In this document: piece after piece, positions 1 through 64,000 of the stretch
How positions within the stretch are numbered: the stretch's first letter is position 1
Layout of the letters: each line of letters starts with the position of its first letter
Assembly: GCA_025345505.1 (NCBI GenBank)
Contig: JANVCC010000125.1
Coordinates: 5,117,388 to 5,181,387, forward strand
DNA from: Todiramphus chloris collaris
Lineage: Eukaryota > Chordata > Aves > Coraciiformes > Alcedinidae
Direction of reading: 5' to 3'
DNA length: 64,000 bases
Position numbers and translations under genes: made by a program
Notes under the pieces: model-generated
The model's database searches: none
The model's input: the letters and a program-made list of their open reading frames with translations, nothing else
What the model was told of the DNA's origin: nothing

Positions 1-337
1 TTTTCAAGTAGGTCAAAAGCTTAGAGAATCTTTTCAGAAATGATTGGGGTTAACATATAGGATAAGTGATGGCAAAAGTCATTAAAAAGAAGTGAAAAAA
101 ACAAGTTTCTGTTCGTCCCTCAGCACGTAAATGCTACAACACTACCATTCTTCAGTTAGCCCATCTCCTATATCAATAAATACCAGAACACGCCTCCTTG
201 CCCACAAATTAAATTTTTGTAGGACAATTAAGCCTAATCTCATCTTCACAGCTTTGGGCCAGCACTGCAGCATCTCCCAGTTGCACAGACATAGATGCAC
301 TTTGCAGCCTGTCTTGAGCGCTAGTGAAGCAGGAAGG

Positions 338-945
338 CACAGAATCCCAGCATGGTGGGGGTTGGAAGGGACCTCTGAAGACCATCTCATCCAACTCCCG
401 TGCTCCAGCAGGGTCACCCGGAGCAGGGGGCCCAGCATCACCTTGTCCAGGTGGGTTTAGAATCTCTCCAGAGAAGGAGACTCCACAACCTCTCTGGGCA
501 GCCTGGGCCAGGCTCTGACATCCTCACACCAAAGAAGTTTTTCCCCATAAGTGTAGGTGGAACTTTCTGTATTCCAGCCTGTGTCCATTGTAACTTGTCC
601 TGTCACTGGGCACCACTGAAAAGAGGCTGAACCCATCCTATTCACCACTGCCCTTTAGCTATTGACCACTGCCCTTTAGCTATTGATGAGCATTGATCAG
701 CTCCCCTCTCAGATTTCTCCAGCGAAACAGTCCCAGGCTCTCAGCCTTTCCTCAGCACAGAGATGCTCCAGTCCCCTCAGCATCTTTGCAGCTTCCAGAT
801 TCTCTCCAGCAGTTCCCTGCCTCTTTTGAACTGGGGAATCCCAGAACTGGGCACAATACTCCCAGTGTGGCCTCACTAGAGCAGAGTAGAGGAGATGAAC
901 CTCTCCTGACCTGCTGGCCACACTCTTCTGAAATCCAGGGGGCTG
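338..945 (-). mobile_element. CR1 LINE fragment, reverse orientation
   Basis: A truncated non-LTR retrotransposon copy inserted antisense. It starts at its 3' end (an 'agaatcccagcatggtgggg' type tail, followed by the antisense forms of the 'cagagatcccttccagcccc' and 'gctgcccagagaggttgtgg' blocks) and runs back through the 'cctctgctctagtgaggcc' block. A 21-base stretch is duplicated in tandem around 640-685. No reverse transcriptase frame remains. It lies downstream of the LY6E-like gene. Confidence 0.9.
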
Positions 946-1717
946 CAAATATCAGGGCTTTTTTCCCAGGTGATGCTGCTATGCAAGGCCTCCTGAAACA
1001 CAGCACTGCACTTGCAAACTGCTCAGCTGTGAATCAAGCACCATCCAGCTCCAAGAGTGCTTGTATTTGTCTATCTTAGCCACAATTCTGCTCCTCCACA
1101 AGCTGCAGAGGATCTCTACCCCATCTCTTCCAATCCCAAGCCTGGAAATACAGCAGCAACAGAGAAAAGGGAAGGGACACCACCCCACCAGATCAGACAC
1201 TCATCGCCTTTGCCAGTCTCTTCCTGCCCATTTCCCCTGTTCTTTCAGGGAAATCATTAGCAGCATCTTCTCCAAGCAGGTGTAGAGGTCTCCTATCCAT
1301 AATGACAGAATCCAGCAGCACCCTCCTCATCTTGGACATCTCCATCATCTTGGGATGGGCCTACTTAAAAGTTGAAACAACACACGCTGCAGAGATAACA
1401 TGAGAACTTCACAGGACAGTCAGGAGCACATCCAATGCCTGTGTGTTAAAACACCTTTGACCTTTCCAGAGGGACACCTTCATTCATTAGCACTAAGTGA
1501 TCAGGCAGAACATCTGGCTGTATGGAGTGTCTGTCTTGATCTGCTGGATGCAACCAAGTCAACTGAGAAAGGCAGCTAGGAGGAGACTCCCAGGTGCTAA
1601 AAAGAGGAATTGAGTGTGATGTAGAGATGCAAACTACAGCCCTTTCTGGCAAGAGCTTTTTTTCTCAAGCTGATCTTAGTGTGGATATAGCAAACACACT
1701 GGAGAATAATGTAAACC

Positions 1718-1723
1718 TTTATT
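1718..1723 (-). other. Polyadenylation signal of the LY6E-like gene
   Basis: AATAAA read on the minus strand, 255 bases past the stop codon at 1978. It is the first canonical hexamer downstream of the gene, so the 3' UTR would be about 260-290 bases. Inferred from position only. Confidence 0.6.
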
Positions 1724-1977
1724 TCGTCTGATGTTTGTCACAGACATGCTATCAAAACAGCTTTCCCAGGGAAAATTAGTACAAAACAACAAATTATACA
1801 GGGAGGGGAAACAGGAGCTATGCCACTGTGCCATTTTGTGGACTGGATCTGAAACAGTGTCTTGTAAAAAACAGGGTAACGTAGACCCTTTTGGAGACCC
1901 TTAATAGAAGATATTCGTATCTCAGCTGGAGAATACCTTGTAGGTTCTTGGGTTGTCAGACTTTCTCCCACCCCCCA

Positions 1978-2186
1978 TCACAATCCTGCCTTGACGACAC
2001 AGATCAAACTGGCCACGATTCCCAGGAACATCACGGCATAGCTGATTTTTATGCTGTTGGCACCACTGAAATTGCACAAGGAGGTACTACAGCATTTGGT
2101 GGAATAAGCTGCCACACCGAAGTTCACGTTTGTCTCAGGACAGTCTACAGAACATTTCTTGGTGATGCGGTGTCCCATGTCCTTGC
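1978..2186 (-). CDS. LY6E: LY6E-like exon 3 (C-terminal half, GPI signal)
   Basis: Acceptor ttccag precedes the first base; two bases complete a glycine codon, then 68 codons and TGA. It codes GKDMGHRITKKCSVDCPETN, the paired cysteines of KCC, the invariant CN, and the 22-residue hydrophobic tail. The short basic/polar end (KAGL) is acceptable for a GPI signal, which is removed after attachment. Confidence 0.88.
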
Positions 2187-5100
2187 CTGGAAGGAGAACA
2201 GACAAGAAAGTGGTTTAAGATTCTTCTACAAGAGCTGACCAGAGGATGATAGGAGGAGGTAAATTGCACTTTGCTTAACTTGCAATGCAGCAACAGCAGC
2301 AATTGGCGGATTTGATGAGTGCTGGGCAAGTATCCACACAACCTGGATCAATGCATAGCACTAGAAAGTCCTTGATAGAAATCCACACTGTGCTTCCCTT
2401 AAGGCAGCAAAAAAAAAACAACCCACTGCCAATGCATTTTTGGTTTCTAAAACCACATTACTTACATCCAATCCCTTTCCATCCTATATCACAAAGCATG
2501 TGTGTGAGCTCTCAGATCAAGCAACAGGGTCTGCTCATGAAAATACATGTGCTTCAGCCAGCCCTGCCACAAGATGCTGAGGAACAGACCCCAGGTGGTG
2601 GATCACAGAGGGATGAGGGATTCACACACACTTTATGTTGTGATCTGTAAACCTCGGTGACCAATTCTTTCCAAGACTAACTACTGCCCCCAAAAAACTA
2701 TTACCCGTCAGTTTCTCTGGAGGAAGAAAAAGCCTGGAGGTGTTGCTGGTACTCACCAAACCCAGCAGAGCTGTATGTGGTTGTACAGTATTTCTCATGG
2801 TCTTCACACTTGTAGGTTTTAAGACAGTTCCAGTTGGAGTGCTCATTGTCACATGTGTAGCAAAAGAGTGAGGAGGCTGGAAAGAGTGCACATGACACTT
2901 GTTAGTGGTTTCCAGCAATGCTTTCCTAGGAAAAAAGTGTCAAAAGCCATGTCCCTTCTTGGAAAATACAAGGTGATAAGTATTTTACAGACAAGTTCTC
3001 ATGATAATTGAAATAAGAAGTTGGGTTTGATTAATGAAGCTGAAGAAGGAAACAAACAGAACAATTCAAGTTTTCACCCTTTACTTGGGATTTTCAATGA
3101 TTAAACCTGAAAACACTACTTTTCAGCTGGAACAGCACTCTCAGGTGGCTTTTCTTGCTCCCCTGGGGTCTGAGTTGGCATGGCTGACAGCCAACCTGTA
3201 GAAGCAGATCTTGTGTCCTGCCCAGCTGGCTCTAGAATAGGTCTGGCATGGAGAGGGTGAGCTGGCACCATTCTCAGGTGAGAGCTTTGGTTGTGGTATT
3301 TGCAGACTGCAGCTGCAAAACACCGTACAGATGTGAATTAGAGTCTGTGGCATCCCTGTGAGTTAATTACTGAGCTCAGAGCCATATTAAAGGGAGTTCC
3401 CTGGGAGAGGTTGTTCTGGACAATAGAGAGATTATTTCTACCAGCACCTGGAACAACATGTTCTCAGTGATATAATCAGCAGGGCTGAGCCGGGTCTATT
3501 ACAAAGCCAGGAGGAGGTAGGATATGTAGTTCTGAACAAAACTCAAGTAAATTATGTCAAATTTCCAGTCCGGACAGCTGGCCATGCTAGAAACACAGGC
3601 ACATGCCACCTTGTTCCCAGGAGGTGGATTCACAACTGATGAAAACTGATTCTCTTCTGTTCAGAGGCCCATGAAATGCTCCTCCTTTCCGAGCAGGGGT
3701 GACAGAGGACCTCTGGAAATCCTGCTCCATTGTCCCCAGTGGTGGAGAGCTCTGGATTGAAGGTGATCGAATTGCAAACCAGGGAGGGTCCTCTGTCAGG
3801 CAGAGACTTCCCCAGTTCAGTTCCTCCTGGCTTTCTCAACCCAAGGAAGCTCTTATTTCTGTACAGAGGAGCCCCTTTCAATTGACTTTGAACTTATTTT
3901 CAACAAGGAAACTGCTCCCAAGGACTTTCCAAAGCCCAGCTTCTGTTGATTTATATTAATCTCTGAATGTTAACCTGCCCATGACACTTGGTTAGATAAT
4001 TGGGGAAGCAGTTTTGAAAGACAAATAAAAAACATTTTAGGCCCTAACTGTGCCAGGTAGGAGAGGAAAATTCCTCCCCTCTGTGACATGGAGAATTCAA
4101 GTGCTTTGAGTACAGCTCTAAGTGCCTCAACATATGACTGACCATCTTGCTCTGGAAGCTACCCAGGTGCTCTTTTCTAGTGCCAGGTGTTGTGAGAGAA
4201 GGCGTTCTCAATAATAGCAGATAAAAATCATCCTTGTTGCATTCTGGTTTTAGCTTCTCTTTAACTGACTATTCAGCACTCGTCGTTTCTCCACCGCTTG
4301 GATAAGTTAAGCTTCTGACCTCTCCTCTGGAGGTTCCCCAACCCAAGCCATGGACTATTTCACAGGCCATGCCAGAGCAGTCCCTGACAGGCTGCCTAGC
4401 AAGCAGCATTGCATTTTTACAGACACCGTAGCTCACTCTCATCTGCTTTTCTGACAAATCTCATGAAGTTGTTCAAACCACTTCCTGCTGCAGATGGAGC
4501 CGAGTCCCCAGAAAGTGCATGAAAGCAGCTGGAATGCACTCCTGCTCACTGACTGATGCAAGGAAAATCTCTTCCCAACAGGAAATAGTAAGAGCTTAAA
4601 CCAGTATAGCTGTTATAAACCCTTGCCTGCATCTGGCCTCCACCCTCCTTTAGCTCTGGTTTTGCCAGATATAGACTTAACGGCGCAAAAAGGCATGCAG
4701 TACTCCTCGGGATTACAAATACACAGAGCCAATGTTTCTCACCTGGATACAATTACCTAGTTTGTGTCTGCACCTCCGTTTGAAAGAGGACAAGCTCAGA
4801 GCATTGTGGATCCCATTAGAAAAGCACTCACTCCCAGGCACTTAAAAAAGCTCTTCAAACTATGAGCAAAGAGCTCTTAGGCTTTCAAATATCTCCTAAA
4901 AACCTTAGTTTCTTAATTGTAATGTCATTGTGGGAAGTAAAAGAAAATGCTGGCAGAAGAGGCCATATGACCCTTGTCAGCAGCTCAAGTTTCATGCAGG
5001 AACAAAAATAAAACCAAACACAAAACTGTGAGCCCAGCTTAATTCCTATTAGCTTTTTCTAGTTCATGTGTTTATCTCCAGATGTGAGCAGTCAGAGCTT

Positions 5101-5414
5101 GATACTTAAAGGTGTAAGAAACCAGAGCAGTGACCGCAACTTCTTTGGCTTAGGGACCACCAACAGAACTCACCCAGAAGCTGAGACTCAACCACGTTAA
5201 ATACCCTTTGATGTAGCTGATGCCAAAGAAAAACTGCACTACCAAGATCTCACAAATTGCAATAAAAGCTGTCAAACCTTCTCTTCCCTGTGTTATCTAT
5301 AATTTCTCTTCTGGTATTTTCATCCTCTTCATTTGTGTCTCCCAGCCTCCAAAGCTCCTTACCTTGCTTGGCACACAGGACAGCCACCAGCAGAGCAATC
5401 AGAAAAGCCTTCAT
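1978..5414 (-). CDS. LY6E: LY6E-like GPI-anchored LU-domain protein (whole gene, three coding exons)
   Basis: The spliced product is 126 residues: signal peptide MKAFLIALLVAVLCA, a mature LU (three-finger) domain beginning LFCYTC, ten cysteines in the family pattern ending KCCSTSLCN, then a small-residue stretch (FSGANS) and a hydrophobic tail (ISYAVMFLGIVASLICVV) that predicts a GPI anchor. Exons 5363-5414, 2757-2876 and 1978-2186 join with GT-AG borders and matching phases (1 and 1). LY6E-type proteins sit on the cell surface; in vertebrates they are interferon-inducible and linked to immune-cell and virus-entry phenotypes. The TOP1MT neighbour supports the 8q24.3-type LY6 cluster. The symbol is by similarity; another member of the avian LY6 cluster is possible. 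Confidence 0.85.
2757..2876 (-). CDS. LY6E: LY6E-like exon 2 (N-terminal half of LU domain)
   Basis: 120 bases between acceptor tttccag and donor gtgagt. It codes ASSLFCYTCDNEHSNWNCLK and on to KYCTTTYSSAGF, holding five of the ten cysteines. The NWxCL motif is shared with the second LY6 gene in this window and is typical of the LY6E group. Confidence 0.9.
5363..5414 (-). CDS. LY6E: LY6E-like exon 1 (signal peptide)
   Basis: 52 bases: ATG at 5414 to donor gtaagg. It codes MKAFLIALLVAVLCAKQ plus one base of an alanine codon. The start is chosen because it opens a classic signal peptide and because the paralogue's exon 1 has exactly the same length. A GTG/ATG further upstream in frame would lie across the TATA box, so it is not used. 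Confidence 0.88.
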
Positions 5415-5467
5415 GGTTGCTGTTCCCTCAGAGCCTGAGCAATGTGGGGTGGTGCACCATGGTAAGG

Positions 5468-5474
5468 TTTTATA
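5468..5474 (-). promoter_or_regulatory. TATA box of the LY6E-like gene
   Basis: TATAAAA on the minus strand, 54 bases upstream of the ATG. Transcription would start near 5440, giving a very short 5' UTR within the first coding exon. The paralogue at 22.1 kb has a TATA-like element at the same distance. Confidence 0.6.
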
Positions 5475-5532
5475 CTGGGACCACATTTACTTTGACTTCC
5501 TTTGATTACAGTAATTTGGGGTTTGGGGAGTG

Positions 5533-8500
5533 ACAGCACAGAAGATGTGATCAGTGATGGGTGTGTTTGTGCGTAGGAACCTATTACCAGGCTCCAGGTA
5601 CCAATCTTTTTTTTACATCTCATTCAGATCCAATCTTTTTTTCCGAGGCCTATTGCTGCTGACCATGTCTGCATTGCTAATTCAGGGAATAATTTATCTG
5701 ATTCAAACATGGGAGTCCCTTCTTACTCCATTGGGCTGAGCCACAAAACAGAGGCAGCTGAGCCAGTCTGGGGCACCTCATCACTTGCAAGATAGTAGGT
5801 GTCACCTGGCATTCTCCATCCTTTCCCTCTGCCATGATATGAGAGTTTCATACCTGTGGGAAGTGGGAAAGGATGCAAGAAGGATTTTTGCTGGATTATC
5901 TGCAATTATTCAGGCTTATCTCACTTGTATGAAAAGTGCTTTAAGCAGAAAACCAGCTTGTATCATTCCTGGAGACTGTCACTCAGAGTCTCCCATGGTC
6001 CACGTAGGGGTGGAGTTTGATGCTTTTGTTTTGCTCTTCTCTGTCCTCCAGAAGCATAAAGGGTTTCCAAGTGACAATGTTTGTTGTTACCTGTAGACCA
6101 GTTCTGGACTTCATCAGGTTTTTCCAGTCCTTCATGACCTTTCCAGTCCTTCTGGGCTCCCTCCTGCTCCCACAACCACTTCATCACCCCTTGTCAAATG
6201 ACTCAGAATGCAGCAGAGGCACAAAGTGCATGAAAACAGCTGAAGGAGTTAAACTATGAATGGGAGTAAGAATGAGAAGCAAATTGAGTCCTGGTCAACA
6301 AGACATCTCAGTAAACCAGGACTCTTTGTCTTTAGAGAGAAAAATTACCAAGGAGAGCTCAGAGTCAAGGTTTGTAAGTTCATAAATGGTGTGGAAACCG
6401 AATAAAGACTATCTAGTTCCTCTTTGTTTTTCCCAAATTACACTGCAAGCAGTTGATTCACAGGCCTTTCCTCTGATCACATATCTGCAAGATCCTGGGC
6501 AGATGGCCCCGTACTCATCCCCTGTAATGGGTCTGCTGCTTTCAGTGATTCTTCCTTTGCTCAGTTCCTCCTTTGCTACAGCAGCTTCAGCCACAAGGAT
6601 TTCTGTCTCTGCCTCTGCCCAGCACAGGTTGGAGGGGATGAGCATCCACCGTTCAAACTCTTTCAATTTGTTCTCTGGATTTGCCCTGACCTTAAGATTA
6701 ATGAATCTTTAATTATCTCCTCTTTTAACAAGGGCGTGAAAGACCCACCTGACAGCTAATATAGCAACTATACTTCAGAAATAATCAGTGAAAAAGCCAC
6801 ACTCTCTGAACAAGGCTTTGTAGAAATACGTGCAAGAACCACATCAGGCAGGAACATGAGCTGCTAGAGCATGGTGAGGAAATATGTTTGTTTTACACAT
6901 AGTAGCCAGGCTTCTCCCAGCCAGCCAGAGAAATGGAAAATGAAACTTCCCTCCCATCCACATCAAAAATCCTGAAAAGAAACTGAATTATCGCACTGAA
7001 TTCAGCTCATCTTGGAGCCAGCCAAGCAGAAAAATGCATCTCCTCAGCAGGAAGAAGGGAGCAGTGCATGAGCACAGCCCACAACGAGAGAGAAGAAAGG
7101 GCTTTGAAATTAAAACAAATAAAGGAACAGTAAATAAATGACACTGCTAAAGCAAAGCGCAGCTGAACAGAAAAACCGCAAGTGAGAAATGGGCTGTAGG
7201 AAGTGGAAATGTGAGAAAGCATTTAAATAGATTAGAGGGATGGAAAGTTAATAATAATAAACAAGATTAATATTTCACCCAGAACTGGAAAGAAGGAAGG
7301 AGGGAGCAGAGAAATACTGGTGCAGAGCAAAATAAATCAAAGTAAATACACAGAGCTTGGGGGGAAAAATTAAAAGACAGGCAAAGTGAGGATTAGAATG
7401 GGATGGGATGGGATGGGATGGGATGGGGGTATCAACTTCACCATTTCTCCTGTGGTGACGTTATTTAGTGCAGTGCAAAACATACATGTCTTTACATGCA
7501 GACACTGTTCAGGTATTAACCACAGCCCTTCGGGAGCTGAGGAGCATTTACTGCCATTCCCCAAATCCCAGTTTAGCCCACTACTAAAGTCAAACTGTAG
7601 GGCTGGGATGGGAAAAGCATCCGCGGCATCACCTGACCCCCTGTGTCCCTGAAGGAAAAGACTGAAACAGCTTTGGGACCGAGACTGGGGTCTGGCCAGG
7701 TCCCAGAATCGCTCTATTCTTGTGCACTGTTGATATTGTGATCACGCCCAAGGCCACTGCAAGGGCTCTGGGCTCCAACCATCACCACAGCCGTGGGGTG
7801 GGGGACCAGTGTCCTTTGAAGCACAGAGCAGCCTGGTGTTTTTTCACGTAAGGGGTGAAGAGAACTGGAAGAAAAGTCAAGGCAAAGACAACTGTGGTAG
7901 TGGGAAGTGCAGATGGTGTCAGGAGAACACAGTGTGGAGGTGTTAAAGCTACTTTCTCTGGGACATTAAAAAAAAAAAGGGGGGTGGGGAGGGGGCAGCA
8001 GGGTGAATCTCACTGCAGAAACTGGGCTAGGTGGGTGTTAACCCGTGGGTGTCACTAAAGGGATTAAACAGTTAACAGAGCCTGGAAGTTTTAAGGAAGA
8101 AACCTTAACCCACTTCAAGCTTGGCAGCCGACAGCGCATGTTTGTGCCTGACCTTGGCAGGCGCATTGTGCAAGGCCTGTCCCTTTTGTGTAACTGGACC
8201 CAGACAAAGTGTGTTTTCAGCCCATGATGGAGCAGCGAGGTGGAGCAAACTACCAGGTCCAGGGATGTTTTGATACCAACTCTCCACACTTTCTCCCTTT
8301 TTCATTCTGGAGAGTGGCTCCAATCACGACTCTCCTCCATGAGTGCAGGGAGGAAACTCTCCGTTTCAGCTCAGGGTTGTAAACTGCAGCCTTGGCAGGG
8401 AAAAGAGAGGCCATGGGACAAGGTGAGAAGTAGGAAGCCATGGGTAATGTTCCCAGTGTCCCTGAGTCATGCAGATGATGTATGGAGGGCAAGTGGTCCA

Positions 8501-8985
8501 GCCCAGCCCTGGATAGCACCAGGTTGATATGGTCGTGTCCTCTCCGCCTTCCTTGGCAGGTCAGAGAAGGCTGCGTTGCTTCATCTGGCCATGCAATGGA
8601 CAGAAAGAGAGAAATCATGGGATCCAGAAACCCCAGTTAAAAAAAGGAAGAGCTGTGTGTGATATTTTGCTTTTTCTACCTAAGGCTTGACAGTGGCAGG
8701 TAGCCTGCTCTGTTCTTCCCTTTCCCAAAGAACATCTGGGTCTGTAGCTGACCTTGTTAGACTCCAAACAACAGGACAGAGTTCCTTAGGTCAGCCCTGT
8801 GGCAGATGACAGAGGTTACCAAACCTCCAGACAGGAAGAACAAGGGTAGTCCAGATCCACCTTGTCTGGATGAAATAGAAGGTGATACAGATAGACTTCC
8901 ATCTCAACATGACAGCTGTAATAGTCACCAGGAGCCTTGCTATCAGTCACAATAGAAAAGGAACCTAAGTCCTTTGGGACTGCAG
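5533..8985. other. Gene-free stretch upstream of the LY6E-like gene
   Basis: No exon with coding character and paired splice sites could be found on either strand. Frames are short and broken. It holds one short (GGGAT)n repeat at 7399-7428 and a G-rich A-run junction near 7968-7995. No CR1 copy was recognised until 8990. Confidence 0.5.
7398..7428 (+). repeat. (GGGAT)n microsatellite
   Basis: About six tandem copies of the pentamer gggat, perfect by eye. Confidence 0.9.
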
Positions 8986-8989
8986 CTAC

Positions 8990-9345
8990 CAGCCAACAGG
9001 GAAGCAGAGAATTTTACCCTGAGAGTGGTGAGACCCTGGCCCAGGTTGCCCAGAGAGGTGGTTGATGCCCCATCCCTGGAACCATTCCAGGTGAAGTTTT
9101 TCTGGGGCTCTGAGCAACCTGCAGATGTCCCTGCTCGCTGTAAGGGGGGACACACTGGATGACCCTGAAAGTGCCACTCCCACCCAAACCATGCTATGAT
9201 TTATGCCCCTTCCCTAGGAGTGTTCAAGACCAGGTTGGACAGGGCTTTGAGCAACCTGGTTTAGTGGGAGGTGTCCCTGACATGGCATTGGAACTAGATG
9301 ATATTTAAGGTCCCTTCCCACCCAGGCCACTCTGATCTTATGATA
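8990..9345 (+). mobile_element. CR1 LINE 3' fragments, forward (two adjoining pieces)
   Basis: The first piece carries the 'gtggtgagaccctggcccag' and 'aggtggttgatgccccatcc' blocks and ends near 9200 with a 'ccatgctatgattta' tail. A second piece follows at once, with 'gtgttcaagaccaggttgga' and an end at 'tctgatcttatgat'. Both are 3' ends in the same direction, so this is either two insertions or a partial duplication. Confidence 0.85.
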
Positions 9346-9904
9346 TGCTGAAGTCTTAGGCAGAAAGCTGTGAACTTTTACCGAGATTCACTGAACTTTT
9401 ACCTAGTTAAGCAAAAGAGGGCCTCCAGAACCAGCGCAAGCCAGGAGATAAGGAGGCTACCTAAAACTGCCAGCAGAAGCAACAAATTGACAAGGTAAGA
9501 AAGTTAACGGCCTACCTGGAGACAGAGAAGGAATCAAACAAGGTGTTGGATGATCCCAGACCAGAAATCAGCATTCGACCAGAAGGTGTGTGAAAGGCAC
9601 ATGAAGAGCATGTTGTGGGAAGGTGTATAGATTGTAAGTGTGTAATAGCCCAGGGATTTCTTTTCTGGGGTCCTTCTCAAGAGGCACCCAGCTCAAGCTG
9701 GTTCTTTCCACGGTATTATCTGAAAAATATTATTTTTATAAGATTTGATGCCTAAGATTCTGCTACTGGAAACCTAGGGCCAAATCTGACAAGAAGAGAA
9801 GAAATCAAGAGTGAGAATGAGGGTGTTAAAGGAGTCGAAATGGGCACCTGTCAGCTCACTGAAGTTGCCCACTGAAAAAGGACTCTGGTCCTAGCAGAGA
9901 GACT

Positions 9905-10108
9905 CAGGTGTTACTATGAAGAGGCCAGAGCCCTGGCCCAGGCTGCCCAGAGAGGTTGTGGAGTCTCCTTCTCTGGAGAGATTCCAAACCCACCTGGACC
10001 AAGCGATGCTGGGCCCCCTGCTCTGGGTGACCCTGCTGGAGCAGGGGGGTTGGATGAGATGGTCTCCAGAGATCCCTTCCAGCCTCTACCATGCTGGCCT
10101 TTTGTGTG
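9905..10108 (+). mobile_element. CR1 LINE 3' fragment, forward
   Basis: Contains 'caggctgcccagagaggttg', 'gaccctgctggagcaggggg' and 'agatcccttccagcctctac', the 3' end of a CR1 subfamily that also appears antisense at 338 and 27381. Confidence 0.88.
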
Positions 10109-10586
10109 TACAACTCCTAGGATGGCGTATGTGTGCTTGAGTGGCTTCTCCCTTGAACTCAGTACAAACACTTATGAAAGGCTGATCAAAACTTGTGCCA
10201 TTAAATATCTTGGCCAGTTTCTCCAGGAAGTAAAGTAGGTAACAGCAGGCATGTTTGTCTTCACAACTGTCTTTCTGATCACCATGGGGTTTTTGTGTTT
10301 GTTTTTTAGGGTTTTTTTTTTGTTGTTTTTTGTTAAACTTCAAGATTCTGGAGTTCCATGGTGGTGTAGAGAGCAGCCTTTTGAATTTTCCAAGCCAGTG
10401 ATACATGAGTGAAACCCATCTACAACACAGCTGTGGTAGCAGCTGGTCTTGTGCAACCATCCATAGCTATCTGTCCATTTTGCTTCTGTAAGAAATAAAA
10501 TCTTTCATGTCTACCCATTATCAAGGGTAGATACACACACCCCACCCCAGAAGGCAACAGTCACAGTTTTCAAAATTGCACTATTG

Positions 10587-10607
10587 CTCTTCTTTTTCTT
10601 TTTTTTC

Positions 10608-10638
<31 letters not shown>

Positions 10639-10645
10639 CTTATTT
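10587..10645 (+). repeat. T-rich low-complexity tract
   Basis: Nearly pure T with scattered C, about 60 bases. No adjacent retrotransposon body was recognised. Confidence 0.8.
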
Positions 10646-12238
10646 GCTTTACGTTATTGATTCATCTTTTGCAGGATGGGTATTTCTGTGCTGAAATCGA
10701 ACAGCTGAAATTTCCAAGGCTAGGTGGCGAAAGCTGGGAGTAAAATGAGAAAAGTACCCTCTTGTGCCTGTGGAAAAACTACAATGAGCTCCACCGACAA
10801 CCTTTCTACTCTTGACTTTGTTTTAAGGTCTCTGGGTCTGATTTTTAACAAGACAGTCCCAACTGAGAGTGGAAAAACTCAGCGAGGGTGGAAAAACTCA
10901 GCACATGCGTGGGAAGATCAGGATGCTCTGGTTTCTTTTCTGACCCACTCCTGCTGACCCAGCCAGGTGCGTGACTGGGTCACATATGTACATCAAAACC
11001 CCAGTTGCATGGTGAGAACAAGAGCTTGGGCCATCCCTCATTACGTCTAGAAACTTGTCACACCTCAGGTAATAGGGCTGCTGAAACCTCTGCCACTGAG
11101 TCTGAGGAGGGCAAGGAGAGCAGGAGGAGTCTCTGGAGGAGAGCCCACGTCAGGCAGAGGAGCTGCAGATCAAGGAAATATCCTATCTGAATCCGTCCCA
11201 GCCTGACGGGTGTGTTCAGCAGGGCAGAGAAACAAACAGGACGATATCTGGGAACACAATCATGTTCCTCACCGTGCGAGCAGAAGGGTATTTTCCCAGG
11301 AGACTTAGCCAAAAATTCAAGGCTCTGTGTTTTGGAAAAGGAGGGCACGGTTTTGCCGGGGTGTGTTTGTGCTGGTAGCGGGGCAGGAGGAGGGACAGGC
11401 ATCATTCCACATCAAGAGCATCCCTGCAGGTTGCAGCTGGCCTTTAGTTTCTCTCACCCTATCCCCACTACTTGTAGGGTATGGTAAGAGCAGCTCTCAT
11501 GCCGTGATCAATCTCATCCACAGGCAGAGCAGCCCCTCTGAGCCCAGCTCGCCAACAACTCATCACAAACAAGGGCTTGTAAACCTCATGGATGACAGCC
11601 TGGGCAGGGCATGAGAACCAGAAACCACCCACACTGATCCAAGGAGCAACACCAGGGTGGAAAGGCCACCCTGGGTTTGCAGACACCCACTCCCAACTTG
11701 TTAAAAAGACAGGAAAAAGACAACTATGCCTTGAAGGGACTTTACAGTGCTTCAGCAAAGTCTCCCAGAGCCTCAAAATTGAGTCTGAGAAGCATGCCCA
11801 AAGTCACAGGCATGGGAGAGAGGTGGCTTTTGCTCCTCAGCCCGCAGCAGATGCAGTCGCTGCTCCTATCAGCTTTGCTTTGCAACCCAACCACAGCTGC
11901 GGGAGCAGGGCAGGGGTCAGAAAACATGATCTCTGATGGAAAAAGAGGCCCACGAAGGTTTCCTTCCTCTGAAAGCAAAGCCCAGTAATGTTCCCTCCCA
12001 TTTCTGGGCTGTAAACACAGAGCTTGGCATCAGGCCCTGGGTTTGCTTACTGACACTCTCTCCTGCCTCCCTGCATGGAGGAAAACCCGCTTTTGTTCAA
12101 TCTGAACGGGAGATGGGATTAAGAAAGTGCCAACAGAAACAAATCTGGTATGGGTTTAGCACCAGGAGACCTGTTCTGCATCCAAAAGCTCACCCCATGT
12201 CCTTCAGGCATGACTTTCACAGCAGGCAGACTGGGTAT

Positions 12239-12283
12239 CTCCTCTCCTCTCCTCTCCTCTCCTCTCCTCTCCTCTCCTCTCCT
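12239..12283 (+). repeat. (TCTCC)n microsatellite
   Basis: About nine perfect tandem copies of tctcc (ctcct in another register). Confidence 0.92.
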
Positions 12284-15200
12284 CCATCCACAGCACCAAG
12301 CAAAGCCTCTGGTGTCACTTCCATAGCCAAAACCAGGCCGTGCCATCTCCAGTGTCTTCACTGACACCTGATCCTGATAGTGGGATGGGTCCTGCCCACT
12401 CATTCCCACCTCATCTCATTGCCCTGGGGGAGGGTGGCCAGGAAGGGAAGGATTCTACTCGTCATACTGAGCAAGCAACGCTTGCACGTGCTGGAGTCAG
12501 GCATTGCTCCCTTTGGATTTCTCATGCCAGTTGTACAGAGATGTGGGGTTCTGGCCAGACCCACAAACTGCTCTGGTAACAGAAAAGAGACATGAACCTA
12601 CTTCTGCAGCAATATGTCAAAAACAGGGCATGGGCTTACACGTTTGCCCACTACCAACACTCCCTCATGCCAAGAAACACCTCCCAGACCATGCCCAGGA
12701 GACAGCCCAGGGCCGATGGGCCACTTGGATGCCATCACCCTGTTTTGGGGATGCAAAGAGTGCCACAAGCATGCGATACCACGTGGCCTCCTGGCTGGAG
12801 GATGGACTCTGCCTTGTGCTGTTTACCTGTCTGGATGGAGCCTCTCCCAGTAGCATTTAACCTCAGGAGCTTGGTCTCACCCATTTGCTTCTTCACACTC
12901 CTGCCAATGCATGCGGTGACGCTTCTGCTGGTTTCCTTGGAAGCAGGGCAGCATCGAGGGGAAACACTGGGTTTCTGCCACCAAGCCTTGGTGACAGTGG
13001 CTATTTTGGGAAATGAAATATATTCAGACCTAGAAGTTCGTTGAGCTCTGCTTCCTGTGAATCCTTCAGCCTCACAGCAGGCACCAAACCTCGGGGAGAC
13101 CATCTATCCCCAGATACCCCTACCCTGGCAGCAAGGTTCACATGCTCAGGGAAAGCTTTGCACTGCTCTAAGCAGGGGGAAGAGACACAGAGCAGCCTGG
13201 GGAGGTTTTTGTGCTGTGGGGTGGGGGAAAAGCACCACTCTCCCTTCTCACCACTGCTGGCATCCAGCTGGGAGCTGGGTGATGAGCAGACAAGCGAGTC
13301 CCTCAGCTTTTGCAGGGCCAGGCACATTCCCAAACCTCCTCCTTGCTCTGCTATAGCATGGGCTGTGCTGGGCTCAGGCCTCCTTCTCAAGTATGCCGTG
13401 GCTGGCAAGGAGGGCAGCCTGCTGAAGAAGGGAGAGGGAGATCAGCAGCAGCATGTAGCCCTCCTGCTGCCTTTCAAGGCTTTCTGAGGACACAGGGCTC
13501 TGCATCTCATCCCGGCATCGGGCTCATGCTAGGCGTGAAGTCCTGACCCTGGAGCTCTGCTGTTTGCACTGTCAGGACACTTGAACAAGGGGTCCTGGAC
13601 CCCATCAGACCTACTGAGCAGCCTCAGCCCCTTATGAGACCCATCACCCTGCTCACAGCAAATCAGTTATTGACCAAGCAACCAATGCACCAAGAAATGC
13701 CCACATCCTTGCCTTTGCCTCTGTGTCTACATCCACCCATTGTAAAAGCTCCTGTGGGATGGGGAAGCTGGGGAGCAATGTCTTTCTGTGCTATTTGCCT
13801 GCCCAGCTCCTAACAAGAGCTCCTTGGCACCACAGTGAGTCAAAGAACAGCATTTCTGGAGGAGTGAGCAACGTGGGAGCAGCCCTGGCTTTGCCATGAC
13901 AGGTTTCCACATCACATTATGGAAATGATGAGTGTTCACACCGGTTATAGCAGCACAGTACTGCAGGGCCTGGGAGAGGGAAGCTCTGAGCACATGGGCA
14001 TCTGCAGTGTATGGGACCAGGACCTTTCAGTGTAAGGACATCCCTGGGCCAGCTGGGCGAAACATCAGCACAATGTTGAGTGTTGAGATCCAGAGAACCC
14101 TCCAGGTGAGGGTGAGAAGCCCTACCGTGTTATCTCCATCTTAATCACATGGATTAGAAACTCCAAATGACTGTCCCAAAGTCAGACATGGGGAAGTGGT
14201 TCTAGAGCTTGGTTTGAAATCTCACCTGGACCACCTTCTCCCCCAAGACCTTCATGGACTCCTTCCCTTCTTTATTTTCATAGAAATGCTGAAGGCATAA
14301 GGCAGTGGGTTGGAGAAAGGGTTAAAACCCATGGATGAGGAGGAAAATGGTGGTCTTTGCATTATTTGCATGTATGGTGGGTTGCAGGTGCTACTCTTGG
14401 TTTTGGCTCTGACCACTTATGAAAGGAATGGAGGCAGTTGGCAGAGTTTAGTATTAGACAGGTGGGAATATGTTCAAGGATTCATGGGAAAGAGGGAGTA
14501 TGTAGGAAAATCAGAAAGAGGGGACAGAGTCACCCATAATGGGACCATAAAGGTGCAGCATCATCTGATCTGATCCCCTCTTTACTCCCCAGGACCTCAT
14601 AGGTGCTAAATAAATCAGGTTCCCATCATGCTGCCCAGGCCCAGCCCAATATCAGCCCAGCAATTCTGGGGACTCCTAAAAGCACTGCAGCCATAGGAGA
14701 GGGCAGGACAGAGGGTCGCAACCCACTTCCAAGAATCCCATGGCCACAGGCTCTGGATTGCAACCTTGCAGGGCTTTGGGGTTCGGATACAAATGCTCCC
14801 TCTCCTAGCCCAGGCACCCCAGGAACTGATATTAGATGCACCAGAACCATCCTGCTCAGCCAAACCGAGGCATGTCCCCAGCGTGGGAGCGAGCAGATGC
14901 TGGAGGCCAGCCAGTGCCTGCCATCAGCAAGCAGAGCTCCACATGGCTGGCATTGACAGCATGGTCCTGCAGCCATCCTTCCCTGGGCTGCTTCCAGCTG
15001 AACCATCTCATCCCTCGCACGGCTGCCTGGTTCCCCCCTGGAAACTGCTCCTGGAAAATGGGCTTTCTGCAGGCAGACAATATTTTGTGACCCATCCAGC
15101 ATGGCACAGAAGCACCAGCTCCCTCTCGTGGGCTTAGTCTGGCTCTCTGTGCTGGAAACCATCCAGGATTTCCCAGGAAAGTGTGGGGTATTTTGTTGTT

Positions 15201-15644
15201 CTTACACCCCCTCATAATTCAGAGTATTCACTGGTTCACCAGATATGGAAGTTTTACGGAAATGTGCCAACTTCCATCAAGTTTCCTCTTGTAGGTGAAT
15301 TTTTTTTTGATCGTTATTCCATCTTTTTTTTTTTCTTTTTCTTCCCTCCGTTTCCTCAACGAGGCTGGGATTAAGAGCAAGTAATTTAGACATGTAAATG
15401 GTAGGTTGCCCTGGACCTCTGGAAATGGTTGAGGGTCTGCACTGAGCCCTTCAAGCACCATCTTCAATGCCTGTCCTAGGAGCAGGGGGAGTGACCCCAG
15501 AAGTATCCTGGTCTCTGCAGCTTGGGGTACAGGCACAGACTGCAGCATCCAGCATTCATAAAAGTCAGTGAAGGCCACAGCGTGAGTCCCCAAATGCAAT
15601 GCTTGAAATCAAGTATGCTTTATGAAGTTAAAAGTCAAGAAAGA

Positions 15645-15715
15645 GAAGGAAAATAAAAATTAAAAAATAAAACAAAATGAAACCAACAAAACAAAACAAA
15701 AAGCCAAAAAACAAA
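15645..15715 (+). repeat. A-rich low-complexity tract
   Basis: A with scattered C, T and G (aaaacaaaac-like units). No coding content. Confidence 0.75.
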
Positions 15716-18700
15716 CCTCTGTTAATTTGTACCACAAACAGTGCCTGGGAAATGCTGTCGTAGCTTTGGTTTGGAAAACTCCTGGTTTTCCCCAAAGAGA
15801 TGAAATATTCCACAGTATTTCCATCCACTCCTCCAGCAGGGACTTGTCACGAGTCCAGAGGGGTGTTTGTCCATCCTGCAGCACACCCTGCTACCTGCTG
15901 GGGACAGCCAGGTCACTTCTTCTCCCTCCCTCATCCCTGGCTTCCGTGACCCAGCAGGTCTCACCAGCATCCTGATGATGCTGGCAACCCCGCAGATGAA
16001 ACCCCCCCTGCTCCGACCTTTGTGAAGAATTAGGCAACACCTCAGGGGCTGCTCTTCATAAACGTGGTTTGGTGTTTTCCTGCCTGGTGTGATACTCATC
16101 TCGGTGGCACGGGTGGCCATGGAACAGATGGGGTGGCTGCTGGCCACAGGAAAGCTTGGCTGCCCTTATCTGATGTCTTCATCTCCGGGAACCCCTGCCT
16201 GGGGAACTGCTGCTCCCCTTTTTGCAAGGCTTGACAGCTCCGTCCCACTTCCAGCCTCTCTCCCAGAGCTCCTCCAGCCTTGCCCGCATGCACAGCTTGG
16301 TGCAGGGCTAAATTTATCGTGTGGGTTTGGCTGTTGGAGGCTATAAGCTGGGAGCTCTGATAGCAGAAGGGAAGGATGATGACCACACACAGCAAGTCCA
16401 ACTGTCCTACAGCCTGGACCCAAAGGATCTGCGTCACACCTCCCCTGATGTTCATCCGACAAGTCCTTTAGGTATTTAAACTGATGGTTATTATCTGCAA
16501 CAGGGCAGTTACTGTGCCTTTGGTAATTATTTGTTGTTTCTCCTCGGTGCCACGTGTGCCTGCCAGCTCTAGCTACTGAAAGGACTCTGTGTTTGTCTTG
16601 TGCTACCTCTTCTAAGTGTCATGCTAGGGCACTTCTTTCTTCATGGACCTTTCTCTGTGTCTTGCACCAGAGTCTGTTAGCCATTTTTGGAGTTCCCTCT
16701 CCCCATGTCTCACTGATTGGGTATCCCCTCCCCAGATGCCTGCAATAACACCACGCCAAGTCTCTGTAGCATCTTTCTCCCACACCCTGGAACATCTCAA
16801 GCTGAGGTGTCTCTTTTGCACCTGAGCCCTGCCTTGTGCTGGGAAGAGCAGAAGGGCTCCTTCACCTATCTCCCACTCTCCCATCACAATCATGTCTTCG
16901 TATGGGGGCAGAGAAACTTTGTGTGGCCTACAGTGATGATAACAAATAGTTCTTTTCCACCTAGGGCACAATTCCTTTCTCTTTAGGGTCCTCCACGCAC
17001 TTTTCAAAGCCAAGGGGTGAACGCTGCCTTGCACAACAACAAAGCAAGGGCCACAGGCTTGTGGTAATTTTCTGGACATCCTCATCTGTGTGTTAATGAC
17101 TGACATCACTCTATGGTCTTGATTGACCCTAATTTCTGGTCAAAATTAGTGGTTAGGAATCACATCCTCCCTCTTCTTCCTCCCTGTGCATCTTGAATGT
17201 ATCAGAGAGGAGTAAGGTACTACCAGGGTTGCTTTGCACCATGGAAGGAGGGCAGATTTCAATGTCCTCGAGATGCAGTGTCCTTTGGGCAAGGGAAACA
17301 ATCTTTTGCTCTTCAACTATGCCCAGGATTATTTATTTCCCCTTATATTAACCATGCAATACAAGAATGCTTTTCTGCCGCAAAAGCAGACCAAGCCAAG
17401 GAAAAAAAAAATAAAAAAACCCAGCCAGTTTTGCTTAAAAGCAGCAAAAAAACACCCAACTGTTTTCCTGCAGGCTGTGGGGGACTGTCTTTGCTACGGC
17501 AGGATGTGTAAATCCAGCACAATGAAATATTAATTATTAGACTCCGTTCAACTGGTATTTCTCAGTGCTTTCAGAGACCTGAATAATTCCAGCACACAGG
17601 AGAAAAGAACACACAAGTCCCTTGGTTTTTTTTTTTCTTTTTGTGAGGAAATACTGCGCGAGCAGTAAATCAGAGCTTTTGAAGCATCCCGGCTGAGAGA
17701 CGGGATGGGGCTTGCATTGCTTCAGAGTGACAAAATGCAAATTCCTAAAGAAGGTATGAAAGAGATCGTAGTTTAATGAGGAGGGAAAGGGAGGTGCATA
17801 ACCCAGCGCGGCTCCTTCGGCACGGAGATCTGCCCTCGCAGCACGGCTCAACTGTGAGGAGGAGCGGGTGGAGGAAAAAGTAGAAGTCGATTAATAAAAG
17901 AGAGCGCGCATCTCTGAAGACTCCCGTTATTGCAGCACTTCAGAAGATGGCATCCATCCAGAGCAGCCACGGGCACTAGCCCAAGGCTCAGCACCGCTCA
18001 AAGCCTCTTTTGTCCCCCTTGTTTACCAGGGCTGAGCTCGAAGCACAGCGCCGAGTGTCATCCCTTGGATGAGCAATGTTTTGCAGATTTGTGAGCCCAG
18101 GCTGACCCAAATTTTAGCAGCATCATGTTTTTGCCAGAGCAAAACTCTTCCAAAAAGTGCTTCTTGGGTGGAAGGAGAAGCATTCAGCAGTACCTCTGGC
18201 AACAAAAAAAAATCTCTGAGCTCTTACTTCATTTTTTCAGCTTCCTTTTACCCTCATTTCTCTGCAGCCTCTGGAAATACCTAGATGAAATACTTGGCCT
18301 CCCTGAAATCTGTATTCTTCTCTTACAAACCCCTCCACTGTTCCTTCACCCAAATGCCGCAGTGACTTTCCAACACCCTGCAGTTGCTTTGGGGACTGTT
18401 GGAGGGACGGATAAATGAATGGCTCACTGGAAGATACGATGCCAAGTGGTAGGTCCAGAGTGGCACTAGCCCTGGGTAAGGTTGCCTGACTCAAATAACA
18501 GCCACGAGGAAGAAACGGAATATGAAGGAAAGGGATGACCAAGGGCAGGTGCTGGAATTGGAGGTGGGGACATAGACTGCAGATAACCAGATGTGTGCAG
18601 ATGTGCACAGAGGTGCAGGCGGTGTAGATAAGCATTGTTTTGATAAAAATGTGTCACCGCAGGCAGAGCCAACAGGCAGAGGTGTATGGCTGGTATGCCT

Positions 18701-19277
18701 GGCTGTTAATGGAGCATGGGGTCATTGTCCCAGCTGGGGACTAGGTGTCAGAGGCTGGATGGAGTAGGGGGAAGAGGTGCAAGGGAGGAAGGTTGTGGTT
18801 AGCACCCATCACAGGCTTAGGAGACAGGACACAGAACAGGCGTTTTCCATTCCTTAGCACCAAAGCTGTGAGTTTGCAGCTTTCCTTCTGAGTTGGTGCA
18901 GACAGGATGTTATTTTTACCTGCCCAGCTGCACCCGAGATAAGGTGAGACTGCAGGAGAAACACCACTAGAGATTTGCAGGACATGCAGAAGCAGCATCT
19001 CTCTCCCCCAGGCTGCAGAACATATCACAGCTGCTTCTCTATCAAGCTGCAGTGGTGACAGAAGTGAGGCGTGAGAAGCAAGTGAGAAGCTACAGGTTGG
19101 AAGGCAACACAGGGCAGGAGGTGGGGATCATAATACTTTATCTATTCTGAAGCATATGTTCGATGACCATACCCTCGTGGGAGATTCTGATCGTGATCTT
19201 CAAGCCTTCAGGACTCCTTTCTTCCACCATCACTGATCAGGTGAAGGAGACCCCTGGCATGAGACCTGCATGCCATC

Positions 19278-19435
19278 TCAATCCTGAGCTAGCCTGGGTC
19301 CTGGACATGCACTCAGATTGCACAAGAAGGTTTGGCAGCAATAGGAAGTGTAGGTAGCCAGGCCTAGACTGAAGTTGTGGCGTGGGCAGGTCTGGGAGCA
19401 CTTCTTGGTGATCCTCTTCCACAAAGACAAAAAGC
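19278..19435 (-). CDS. Second LY6 gene, exon 3 (ends without GPI signal)
   Basis: Acceptor ggacaag, two bases completing glycine, then FLSLWKRITKKCSQTCPRHN to the CN motif and an early TGA. RITKKCS is shared with the LY6E-like gene. The other AG nearer to RITKK would shift the frame, so it is rejected. The exon is 51 bases shorter than its paralogue because the C-terminal hydrophobic part is missing. Confidence 0.72.
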
Positions 19436-22113
19436 CTTGTCCAAAGAAGGGAGAGAGCAGTATTAGCAATGAGGGGTTGATAAGTGCTCCTCTATCTTGC
19501 ACAGAAGGAAGATGGGCTAATGGGTCCCACTGTCTCCCAGAGCCCCAAGGACCACATGGCCAAGGAGACCCACCCCAATCCCACCACAGCCCAACAATTG
19601 CAGGTGACCAGCTACACAAGGTATTCAATATCCCTTCTGGGCACCTGGCATCTCCCACTAGGGACCCTCAGATATCAAGGCTTTTTTAGGTGTATGGTGT
19701 CATCTATGAGACAAAGTTCATGCTTGGATTGAAAGCACATTTCCAGGCTTGAAGGAAATAATTTTATTCCCCTCTGTATCTCTCTAGACCTTCTCATCCA
19801 CCCTGGATATGTGCTTCTTTTCATCTCCTTGTCTAATCAAGGTTCAAATTTATCTTCTTCCCTTTGAGAGATTCCAAACCTGCTTGGGTGCAATCCCAGG
19901 CCCCCTGCTCTGCATGACCCTGCTAGAGCAGGAGGTTGGATGAGATGATCTGCAGAGATCCCTTCCAGCCCCTGTCATGATGGGATTCTGTGATTTATTC
20001 TTCCTCAGAATGGTCTTCCCTTTGTCCTCCCTCTTCTCCTAGTGCCCCTGCCTTTCCACGCACCATAAAAAAAAGACTAAAGGGGAAGATCTTAGTGTGT
20101 GATGGGGAGGAGGATTTCAAACCATGCAAACTTCATCACTGCCGTGCTGGGCCAGCAAGGGCTCCACCTCCCACACATGCTTCCCCATGACTCCTCAACC
20201 TATCCATCAACAAAGGGCAACCATAACAAATCCAGTCAAAACCCCACATCCCTTTCCCGAGTCTCCATCAGACGATACGGAGCCAGCACATACCAATTCC
20301 TACAGAGGCAACATTGGTCACACAGTACTCGTCCTTGTCTGAGCACTTCTCTGCCTTCAGACAGCTCCAGTTGCTTTGTTCCCAGTCACAAGTGTAACAA
20401 TACAGAGCATTTGCTGCAGGAGAAGACACAGGATATGGAAGATGGAGACAAAATGCCACCAGTCCTGGCAGCAGAAATTACCACCTTTTTTTCTGTTGAC
20501 TCTCAGGTGCATGAGATGCAGGTCTGCTGAAAGTGATGGAGCTGCAACATCAAACCAACTCACTCTCCTGTCTGCACGCTTGCACATTTACACCCAACAC
20601 AGGCACTCAGGCATCTGCATCTGTGCACGGACATGTCAACAGTGCAAGTCTACCCTTCCCACCCCACACTCAACAGCACAGAGGGCCAAGAGCACTGGGT
20701 TGGATGTGATGCATGGAGCTGGGAAGGGCAGGTGGAGTCTACAAGGATGTCACAAGGCTTGGGGTCACCCTTTCTAGTTGTTGGAGATACTACAATGTAT
20801 ACTATAGTCTAGCTGGGCAGTGGGCATTGGCAGCTGAATAGGGTTAACTGGGACACCCATAGCTAATGTCCCACACCCCTGTCCTTGGTTGGGACATCAA
20901 TGGCCTCACACATATCTCCATTACACGAGTTAAAAAAAAATAAAAAAGAAAAAAAAGTGAGAAAAATGGCTTTTAACTCTTTACTGTGTGAATTCAGCCA
21001 TAAGACACATGAAGTCTAACACTTCTTTTATACTGCCTGGGTTATCTAATGCGGATTAAGGCAGTCTTCAGTTTGGCACTGAAGAACAAGCTCTCTTGTC
21101 TCCTGGGCCTTGTTAATGCTTGGAAATTTGTCAGAATCACTATTCCGGTAAGTGAACAAAGCTAAATAGCAGAAAGGTATTCTTAGGCCACAATGAGACA
21201 GAAATAACTATCCCCAAAAATTATTTTTCTGCACCAGACAACATGGCAAATTTCCAAGCGCTAGCAAATCCTGTTCTTTACAAAATGAGAATAACGTTTA
21301 TTTCCCCTGGTTGCTTAATTGTCCTGCCTATAGAGGCTGTAAGATCATCTACATTTAGAGGGCTTTGATTTCATTTGTAATCGCTCTATGACATCAAACA
21401 CATAATCTATAATGCAAATAACATGCAAAGAGACAACTTCACCCAATATCCCAGCATAAGGCTGCTTAACCCATTTAGCCCACAACCCAACCTCTCCCTC
21501 ATTCCTTGACTTTGTCCCAAAATCTCTGAAATCAGTGAGCTTGTCAGGTCTCTGTGACGGGCTGAAATCAGGGTCATCCAACAGGCAGCTGCACAAGGCC
21601 AGATTTTGCACATCTGGCCCTGCCCTGCTGCTGCTAGAAAGGGTGTCACTGACTGCAGTAGGAGCCAGTTGTTGATGTATTGTAGGCTGAAGCACTCCTT
21701 CATCAAGATTTGGAAAGAAGCATGGCCTTGCATCACGTCAACAGACATAGACACTGGAAAGTCTCTTAATGAAGGCAGAGCAGTAGCAACTGTTGCCTTT
21801 TTTTCCTGCCTTGTTTTCATAAAACTCCAGTAGTACATGGGTCTATAGGGAAATTTCCCTGCAGAAAAGAAACCACTCGCACATCCACACCGAGATTACA
21901 AATAAGAAACCCAAAGAGGAGAAGCATGTCCTTCAGCTGCACCGTTGCAAGAGCTAAGGCACCCTCTCCAATGATTTCTTCCCCTGGCTACAAGGCCTCC
22001 CTGACTTTAAAATGCACAACTATTCTTCATTTAGTAGCATTTATCAACCGTGATATCTCACCTTGATCTGCGCATAGGATCAAAACCAGCACGGCAAAGA
22101 GGGAGGCCTTCAT
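19278..22113 (-). CDS. LY6-family LU-domain protein without GPI tail (whole gene, three coding exons)
   Basis: The spliced product is 109 residues: signal peptide MKASLFAVLVLILCADQ, then a LU domain (LYCYTCDWEQSNWSCLK to SYCCQTFLCN) with all ten family cysteines plus an eleventh shortly before the end. Exons 22062-22113, 20294-20413 and 19278-19435 have GT-AG borders. Exons 1 and 2 match the LY6E-like gene in length (52 and 120 bases) and in phase, so this is a tandem paralogue. It ends SACPGPRLAQD with no hydrophobic segment, so the product as read would be secreted, unlike LY6E. A different frame just past the CN motif codes ASSGLRWHAGLMPGVSFT, so a frameshift may have removed the anchor. 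No clear AATAAA was found downstream. Confidence 0.75.
19862..19995 (+). mobile_element. CR1 LINE 3' fragment, forward
   Basis: Short 3' end with 'gagagattccaaacctgctt', 'agatcccttccagcccctgt' and the tail 'gggattctgtgattta'. It lies in intron 2 of the second LY6 gene. Confidence 0.88.
20294..20413 (-). CDS. Second LY6 gene, exon 2
   Basis: 120 bases between acceptor tcctgcag and donor gtatgt. It codes ANALYCYTCDWEQSNWSCLK and on to EYCVTNVASVGI. Length, phase and the NWxCLK and KC spacing are the same as in the LY6E-like gene. Confidence 0.87.
22062..22113 (-). CDS. Second LY6 gene, exon 1 (signal peptide)
   Basis: 52 bases from ATG to donor gtgaga, coding MKASLFAVLVLILCADQ. The MKA start and hydrophobic core match the LY6E-like signal peptide. 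Confidence 0.87.
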
Positions 22114-22166
22114 CTTCTCTCAGTTGTCTCTCCAGCCCAGGAAAAGCACCCTTACCTGGGGACAGG

Positions 22167-22174
22167 ATATATAT
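22167..22174 (-). promoter_or_regulatory. TATA-like element of the second LY6 gene
   Basis: ATATATAT on the minus strand, 54 bases upstream of the ATG, the same spacing as the TATAAAA of the paralogue. Confidence 0.5.
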
Positions 22175-23468
22175 CTTCCGTGCCTTTGGACTGAGTGATG
22201 ATGAAGACAACAATTTTGAAAGAGTGGGCAGGGATCAGGCATTGTTTGAGAGGCTAGGAATGCACGTGGGTTGTTTTCTCACCTCGGCATTGCCTTCAGG
22301 CTGGTCTGATGGGTCCAGAGAGGAGTGAAAGCACTCAGGCAATTCATCCCATTTATTGCTTTTAATACTTTAATTTACCTATGGTCAGACTGGCAGTGCT
22401 ACTGATGTCTGAGCGGGGTTTTTCTGCTGTTTAGCTCCAATCTGATCATCACATCTGTGGCTGGACAGTTCAGAGAAGGCAACTACTCAGAGCAAAACAG
22501 TAGTAAGTGGCAGAAATTAATGGTTTCATCTAGGTGGATTATTGCCAAGCACATTTCCAGGGTTAAACCTGGAGAACTCCCAATATCTACAGTCAGGGCA
22601 GATTAAGCTATATATTCATGGTTAGCAATATAAACAAGAAATGTCTTATAATTTCCTGCTTGCCTATAAAAGCTGTTGGTTATCTACAAAATCCTAAGTA
22701 CTCTGTCTCCTAGTTTTGAGAGCAGCTGCAGCAAGTCAGCAATGGCTTTGGGGTTCAAATGCAGGAGCAGGGACACTGGAGGTTGGTTACCACCTTTGAA
22801 ACATCTGAGCAAAGGGTAAAAACATCTTTGTACCCCCTTCTACATAGAGCATCTGATTCAAAGTCCTGCTAGATACCAGCCAGATATACTGTTCCCAGCC
22901 TTTACGGTTTCTCTGCATCCTTACATTTGGGTGAAGATGGAGCTGATAATTTCAGCCCTTCTGGGGCCTCCATGTGACTCTCTGTCCCACTTACGCTTCC
23001 ACAGGAAGAGTTACAAGAAAGTTTGCTACTGGATATCAGCAGACATCTCAGTGAGTCACAGCTCACCAAGCCACCAAAGAGCAGAAAGGGTGAAGCAGGA
23101 GTAGTCCCTTTGAATAAAGTGATCTGCTGTCTGCTCACCCCTTCCTTCTCCACCCTGCAGGTCTTGGTCTGCAGGACAGAGAACCCAGCTGGAGTTTAGA
23201 AGATAGAGATGCAGAAGGAGAAGCAGCAGTGACTGAGAAAACATGTGGAAGAAAGAGATTAGATGCACATGGGGAGGGATAAAATGATTGGGGGTCCAAA
23301 GTAGTTTCTGGGCAGGAGGTCAATCAGATGAGCAAGCATCCATGAAGCAGGGGTCATGTGCATCAGACACATTTGGAGCATCTGACGGGACTAATCATTG
23401 CTCATGACTGTGAAGGCATGGCCAGAGGAAGTTCAAAAGGACACCAAAACCCACAGTGTCTTCAAGGT

Positions 23469-23496
23469 TTAAAAAAAAAAAAAAAAAAAAAAAGGA
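23469..23496 (+). repeat. Poly-A run
   Basis: About 25 consecutive A followed by a G-rich stretch. No SINE or LINE body was recognised next to it. Confidence 0.85.
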
Positions 23497-24044
23497 GGGG
23501 GGACTATTGGGGTCAGCTTTTTTTGGTTGATTTGCAGATATTTTTGAGCTTTCTGACACCAGTATTAAACCCCTGGATCTGCCAATGCAGCTGACATAAG
23601 GCAGGATCAACAGGATGGTTAAGTCAGCCTTGATAACCCTACAAGCACTAACCATTCCTCCCTGATGGATGTACACCTTCTGGGCGTGGAGAGGATAAGC
23701 CGCATCGCTTGCCCAACAGATGCCTGGTGAAATGCCACCGTGGATGCCAGGGAAGGTGTGTCAGTCCTCCCAGGTGTCACGAGGCAGCAACCGAAGAGCC
23801 AGACCTATTCTGAGGAATAAGGATTGCCCTGCGTGATTCACTGCGTGGTGTCCTCTTGCAGGGATGAGTCTTCTGGAGAGTCTGATGATCAGCCTGAGAA
23901 GCCAAGGCCCACGGTTCTGCAGAAGCACCCGCACCCTGGCAAAGGTCTGTGCTGATAAACCTGTTTGCTTTAAACAGACCTGACTGTTTTCTTGAGGAGG
24001 AAGGGAAAAATAATTGTGTTACTCTTCAGTATGATTAACAATCA

Positions 24045-24175
24045 TAGAATCATAGTCTGGTTTGGGTTGGGAGGGACCATTAAAGATCATCTAGTCCAAC
24101 CCCCCTGCAGTGAGCAGGGACAGATTCAGATCAGGTTGCTCTGACCTAGAGTATTTCCAACCTCCTTGCATTCTG
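24045..24175 (-). mobile_element. CR1 LINE 3' fragment, reverse
   Basis: Begins with the antisense tail 'atcatagaatcatagtctgg' and continues with 'gatcatctagtccaaccccc', ending near 'tatttccaacctcc'. Confidence 0.9.
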
Positions 24176-25549
24176 AATTTTGTTTTTCAAAGAAACGTGT
24201 CTGTCTCATTTTGTTCCTTCACCTCCAAGGACTGATCGCATGAACAGCTCCCTGACACAACGCTGCAGAGCAGGCACCTGGTCCAGGGATTCAAATCTGT
24301 CCCTCACTGACAGCAGGAAGATGATCTGCAAGGCCACAGGAAGTGGCCCACCCCTGCTCTGCTGGCAGAGTGGTTTGATGGACAAGTGTGATGAGGGACA
24401 AAGGTGCAGGATGTCATTTTTAGGGTTGCCAGTGGCCCATTGAGCCAGATAGTTGGGAAGTTATCATCCCAGCCTCAGGTATGCCTGATGCACATGTGTG
24501 AGGTGTGGGACTGCCATGGCTGGCATTTCCTCAGAGGTACACAGGAGACTAAAGATGCTGGTGTCACTGGAGGTGGTCAACACATGGAAGTAGCATGGAA
24601 GGCAGTGCTTGGCTGGGTTAGGGCCAAGAGCTGCAGAAAAGGTGTCCCAGTTGCCAGCATCCTAGAGCAGAAATGAGATAACAGCTACAGCAGTAAATTA
24701 TATGTGGCCAGGACCATCTCCAGCACAGAGGCTAAGAAGTAGACATCAACAGAGCCTCTTGGGAATAGTCCCTTTCCTTGTACTCTGTTGTCTGTTTCCC
24801 AGACATTGGACTATGGTGGTTGGTCCATGTTAAAACCTTGCCAGGGAATGTGCTCACAATTAAAATGATTACTTAAATGTTGTGGATGATGGCATGAGAG
24901 GTCAGGGAATATTCCCAGGAACTGTTTATTTCCCTTGCTTAGGTGAAGCCTTGGAGATCAGACCCTTGCAGATCAGACCCTTGCAGGCAGGTGAATCACA
25001 TCCTTCAGGATGAGAGGTTGGTCCTTGATTCTACTCTTGACTGTGCCAGACAGTTGTGTTGGAGCTGGCTCGCAAACACAGCTTTATTTGTCTGCCCTCT
25101 GTAATGTTCTGGTGGTAGAGTCTTCCTGGATGGATAACTGATATCCAAGATCAGAAGTCAATGAACAGAAGTCAGACAGGGATCTGCTCATCTTCTAGGA
25201 GTCTCATACTGGGCTCTTCTCACAAAAGGCCTCAGTACAAATTTCCACGTATGAAATCACAGTGACAGGAAGAGGGACAGGAACATCACAGCCGGTCTCA
25301 CATGGTCTCTTACTTTTATCTGACCTGAAGTTTTTAACTATTCAGCTTCCCTGTGGTCAGAGCATGACACATCACTTTTTAGGTTGCTTCTCAGAAGGTT
25401 CCAAAACACTTCCATAGATCCCAGCACCATCCTAATCTGAGTGTATTGCCATTTCCCACCCCGTTGCTAGTGAACCAGGGGCTGACAGGTCCTGCAGGAC
25501 AGAAGAGCTTCTCAGCACCAGGCATGATGTGGGTGTTGGTCTCACTTCC

Positions 25550-25796
25550 CAAGTAACAAACAATAGGAAAAGAGAAAACAGTCTCAAGTTGCACCAGGGG
25601 AGGTTTAGGGTGGACAGTAGGAACAATTTCTTCACAGCTGCCCAGAAAAGTGGGAAAATCCCCATCCCTGGAGTGGTTGAAAAGCCACGTAGATACGTTA
25701 CTGAGGGACATGGTTTAGTGGTGGACTGGGCAGTGCTGGGTTAACAGTTCAACTTAATCTTGAAGTCTTTTTCAACCTAAATAATTCTAGGATTGC
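25550..25796 (+). mobile_element. CR1 LINE 3' fragment, forward
   Basis: Contains 'caagttgcaccaggggaggt', 'gggacatggtttagtggtgg' and the tail 'caacctaaataattctagga', the classic CR1 3' terminal blocks. Confidence 0.92.
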
Positions 25797-27380
25797 ACCA
25801 CCAGGGATTTTCCAGCCCCAAGTAAAACCCAGTGAAGCAATTGCAGAATCTAACCCTGTCTTGTTCCCCATCCCTCATTTTGGGTGGGGTTGTGAGGGAG
25901 AAAAAGGCCAGGTCAACATGGTACCACTTGTTTAAGCAAGGAAGACAACAGTTTGAAGCATGCAATGCCCTGGGAGAAGAGGCATCTGTGATGTGTTGAG
26001 CAGCCCCTGGGTGAGGGCAAACTCCAGCACTTATCCTCAAGTCCAATGACAATGGCTGAATACTGATTTTTCCTTCTCCTTCCCTACATCATTCTTCTTC
26101 ACTCCCTGGATTTACTTGTGCTTAATCCTGCAAAGTTAATTCTTTGTACCCTTTCTGGTTGCAACTGCCTCAAAATCAGGACAGGAAGGTGGGTCCCTAC
26201 CTCAGACCTTCATAGATGTTTCAATGCTTAACTCCCAAGGAAGCCAAGGGGAGCTTGAAGCTAATCCCATCCATGGGTTTAGTGAGAACTAACATAGGTT
26301 TATATCCTTTGCATGCCAGGAAAGACTCAGACCCTGTGGCTGCTCCTACCCCACCTCCCATGCACTCCTCCTTCCTGGGTGGTGTGAAGGTGGCCAGGTA
26401 CCTGCCCTGACAATCCTGCTGTGAGGCAAGGATACTCAGGTTCAAGAACACAACGTGGGCAGCCTGGGGCCAGGTTACACCAAGGTGTTGAAATCCTTCT
26501 GAGAACCTGCCCTTTGGCTTCCTCTCCAGCAGAGCAAAAAAATGGGGCCCCAAGGGCCTCCTAAATCTCTGTTTACCAGTAATAACCTTATTTGTTGGTA
26601 TCTCTGGGACTCCTGTATTGCCCAAATCCCAGTTGGGTCTGGATTTAGCTACAAAAAGGATCATATCTGTACTTGGGGACATTAACAGGGGTATCTAGCA
26701 GTGATATCCAGGTGTCACAAGCTCTCGAGAAGGTCACCACCCTTCCAGCTGCCCTAGGGCTGGAACCACACTGCAGAAGAGCTGTCAAGGAGACAGCTAC
26801 ATCTCTACCAGCAATGCATGGGGAACCACAGCAAGGGCTGTCCACACTTGTCTACACTGTTTAATCGCCAGCATGCTCCTCAGCTGTGACCAACTAGGAT
26901 CATCCCTGACAACTCCAGATCTATTTTCTAATTAGTATTTTGGATTCAGCCACCTTATATTGGATGAAGAGAGCTTGGCTACACAGATGGGCACCAGCTG
27001 ACCCCAGGGCCAGGCGCTGACACAGGGTGTTTTATCTGTTAACATGCCTTCCCCTTCTGCTGTCCCAGAACTTGTCAAGATAAGAATGTTGACAGCAGCA
27101 CACTGGAACAATACCACTGGGAGATACAAATTATTTTCCAGACCTTTTTGTATAAGCCTTCATAAATTTCTGCCTGGCTGAAACAGTAAGAGACACAGGC
27201 TGATGTAGGGCTATGGTGATTGAGATTGCATCCTCCTACTCACGTCCATTTGTTTAACTCTCCATGTAATTGCATGAACAACCTGACCGTGCTGCTTGCA
27301 AAACCCCCACAGGCCTGCTGTGAGTCAGCACTCAACAGACACTTCCAAAATGATTTGGTGTTTGTTGGTGTCTGCAGAGT

Positions 27381-27865
27381 CACACAGAACGGTGAGGGTT
27401 GGAATATCACCTCATCCAACCCCCCTGCTCCAGCAGGGTCACCCAGAGCAGGGGTCCCAGGGTTGCATTGTCCAGGTGAGTTTGGAATCTCTCCCAAGGA
27501 GGAGACTCCACAACCTCTCTGTGCAGCCTGGCTCAAGCTCTAGCACCCTAACAGGAAAGAATTTTCTCCTCCTGGGTTCCAGTTTGTGCCCATTGCCCCT
27601 GCTCCTGTCACTGGGCACCACTGACAAGAGTCTGGCCCCATCCTCTTGACCCCTGCCCTTTAGATATTGATCAGCACTGATCAGATCACCTCTCAGTCTT
27701 CTCCAGGCTAAACAGCCCCAGGTCTCTCAGCCTTTCCTCGACACAGAGATGCTCCAGTTCCCGCAGCATCTTCAGAGCTGCCACAGGACTCTCTCCAGTA
27801 GTTCCTTGTCTCTCTTGAACTACAAAGCCCAGAAATGGACACAGTACTCCAGATGTGGCCTTGGG
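27381..27865 (-). mobile_element. CR1 LINE fragment, reverse
   Basis: Antisense 3' end starting 'cacagaacggtgagggttgg', with 'caaccccctgctccagcagg'-type blocks and reaching the antisense 'cagatgtggcctt' block near 27860. Confidence 0.9.
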
Positions 27866-30800
27866 TCAGACTCATAAATACCCCATCCTACACAGCATAA
27901 CAGCTTGTTACTGCTATCTGTATAAACCTCCAGCTGCATTATATAAAGATACATGAAAGCAAAACAAATTAGCCATGGCCACTTGGTCAATTAACAAAAT
28001 TGTTCCTACCACTCAGCCAAGTTTAAAAAAAAAAGCCTCAGGCAGGTCAAGAAAAGCTCAGTCAGAGCAAACCTAGGAAGCCTCCATCCTGAGATATTGC
28101 AAACTCTGTACAAAGCTTCTGGACTGTTACTAGCAAGGGCAATACCAAATTAAAGTGCTTAGGGACTATCAAGGAGACATGGTCCCTAATTAGAAATGGC
28201 TGCAATAATTGCCAACCCATTCTCTTCCACTTTGGCAAACCAAGCCTTCAGGAGTTTAAGCATCCAGCTAGAGCTTGAGAAATTGATGGAAGAGATTACA
28301 CAGAATAGCTTAAAAAGAAACCACCAACACCCAAAGATCTTATTTACCTATAGGTGACCTGTGGGAAGGAATTAGAGACTACTTGGTCTAACTCACCTGG
28401 GCAGCTAAATAATCTGTCCTTATTAGAAGAGAAGCAGTGGTCTAGATGCAATCCATCAAGATAGAAACACAGCATTTTCTTTTTAAAGAAGTCATCAGGT
28501 ATCTCCTTACCATCCCTCTGGCAGCACAGGACAACCCCAGCAAATGACTAGAAGCTACCCCACTTGGCAGGGACCTCACATCACACTCAGGCTCACAGCA
28601 GCAGGAGGAATTCACGAGTCCTCCTGGGGCTGTGGAAGCAGTTATTCAAAGGCTTATTTCTGAGACAAGCCAATCACTTGTAATTGCAACCTAATCCAGA
28701 CTTGGATTAAGAATGTTAAGTAATTTGTTGGAATTCCCCATGCCCCATCTTGCAGCGTCTCAGGATTAAGGGTTGGAAAAGCCATTCTCAGAGCCTGGGA
28801 CAAGCTTAGCTGAGCTCTTCACGAGACTTTATTTTCTTTTAGGTAATATGTGCTCAGCTGCTCACTACCATGGCCAAAAAGAAGCCCTAGGCAAAAACAG
28901 CTTGCATGTCACTACTCATTCCCTGTTGGACATCCACACTGGGCAGCCATCCCCCTTCCACAGCTCCATCAAACAAGTGCCAGGAGTTCTCCTTCACAGG
29001 GCACAAACCTGATAGCCTGGAGTTTTGGCCTCACTTTGGAAGCCTTTCCTCTGCCCCTCATTTTATTCCTCTGCCCTTCATTTTAATTGCAGGGTTTCAA
29101 TTTCTCACAGGTTAATTATTTCCTTTCCTTTGCAGACACTTTCCTTGGCATCAGCCAGCGCTGCATCTGCGAACACATGGCAAAGCCTGTCCAATTTGAG
29201 CTTATTTTGCAGCAATCCTAACTTGGCCGACTGTTGAGAGGCACAGAGTAGAGCTGTGTAAACCCAGGGAGTTCCTGAAGCACATTTTATTTATGTCAAA
29301 CTGCAAATGTGATCTTCTCTCCTGCTAAGATGCGTTGGAAAAGGAAATGCTTCCATTTATTGTGTCCAGAGGGAGAGAGGGGCTGAAGAACAGCAGCACT
29401 AGTCTCAACTCTCAAGTCATTCTGTCCCTTTCCTCTCATACTGACAAAAGCATTTCCCCTTCAAAGTTGGTTCTATTGTTTCCAATTTTTCTTCATTTTT
29501 GCAACATCAGACCTCAAGGGAAGGGGGCAGGAGAGGGAAAACCCTCTGGAAACCCTTCACATTTCTCTTCCTCGTATCCCCACAGGGGTTTCCCACCTCT
29601 CACATGTCTGCCTGAGTAGAGCTGGCTTGTTTTCCACTTAATCTGATCACCCACCAGAGAGCAGACGCAGAGTACAAGCAGCAGCTCAACAGCAAACGCT
29701 CCTCACTGAGGAGTTTTCATCACACCCACGTCCCCCTCTGCACCAATTAAGATGAATCAGCCAAAAGCCCATCTTCTGCAAGCCACCTACGTGTGAGCAA
29801 AGGCCTTGTCATTAAGCAGATGAAAGAACAGCTCAGCAGCTTTAATGACCACCCTTCCTCAGGTCACCTGCTGGTACCCCTTCTCTACCTCATGCAGCCC
29901 AGATGGGGTTGGTAGTGCTGCTCTCTTGCCCAACTGCTATGGAAAGGGGCTGCTGGAAACAGGAGGCTCATGCACTTCCCCCCCTCCCCCATCACCAAGG
30001 ATCAATAATCTGTTGGCCATGCATCAAGAGCCTGACTCATCCCCAGGAGAAATCACGACATGGGACGGTTTCCAATGGGCACTGCTCCATCTGAAGGCTT
30101 TAGAGCTTGCAAATAGGTGCCAACATACAAGGCTTTATGTTCCTGTCTCTCCAGGAAGCTGATGTTAAAGGCAGAGGGAAGGACAGAACTCCAACAGAGC
30201 CTTCAGCTGTTCAAATGACTTCCTATGAGGGAACAGGTATCACTCGGACGCTTCCAAGCTGTAGATTGAGATGATCATACCTCCTTCAGCCACAAGCTCC
30301 TACCCCATCCCCCTGAGGCCCAGCAGGCTAGTGTTTGGGAAAGGTGAGGTTCAGAGAGGCTCATGAAGTTTGGCAAAGTCTGAGTGACCTGACCCAGCCT
30401 GCCCTGTTGCAAGGGAGCAGGCTAAGGGGGGTTGAGTTATTGTCTTCAGCTATTAATATAGGATGTCTATGAAGAGACCAGAGCCAGGATTCTCCTTGGA
30501 GGTGCACAGAGAAAGGACAAGCAGGTAGTTAAAAGATGCAACAAGGGAAATTCCAACAGAGATAAGCAAAAAAAACCAAAACAAATCACTGGGGCAGTGA
30601 TTAACTTCCAAAACAGGGACCCTGAGATACGGTGGAGGAATCTCCCTCCCCTGAAAGAGTGAATTTTGGCTGGAGAAAGCCCTAAACAACCCAAAGTTGG
30701 CCATCCTTTGAGCAGGAGGTTGGACTTCAGCCCTCAAGAGACACTCCCAACCTCAACATTTCTGGGAAGAGGCTGGACATAGGCAGCAGATACCAAAGCA

Positions 30801-31142
30801 AGACTGGAGGAACATCTCAGTACCTCCCATCACCCAGAGGGTTTATCTTATCAAAGCAGCCATAGTATCAGTGCTGTCCTTATGCCATCACACACAGCAC
30901 AGGACATCCCCAGCCTGGGGGCAGCGAGGCAAGCTCAGAAGGTTTATTTAAGCACTGTTATGTAACTAGAGCAGTCCTAAGCCCATCCCCAGCAGTGCAT
31001 GAGCAGTCTACCAGCTATGTTCCTGGTACATTTGCCTTGAGGTCCCCTCCCACCCGAGATAATTGAGTTTTATGAAAAGCACATTAGTAACCTAAGAAGT
31101 TACAGGGGAAGGTATCACTTCCACCAAGGGAAGAACTAGATC

Positions 31143-31202
31143 TCCCCCCCCCCCTTTTTTTTTTATTTAAAACAAAAACAACCAAAGAACAAAAAAAAAA
31201 GG
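31143..31202 (+). repeat. C-run, T-run and A-rich low-complexity block
   Basis: A run of about 13 C passes straight into about 11 T and then an A-rich stretch. Length calls here are likely to be unreliable. Confidence 0.75.
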
Positions 31203-33934
31203 AAGTAATCAAAGGAAAAATGCTAAATTTTTGACTTTGCATTTCACTAGTCTAATATGGGCAAAAATGCTAGTACCTTGATTTTGGGCTGCCAAGTCTC
31301 TTCAGCATCAAAGCACAGGCTTTTCTGTGCCTACAGAAAAGGCACTTGATTGGAAAAGCCAAGTTGAAATCATCCCTGGAAGGTTCAAGGCAGGTAAAGG
31401 TTTATCTGAGTGCATCAATAGTGCTTGGAGTCACCAAAGAAGAGGAGCGCTACTCTCACGGGTGTAGGTGTCAGGCCCTGATCCTGCTCCACAGCATCCT
31501 GAGCAGTGGAAAAAAATGCCTGTCAGATTGAGCATCAGGCCAGGCTGCTGCTTTGTGCACCTGATGTCAACAGCTAGTAGCTCAACTTCTCCAACCTGTA
31601 TCTCGCTTGCTTATGGCCAAGGGCCAGAAGGACACACCCCAGGCTTATCAGCCTCTTTAAAGCTTAAGTGTTTCAAGCCCATTGTGTTTTCCCAGGTATC
31701 AAACAACCCATTCTGAGGTGAATAACACATGAACTCTCCACCTTGCTTTTGCTTCATACCTCCCCTGCACCTGGATTAGTGTCACTAAGCTTTTTGACAG
31801 AAATGGTCAAGCCCCATAGAACTAACCTGTTTATAGAGCAACACAACCTTTAAGGAAAAGATGCTTCATTTAAGCTCTTGCAGAACAGCCAAACAATGCC
31901 TGTTTAGTCTTTGCAGCCCTAACATCCAGAGCATTTGAGCATAGCCAACAAGCCCTTAAGTATTGCCAGCCTGGCCCTCCTCATCTAGTGCAGCACAAGG
32001 AACACACACAAGGCTTCCAGCCCTATTTTGCTCTCACTGGAGATGAGCCATCTCAATTTAGCTCCAAGAATGGCCTTTTGGGGAGAAGCAGGATGCTTTG
32101 AGAGAAACAGGGGAGCTGTTGAGGAACACACAGCCCCCGTAAGTGTGAAATATTGACAGCACCCACTTGGTGGATCCATCACTGCAACACAAAAAGAGGA
32201 CGAGGATGGACAGGGCCATGTGGGACAGCAATTACCCAGCCTTTCCACACCACTAACTCAGCAGAGGATTACAACACTGATAGGAACCTGCTGGAGAAAA
32301 GGCCAAGGACCAAAGTTACTCATTTCCTCCCAAAGCTGCAGTAGGATTTGCTTACCAGGGTGGTTTTCCACTGCACCCCCATAAGCTGTTCAAACTGCTG
32401 TAGCTGCTTTTACTGATTCAGCTCCTTTCTCTCACCTGGTGCCTGAGAATTTTTTCTCCAGGAAATACTTTAAAATATTTATTGGTTCAACAGAAACACT
32501 CACAGTGCTCATCCAATTGCATTTTGTGTGGGTTTTCTCCCTTCTTTGGGATGGGACAAGCTCTTCACCACGTTTAGTGGTGAATATTCACTTTAAACTC
32601 CTGAAAGCAAGAAAGCATTCAGCTGAGTGGTCAGCAAAACATCTCCATCATTGAGACCAAACTGATTACTTCTGGTTTAGAGGTACAAATCCAACACAGA
32701 GGTCAAGGCAGGCTTGGCAGTTCCTGCTTGTTGCTTGTGCAGCTGATAATTCATCAACCTTTGCCAGAAAAATAAATCTCGCCCTTCAGATTGATTTAGA
32801 TCCCTGTTTTTCGGTATCAGTTGCCTCATTAAAACCAACATACACACTTGAGTCTTGGAAAGGCAGCCCAGTGTGTGTTTCACAAGCTGTCACAGCCCAG
32901 CCAAATCATGGAGCACACTCCAGTGCAGACGTGAGATAAACCAGCGTTGGCTTCACCCGTGCATTTCCCCCTCTTACATCTGTCACGACTCCGCTACCAC
33001 GCGGAGATTCAATTTTGCTGGCTCAGTTTTGCATACAGGCCCTGAGGGACCAGGCACAAATGGTTATTTGGAGGTCTGCAGGAAGGCTCTACGCTTGAAA
33101 GCAAAGGAATTGCTCTCAAGCCTAATCCCCAAGCATACACAAACCCCATTATAGATGCTGCGCCCTGGCTCTGAACTCTGCACTTCATCTCACAGCATAA
33201 CCACATCCTGGATGAGTTGCTGAAAAGCCTCCAAGTCACCAATACTCAAAACAAAAAAGAAATCCCTTCCAGTTTTAATGAAGTGCATCTCAAGTACCTG
33301 ACTTCCAGCCGAAATAGCAACAATTTAAACGCAAGAACAAGTCGCTGCAAATGAACACACAGGAAGCACCAAGAGCCTTGGACTGCAGTGACCTGAACAT
33401 CAGCCCTGAGACACCAGGAGTTGTTGCTGCCAAATGCAACAGCTTGCTTACACCTGAGATTCACTGGCATGTAGGCAAACTGTTGCCAGGTACATGCTGA
33501 TCTCACTTTTATTTTTTTGTCCTCTGAAAAGCAGCCAATTAGGCAGCAAACACCAGCAGTTTCTTCCATCCATCCCTGCCTGCTCCATGCCCAGCGGGAG
33601 CAGACTGGAAAGGATTCAGCCTGATGACAAAGCTGTCACCCCACGCAGGCACAGCTCCGGTGAGATTGGTACTGCTCCCCAGCACACTCACATCCTGACA
33701 TCTTTTGGTCCAGCTCCCAGCCAGCACCATCCTGTCCCAACACTAAAGCTGGGGCTGGACAGTTTAGTTTCTGCTATGGATACAGTGAGCTGAGCCAGAG
33801 ACAACGGAAGCAAATACAGGAAAAAGTATGGCCCCAAATGAGATGTCCGCCCCCAGACCAAGGTTTAGAGGTGATTAAAAGTACACTTTGCTCAAGCCAA
33901 GGTGAATTTCATCCCTCCAATGTGAGACTTGCTT

Positions 33935-33940
33935 TTTAAT
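33935..33940 (-). other. Possible polyadenylation signal of the topoisomerase gene
   Basis: ATTAAA on the minus strand, about 660 bases past the stop codon at 34602. A canonical AATAAA lies further on at 33508-33513. Which one is used cannot be decided from sequence alone. Confidence 0.3.
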
Positions 33941-34601
33941 CCAGCATCTTCTCCTCCTCCTTCCTCCTCCTGCCCTGACATCCGCTCCCTCCCACAGAAT
34001 TTTTCCAGTTTGATTATTTGTGCAATTGCACAATTTTCTCCTCTCCTGAAAGCAAAAGGACACAAAATACTCCCAAGTGTAAAACCCTGAGATTTTTCCC
34101 TTTCTCCCAGTGCATCCCTGAGCCAAGGCCAGGTCTCACACTGCCGCTGCCTGTTTTGGTGCTGTCTCTGCCTTGGGTTTCCCTACCAAGACAATTCGAG
34201 CCTGAAAAGGGCAGCACAGCTCCACTACATCAAGGTGATAGGATTAGATCTAATCTTGTTTGTTAGCACAATTAAGGCTCTCATTCAGTCTTCTCCCCAG
34301 ACTCCAGAGGAGGTAAGAAAAAGATCCAAAGCACTTGGCAACTCTGAAGAAGAATTAAAAGTTCACCTCAGAGTCACTGCAGTGAGGAAGAGTGTCACAA
34401 GTCAGCAATACCCATTTCAACTAGAAACATGGTGTTTGGTTTGGTTTGTTTTTTTATACAAAAGAAAAAGGCACAAAATACCCTTATCAAACTCTTTCAT
34501 TAGTCAACAACCCAGACTCTGCAACAACTGCAGCAGCACATAAGAGAAAGCTTCCAACTGCACCAGCCAAGCACAACAAGGTAACGTGAAAGGCACTGTT
34601 C

Positions 34602-34704
34602 TCAGAATTCAAAGTCCTCATTGGTCATGTCGATCGCCCAGGCAAACTTCTCCCTCTGTGTCTTGTTGTAGATCTTCTCGATGGGCACACCAAACTTCTT
34701 GCAC
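34602..34704 (-). CDS. TOP1MT: TOP1MT core exon 13 (C-terminus)
   Basis: Acceptor cgtacag; one base completes Trp, then [20 protein letters not shown] and [13 protein letters not shown] before TGA. This segment packs around the catalytic tyrosine domain. The end EDFEF is the family terminus. Confidence 0.93.
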
Positions 34705-37700
34705 CTGTACGGGCCACAAGACAGCAGAGAGGATGTTCTACTTACCACAGTGGTCCTCTCTGTTCAGGGTGCAGAGTCTTCCACCCAACCAAACTCCATA
34801 GCCCCAAGCTCCATAACAAATTAACTTTGTGCCACTGTCAGTCAAGACATGGCAAGTGACCCCTTCTTGCCCCAAACCCTGAAGGAGCATCCTTGTAACC
34901 ATGAGCCAGCAGTGTGCTCTTGTGGCCAGAAAGGCCTATGGTGTAGTGGGAGTGCATTAAGAAGAGTGTGACCAGCAGGTTGTGGGAGGTTCTCCTTCCC
35001 CTCTGCTCTGACCTACTGAGGACACATCTAGAAAACTGTGTCCAGTTCTGGGCTCCCCAGTTCAAGAAAGACAAGGAACTACTGGAGTGTCCAGTGGAGG
35101 CTACGAAGTTGCTGAGAGGACTGGAGCATCTATACTGAAGAAAGGCTGAGAGCCCTGGGGCTGTTTTGCTCAGAGTAGAAAAAACTGTGAGGGGATCTGA
35201 TTGATGCTGACCCATATCTAAAGGGCAGGGGTCAAGAGGATGGGGCCAGACTCTTGTCAGTGGTGCCCAGCAAGGCAAACCTTGCACAGGGGCACAAACC
35301 CATAGAACCCAGAAGTTCCATCTCAACAGGAGGAAAACCAACGTTGCTGTGAGTGTCTGAGCCTGGCTTAGGCTGCCCAGAGAAGCTGCAGAGTCTCCTC
35401 CTCAGGAGAGATTCCAAACCCCCCTGGATAATGAGATCCTCAGCCCCTGCTCTGGATGACCCTACTGGGACAAGCAGCTTGGACTGGGTGATCTCCAGAG
35501 CTCCCTTCCAACCCCTGCATTCTGTGATCCTGCAGTTATTTGCAGTAATCCTTAGCTGTGAATTTTGCTGGCCTCCCCCAACACTTATTGCTTAGGCAGG
35601 TTCCTCTGATCAGAAACAAAGGTTATTCCTTTCCCCCAAGCACTCAGATGTGTTTACCCCCCTCCCCAGCAGTGCTAGTGACCCACACTTGTCTAAAGGA
35701 CCATTTGCCCCATACAATGCCCAAGACTTACCAAGCTATACTAATCCTGGGGTCAAGGTAATTGAGCTTGGATGTGCCCAGAGCTATCTGCTTGTTCTCC
35801 TCCTTGTCTGTGGCCTGGACATTCAACCTGGCCAATTGCTCTTCCAGACGCTTCAACAGCTTCTTTTTCTTCTCCACATTGCTGAGGGCAGAGAACAGCA
35901 ACACAGACAGCATGTTAAAGGGGAAGCAGCAGCAGATATGAAACACAGACCAGTTTTGGTCTGCTGCTGCCTGGAAGCATGATGGGAAGCCAACAGTCTT
36001 CAGCTAAGGTGAGCATAGGGGCTGCTCTGAAGTCCTATAAGGCTGAGTCCAGAAATACTCCAGAATGGCCTAGTGGAAGATGCCATTCAGCAGTAACCTA
36101 TTTCCCAAGTACACTGACCTCATGAGACTCTTTAAAAAAGAGAATTATTACCACCAAAGTGGGCTAAGTACAAAAGCCAGCACACCACAAAGACCATCTC
36201 CCTCAAATCCAGCCTCCCTGAGCACCAGCCATCTCTGACAACCTGTTAGGCATCTCACCAGCACAGGACATGAACAGAAAAGAGGAAACACTACAGTAAA
36301 ACATTAAATACAACCCTTGTTTCTCTCCTCCAGCCTCTTCCTAGCTCTGAGCAACAAGTCATATTTGGGCTCTGGGTTAGGGATAAGCAAATTTGGACAG
36401 ACCCCATGCAATGACTACTGCAGAGATCAGACAGGCCACAATCCACCACTCAAGTGTCCCACAAGAACATGCATGAAGGCCAATCTGTCTAACACCAGCT
36501 CCAACCTCATGCTTGGCATCCTTTGCACTATGACATTCGTAGGCTATCTCCAAGCCAAACTTGGGCTGAAGTCTCAGTGTTTGGTGAGGTGTCCCTTACC
36601 ATCAAGGAATCCTCCTGAAGGAGCACTCTGCAATTCTGGCTGTTGCAAGGAACCATCCACAAGACCTCCACCCATCTGCTAGGCTGCCACGGAACGAGAG
36701 GTACCTGATACCCAACATGGGCATTTCTGTTCTGATGAGATGCATGTTGGGTGTCAGACCACCCCCCATTTGCAGGCCCTCAAAAGGGGGATTGTAAGGA
36801 AGAGTCACTCACGCTTCTGCTTTGGCATCTTTTGTGTCTTCAAACTCCTCCTCAGCTTTTTTCAGCTCTTGCTGGGCTTTCTCCACCTCCTGTTTCTTGG
36901 CATCGATCTGTGAAGGTAAACACAAAGTGAGCCCATGCTCAGCCCTCCCTGGAAGTTTCAGCTGCCTCTCTTTTTTTCCTTTGTCACATTTCTCCTCAAA
37001 TTTCTCACCAGCCGTACTCCAGAGCCAACAATTTGCCCCTCTACAGCATCTGCTGGAGCTCAAGCATTTCTTGGCATCTTGCAAAAAGTTCCTCACAGCA
37101 CTGATGCCAGAAACACTCGCAGCTCTTCCCTGTCCATCTTGTGTAACTGCCCAAGGCTGACTGGCTCATGACAGTACAGAGGACAATTAAAAGTGGTAGG
37201 CTGAAGTATTTCTATAGCAGACCTATGCAGGAGGAGCAGCTGAAGTTTCAAACAGCCAGATGGGAAAACCAATTTCCCTGGTCCCGAAACAACTGTGTCG
37301 AAGCTGTGCCATCACACAAGGCACCTCTCTTGCTTTGAGGACACCACAAGGGATGAAAAAATATCTAACTCTGTGTAAAATGTGCTTCATGCAACACTTG
37401 AGCTTATCTCATCCCTCTCCACTCCTGGGTTGCTGATCTCTACACTGATTACAAAAGCCACTAATCCTGGTACACTCCTTGCCACACTTGATCAATATTT
37501 AAGTTATTCACCTTTCTCTCTCCCTATCTCCCAAGTGCCCACACGAAAAAAGATCAGAGGAAAGATTAGGTCTGGGGACTCTAAGTTTGGTCACTCTCAC
37601 CTTCGTCTGAAGGATTTGCATCGACTTCTCAAAGGTTTTTGGTATAGACCTCTGATGATTGCACAGGATGGCCACAGCTCGGTTAGCTCGATTGTAGGAC

Positions 37701-40700
37701 AGAAGCTTCTGTGCAACGTTGTCTTCAGCTGGAAATAAATGGAAACATCACTGTATCTCCTTTCTGGGAGCTAAGGAAGGCAGGGAACAGAGCAGAACAG
37801 CAGCAAGTTGCTTGCCTTTCCCATCCTTTCTCAAGGGAGAGCAATACAGACTGTGGAAATTGGTGAAGAACACTTGAGTATCACTGAATCTGATACTGTG
37901 GCTCATCATTCAGTTACCCAAGGTAGGAAGAGATAACGCAACCAACTAGCAATGCAAAGAAAGAGGGAAAAGAAATATTTCCATCTTGGCTATAAGTGAG
38001 TCAGACTGTCACCCAGAGAACAATTTGGGTTGGAAGAGACCTTGCAAGGTCATCTAGTTCAACTTTCCCACACTGAGCGGGGACATCTGCAACTAGAGCA
38101 GGTTACTCAGAGCCCCAGCCAACCTCACCTGGAATGATTCCAGGGATGGGGCTTCTGCCTCCTCTCTGGACAACCAGGTCTCACCACCTTCAGTGTAAAG
38201 AATCTCCTCCTTAGATCTAGTCTATATCTCCCCTCTTTTAGTTTAAAACCATCATCCATTGTCCTGTTGCAATAGGCCCTGCTAAAAAGTTCTTTCCACA
38301 TCTTTTTTTGTAGGTCCCTTTAAGCACTAAAAGGCCCCAAGAAAGTCTCCAGTCTCCCCAAAGCCTTCTCTTCTCCAGGCTGAACAATCCCAACTCTGAG
38401 CCTGTCCTCACAGCAGGGGTGCTCCAGCACCCTGACGATTTTTGAGGCCTCCTCTGGACCTGCTCCAACAGGTTCACATCCTTCTTGTGCTGAGTTCCCA
38501 ACCTGCTGCATATCCCCATAAGTTACATACCATAGTACAACGTGGTGCATCAGCTGCCAAGGAGAGGCAGGCAGTTCTAGGGACCCCAAGGCAATGGATG
38601 GGCATTTCTGAGCCCACTGACCATATAATGCAGCTGGTAATGCCACAAACACTGTTAGTAACTCACAGTTAGTGAGTGCCTTTAGCTGCTCCTGCAGGGT
38701 GATGGAGGCATTGTAGGTTCTGAACACTTTGGCACTCAAACCGTCCATCAGTTTCTGGAGGTGTTTGTTCAAGATGACAGTCTGGAGGAAGGAAAAATAG
38801 GACAAAGTGCAGGGGAAAGGAAGGAAGAGAATAAGCAGAAGCCAGGACAACAAAGCACTTGCTTTTCAGATCATCTTCTGCCTACGCAACCAAAGTAGGC
38901 ATTATAAAAATAATCTGTAACAGCTTGCAGAGCTACTTGTTGGGTCAGGCCCTTACCTACTATAAACGGGCCCAAATTCCACCTAAACTCACACAGCAGT
39001 TCTGTGGGAGGCAGCAATTTCCCCCTCATCTATGTTCAAGAGGACATCTCATATCCAAGTAGCACATCTGACATGTATCACATCTGGTAACCTCTGTTCT
39101 ATGAAGCACATGGGGCTGTGGTGGGACTAGAAACAGAAGATGCTAACAAGAGTCATCTGGGGTTTGGAAGAAGCCATAACTTGTACCAAGAAAGTCTATC
39201 ACATAAATCTTACATAACCAGGGAGAAGCAGCTTCTTTTGATGAAAAAGGGGCAAGTGGCTTTGGAGGGGATGGAGGAGCATGGATGGCAGCGCTTCATA
39301 TCGCACACTGGGGACGAGGGAGGCTTCTACAGGAGAATAGCTCAGGAAGGAAGGCTGCAGCACATCTCTCCCACTGTGCTCCAGCAGCCTCTCACACTTC
39401 TGCTGAGCCCCCAGTGAGATGCAAAAGCATCAACCAGATGAGGTTTGACACCTCCAGCAGTGACCTGGGCAACATGTTTGCAGGCAGGTCTTCTCAGGTT
39501 AAAAGAAAAAAGCTCAAGCAGATGAGTTGGAGAGGGGAAGGAGCAGAAAGGGACCTCATAAGCAAGGACACAGGTTACTCGTGGGTACAGACTGGCAGCC
39601 AAGCCTGCATTTGGGGAAGCAGAGATGTTACCAGTGCAAAAAAATGATGGAAAATAGTATCAGAGCATCTTAACAGGGTGTTCAAACAGTTACAGTGGTG
39701 TCAGTTAACAGTTAAAACCAGGGTGAGGGATGACAGATGGGAGGACCGCAGCCTCAGAGCCTGCAGGCTGGACAAAGGTGTTGTGGATTTCCTTCTACTC
39801 CCCCTAGGCCATCAGTGGTGTTTCCAAAGCTTATGGGTCACAACTCACATTGAGCCTGTCAAAGAGGTCATCCCCTGGGTCCTTGTTCTTCATGAACAGC
39901 TGCAGGTTCTTGAACACCTAAAGAGAAGGAAAAAATGGCCCTACTCAGAGACAAGAAGCAAATTCCTCCCAGACATCTCCTTCATTTCCATGTGTCTCCT
40001 CATCCAGACAGACTCAGATTCAGACTAATGTCTTACATCAAGGGACTGGAGAATAGATCATATGAGGACCGTGAAGGAGTTGGGTCTGTTTAGTTTGAGG
40101 AAGAGGAGGCTGAGGGGAGACCTCATCACTCTCTACAACTACCTGAAAGGGCATTGTAGAGAGGCTGGTGCTGATCTCTTCTCTCAGGTAATTAGTGACA
40201 GAACCAGAAGGAATGGCCTAAAGCTGAAACAAGGTAGGTTTAGACTGGACACTAGGAAAAAATTCTTCATGGAAAGAGTGGCAAGATGTTGGAATAGGCT
40301 GCCCAGGGAGGTGGTTGAGTCATCATCCCTTGATGTGTTTAAACATCACTTAGATGTGGTGTTGGAGGATATGGTCTAGGGGTGAACTTGTAGAGTAGGG
40401 CTAATGGTTGCACACGATGATCCCAAGGGTCTTTTCCAACCTAAATGATTCTGTGATCCTACCACATCACCAACCTCCTCAACTTCAAGGGCTGCCACTG
40501 GGATCTCAAAGCCACTAGTGCCACAAACTGTTTGTCCCCCATCTCTGCTATCCCTGGCACCCCAGTTTTCCCCACAAACACCCTTAAAATCATCCATCCT
40601 GTGGTCAAAGCAAAAAATAAAATAAAGAAATAAAATGGAGAGATCAAAATCCTAATGCCCACTAGTCAACTGAGGATGCTCTAACAGGACACAGGACTTG

Positions 40701-43700
40701 CCTCTCAAGGTTCACAGGCTAAAACAACCTTAAAACTCACCAGCTTCTCCACTGACACCTTGTTGTAGTAACGGATTGAGTCTTTCCCAAGGAAGTCAAA
40801 CTCCACCACATGCTCCTGCCCATCCAGCTTGGGGTGCAGTTTGATGTGCTCCACGCGCAGGGAGCAGCAGCCAACTGTGTCTGCAGTCTCCCCTTCCTCC
40901 TTCTCATTGCCAGCTCGCAGGGCCAGCTGAAAGAAGACAGCAAGTCATCCATCCCAGCCCACCTCAATTACCCTTCTTAGGGTTATTAAAGTGGATGCGG
41001 ACACCAGGGAAGGAGAACAAAAAAAACAACAAAAGGAGATCTCTGGACAATACCTCACTGAATGGCTGCTAGGACCTTGCTGGAAACCAATCAGTAACTT
41101 CTCCAGCAGGAGATTATTTCATAGCTCTAAGAAATCCTAGAATACCAACCCCCCTCCCCCATAATAAAGTTATCCAGCTCTCCAGTGGGACCTTAACCAT
41201 CACTTGGAGATGCACATTCTGGTAGAGTCCAGGAAGAAGAGTACAGCCCCTGCAGTGCCACACAACTCACAAGCATCAGCAGATAGGAGTCACCCTCCAT
41301 CACAATCACTGTCAGATTCCTCACGTGAGGCAACCTGAGCTGGTATAACCAGACACCAAACGAAACAAAGTGCAAAGCGGAGAGGATCAGGTAAACTAAA
41401 TCCCAACTTCCACAAAGATGGGGGACCTAGGGGCCAGACTGAGGCTGCAGATACCTTATCAATGAAGTAGAGGGCCACTGCTATTTGCCGCTTTCTCATC
41501 TCCTTGGACTTCCAATCAGCTCTGTAGCCAGCACGGATTTTGTGGACAACACCCTTTAAGCGCCGGGCTAGCTCATACTTCTGCCAGTCTTTCTCCCCCT
41601 GGAAAGAGAAGCCAAGACTCAGTGTCCCATCTTCTTTTCACCCTTACCAATCACACCCTGTTCTGCGAACAGATCCAGCATCTAAATACTGCTCAAACCC
41701 CATTTTTATCTTGAGGAGAAACCATAAAGGGGAAAAAAAAAAATCAGAGCAGAAACAGCTCCCCTAAGGTTTTTGTGCCCTCTGCTGGCTGTAGGATCCT
41801 GGACAAGTCTGAGCTGCTCGTAGTCTGGAGGTATTCTCCACCAGCCAGCAAATGAGGAACCAAGCACTGCATGGCCACAGCCACCACCACTTAGACACCA
41901 TCATGGAATGAATGACACAGTGCACTTGTTCAGCTGTGCCCAACTTGCCAACAGTTTCCTTATTTGCTTTGAGGACTGGAAATAGTTTTTAATCACCTTT
42001 TGCTCCTCAGTGTTCACTCCCTCCCATGGTGCTGCAGATGGTGATCCCACCTCCCACTACTCTGTTTACTGGCGTAAATGAATTCAACCTCATACACTCT
42101 GGACCCAGTGGACCTCCTCAGACCCTGCCTGGCTTTCAACAGCCTTCCCTGGACACAGGAACAGCACAGGGATGGCTCTTCCAGGAGGAACCCATCCTCT
42201 GGAACAGACTTGATGCTTAACAATCATCTTTCCCCCTTGCCACCCAGTGGCATGCTAGCTAATTTAGTTTAACCCATCATTTTGGGGAAGGGAAAAGTAC
42301 ATTTTGTTGATGTGTCACATCTCTGCTTTCCCCTGTTCTTTCCACCTGACAAAAAGCCAGTGGCCCAACATGCACCAGCTCTGCCTGAACAGCAGCATCA
42401 TTCCAACCTTCAGCTTGGAGCTGGGGTTCAGCATGATGTACTTCAAAGAGTTCTGGATGTTTTCTGTCCATGAAGCCAGCCAGGTAACTGTGTTGTCGAA
42501 GCGCACCTCCTTCCACTTGTGCCCTTCTGGTGGCTCGGGGATCTTGGAGTCCCTGCAGGCAGAGCAAGGTTACAGCCCTCAGACCATGAAGAAAAAACAG
42601 GTCTGTCAGCTCAACTGCTTCTTCACAGTAAGCCAAAAGGTGGTCCACACACTGCAGCATTACGTGCAGAAAACATACAGCCCACCCAAAATTGCTCCAC
42701 AATATAGAATCACCAAATGGTTTGGGTTGGAGGGGATCTTTCAAGGTTACCGAGTCCAGCCCCCCTGTAATGAGCAGGGACATCTGCAACTAGGTGAGGT
42801 TTTTATTCTTTGGATGCTGGGGACAATAGGACAACTTGCTGGGACCAAGTGGGGAGTGTTTTGAATCTAAGACACAAGGTGTTCATATGGGTGGCTAAGA
42901 CAAACCCAACTCATATAACCTAGAGGGCAGTCTTAACTCAGTCACTGCTTTTCCTCCCTCCACTGAGCATCCTGATCCTTCCCAGTCAGCATTAGGGACC
43001 CATAAAACGAGGAGAAACGGCCTGTTTGGAAGAGGAGCACAGGAGGAAGAGTAGAGTTGTTCCTTCTTCAGGGAGGCCATGGGAGCACTGTAGCATTTGC
43101 AGTTAATGCTGGGTGAACAGTGCAGGCACCAGGGAGAGATGGGAGCTGCTGACTATCTTCACTGGCTATGTAACATGCACAGAAGAACTAAAAGTCAGAC
43201 CTAACTGGAAAGCAGACATCTGAAGGTGACCAGAAGATGACAGAAAGGCTCCAACAAATTCAAGCCTGAGGGTGTGCAAAGCAAGGATTGTAGGAGATAA
43301 CAAAACCTCCACAGGAACTCGAGGCAGAGATGTGCTGTTCCTCCCAGTTCAACCTCAGCTCTTCCCAAGGTGACTCACTTGCTGCAGTTGATGACAACAT
43401 CTTCTGGCATAATCCTCTTCTTCAGCATGCCCATTTTGGGGTGGTTACCACGTCCACGAAACAGCCCTGGTGGCTCAGTTTTGAAGTTGCCTATCTTCTC
43501 CCGGTGCCCATCAAGGATGCAGTACCCGTACTCCTCCTGGATCTTATCTGCCTCCGCCTTCAGTTTCTGAAACAAGCACCACGCCACCATGATCCCACAG
43601 GATGAAACCAAAACCCCATGACTTGTGCCTGCCCATCACTACCCTCCTTTCCCTGGAGAAAGCAAGGCTAGATAGATGGATCTCCAAAGGTTGCAGGAAG

Positions 43701-46700
43701 ACATGAGCATGGGTCCAAGTCCACTCCCAACAAATGGCAAACCCTTATGGTGATGCTGTCCATACATGAGATGCCTGACAGAGCAAAACCTGTGTGTCAC
43801 CAGCCCCTTAGTAAGGTCCACCAACTTCTGGACAGGGCAGGACTCCAAATCATGATCTAAGGATGACTGGTCCCCTGCAAAGCCATGAAACATGCAGCCT
43901 CTGCAGATGAACTTCATGGAGAGGGATGTGATGGTCATGGAGAGATGAAGCTTGTCCAAAAACCAAAAAGGGGACAGATCAGGGTGTAACACCAGGGAAG
44001 AAGAGAAGCAGGAGGTGAAATACCCTAGGCTGGTCACAAAATATATCAACTATCCCCACATGTCACAGGAAACAGTCCTCACCTGCTTCTCCTCTTTGGA
44101 GAGTGCTTTCCGTGCTTCATTTTTGTCCACAAAGTATTTGTGGATCTCCCTGAAGTCGCACTTGTCCAGGTCTTGGATTATGTCCTGCTCCACTGAGGTC
44201 ATCTCCTGAGCAAGAGATAAGAGGGGCTGGGTAAATCCAGGAGGCAAAAGCAAGTCCACACAGAGCTGCTGCCTCTACCTGCTCCTCACAGAGAAGAAAA
44301 GGAGAGACCTATATGACAGTTCTTCAGAAAAATTAGAAGGAAGCAGTCACCCCAGCTATGTTAGCCACATTGAATCATAGCATCATTTTGGTCGGAAAAG
44401 ATCTTTAGGATCAAATCTAACAGAACACAGCACTGCCAGATCATCACTAAATAAATCATCTCCCTCAGCACCACATCTCCACAGCTTTGAAACCCCTCCA
44501 GGGATGGGGACTCCACCACTGCCCTGGGCAGCCTGGGACAGGCCTTAAACTTTTTGGTGAGGAAATTCTTCCTTATATCCAAACCACGCCTCCCCTGGGG
44601 CAATTTCAGGCAAGTTCCCTTTCATCTCATTGCTTGTTTCTTGAAAACAAAAACCAACTCTACTTGGCTCTAACCTCGTGTCAGGGATTGTCAACAGGGA
44701 GGTGGTCTCCCCTGAGCCTCCTTTTCTCCAGGCTCAACAACCCAGGTCTCTCATCTGCTCCTCACCAGACATGTTCTCTAGACCCTCCCCCAGCTTCATT
44801 GCCCTTCTCTGGACACGCTCCAGCCCCTCAATGTCCTTCTGTAAGTGAGGGGGCCAAAACTGAACCCAGGATTTGAGGTATGCCCTCACGAGTGCCCAAG
44901 GACAAACAAACCTGCTGTAACAGGAGGCCAGGCTGCCTCTAGAGACCTGAGTTTGCAACCACGAAGAAGCAAGATGGAGACAACTCTGGGCTGGAATAAT
45001 CAAAACCCTCATCCCCTTCATCCCTTTGACTAGATTGAAGAAATTTTTGATGCTGAGGGTGGTGAGACCCCGGCCCAAGTTGCCCAGAGAGGTGGTCAAT
45101 GCCCCATCCCTGGAACCATTCCAGGTGAGGTTGGCCAGGGCTCTGAGCAACCTGCTCTAGATGCAGGGGCGTTGGACTAGATGATCTTGAAAGTTTCCTT
45201 CCAAGCCAAACCAGATGATTCTACAATCCCACACGGTAGCCTAGGGCCTACCTGTGGATAACAGGTTTAATGCTGAGTTTGATGTGGAGGACAGGCAGCA
45301 AGGAAGCCCTCACAGGGAAGATACCTTCCTCCAGTCATTGAAGAAGTTGTTCTGGAAGATCTCCTTGGTTGTGTATTCGTGATCAAGCATTTTGGCATAG
45401 AAAGTGGCAATTTCCTCTGTGGCCAAGCTCAGCTTCAGGGGTTTGCCTAGGAAGAGAGAGGACCTTTAGCATCAGTTATGGGGACAGCACAACCCCACAG
45501 CCCCAGGCAGTTGTTTGTTGAGCCCCTGTGCTCACCACGGTGCCCAACCAGGAACATGGGGTGAGGACACACTTGGACAGATTCCAGCATCCCCTGTGTG
45601 CCAGGCACAGCCTCACCCTGCCCCTCAACACAGAGGGATGCTGGGCACAGCCCATCTGCAATCACACACTCCATTTTCTTCTCCAGGAGAGTTGAAATCC
45701 TATTGTATGTTAAGGTCACTGAGCCACAGGGCTTTCAGCAGTCACCATGATGTGATGAGTCCCAAACTTCTGGCTCCACAGGACAATGTGGAAAGGCTTG
45801 TTTTCCCCACCACCCTGACTTCAAGGACCATTCTCAATAGCCAGGTTCCCACTCAGAGGTTTCATCTTAAATACTTTCCCACGTGGGTGGAGCAGTCACA
45901 GGAAAAGCCAGAGACTGCTACAGATACAGGAGCCTCTCATGGATGTCCAGGGGATCTTTGCTGCTTTCAGAAAATGATCTAAGGCAACATCCTCTTCTGA
46001 GCTTTTTGGATAGAGCAATGAAGCCTAGCGAATCCAAGGAACATCTTATCTCTTTCTAGGAAACCAATACCTTGAAATGGGTTTTCTAGGCAAGCTGCAG
46101 AAAAAGCACCCTGCAGATCTTCAAGGGAATGATTCAATCCTATCTGCACTAGACACTGAGTTTTGGGGTTCCTGACCAAAAAAGTGAGTTATAGTCACAG
46201 CCTTATAGCGGCTCCATGACAGCCTGCATACATCAGCTCAGTCATGGCCCCTTCCTCCATGGGTTGTTGCCTGTCCACAAACTTTTTTACCCAGGAATGG
46301 TGACACTTTAGCAAGCAAGCCAACATCACCCAAGATCCCAGGACAAAGCCACCAGCCTAGATGCACGTAACACAGATGGGTCTCCAACAGCTCAGAGGCC
46401 ACAGAAAGTCCAAACCCTGTGCAGGACTACACACAACTGTCAGGTCTGCTCCTCAGAGACAAAAAACCACCATCTCTGACACAGCCCAATCGATGTCCCA
46501 GCAGTGCCCTCTGGTGACAGCGTTGCCAGGCACCTTATTTCTTAATTGGCCTTTCCCCCCCACCCCTGCTGTAAAACCCCACAAGGAATAGCAAGTCCCA
46601 GTGGGAGGGCTGAGGACCACAAAGACCCCATGGGACTGTGGTCCTCTCCCGTTGCCAGCATCCCTTGGTCAAGCCCCAAGATGCTCATTGCCTCCTACTC

Positions 46701-49700
46701 CTGATACATCAGAAAACAGTTCAAGGATGAAGCTGAGAGCAGGGAGGAAAAAAAAAGCCCAACAGACAAGGTGGGAAACCAAGAGGGACAGCAGAGACCT
46801 GGATTGTCCTGCCAATCTCTCAGCCCCTTCAGTGATGCACTGAGTTGATGTAAGATGACATGTGGTGGCCCTGGGGACAGTGTCTAGAGTAATGACCAGG
46901 AGTTAGGAAAATCCCAGAAAAACTCAGCATCACCTTGGAGGACAAGTGATGTGTCAGTCACTGAGGCCATGGGACAGGCCAACTACAGCTCAAAAGCAAA
47001 GGTCACATTTTCCTGGCTTGCAGGGAAACCATGCATGAGTTGACTTAAGTTTGTGGTCTGCAGTAGGTCCCCCTTCCCTACAAAAGAAGATCTGGCTCTT
47101 CAGCCAGGCAGGGAACAACCTCCACATGTCCCATCATAAAGCAGACATACCATCATAATAAAAGTGCACATCATCAGGCAGCGGCTCATAGAGGGGGGCA
47201 AAGTAGGGTCCTCGGTGCTCCAGCTGGGTCCACTTCACCCCATCTTCTTTCTTCTCCTCCTCCCACCTGGAAGAGATGCACAGGAACCCATGAGAACACC
47301 TCAAAACCCTGGGGTATGTGACCACCTCCCAAGGTCACCCTGGGAAGAAGCCCTGTGAGCAGTGATGGTTACCACAAAACCCAGGTGAAATCCTATTGTC
47401 TCTGGTACTGCCTCAGTTTCCCCCTGATTTCAAAGACCACCACAAAGCAAGCCAGGGAAAAGCATCCTGAAGAAGTGGACACACTCAGTGCAGCAACGTG
47501 GAGGGACACATCAAGAGAGTAAAAGGGATGGATCAGCCAAACTTCTGTGCACTCAGACCCTGCTGCTGAGCCACAAAGGTGTCTCAGTTTGCACAGAAAG
47601 GTCTGCAAACCCAAAAATGAACCCTTCCTCCCCAGCCCTCCCTGCCTTTTTTAAATAAAGCACTCAAAGAGGTTCAGAGGTTCATGTGCACATCCCAGAG
47701 ATGAACAACACACAAGACTCATGAGTACTGATGCAACAGGACAAGGGGTAATAGTTTTAAACTCAAAGGAGGGGAGATTTAAACTAGAAAGAAGGAATAC
47801 ACATTTTTACAGTGAGGGTGGTGAGACCCTGGCCCAGGTTGCCCAGAGAGGTGGTAAAGCCCTGTTCCTGGAACCATTCCAGGTCAGGTTGTCCAGGGCT
47901 CTGAGCAACCTGCTCTAGTTGCAGATGGCCCTGCTCAGATGAACTAGATGACCTTTAAAGTTCCCTTCCAACCCAAACCATTCTGTGATTCTATAATTTG
48001 ATGATTCTACTTACACCTATGATCTTAATGCAAACGAGATCTTAATGCACCTCTCCCCCTTTCCAGAGCAAACAGGATTTTTAAAGCTGCTACAAGCCAT
48101 AGCTGTGAAAATTTGTAAATACTTTCAAAGTAAAAATAAATAAATAAAATAATAGTCAAAACACCCACCCTGAAGATCAGAACAGCATTAAAAGAGACAA
48201 GCCAGGTGAAGGGCAGAGGAAGAAGTCGGCTGGCTGACAGCAGTGCATGGGACAGGCAGATCTGCACCCTGCAGCTCAGCCAGGCTGGCACTGGCCCCTT
48301 AATCCCAACATCCCCAGTATAAAAGAACAGAAAAAAAATCCAAAAAAAAAAGCACATCAAAAAGAAAAATCTCCACCAAAAAACCCCACAAAACAAGCAA
48401 ACAAAAAAAACCCCAAAATACACAAAAAAGCCCACAAAACCCCAAACAAACCCAACACAAACAACCCACACCAAAAGAACCCCAAACAAACAAAAAAACC
48501 ACACACACAAAAAACCAACCCCCCCCACGAACCAAACGAAAAATACACAAACAAAAAAACCCAAACCAATCAACAAAAAAAAAAAAAGGGGGGGGGGGGG
48601 GGAGACACACACAATCAACCCACAAAAAAGTACCAAACCAAAACCCAAGGACTGCTGGGCAAACAGCACGATTTCACGCCAGGGGAAATTAAAATATATA
48701 TATATATATATATAAAAAAAAAAGAAGAACAAGAGTGTTTCTTGCTCAGCAGTGCCCCGGAAACATTTCCAACCCTTCTCCTTCCTGCACGATGCAGCGT
48801 GGAGAAGAAATCAAATCGCACCAAAAAGTGCATTGCGCCAGGAAAACATAGGGGAAAAAAATCATATATATAATATATATATAAGATATTGGAATAAAAT
48901 TATATATTATATATAAGATATCGGAATAAAATTATATATTATATATAAGATATTGGAATAAAAATCAAGCAGCTAGAGAAAATTCAGCTGGAAGCACCTC
49001 AGAGCCAGGCGGCAGCAAGGACGATTTGCGGGATGCTGCAAGGGCTTCACCCCCGGAAAGCCCCGCGATCCCCCCCATCCCCGCACAGCTCCACCCGCAC
49101 TCACCTTCCGCAGCTCCCCGAGCCCAGCCGGAGGCAAACTGGGGTGAACTGGGGGTGCCGGACCCTGCGGCCAAGCAGGGAGGTGGTGAGGTGTCGGTAC
49201 ATGGCCGGAGAGCCAGCGAGGCTGGTGGGATGTGCAGGCTGACCCCGAGCATCCTTGCCCCGGCACTGCGCTACCCAGCGAGGCACGCTGGCAGCCGTGC
49301 CATCAGAAGCCACCCGTGCCCCCAACGCTGCCCAGGCTTGGGGCACTGCCCACGTGCCCAGGCTGTGAAGCATTATGGGAAATGTAGTCCCGCAAGGCTT
49401 TTTTTGGGGGGGGGAGAAAAACTGGAAATCGAGCTATGTACCAACATCTCGCCTCCGTGCCAGCCTCCCCACGACAAAGCAAAGCGTTAATTAGCAAAAA
49501 AAAAAATCATCTACTTATTCCCACTTTTTACATCACCCTGTGCCCCAGCAGAGCTGTCCAGTCACCCCTGGGCAACGCTGTCTGTGCTAACGCCTTAGCA
49601 GCTTCCCACAGTCCAGGTTTGCAGCAAGCTCCAAAGCATCCAGCTCCCCCCCGCCAAATGCTCCTTCTCTGCCCCCGATGTTGGGGTGCTCTGGGTGGGA

Positions 49701-52700
49701 GAGTGACACCAAGTGGCTAAAGCTACGGCTCCCTGTCACCTCGGAAAAAAAAATATATATATATATAAAAAAAGTTACAGCATCCATCAGTCCCACTCAT
49801 CCATCCTTTCCCAAGACTCTCCTGCCAAGAAGCTTGGCTGGAGCAACCAAAAAAAATGCTGCAAAAGGATGGAAAACACACATACAAAAAAAAAAAAGAA
49901 AGAAAACCCACAACGACCACCAAAAAAAACACGCAAAAAAAATCCAACACAACCAACGCACCCCACAGAAAACAACAAGGAACCAAAAACCCATTCCCCC
50001 CAGTCACACACAAAAAAAACACACCACACACACACACCCCCCAAGAAAAAAAAACCCTCACATAACCAAACAAAAGCCCTCCAAATACACACATACACAC
50101 ACAAACAACCCCACAAAACACACAAAATAAACCAGATCAACACAAACTTTTATATCCCCTACAACTCCCGGTGTCTTTAAAGCAGTTTTATTGAAGGGAG
50201 CTGTGCACATCGTCTCCTTCCACCACCCAGGACCATCTCCCTTCACTGGCTGGGCACCATCAAAGCCAGTTCAGGAGGAATTTATATTGCATATACATTA
50301 AAAAATTGATTGAATTTATTAAAATTAAATTTAATAAATGAATATTAAAATATTTTGGTATATTCAGAACCCTCTGCTGTCTCATCTGCCTCCTGCCCAG
50401 TTCAAGGCTTAAGAAAATGCATCACAGCAGGGGAAAAAAAATATAGTATCAAAAGAATTTTCACAGATAAAACGCTAATAAATAAAGCTAAGCCCCCAAT
50501 TGTATTAGTGCTAGGCCCACCCACAGGCCAAAGCCACACAGGACACTCACCACTTCCACTTGTTTTCTGTCTCTTCTTTCTTTGCATCCTTTTTCTCCTC
50601 CTTTTTCACTTTTTTGTTGGTCTTTTCCTCTCCTTCTTCCTTGGATTTCCTTTTACGGGTTTTTTGTGGGGTCTTGTCTTCACTATTCTTCTTATCTTCT
50701 GCTTCCTCCTTTGGCTTTTTCTTCTTGATTTTCTTCTTTTTCTCTTTCCCTGTCACATCTCCCTTCCCTGTCTCCGCCTCCTTCACCTCCTGCCCACTCT
50801 CTGCAGCCTGGATCTGTCCCCATCCTTCACCCCCTTTCTCATCCACCTCCTCTTTCTCCTCCTTTACTCCTTTTCCAGCATCACTTTCCTTTCCCATCCC
50901 ATCTCTCTTCTCCAGTTCATTTCCCACTCCTTTCTTTCCTCCCTCCTCCCCAGTCTTCTCCAGCTCTTGTTCCTTTTCCAATATTTTTCCCTTCTTTATT
51001 TTCTTCCTCCTCATCTTCTCCACTTTCTCTGTTTTCACTTTCTGCTTCTTTGCTTTCCCCTTCCTCTTCTCTGATTTTCCTTTCTCCTGCTTTTCCCTCC
51101 TGTCACCCCATCCCCAGGTGTTGCTGCTGCTCTCTCGCTTGGCTCTACTCCATCCCCTTGCTTCATTCCTGTCCCCATCAGTATCCTCCTCTTCCTTGAT
51201 GCTCTCCATCACCTTCCCAGGATTTCCAAACTCATCTTTCTTCCCTCGTTTTCTCTGCAATGTCTTTCCTTCCTGCTTCCTTTGCTCTTGTTTCTTCCCT
51301 CTTTTTTTCTTTTTTGACTCTTGAGCATCCCCTTGCTGCTGTAGGGCAGGGGGCTCCAGCTCCTTCTCCTCACCCTCCCTCACAGGGGTGAGCTCCACAT
51401 CCATCTCCAAAGCTCCAGGTTCTCTAGAGAAGGAGGTAGCCCCACCATCGCTTGGTTTTGAGACCTGTTGGAAACAGGCAGAAGGTAAGAAAAGTTTAAG
51501 TTGGGAAAGGAGAGCACGTGTCCCAAAGCTCAGGTGCATGAAGAAGGTGCCCTGGCATATGGCCCATAAAGGATTGGGTCAATAGGGTTGGGGGGGGAGA
51601 GCAGGTAACACCTCCCCATGGGCTCCTACCCCAATGCCAGCTTCTGTCACAGAGTGCCACTGTCCTGCTGCAAGTCCTGCTCTCTGGAGTTTGTACTGTG
51701 ACCTACAAAAGAAAAAAAGCAAAACCACTTCTCACTGCAGCAGCCTCCACCTCTTAAATGCAAAACTAGCATATTGCTCCCAAAGAAGTCCTTGTCTTCC
51801 TTCAAGCATGGCTTGGCCTGTGGAGACATCCCAAAGTAGCAGTGAGCAGCTCCTACAGAAACAGGATGATCCCAGGATGCAGCTTATGAAAGCAGGAAGC
51901 TCGAATGAGCAGGACCATAAGGTCTCCAGACCAAATAAAAGTGTCCCAAAGGAAGTGTCCCCAGAGACACCTGTGGGGTGAGAAATGCTCAGGTTTGCAA
52001 GGTTTGGCAGCACCAACAAAAAGCAGGACAGAAATGGTATCAGGCTGATCATCATGAACACAGTGGAGGACATCCTGTCATGGGACAGGTCTCCTGGGAC
52101 TGTGGGGATGGGTCCCTCACTCCCCTTCCAAAAAGGCACCCTACCATTGGTACAACAGAGGAGGACATAGACTCATCAATACAAGAAACTGCAGGACATG
52201 GAGTGACTCCACCACTGCCCTGGGCAGCCTGGGACAGGCCTTGATCAACCTTCATGGGAAAGAAATTGTTCCTCATGTTCAACCTAAACCTCCTCTGGCA
52301 CAACTTGGGGCTGTTTCCATTTGTACTATTGCTTGTTCCTTGGGAGAAGAGACCAAGCCCCACCTAGAGCTCCAACCTCCCGTCATGGAGTTGTCAACAG
52401 TGAGGTGGTCACCCCTCCTTTTCTCCAGGTTCAACTGCCACAGTTCCCTCAGCTGCTCCTCACCAGACTTGTGCTCTAGACCCTTCTCTAGCTTCATTGT
52501 CTTTCTCTGGACACACTCCAGCCCCTCAATGTCCTTCTTGGAGTGAAGGTCCCAAAACTGAACTGAGGATTCAAGGTGTGGCCTCACCAGGGCCAAAAAC
52601 AGGGGGACAATACCTGCCCTAGTCCTTCTGGCAACACTAGTGCTAATACAAGCCAGGATGCTGGTGGCCTTCTTGTCCACCTGGGCACACACCAGCTCAT

Positions 52701-55700
52701 TTTCATCCCACTGTTGACCAACCCTCCCTCCCCCTGGTCCTTTCTCTGAGTAGCTTCCAGCTACTTGTCCCCAAGCCTGGAGCATTTAATGGGATTTTTG
52801 TGGCCCAAGGGCAAAAGTCAGCACATGATCTTTTGAGACTACAGCTCCATACAGTTGACATGATGTTTTCTCCTTGCCCACAGGGAAACTTGGAGCTGTC
52901 CCTGCTGGGTCATTGCCACCTTCTATAGAGATGCCCACCAGTCTGCAGAGCATCACATCCCCAGCGTGCATTCAGTACCACCACAGATACCCAACTTACC
53001 CAGGCCAGGAGGTGAACAGCAACCAGAGCCCCACTGCTCCAGACCATCTTAGGCAACCTTGGAGCTGAGCTCAAGCCCTTGCACCAGATGATGGTTCAGA
53101 CCCATTGCCTGTCTTTCCCCACTCCTGTCCCCCCCACCATGCATAATCAGTTGCTCTGATATTACCCAGAAAGAACCAGGGAAGCCAGGTTTCACCATCC
53201 AGAGAGGGTGATGATGTGTCTCCTGTGTATCCAGGTGAACACCAAGAGACATGATTTATGCTTTCAGATGAAAAAAACCCCACAGACATGGTTTCCACAA
53301 GGGAAGAGGAGATTTTTTTGGTCCATTTCTAAAAGTTCATCTGGATTGATTTACCAGGGTGTGGGACATGAGGGCTCAGGAAAGTCTTTGAGTCTCTTTG
53401 GGATAGAAACAGCAAGTTCCAACCCCTCCCCCCCAAAAAAAACACAACCCCAAAATACAAAAACCAGGAGCAAGATGCTTTTTTCAGACAGCCAGAGCAC
53501 ATGTTACACAATCTCCACTAAACTCATTAGGGCAAACAGCCTGGCAAAACACGCTCAGCCCTTCCAATCTCATTAGCAGCCGAGAAACAGCAGATTCATG
53601 ACTCAGAAGGCAAAGTCTCGATGCCTTTTGGGATCAGCTCCTTCTCCAGAAGGTCTTATTAGAGGCCTCACTGGACATAAAAGCCCCTGCCTCGAAGTTG
53701 CGGAGAGGATTAGCCTGCTAAGGGACAGCTTTATGAATTCAGCTTTCCTATCTCTGCCCAGATCTAGCGTAGGGCGAGAGAAAGAAACACCCTTTTCCCA
53801 GGCTTTGTGAGGCTGGTTGTCCCTACCAATATTCCCCCACCGCCTACCTCCACATTTATGTAGGTATGTGCATCCGAGCCATCGCGCCTTGCTGACTCGA
53901 GCATCCTTGGGGAAGCTGGATGGAGCCAGGAGCCTCCCTCTCCACCCTCAAATCCCAGGATGTGGCCTCAAATTCCACTGGTGGTGTTTCTGGCAAACTT
54001 TGAGGTCACTGAAAGCACCAGGACACAGCCAAGCTGGCTAGGGAAAGCATCAGGAGTAGGGTGGGCTCAGTGATATTGGGGGGGGGGAACCAGGGCTGTG
54101 CAACCCCATGGCAAGAAGAAAGAGAACAGATTTCCAGTTCTCTGGGCAAAAAGCACCCAGAAAGTAGCCTGACTTACCTTGAAGAGTCTTTCAACCCCAC
54201 AGATGGCCCTTGGTGGAGGGTCAACTTGGTTTCCTCCTGAAAGGCATTAACAGTGTTGGTCTGGGAGACGTTAGCTGGCATGGGTAACCCAACAGCAGCA
54301 GCATCCCCAAGCAATAACCCAGCCCCTGCAATTGCAGGCAGACAGGATACAGTACCCATGTCCTCCTGACATCACCTTGCCCTTCCTCAACCGCCTTGGC
54401 TAGAAAACAGGAGTGCCAAACAGCAGGTTTTTTCCAACCACGAGGAGAGCTTTGAGGTTTTATGGGGTTAGGAAATCCCTGTCTTACTTCCAACAACACT
54501 GAAAAGGTATTTTAGAGAACAAATGCATAAAAACTATCACTCCTCCTGACCCATCATGCTCATTAGATATGTTGCTGCTATTGGGGACACTAGTTCAGAA
54601 CAGAAGGGATAGGTGGGCTCCAAAACAAAGATGTGTCACATGACTGCTTATGTGCATTCACACCAGCTTGATCTTCAGAAGCTTTAATGACCCCTGTAGC
54701 AGATGGCAAGGAGTAAAGAGGTGTGAAGTAAAGCCACAGGGTGGGAAATACAAGGGTGAACAGAGGGCAAGGAAGAGAAAGGCAGGGAGAAAAAAAAAAA
54801 GCAAAGGATAAGGAAAATGGGGACAGGACCTTGAAGAAAAGAAGCTCAGAGGGGACACAGCCCTAAGAGCTGACCCACGGTGACAACCAGAAATATTCAC
54901 ACTGATTGCATACGCATTTTCAAAGCTGAAGACAGGTTCTTCTGCTTCAGGCTTTGAAAGGTCACATCCAACCACACAGCACCCCAAAACCCATCCCAGC
55001 TTCACTCAATGCTTGCCAAGCATCAAGGCTCTCGTTATGAATTCCAACTTCCCCTAGTTTCTATTTCGAAGGCTTTCAAGGGAGGCCAAAACCACACAGG
55101 GGTTTTTCTTGAAAGCTACTGCTGAGAAGGCTGAGAAGATGCTGGGTTAACTCATTAAAGGTGGAAAAAAACACTGAGTTAATTATGGGTTGGTTATGGC
55201 AATATAGACTTTGGTTCCCTGGGAATACGCCTGCTCCTGTATTCACAATCCTTCAGCTGCTGTCAGGAATGAGGTTGATGAACCCAACAATGATCTCCCA
55301 AAAAAATTCCTGGATGCAAACATCTGGTGCTTGCACCAGGAACACCAGGACACTGACCACAAGCACCTCTGGGGGGTTTCAAGGTTGGAGGTCTGATCAC
55401 TTCCATCCAGGAGAGCTTGCTGATGTTTCAGATGCTGTTTGCAAGAGGGATGGAAACTCATCACGGGGAAGGAAAAAAAAGAGATCTCTGCTGGTTTTGC
55501 ACACCAAAAGGACCAGTACAATATGGTAGGAAAGCAGAAATGCAAGGAGAAATCAGCCAGGATCTGTGTTCCCCAGCATCATCCCAGAGCAGCAGTGAAG
55601 TCCAAATGCCTACGGAATGTATGTTGTCAGGATGAGGCCAATCCCAGACTCATGCTTGGGAAGAGACAGAATCACTCATGAGAGCAGCCCTGCAGAGAAG

Positions 55701-57490
55701 GGCTTGGGGGTGAAAAGCTGGAGGTGAGTTGGCACCATGCTCTCACAGCCCAGCAGGCACTGGCACCCTGGGCTGCATCCCCAGCATCGTGGGCAGCAGG
55801 GAGAGGGGGGGATCCTGCCCCTCTGCTCCCAGGGCTCTGGGCAGAGAGAGAGACCCCCCTGCAGTGCTGGGGCCAGCTCGGGAGTGCTCAGCACAGCAGA
55901 GACAGGGACCTGGTGGAATGGGGCCAGAGGAGCCCCAGCAATGCTGGGAGGGCTGGAACCCCTCTGCTGGGAGGCCAGGCTGGGAGAGCTGGGGGTGTTC
56001 AGCCTGGAGAAGAGACAGCTCCAAGAAAGCCTTCTTGTGGCCTTTCAGGACTTGAAGGGCCCTGTCAGAAAGATGGGGAGAGACTTTTGAGCAGGCCCTG
56101 TTGTGACAGGACAAGGGGTGATGGTTTTAAAACTCAGAGGGAGATTTAGACTGGATACAAGGAAGAATTTTTTTTTTTACCCTGAGAGTGGTGAGACCCT
56201 GGCCCAGGGTGCCCATAGAAATGGCAGAAGCCCCATCCCTGGGACCATTCCAGGTGAAGTTGGACATGGCTCTGAGCAACCTGCTCAAGTCACAGATGTC
56301 CCTGCTCACTGCAAGGAAGTTGGGCTAGATGACTTTGAAAGGTCCTTCCCCACCCATAACATTCTATGATTCTATGCCCTGGTGCTCCCCATTACTGTCA
56401 GTTCATAACACCCAAATGTGACTGATTCAAGCCCAAAGCCACATGCATAATTTAACAGAGGATGCTCCAAGTATCCCTTTTAGGGGTCTGCACACAAGCA
56501 CAAGCTGTAGGACACCAACCTCACAACTCCCTTGATAGCAAACCCCACACTCTTCTTCAGTGCAGAGACCACCACTTACCAACCCAGATGCAGCTCCCTC
56601 CTCTGCTTGGATCCTATCCTGTAGGCTCGAGAGTAAATCCTTCCCTTCTGCAGACTCTTGCTTTAGGGAGCTTCTTGTACAGAAAGGAGACAGAGAAGGA
56701 ACACAATTTTTGCCTAATTAAAAGACTTTTTTGATAATCAAAGCAGCCCAAGAAGAGTGGATCTGGACACTACACCCCCATGCATGACTCTGGTGAGCCC
56801 AGATGGGGAACATCAGCATGGGTGGAACAAAGCCCCACTGATGCCAAGTCCTCCCCGGATGCCACCACCAAGAACGGTAACTCTGAGGAGTTACCTGCTG
56901 ATAATATTTTCCTGCAATGGCTTCTCCTTGACCTTGGATGATTTCTTCTTCCTTTCCACCACAGAGGCCTGTGCACCAGGACAGAGCAGTGTAAGAGAGG
57001 AGGCAGTTGATGGAGTGGGTTTGATGCCCACAGCACATTGGGGACAATCACAAGGGTCACTCCAATGCCCAGGCATTGAAGAGGTCTGGCTGGTACCTGT
57101 ACCTTGCATGGTGTTTCCTCTGGCTCCTTCTTCACAGCCTTTCTCTTCGCTGCTTTTAGCACCTCCTCTCCATTCCCTAACTCACTCTTTCTCTTTCTGA
57201 GGACAAGAGCAAACTCAGCCCACCAAGGCCAAGCAGGCAATGCCTGCAACAGACCCCTTTGATTTGGAAATAAGCCATGGCATGATGCCACACTAACCCT
57301 TACGTTGAGCAGCACCCAAAAGGAAATGTGGAGGAATTTCCCTGCTGACCAAGTTAGGGCTGAGATGCCCAATAGAACCACCTGCAGTAAGCGTAATAAC
57401 GTGATGCTGGAGACCCCCAAAATCCTCTGCTATGCCCCACAATACCAACCTGCTGCTGTTCTTTGCCCCCGGGGCCTTTGACACCCCCAT
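34602..57490 (-). CDS. TOP1MT: DNA topoisomerase IB, TOP1MT type, with mitochondrial and nuclear-type 5' ends (whole gene)
   Basis: Type IB topoisomerase that nicks one strand through a 3'-phosphotyrosine and relaxes supercoils. Thirteen core exons from 47266 to 34602 code 560 residues ([12 protein letters not shown] to NEDFEF*) and match the thirteen-exon pattern known for vertebrate TOP1 and TOP1MT. All catalytic residues are present: Arg in [10 protein letters not shown], Lys in [10 protein letters not shown], Arg in VFRTYNAS, His in LCNHQRS and Tyr in [12 protein letters not shown]1MT rather than TOP1 is favoured by [34 protein letters not shown] and by the LY6 neighbourhood. The first core exon can take either a mitochondrial presequence exon (product about 593 residues; human TOP1MT has 601) or a series of upstream lysine-rich exons (about 967 residues in my model). 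Six CR1 fragments and a seventh chimeric pair sit in introns. Confidence 0.92.
34958..35537 (+). mobile_element. CR1 LINE fragment, forward, in last intron
   Basis: Runs from 'tgtgaccagcaggttgtggg' through 'agaaaactgtgtccagttct' and 'ctgcccagagaagctgcaga' to the tail 'cattctgtgatcc'. It fills most of the intron between exons 12 and 13, antisense to the gene. Confidence 0.9.
35732..35881 (-). CDS. TOP1MT: TOP1MT core exon 12 (catalytic tyrosine)
   Basis: 150 bases with acceptor ccctcag and donor gtaagt. It codes [20 protein letters not shown], then [20 protein letters not shown] and [10 protein letters not shown]. The Tyr after SKLN is the nucleophile (Tyr723 in human TOP1). The first part is the end of the coiled-coil linker. 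Confidence 0.95.
36813..36907 (-). CDS. TOP1MT: TOP1MT core exon 11 (coiled-coil linker)
   Basis: 95 bases with acceptor ccttcacag and donor gtgagt. It codes [20 protein letters not shown] and [12 protein letters not shown], a charged coiled coil that forms the linker arm. The sequence is free to vary in this family, but the opening IDAKK is conserved. Confidence 0.93.
37601..37728 (-). CDS. TOP1MT: TOP1MT core exon 10 (catalytic histidine)
   Basis: 128 bases with acceptor atttccag and donor gtgaga. It codes [20 protein letters not shown] and [20 protein letters not shown]. The His in CNHQR corresponds to His632 of human TOP1. [17 protein letters not shown] is almost invariant in the family. 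Confidence 0.95.
38015..38518 (-). mobile_element. CR1 LINE fragment, reverse, in intron 9
   Basis: Antisense 3' end beginning 'acaatttgggttggaagaga', with 'catctagttcaactttccca', and reaching back to 'ctgctccaacaggttcacat'. It is in sense orientation relative to the topoisomerase transcript. Confidence 0.9.
38667..38781 (-). CDS. TOP1MT: TOP1MT core exon 9 (catalytic arginine)
   Basis: 115 bases with acceptor ttcctccag and donor gtgagt. It codes [20 protein letters not shown] and [18 protein letters not shown]. The Arg in VFRTYNAS corresponds to Arg590 of human TOP1. Confidence 0.95.
39849..39917 (-). CDS. TOP1MT: TOP1MT core exon 8
   Basis: 69 bases, phase 0 at both ends, acceptor ctctttag and donor gtgagt. 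It codes [20 protein letters not shown] and [11 protein letters not shown] is family-conserved. Confidence 0.94.
40042..40458 (+). mobile_element. CR1 LINE 3' end, forward, well preserved, in intron 7
   Basis: Contains 'gggagacctcatcactctct', 'acaactacctgaaagggcat', 'ggaataggctgcccagggag' and the tail 'ccaacctaaatgattctgtg'. It is the least damaged CR1 3' end in the window, so probably the youngest here. Confidence 0.95.
40741..40926 (-). CDS. TOP1MT: TOP1MT core exon 7 (catalytic arginine and lysine)
   Basis: 186 bases, phase 0 at both ends, acceptor ctttcag and donor gtgagt. It codes [40 protein letters not shown] and [20 protein letters not shown]. The Arg in LRAGNE and the Lys in LGKDS correspond to Arg488 and Lys532 of human TOP1. 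[16 protein letters not shown] is a family signature. Confidence 0.96.
41455..41598 (-). CDS. TOP1MT: TOP1MT core exon 6
   Basis: 144 bases, phase 0, acceptor ctttccag and donor gtatct. It codes [40 protein letters not shown] and [17 protein letters not shown] and VALYFIDK are conserved in type IB enzymes. Confidence 0.95.
42408..42552 (-). CDS. TOP1MT: TOP1MT core exon 5
   Basis: 145 bases with acceptor cctgcag and donor gttgga, which is weak but gives the right join. It codes [40 protein letters not shown] and [20 protein letters not shown] is nearer to TOP1MT than to TOP1. Confidence 0.94.
42700..42795 (-). mobile_element. CR1 LINE 3' tip, reverse, in intron 4
   Basis: Only the last hundred bases or so: 'atagaatcaccaaatggttt', 'gggttggaggggatctttca' and 'gagcagggacatctgcaact'. 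Confidence 0.88.
43379..43566 (-). CDS. TOP1MT: TOP1MT core exon 4
   Basis: 188 bases with acceptor ttgtttcag and donor gtgagt. It codes [40 protein letters not shown] and [35 protein letters not shown] is the most conserved block of the core domain. Confidence 0.96.
44083..44205 (-). CDS. TOP1MT: TOP1MT core exon 3
   Basis: 123 bases, phase 0, acceptor ttgctcag and donor gtgagg. It codes [20 protein letters not shown] and [34 protein letters not shown] resembles the human mitochondrial enzyme more than the nuclear one. Confidence 0.95.
44370..44935 (-). mobile_element. CR1 LINE fragment, reverse, in intron 2
   Basis: Antisense 3' end from 'ttgaatcatagcatcatttt' back through 'ctccaccactgccctgggca' and 'gcccttctctggacacgctc' to the 'atttgaggtatgccctcacg' block. 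Confidence 0.9.
44990..45230 (+). mobile_element. CR1 LINE 3' fragment, forward, in intron 2
   Basis: Contains 'gtggtgagaccccggcccaa', 'cagagaggtggtcaatgccc' and the tail 'ccagatgattctacaatccc'. It lies about 55 bases from the reverse copy at 44370-44935, forming a head-to-head inverted pair of different subfamilies. Confidence 0.88.
45325..45446 (-). CDS. TOP1MT: TOP1MT core exon 2
   Basis: 122 bases with acceptor ttcctag and donor gtatct. It codes [20 protein letters not shown] and [30 protein letters not shown] and NFFNDWRK are family-invariant. The usual RKNFF is QNNFF here. Confidence 0.95.
47151..47266 (-). CDS. TOP1MT: TOP1MT core exon 1 (shared by both 5' ends)
   Basis: 116 bases with acceptor catctcttccag and donor gtatgt. 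It opens with one base (G) that completes the codon of whichever upstream exon is used, then codes [20 protein letters not shown] and [18 protein letters not shown]. After the mitochondrial exon the join reads GR-WEEE; after the lysine-rich exon it reads KWKW-WEEE. Both match the known junctions of TOP1MT and TOP1 respectively. Confidence 0.95.
47722..47996 (+). mobile_element. CR1 LINE 3' fragment, forward
   Basis: From 'gcaacaggacaaggggtaat' through 'gtggtgagaccctggcccag' and 'ggaaccattccaggtcaggt' to 'accattctgtgattctataa'. It lies in the first intron of the mitochondrial form. Confidence 0.92.
48318..48650 (+). repeat. Tract made almost only of A and C, with a G-run and (TA)n close by
   Basis: More than 270 bases with very few G or T, irregular rather than tandem, followed by an A-run and about 14 G at 48588-48601. 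A (TA)n run lies at 48692-48714. On the topoisomerase transcript strand it is U/G-rich. The long overlapping frames across it are artefacts of composition (F, V, C, W and G codons). Confidence 0.85.
48692..48714 (+). repeat. (TA)n microsatellite followed by A-run
   Basis: About ten copies of ta, then aaaaaaaa. Confidence 0.9.
48862..48963 (+). repeat. AT-rich tandem repeat, about 32-base unit, three copies
   Basis: The unit contains 'atatataagatattggaata' plus 'aaaattatat'. Copies 1 and 3 carry 'gatattgg' and copy 2 'gatatcgg'. It lies about 140 bases inside the intron that follows the mitochondrial first exon. Confidence 0.85.
49105..49202 (-). CDS. TOP1MT: TOP1MT alternative first exon: mitochondrial presequence
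   Basis: ATG at 49202 in good context (G at -3) to donor gtgagt. It codes [20 protein letters not shown], then [12 protein letters not shown] plus two bases that make Arg with the first base of core exon 1. Arg/Leu/Ser-rich with no acidic residue and able to form an amphipathic helix, as expected of a matrix presequence. The junction [17 protein letters not shown] parallels human TOP1MT (GARWEKEKHEDGVKW). No acceptor is needed because a promoter motif lies just upstream. An in-frame ATG at 49373 would add 57 residues, but it lies inside the promoter motif. Confidence 0.85.
49351..49356. promoter_or_regulatory. CACGTG E-box near the mitochondrial start site
   Basis: Palindromic CACGTG 14 bases inside the ZNF143-like motif, in the region expected to hold the start site. 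USF/MYC-family binding is possible but inferred only. Confidence 0.4.
49370..49388 (-). promoter_or_regulatory. ZNF143/STAF-type promoter motif of the mitochondrial TOP1MT form
   Basis: Minus-strand ACTACATTTCCCATAATGC, very close to the ZNF143 (SBS) consensus ACTACAATTCCCAGAATGC, which is found just upstream of start sites in CpG-type housekeeping promoters. It lies 168 bases upstream of the presequence ATG. A CACGTG E-box follows at 49351-49356. Confidence 0.7.
49745..49772 (+). repeat. A-run plus (AT)n microsatellite
   Basis: An A-run, about nine AT units, then an A-run. The layout mirrors the (TA)n element at 48692. Confidence 0.88.
49846..50142 (+). repeat. Second tract made almost only of A and C
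   Basis: About 290 bases, nearly free of T and with few G, with patches of (CA)n and C-runs. Same strand and style as the tract at 48318-48650; the two flank the mitochondrial first exon and its promoter. Long overlapping frames here are not genes. Confidence 0.85.
50551..51464 (-). CDS. TOP1MT: TOP1MT nuclear-type lysine-rich exon (914 bases)
   Basis: Acceptor tgcctgtttccaacag and donor gtgagt enclose 304 codons plus two bases in one open frame, beginning [17 protein letters not shown]. It is dominated by K and E with several basic clusters ([39 protein letters not shown]) that look like nuclear/nucleolar signals. It ends [11 protein letters not shown] and joins core exon 1 to give [13 protein letters not shown], the same junction as nuclear TOP1 (KWKWWEEE). 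The sense strand is purine-rich throughout, so the C/T-rich opposite strand also shows long open frames, which are shadows. An internal ATG ([15 protein letters not shown]) could start a shorter form. Confidence 0.8.
51650..52190. other. Intron sequence, no exon seen
   Basis: Short frames only, without paired splice sites in a phase that fits the neighbouring exons. Confidence 0.4.
52195..52790 (-). mobile_element. CR1 LINE fragment, reverse
   Basis: Antisense from 'tgactccaccactgccctgg' through 'tttctctggacacactccag' and 'tcaaggtgtggcctcaccag' to about 'gtagcttccagctacttgtc'. It lies in an intron between lysine-rich exons. Confidence 0.88.
54178..54236 (-). CDS. TOP1MT: Tentative TOP1MT upstream exon (59 bases)
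   Basis: Strong donor gtaagt and acceptor tgcctttcag. Of the possible frames, the one that ends in phase 0 and so joins the 914-base exon correctly codes [19 protein letters not shown]. In the frame of the longest local open frame ([13 protein letters not shown]) the join would hit a stop. Not lysine-rich, so support is from splice sites and phase only. Confidence 0.4.
54914..54951 (-). CDS. TOP1MT: Tentative TOP1MT micro-exon (38 bases)
   Basis: Acceptor cctttcaaag and donor gtatgc, both moderate. It is the one piece I found that links the exon at 56895 (two bases left over) to the exon at 54178 (needs two). It codes [13 protein letters not shown]. Short and phase-inferred, so it could be wrong. 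Confidence 0.28.
55700..56377 (+). mobile_element. CR1 LINE fragment, forward
   Basis: Long copy from 'gcttgggggtgaaaagctgg' through 'gggtgttcagcctggagaag' and 'gacaaggggtgatggtttta' to the tail 'acattctatgattctatgcc'. Antisense to the topoisomerase gene, in an upstream intron. Confidence 0.92.
56895..56968 (-). CDS. TOP1MT: TOP1MT upstream lysine-rich exon (74 bases)
   Basis: Acceptor ctgtcctggtgcacag and donor gtaact. Phase 0 at the start, two bases over at the end. It codes [20 protein letters not shown] and NIIS. The basic, serine-containing composition and the phase match the exon upstream. Confidence 0.62.
57103..57196 (-). CDS. TOP1MT: TOP1MT upstream lysine-rich exon with NLS-like clusters (94 bases)
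   Basis: Acceptor ttgtcctcag and donor gtacag. One base completes Arg, then [20 protein letters not shown] and [11 protein letters not shown]. The basic clusters RKRK and [10 protein letters not shown] resemble a bipartite nuclear localisation signal. VKKEPE also resembles a sumoylation consensus (inference). Confidence 0.65.
57450..57490 (-). CDS. TOP1MT: TOP1MT probable first coding exon of the nuclear-type form
   Basis: ATG at 57490 in strong Kozak context (A at -3, G at +4) to donor gttggt. It codes [13 protein letters not shown] plus two bases that give Arg with the next exon. Phase fits, the donor is weak, and the exon is short. A 5' UTR exon may lie further upstream, for example near the motif at 58530. 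Confidence 0.5.
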
Positions 57491-57785
57491 GGTCCGTCAC
57501 CCACCAGCCACGGGATTAAGGCAACATCCCCAAGGATGGCTACTGGAATGAAACAGAGACAGCACATGTCCAGGAGCACCCCAGCTTTGCTCTCAGGAGA
57601 GACTCCCAACCAATGCTTACACCACAGCTCGACCCTGAAGTTTGCAGATACCCACAGGGTTAAGCTCAGCTTCGACAAGAACCTAAGTAGAGCATCGAAG
57701 GGAAAGAGTCTTGAGCTCAGTCAGAGGTGGTAAAAATAAAATTGCTGCTAAAATAACAGGAAAGGCTGCTCCCACTGGCCAATCC

Positions 57786-57830
57786 CCCCCCCCCCCCAAA
57801 AAAAAAAAAAAAAAAACCAAACAAAAAAAA
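57786..57830 (+). repeat. C-run and A-run low-complexity block
   Basis: About 13 C followed directly by about 19 A and then a further A-rich stretch. Similar in build to the block at 31143. Confidence 0.8.
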
Positions 57831-58529
57831 ATAGCCAGTCTGTGAGTTCAGAGATCCATGTAGATAGATGGAGGTTGGGTTCTGGGGTGGATTTTCACCC
57901 TTAGAGCAGCCCAGGGAATGCAGCAAGTGTTCAGGTCTTAATTACACCCAGAATGCCATGACCTTGAAAAATAATGAGACACAGCAAAGAAACAAGAGCA
58001 AAATTGAGACATCGACTCCACCACCCCTCTCAAAGCCAGCAGCTGGGTCACCATCACTCAGCTACGTTCTTTTCCTCTCCGGGCTAGAACAGCCAGGCCT
58101 CCCCCAAATAACTGCTCTTTGTGGAAATTCAAGGTCTCAGAGGATGCAAGAGCTGAAGACCACATTCAAAGACCATCAAGATGGTTCCCCATTCACAAAG
58201 GGCCTTAACCACTGAGGGGGAAAAAAGGTGACTTCTCAAGGAATAAAGTCAAGCTACAAAGCACCATGAGCCATCCTGCAAACTTTTCCAGGAATAGAAA
58301 ACATGTTGAAACCCCCCCCAGATTTTACCAGCCTATGCAAGCTGTGACTACCTGCAACTGCTGGTTGGACCACACTCACTCAGCACAGGAGAACATACTT
58401 CCCTCAAAGCCACCCAGACTGAAGAAGCCCTCACCTCTCACCCAGACACCTCCCTGATGGCAATGCTCCTCTGCAGGCAGCTTATTTAAAGACTCCCTCA
58501 GCCTCGATGGGAGGCTTCTAACCCAAGAT

Positions 58530-58548
58530 GCACCCTGGGAAATGAAGT
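58530..58548 (-). promoter_or_regulatory. Weaker ZNF143-like motif upstream of the nuclear-type exons
   Basis: Minus-strand ACTTCATTTCCCAGGGTGC, sharing the TTCCCA core and flanks with the motif at 49370 but with more mismatches to the consensus. It lies about 1.04 kb upstream of the candidate nuclear ATG. Confidence 0.35.
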
Positions 58549-59097
58549 TTTATCCCAAAAGCTGAATTTGAGGAGAACCCCCAGCCATGGATCTCCTTAG
58601 CAAAGAGAGATGCTGGGGTGAAAATGCTTTACATGACTCAGGGGAAGGGTGGGGCCAAACACCTTGCTTTAAAGACATCTTAGGAAAAAAAAAAATCCCC
58701 CTTTCAAGAGATATAATTAGATAATTAGTTCCAAAATCCAACCTTTCTTAACTGTCTTACCCATCAGAGCACCACAGTTGGATTCGGAGAGGTCTCTGAG
58801 CCCAGGCATTGAGTCCAGAGGGGAAGCTCCTGCAAGATGCTGCTTGATGTAGATCACAAACATCCCCCACCCAAGCACTCACCCAATCATCTCCTCTCCA
58901 GCCCTATTCACGAAGATGAGTCTATTGCTGTCACCTGCCCCCATTGCCATCAAGTACCTCACTGCAGCTGAGACTCCAAAAGGTCTCCACCTAGCACAAG
59001 CAGCGCTGCTGGGAAAGGGCTGGTGCAAAAAGGGGCCTTTATACAAAAAAAAAAAAGGCTTTATACAGCAAAAAGAAATATCACAGGAGAGATATAG

Positions 59098-59535
59098 ACC
59101 TATTGGAGCAAATCTAGGAGGGCACAAAAATGCTGGGAGGGCTGGAACCCCTCTGCTGTGAGGGCAGGCTGAGAGAGTTGGGGGTGTTCAGCCTGGAGAA
59201 AAGAAAGCTCTACTTAAAGGGGTCTATTAGGAAGATGGGGACAGACTTTTTATCAGGGTCTGTTGTGACAGCATGAGGGGTGATGGTTTTAAACTACACA
59301 AGGGAGATTTAGACAAGATAGAAGGAAGATATTTTTTATAGTGAGGGTGGTGAGACCCCGGTTTAGGTTGCCCAGAGAGGTGGTTGATGCCCCATCATTG
59401 GAACCATTCCAGGTCAGGCTGGCTGGGTCTCTGAGCAACCTGCTCTAGTTGCAGATGTCCCTGCTCGCTGCAGGGGGTTTGAACTAGATGACCTAGAAAG
59501 GTCCCTTCCAACCCAAACCTTTCCAGAACTCTACA
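59098..59535 (+). mobile_element. CR1 LINE 3' fragment, forward
   Basis: From 'ctattggagcaaatctagga' through 'gggtgttcagcctggagaaa' and 'gtggtgagaccccggtttag' to 'cctttccagaactctacaaa'. Confidence 0.92.
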
Positions 59536-59539
59536 AAAT

Positions 59540-61220
59540 GGGAGCTTTCCCCAAAATCCTAGGTTTGGGGACCAAAAAAAAGGCATTGCATCACGCCGAG
59601 ATCCCCAGCCATGGCAAGTAGCGGTGCCACATGTTCTCCTGGGAAGATGCCACTCGGTTTGTGGCCAGGAGCGGAAACCCCGGGAGGCTGGGCTGGCTCT
59701 GGGAAAGCTTCTTTGATCCCCGTTTTGCGAGCTGGGCCAAAGGCACCCAAGCTACCTTTCTTGCTGGATGAGTAAAAGTTGTCAAGGGATGGGAGCTGGC
59801 TCCGGGGCAGGGAGCAGGAGAGGACGACGTCGTGCTGGGGCTTGTTTGGTCTCGGCCACATTCCGCCAAGCCAGGGACCAGTGTTTATTTTCTTTTCTTC
59901 CATTTTCACCCTGAGTCTTGTATGGAATTTTTTCAGCCCTGATGCACAGTGAAGGTTTCTCCCGCTCTTTCCATATCAGTTGGGATGTCAATGATGGGAA
60001 ATGATGGGGTTTGCAGAGCGGGTGAGCTGAGAGAAGCCTGTCTTGACCTAAACCAGCTCCATCCTGCCCAAGCACAACCTGGGCAAAACCTCCTAATAAT
60101 TGAGTTTTATGGTTTTTTATACATTTTACTTTGGCAGATGATCTTCTCAATACGGAGGCTGGACCAGGATGGTTCCACCTGGGGCTCTGCAGTGGGGGAA
60201 CATGGACCACAAAGCTGGTCTGGCTCATCACGGTTTGGTGACACTGGATTAAAAAGGAATTTTGATTTCTAGTCCAGCTGCTCCTTTCAGATTGGGAAAT
60301 CCAGAAGGGAGAGAAAAATCCTTCCTACCATCATCCATTCCTTGTAATCCTGGAAAAATTGGTTGGGAAAAAATTGTTTGGGAAAAGTGGAAATGGTTGA
60401 ATGTATTCCAGCAGTTATAAAATAAATTCATGTGATATAAAAGGTGTAACGGATGCTGGGCTAATATATTTTCCCCTCAGATCCCTCACGCATAAGCGTG
60501 GCCTCATTAAGATCATTACAGAATCAAAACCAGACCACTGTAAAGTCCAAGGGAACTTCTTGGCATGACACATGCTGGTGACAAACCTGCTCAGCACCCC
60601 CATACCAGGATCCTGTGTGCACCTTGGGAACTGGATGTTTCCAACCACTTTTCCATAACCTTTTGCTGGATTTGATGCTGTTGCACAGTCTGGTCCTTAT
60701 TTTATCTGTGTGATTGAGAGTAAAAACCTTCCATGGTTCAGCAATATGGTTCAGAGTGTAGAAAAATGGGGTGAGAGTTGCTTGTATCTGTCTGGAAACA
60801 TTAAGAAAGTGGGCTTTATTTCATTCCCTCATTTATTTTTCTGCTGTATTTTGTATTATTTTGCATTTTGCACAGGAAAAGTGTCCAATGGCTACAGCAG
60901 GGCAAGGGCAGGGCAGTCCCAGGTGTTGCAGAATTGCTCCGGCAGCTGTGCAAGGTGCACTGTCACCATCCAGATGTTGAGTTTGTTGTTTTCTTTTGAA
61001 GGGGGGATGATATGGTCAAGAGGCCATGCAGAAGGGAGCGCCTGGACCACAACACTGCGATAGAAGGCAGCTGGCTGAGTGGGGGTGCACGGTGGGTGCT
61101 GCCTTATTGCACACACACACACTCCCACACCCCCATCACCACAGCAGCCCAGATGTTTCAAGGAGGAGGGAGGAAGTCCAGGAGTGGCATAGGACAGGGG
61201 TGCGGGAATTGTAAAGGCTG
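59540..61220. other. Intergenic sequence between TOP1MT and the rhophilin-like gene
   Basis: No supported exon. Short frames on both strands and no recognised repeat. AT content is higher around 60.2-60.9 kb, and composition becomes G-rich toward the assembly gap. A short (CA)n lies at 61110-61123. Confidence 0.45.
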
Positions 61221-61224
61221 AATG

Positions 61225-61510
61225 GTCAGGAGCACCCAGATGTGGCCGGGGGGGGGGGGGGGGGGGGGGNNNNNNNNNNNNNNNNNNNNNNNNNNNNNNN
61301 NNNNNNNNNNNNNNNNNNNNNNNNNNNNNNNNNNNNNNNNNNNNNNNNNNNNNNNNNNNNNNNNNNNNNGGGGGGGGAAGGGGGGAGGGGAGGAGCATCT
61401 GGTTGGAGAGCGGGTCGTCCAGATGTGGCCGAAGGGGGCAGCGCCCAGACGGGGGACGGGGGAGCCTGGTTGCAGGTGGGGAGGTCCAGATGTGCTGCGG
61501 GGAAGGGGGG
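61225..61510 (+). repeat. G-rich minisatellite with CCAGATGTG motif, interrupted by the gap
   Basis: The words 'cccagatgtggccggggg' before the gap, 'tccagatgtggccgaagggg' and 'tccagatgtgctgcggggaa' after it, share CCAGATGTG followed by a G-run. Unit length is irregular (about 50-60 bases after the gap). The missing part is probably more of the same. Confidence 0.6.
61270..61369. other. Assembly gap (100 N) inside a G-rich repeat
   Basis: Exactly 100 N, flanked by runs of G on both sides. Frames crossing it with X residues are meaningless. The true length is unknown, since 100 is a usual placeholder. Confidence 0.97.
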
Positions 61511-62480
61511 CATCGCGCGCGTCCAGCTGCAGCCGTGGGAGGGGCTCGGCGCCCCGCGAGGCCCCGCCCCTCCCGTGACGTCCTCGGCGTTCTAATTCCC
61601 ACCGTTGCCACGGGCGACGGGCCCCTCCGCCCCTCCCCTCCCCGAGCCGCTCCGTTCCTCCCACACCCCCCCCCCTTCGCTCCCCTCCCTCCCACCACCG
61701 TCTTTTCCTCTCCCGCTCTCCCATTGGACAGCGCCGCCGCCGATCCAAGCCGTCCTCCCCTCCCATTGGCCGAGGCCTCTCTCCGCCCCGCCCCGCCACC
61801 CTCCTTATGCCCCAGCACCGCGATCGCTCCGGGTCGGCAGCGCCCGGCGGCGGGGCCGGGAGGGGGGCAGCGGCGGGAGAAGGAGGCGATGCGGAGGGAG
61901 CGGCCGGGGGCTTCATCTACCCTAGGGGAGGGGGTGGCTTTGTAGGGTGGGGGTTTGCCCCGAGCTGGGGCGTCTCTCGAGAGGAGTTTGGGGGGGGGGC
62001 GCACCCCCCCGGCTGGGGTAGCGCTTTGGGGAGGGTTTGCTTCCCCCCGGGGAACGTTTTCCCCCCAGTTTGGGGTAGCTCAGCAAGGGGGGGGCTGGGT
62101 CTGTAGCGTTTGCAACCCTCCGGGCTGGGGTCGCTCTGCCTGGTGCTCCCAGGTGTAGGGGGCTTTGCAGCGTTGGAGAGCAGGGGCTAGTCCCGGGAGA
62201 GGACGGGGCTGGGCTCTGTAGCCCCCCTCGGGGGCTAGCAGCGTGTGGGGGGCTAGGGCAGCAGAACCAGAGTAGCCCCAAGAGGGGACAGGGAGCCCCA
62301 GAGCCACCCCGGTGAGTTCAGGCAGGGGGACCCCCCTCCCCCCCTCAGCCCGTGGATGCTGCGCCCTTGGAGATGATGCCCACTGAGGAGGAGAGCCCGG
62401 ATGGCAGCGGGAAAGGGGACAGGGACGGTGGCCTCGTCCTCCTGCAAGCCCTGAAGAGTGGCAGCACCCGGAAGGTGAGG
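61370..62480 (+). promoter_or_regulatory. CpG island and promoter region of the rhophilin-like gene
   Basis: Strongly GC- and CpG-rich. It contains a CRE-like TGACGTC at 61576-61582, two inverted CCAAT boxes (ATTGG at 61723-61727 and 61765-61769) and GC boxes around 61783-61797. No TATA box. The start site is probably near 61800-61850, giving a 5' UTR exon whose donor I could not fix. Confidence 0.7.
62349..62474 (+). CDS. RHPN1: Rhophilin-like gene, exon with start codon
   Basis: Acceptor with a C-rich tract ending cccctcag, donor gtgagg. The likely start is the ATG pair at 62373; an ATG at 62355 opens only a six-codon upstream frame. It codes MMPTEEESPDGSGKGDRDGG and LVLLQALKSGSTRK, phase 0 at the end. 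Human RHPN1 begins with a similar acidic EExPDGxGxG stretch before its first conserved GC motif. Position next to TOP1MT on the opposite strand is the same as in human. Rhophilin-1 is a Rho-GTP-binding scaffold with HR1, BRO1 and PDZ domains, all of which would lie beyond this window. Confidence 0.6.
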
Positions 62481-62489
62481 CATGGTGGG

Positions 62490-63960
62490 AGGGTGCCATG
62501 GGTTGGGTGCAGGATGGCAAAGCACCCAACTGATGCTCTGTGGGGCTGGGTATCCCTCGGCCGGTCCATGGGGATGGACGTTGCCGTGGGTGCTGCTCAT
62601 GGAGTGGGGTGTAGGTTCATCCTGTCCATCAAACTGTGCTGGGGATGTCAGGGTGCAGCCAGGAGCTGTTGGGGGAAGGGTTTGATGTGAGGTAGAAACA
62701 TGTTCAGTAACTCATCTGTAGGTAGCTCTACACATCTCATAGATTACCGTCTCTTAAACTCCACTCCTCTATCACATCTTCCTCTCCTGACTCCATCTGC
62801 AAGCCTCCCAGTGACTACTTTGACCCAATTTCTCCTGTCTTTTGGCTTTTTTCTCATTCCTGTTTGTAGGAAGATAGTTCAGTCAAGTTCTGTCTCACCA
62901 CTGGAGGTACCAGGCAGGGTGTCTCGTCCCCCCCCAGGCACGCTTCTTCCCCTGGGACCTACCCATGAGGAAAGTTGGTGGCTGTGCATGTGAGATGGGG
63001 CAGATAGCTCTGCTGGCGTCACTTGTTTAATTAGTAACAGTGGTGTAAAATCAATGGGGATTGTCCTCGGGCTGCCACCAACCCTGCTGCTCGACTTTCC
63101 CGACGTTGCTTGGGGGTCACCATGCGATCCTGGTGTCAAGAAGGCTTTAAAGAGCAGTGCTGGTGGTGAGAGAAGATAGATAGATAGATGGTAGTTTTGG
63201 GGACTGTTGAAGTGCATCTCTTGTTAGGTCTGTCCCCTGGGAGATGGCTTTATAAACCTGCAGAGAGTTCACCCTGTTCTTGCAAGGACATCACTTTCCG
63301 AACTTGTTCCTCAGCAGAGAGCTGTGTTTCTGCAGCCTGTTGTCAAAACCAAACAACACCTAAAAAACAACCCCCCAGAAAACACCACCACCAAAAAAAA
63401 AAGCAAAACTCAACCAGGTTCTAGAGGTGGGTTTGTTTTTTCTTTTCCTGAGTGAGATTGCAACCTCAAGGATCAATCTGATCTTGAGTCACTCCTTGGC
63501 TGCAGCTGAGGAGGCTGCAACCTTAAACCAGGCTGGCCTTTACCCAGGGCCTTGTCTAAAGAGCAGGTGCTGCTCATAAAGGAAGACCAACAGGATTTTT
63601 TTTCTTCTTCTTCCCCTCAGTTTATTCAGTTTATGGACATAGCTTCCCTTGTGTGAGCACTTGGTTCCCCCTGTTTGTATCTCCTGGACAGTAGCACAGA
63701 GGAGAATAACATAGGAAAATATTGCAAAGCTTTAGTTGGCAGGGGGGAAACGGGATGGGGATGGACAGATGCTGGATATCCCTGGCCAGTCCCCCCAGTC
63801 ATCTGTCATAACATGATTACTTTTTTATTTTCTATTAGAAAAAACCCACCTGATTAGATTTCCTTGTAACAATACCAGATTTTTGTTTAAAATAAATTAT
63901 TGATTTTGCCTCCTGTAGCTGTTTGGGGGTTTTTTTGTGTGGTTTTTTGTTTGTTTTTTT
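62490..63960. other. First coding intron of the rhophilin-like gene
   Basis: No exon or CR1 copy recognised. Holds a short (GATA)n at 63176-63188 and A-rich and T-rich stretches, with a strong pyrimidine tract before 63968. Confidence 0.5.
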
Positions 63961-63968
63961 CCTCTCAG

Positions 63969-64000
63969 AGCATCAGAGGCTGTGGAAGCAGCCACTTTGT
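63969..64000 (+). CDS. RHPN1: Rhophilin-like gene, next exon (partial, cut by window end)
   Basis: A long T-rich tract and cctctcag precede the exon. Phase 0 from the exon at 62349 gives STRK-SIRGCGSSHF. The GC pair falls where rhophilins have their conserved GCxxLxQ motif. Only 32 bases are visible, and a second AG two bases on could be used instead. Confidence 0.45.

Follow-up and report, generated by a model that had tools for sequence, protein, structure and literature searches.

TOP1MT is described, in the accessible part of a review, as the sole mitochondrial topoisomerase that is exclusive to mitochondria, in mammals and likely in all vertebrates (PMC6514783), and human TOP1MT-eGFP is reported to be exclusively mitochondrial in the available text of a further study (PMC9638942). 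According to the available sections of a paper on chordate evolution, from which the word 'isoform' is absent, the N-terminal domain of human TOP1MT comprises residues 1–49 and the catalytic residues of human TOP1 are R488, K532, R590, H632 and Y723 (PMC10081982). The accessible text of all three sources describes only a mitochondrial form for human and mouse TOP1MT (PMC10081982, PMC6514783, PMC9638942). One topoisomerase gene, TOP3A, is known in the same texts to give both a nuclear and a mitochondrial enzyme by means of two N-termini (PMC9638942, PMC6514783). TOP3A is a type IA enzyme and uses two start codons in one transcript, whereas the TOP1MT gene analysed here has two sets of first exons.

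The gene lies in a 64-kb stretch of DNA from Todiramphus chloris collaris (hereafter the window). It resembles human and mouse TOP1MT in its 13-exon core, its catalytic residues and its short presequence first exon, and differs from them in having seven extra upstream exons which extend the encoded protein to 1009 aa.

Results

One TOP1MT gene with an intact catalytic core

Core exons 2–13 were located using a human TOP1 core query, after which their borders were refined and the exons joined. The topoisomerase IB core consists of 13 exons on the minus strand, from 47266 to 34602, and is intact:

47151..47266, minus strand, core exon 1, common to both forms; acceptor ctcttccag, donor gtatgt
45325..45446, minus strand, core exon 2
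44083..44205, minus strand, core exon 3
43379..43566, minus strand, core exon 4
42408..42552, minus strand, core exon 5
41455..41598, minus strand, core exon 6
40741..40926, minus strand, core exon 7, with a catalytic Arg and the catalytic Lys
39849..39917, minus strand, core exon 8
38667..38781, minus strand, core exon 9, with a catalytic Arg
37601..37728, minus strand, core exon 10, with the catalytic His
36813..36907, minus strand, core exon 11
35732..35881, minus strand, core exon 12, with the active-site Tyr
34602..34704, minus strand, core exon 13, with the stop codon

Residues 34–593 of the 593-aa frame match DNA topoisomerase I in the Protein Data Bank (E 2e-289). The matched entry, 1nh3, is taken to be human DNA topoisomerase I, and all five catalytic residues (R, K, R, H and Y, counted on the alignment to it) are kept. 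The Pfam domains Topoisom_I_N, Topoisom_I and Topo_C_assoc were each found in the core, with E values from 4e-33 to 4e-103. That two genes have been run together is ruled out by the presence of one topoisomerase IB core in the 64-kb window and by the identity of the cores in all four pairs of long and short database models compared (Pogoniulus, Notamacropus, Xenopus laevis and Ornithorhynchus).

Stretches at 47810–47990 and 56090–56380, in introns of the gene, look by eye like what we take to be bird CR1-type repeats. Elsewhere in the window, 17651–18100 is a CpG-island-like stretch (o/e up to 0.87).

A short form with a mitochondrial-type first exon

The core can be entered in frame from two different 5′ ends. 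The shorter is a single exon in CpG-rich surroundings:

49105..49202, minus strand, alternative first exon encoding a mitochondrial presequence of 33 residues; 98 bases from the ATG, donor gtgagt
48901..49550, no strand, CpG-rich DNA around the short-form start; three overlapping runs with o/e up to 0.69, the window median being 0.12
49377..49388, minus strand, ZNF143/THAP11-like site ACTACATTTCCC; the sole strict match in the window to what we take to be that motif

The exon ends with two bases which are completed by the single G that opens core exon 1, so that the junction reads ...GSCGR-WEEE and a 593-aa TOP1MT is encoded. No strong acceptor is visible by eye before the ATG, where there is a weak CAG about 22 bases upstream; given this and the CpG-rich setting, 49105..49202 reads as a first exon. 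Annotated bird orthologs, a kingfisher included, have presequences of the MYRxLxxSLLG type, that of kingfisher protein P0002 being near-identical to the window's, and the short forms P0033 and P0037 lie on contigs of 2219 and 2432 bases. The presequence is of mitochondrial type and import is predicted.

A long form with seven upstream exons

The second 5′ end begins more than 8 kb further upstream and was aligned to the long isoforms of other birds:

57450..57490, minus strand, long-form exon 1, 13 residues; ATG in good context (ACCATGG); aligned to bird long isoforms
57103..57196, minus strand, long-form exon 2, basic cluster RKRKS...; aligned likewise
56895..56968, minus strand, long-form exon 3, where a conserved motif begins; aligned likewise
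56580..56670, minus strand, long-form exon 4, where the motif ends; tandem acceptor aagaag; aligned likewise
54178..54236, minus strand, long-form exon 5; aligned likewise
51630..51702, minus strand, long-form exon 6; aligned likewise
50551..51464, minus strand, long-form exon 7, lysine/glutamate-rich, 914 bases; acceptor tttccaacag, donor gtgagt

Together these exons (57490–50551) encode a 449-residue tail in 1346 coding bases that run without a stop or frame shift. The lysine-rich exon also ends with two bases, and its junction to the core reads ...ENKWKW-WEEE. The complete long form has 1009 aa, 20 exons and one terminal stop; its introns are all GT-AG and their phases all match. From sequence alone, the structure of a gene could hardly be better established. 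An earlier, sequence-only reading of this DNA had placed the single-base opening of core exon 1, the presequence exon with its GR-WEEE junction and the lysine-rich exon with its KWKW-WEEE junction, had given both first-exon types a two-base end and a gtgagt donor, and had called both frames correct. Each of these points is borne out, the 593- and 1009-aa frames being intact, and the observation is confirmed as correct while understating what the locus holds.

The lysine-rich exon has no stops in its own frame, compared with 9 and 15 in the other two frames of the same strand. Its codon positions differ in base composition (chi-square p = 3.6e-10) and none of 2000 single-base shuffles was stop-free. 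A chance open frame is ruled out by the shuffles and the codon bias, along with the intact 1009-aa frame.

The donors of the exons at 57450, 57103 and 51630 are weak by a rough matrix. At 56671–56676 the tandem aagaag acceptor of exon 4 is matched by database forms that vary by the corresponding residue (ISSS or ISRSS), for example alligator P0072 and P0073. Around the long-form start (57.3–57.8 kb) there is no CpG island (o/e 0.27), and an acceptor-like ttcattccag lies 52 bases upstream of the ATG exon, so the transcript start is probably farther out. Between 57490 and 57545 a short out-of-frame ATGTTGCCTTAA follows ttcattccag, a possible upstream reading frame if transcribed.

A strong CpG island (o/e 1.05) lies farther upstream, at 61251–62100, next to an assembly gap (N at 61270–61369). 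It contains what we take to be a CRE, an X-box-like motif and two ATTGG motifs. We regard this island as a candidate long-form promoter, possibly shared with a plus-strand neighbour; it may instead belong to the neighbouring gene, to which a strong plus-strand donor at 62309 points.

Nuclear TOP1 is a separate gene

When the genome of this bird was scanned for the topoisomerase I domain, at least eight exon matches appeared, four on the contig that holds the window (C88) and four on another, C102. The C102 gene is nuclear TOP1. The part of it analysed covers residues 20–742 of a 771-residue gecko TOP1, in pieces, and ends before the last exon. TOP1 resembles the long form of TOP1MT in having a long charged N-terminal tail divided among several exons, and its last tail exon meets its first core exon at KWKW-WEEE in the same position and phase as in the window's gene. 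The tails themselves differ, that of TOP1 being of the HKHKDKHKDREH type and that of TOP1MT of the RKRK and KPLQEN type.

A tree was built from 64 cores, namely those of 63 of 190 retrieved proteins (Trichinella among them) and the window. It places the window inside tetrapod TOP1MT (100/98) and TOP1, shark TOP1 included, in a separate clade (100/98). A third clade holds nine long proteins from eight sharks and rays (100/100) and joins TOP1MT at 68/45; with joining support at that level, sharks probably, not certainly, have a long form of TOP1MT. That the window's gene is nuclear TOP1 is ruled out, TOP1 occupying another locus and another clade. The sequence-only reading had wondered whether the locus preserves a condition that precedes the division of the two roles. 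Because the genome has a separate nuclear TOP1, that description is unfit as worded.

About 20 kb beyond the window, at C88:5202001–5203204 on the plus strand, are three BRO1-domain matches. They probably mark RHPN1, the domain pointing to a rhophilin. The neighbourhood fits the human order, in which TOP1MT presumably adjoins RHPN1.

A profile comparison of 17 TOP1MT proteins and the window with the last 62 residues of the tails of 19 TOP1 proteins gave a probability of 3% over six shared columns, with none of 60 column shuffles scoring as high. The putative common descent of the two tails rests on the shared splice position.

The long front end occurs in gene models across tetrapods

Among the best 120 of 7013 matches in a protein search with the core, bird TOP1MT proteins are 78–97% identical to the window's, the closest being those of the kingfishers Chloroceryle (97%) and Ceyx (96%). 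A second protein search was confined to proteins of at least 769 aa, of which it gave the best 120. Front ends among the matches listed are of two kinds: short, with the presequence described above, and long, in proteins of 967–1021 aa. Long bird forms among the matches listed come from a barbet, a woodpecker, goose, duck, turkey, quail, two songbirds and a parrot. The other long models listed are from turtles (up to 1253 aa), alligator (1145), lizards, Xenopus (1110–1124), the newt Lissotriton (1379) and a newt-like source (P0092, 1399), platypus, echidna and marsupials, and, among placentals, donkey, rhinoceros, pig, anteater and colugo. A KWKW-type junction is present in 127 of the 190 retrieved proteins, TOP1 and TOP1MT together. 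The sequence-only reading had proposed looking for the lysine-rich exon in other birds, crocodiles, turtles and fish, and long models were indeed found in nine other birds, turtles and alligator, as well as a long second gene in sharks and rays that is probably an ortholog. Most long forms in the databases are automatic predictions. As judged from gene models, the long TOP1MT front end is no bird peculiarity, being seen across tetrapods and probably in sharks.

When nine selected bird proteins were aligned with the window, the tail was 53–62% identical over 411–433 aligned residues and the core 88–92%. All ten rows share the motifs KPLQEN, ISSSL and KWKWWEEE without change. Three of the nine bird models (P0052, P0057 and P0067) have a different ending at the last core exon.

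The window's tail is basic (pI 9.6, 26% Lys+Arg) and by eye low in order; tails from turtles and alligator, at pI 6.1–6.9, are acidic or close to neutral. In an alignment of 38 selected long proteins and the window, an RKRK-like cluster with another basic cluster after it can be seen by eye from sharks to placentals, with exceptions in turkey and quail (RKQK), Pogona and rhinoceros. The strict bipartite-NLS pattern occurs within the first 130 residues of 25 of the 39 long forms, the window's not among them, a raw count in sequence this rich in lysine. KPLQEN is found in all 16 sauropsid rows of this alignment, and the two monotremes have it as KPIQEN; among the four marsupials the motif is variable, and each of the five placental rows has it changed or lacks it. 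The upstream tail appears to be of nuclear type, with nuclear-signal-like basic clusters, and a nuclear or nucleolar location would be expected.

A search with the colugo tail at E below 1e-6 recovered only colugo, donkey, rhinoceros and pig (4 of 8000 scored candidates), with no match in primates. This search misses some relatives, as the anteater long form is absent from its matches. The absence of a primate match fits the human protein with its N-terminal domain of residues 1–49, as given in the available part of PMC10081982.

Several individual models deserve mention. Alligator P0072 and P0073 are isoforms that include the KPLQEN part and omit the lysine-rich exon, ending ..SRG-RWEEE. In P0048, from Calypte anna, the junction model reads EEEEKWKWQVGNTGG-WEEEKK, where the extra stretch could reflect a wrongly placed border or the retention of a piece. 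P0001, a 1441-aa protein of the beetle Abscondita terminalis, scores like two topoisomerase IB cores, a possible tandem fusion or gene-model error.

Contigs that point to spliced long RNA

Two retrieved proteins bear indirectly on transcription. P0092 has its 1399 codons uninterrupted on one 7582-base contig, and its nearest relative is the newt Lissotriton (86%). P0093 carries the lysine-core junction on 2151 bases, its nearest relatives being lizards (84–87%). Contigs of this kind should be spliced RNA, because the exons of the window's gene, long form included, are spread over 22.9 kb; their source, 'lgn', we infer to be assemblies of sequencing reads. The intronless newt-like P0092 would imply a spliced long RNA, and expression in birds may be presumed.

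Discussion

We consider it probable that one TOP1MT gene gives two enzymes that share a catalytic body and differ in their front ends, the choice between these being made by alternative promoters. Transcripts with the 33-residue presequence would start from a promoter at about 49.2–49.4 kb and yield a mitochondrial enzyme. A second, putative promoter upstream of 57.5 kb would bring in the seven exons and their lysine/glutamate-rich tail, giving a nuclear-type topoisomerase IB. The sequence-only reading had proposed both enzymes from one locus by alternative promoters; two in-frame 5′ ends, one mitochondrial- and one nuclear-type, are now established, and the long-form promoter keeps its putative standing. 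After the TOP1/TOP1MT duplication, the TOP1MT copy would have kept its nuclear-type front end, and the mitochondrial first exon would have been gained inside the intron before core exon 1, not swapped for the nuclear-type one. It is likely that the locus yields a nuclear enzyme. The roles are already divided in this bird, so the long form would add a nuclear-type product to that of TOP1, and two genes (TOP1MT and TOP1) may provide three products.

Other explanations have to be weighed against this one. The long transcript might be real without its protein being a working nuclear enzyme; the product could stay in the cytosol, be unstable, or arise as a minor side effect of transcription from upstream. 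The tail does evolve fast, the search with the colugo tail found no primate relative, and KPLQEN is missing or altered in the five placental rows. Against this, the frame is intact, the motif is kept from birds to monotremes, the long form has lysine-rich basic clusters and no presequence, and the catalytic core common to both forms is unchanged; we regard this explanation as unlikely. It is a good deal less probable again that in this bird the upstream exons survive as decaying relics of a nuclear front end inherited from an ancestor, with the mitochondrial form alone in use. The weak donors at 57450, 57103 and 51630 (by the rough matrix) would suit such decay, as would a tail that changes faster than the core, but relics would hardly retain 1346 coding bases free of stops and frame shifts, the strong codon-position bias of the lysine-rich exon or full-length counterparts in the models of nine other birds.

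The idea that the lysine-rich exon is a low-complexity open frame, misread as an exon by the sequence-only reader and by annotation pipelines, draws on the lowering of stop frequency in a purine-rich strand and on the many long models that are pipeline predictions. It is largely refuted, and we give it very little credence: the shuffles and the stops in the other two same-strand frames speak against it, as do the exact TOP1 splice junction, the conserved non-repetitive motif in exons 3–4 and the intronless long frame of the newt-like contig.

The preferred reading, of one gene and two enzymes, can be extended, more tentatively, to an enzyme known from biochemistry. Richard and Bogenhagen reportedly described, in 1989 and 1991, a 165-kDa topoisomerase I of Xenopus laevis oocytes that is oocyte-specific and larger than somatic topoisomerase I; we know of no assignment of this enzyme to a gene. 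The X. laevis long TOP1MT model is 127.8 kDa, compared with 97.4 kDa for TOP1, and as a hypothesis it would be a natural candidate. On the fullest version, jawed vertebrates would have had a third topoisomerase IB product all along, nuclear or nucleolar, made from an ancient second promoter of TOP1MT, probably germline-biased and identical with the Xenopus oocyte enzyme; the mitochondrial first exon would have been added in an intron, and the nuclear form later lost in primates. Taken as a whole this chain is possible but doubtful.

Among the matches listed in open-licence literature we found neither a nuclear or long TOP1MT form nor the 165-kDa Xenopus oocyte enzyme. As far as we have seen, the long forms sit in databases as predicted isoforms and are apparently undiscussed in that literature. 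A 2007 paper on alternative splicing of human TOP1mt, named in the reference list of the chordate evolution paper, could bear on the long form.

The long form argues against TOP1MT as an exclusively mitochondrial enzyme and challenges the textbook view, under which the field reads TOP1MT knock-outs and evolutionary rates in terms of mitochondria alone. For the oocyte-specific Xenopus enzyme it supplies a gene that can be put to the test. If the two-enzyme reading is true for many tetrapods, an example of 'relocation after duplication' would turn into one of a promoter added, with later loss in some lineages. In that case knock-out phenotypes would have to be read afresh in species with the long form, and camptothecin would have a second nuclear enzyme among its targets in frogs, birds and reptiles.
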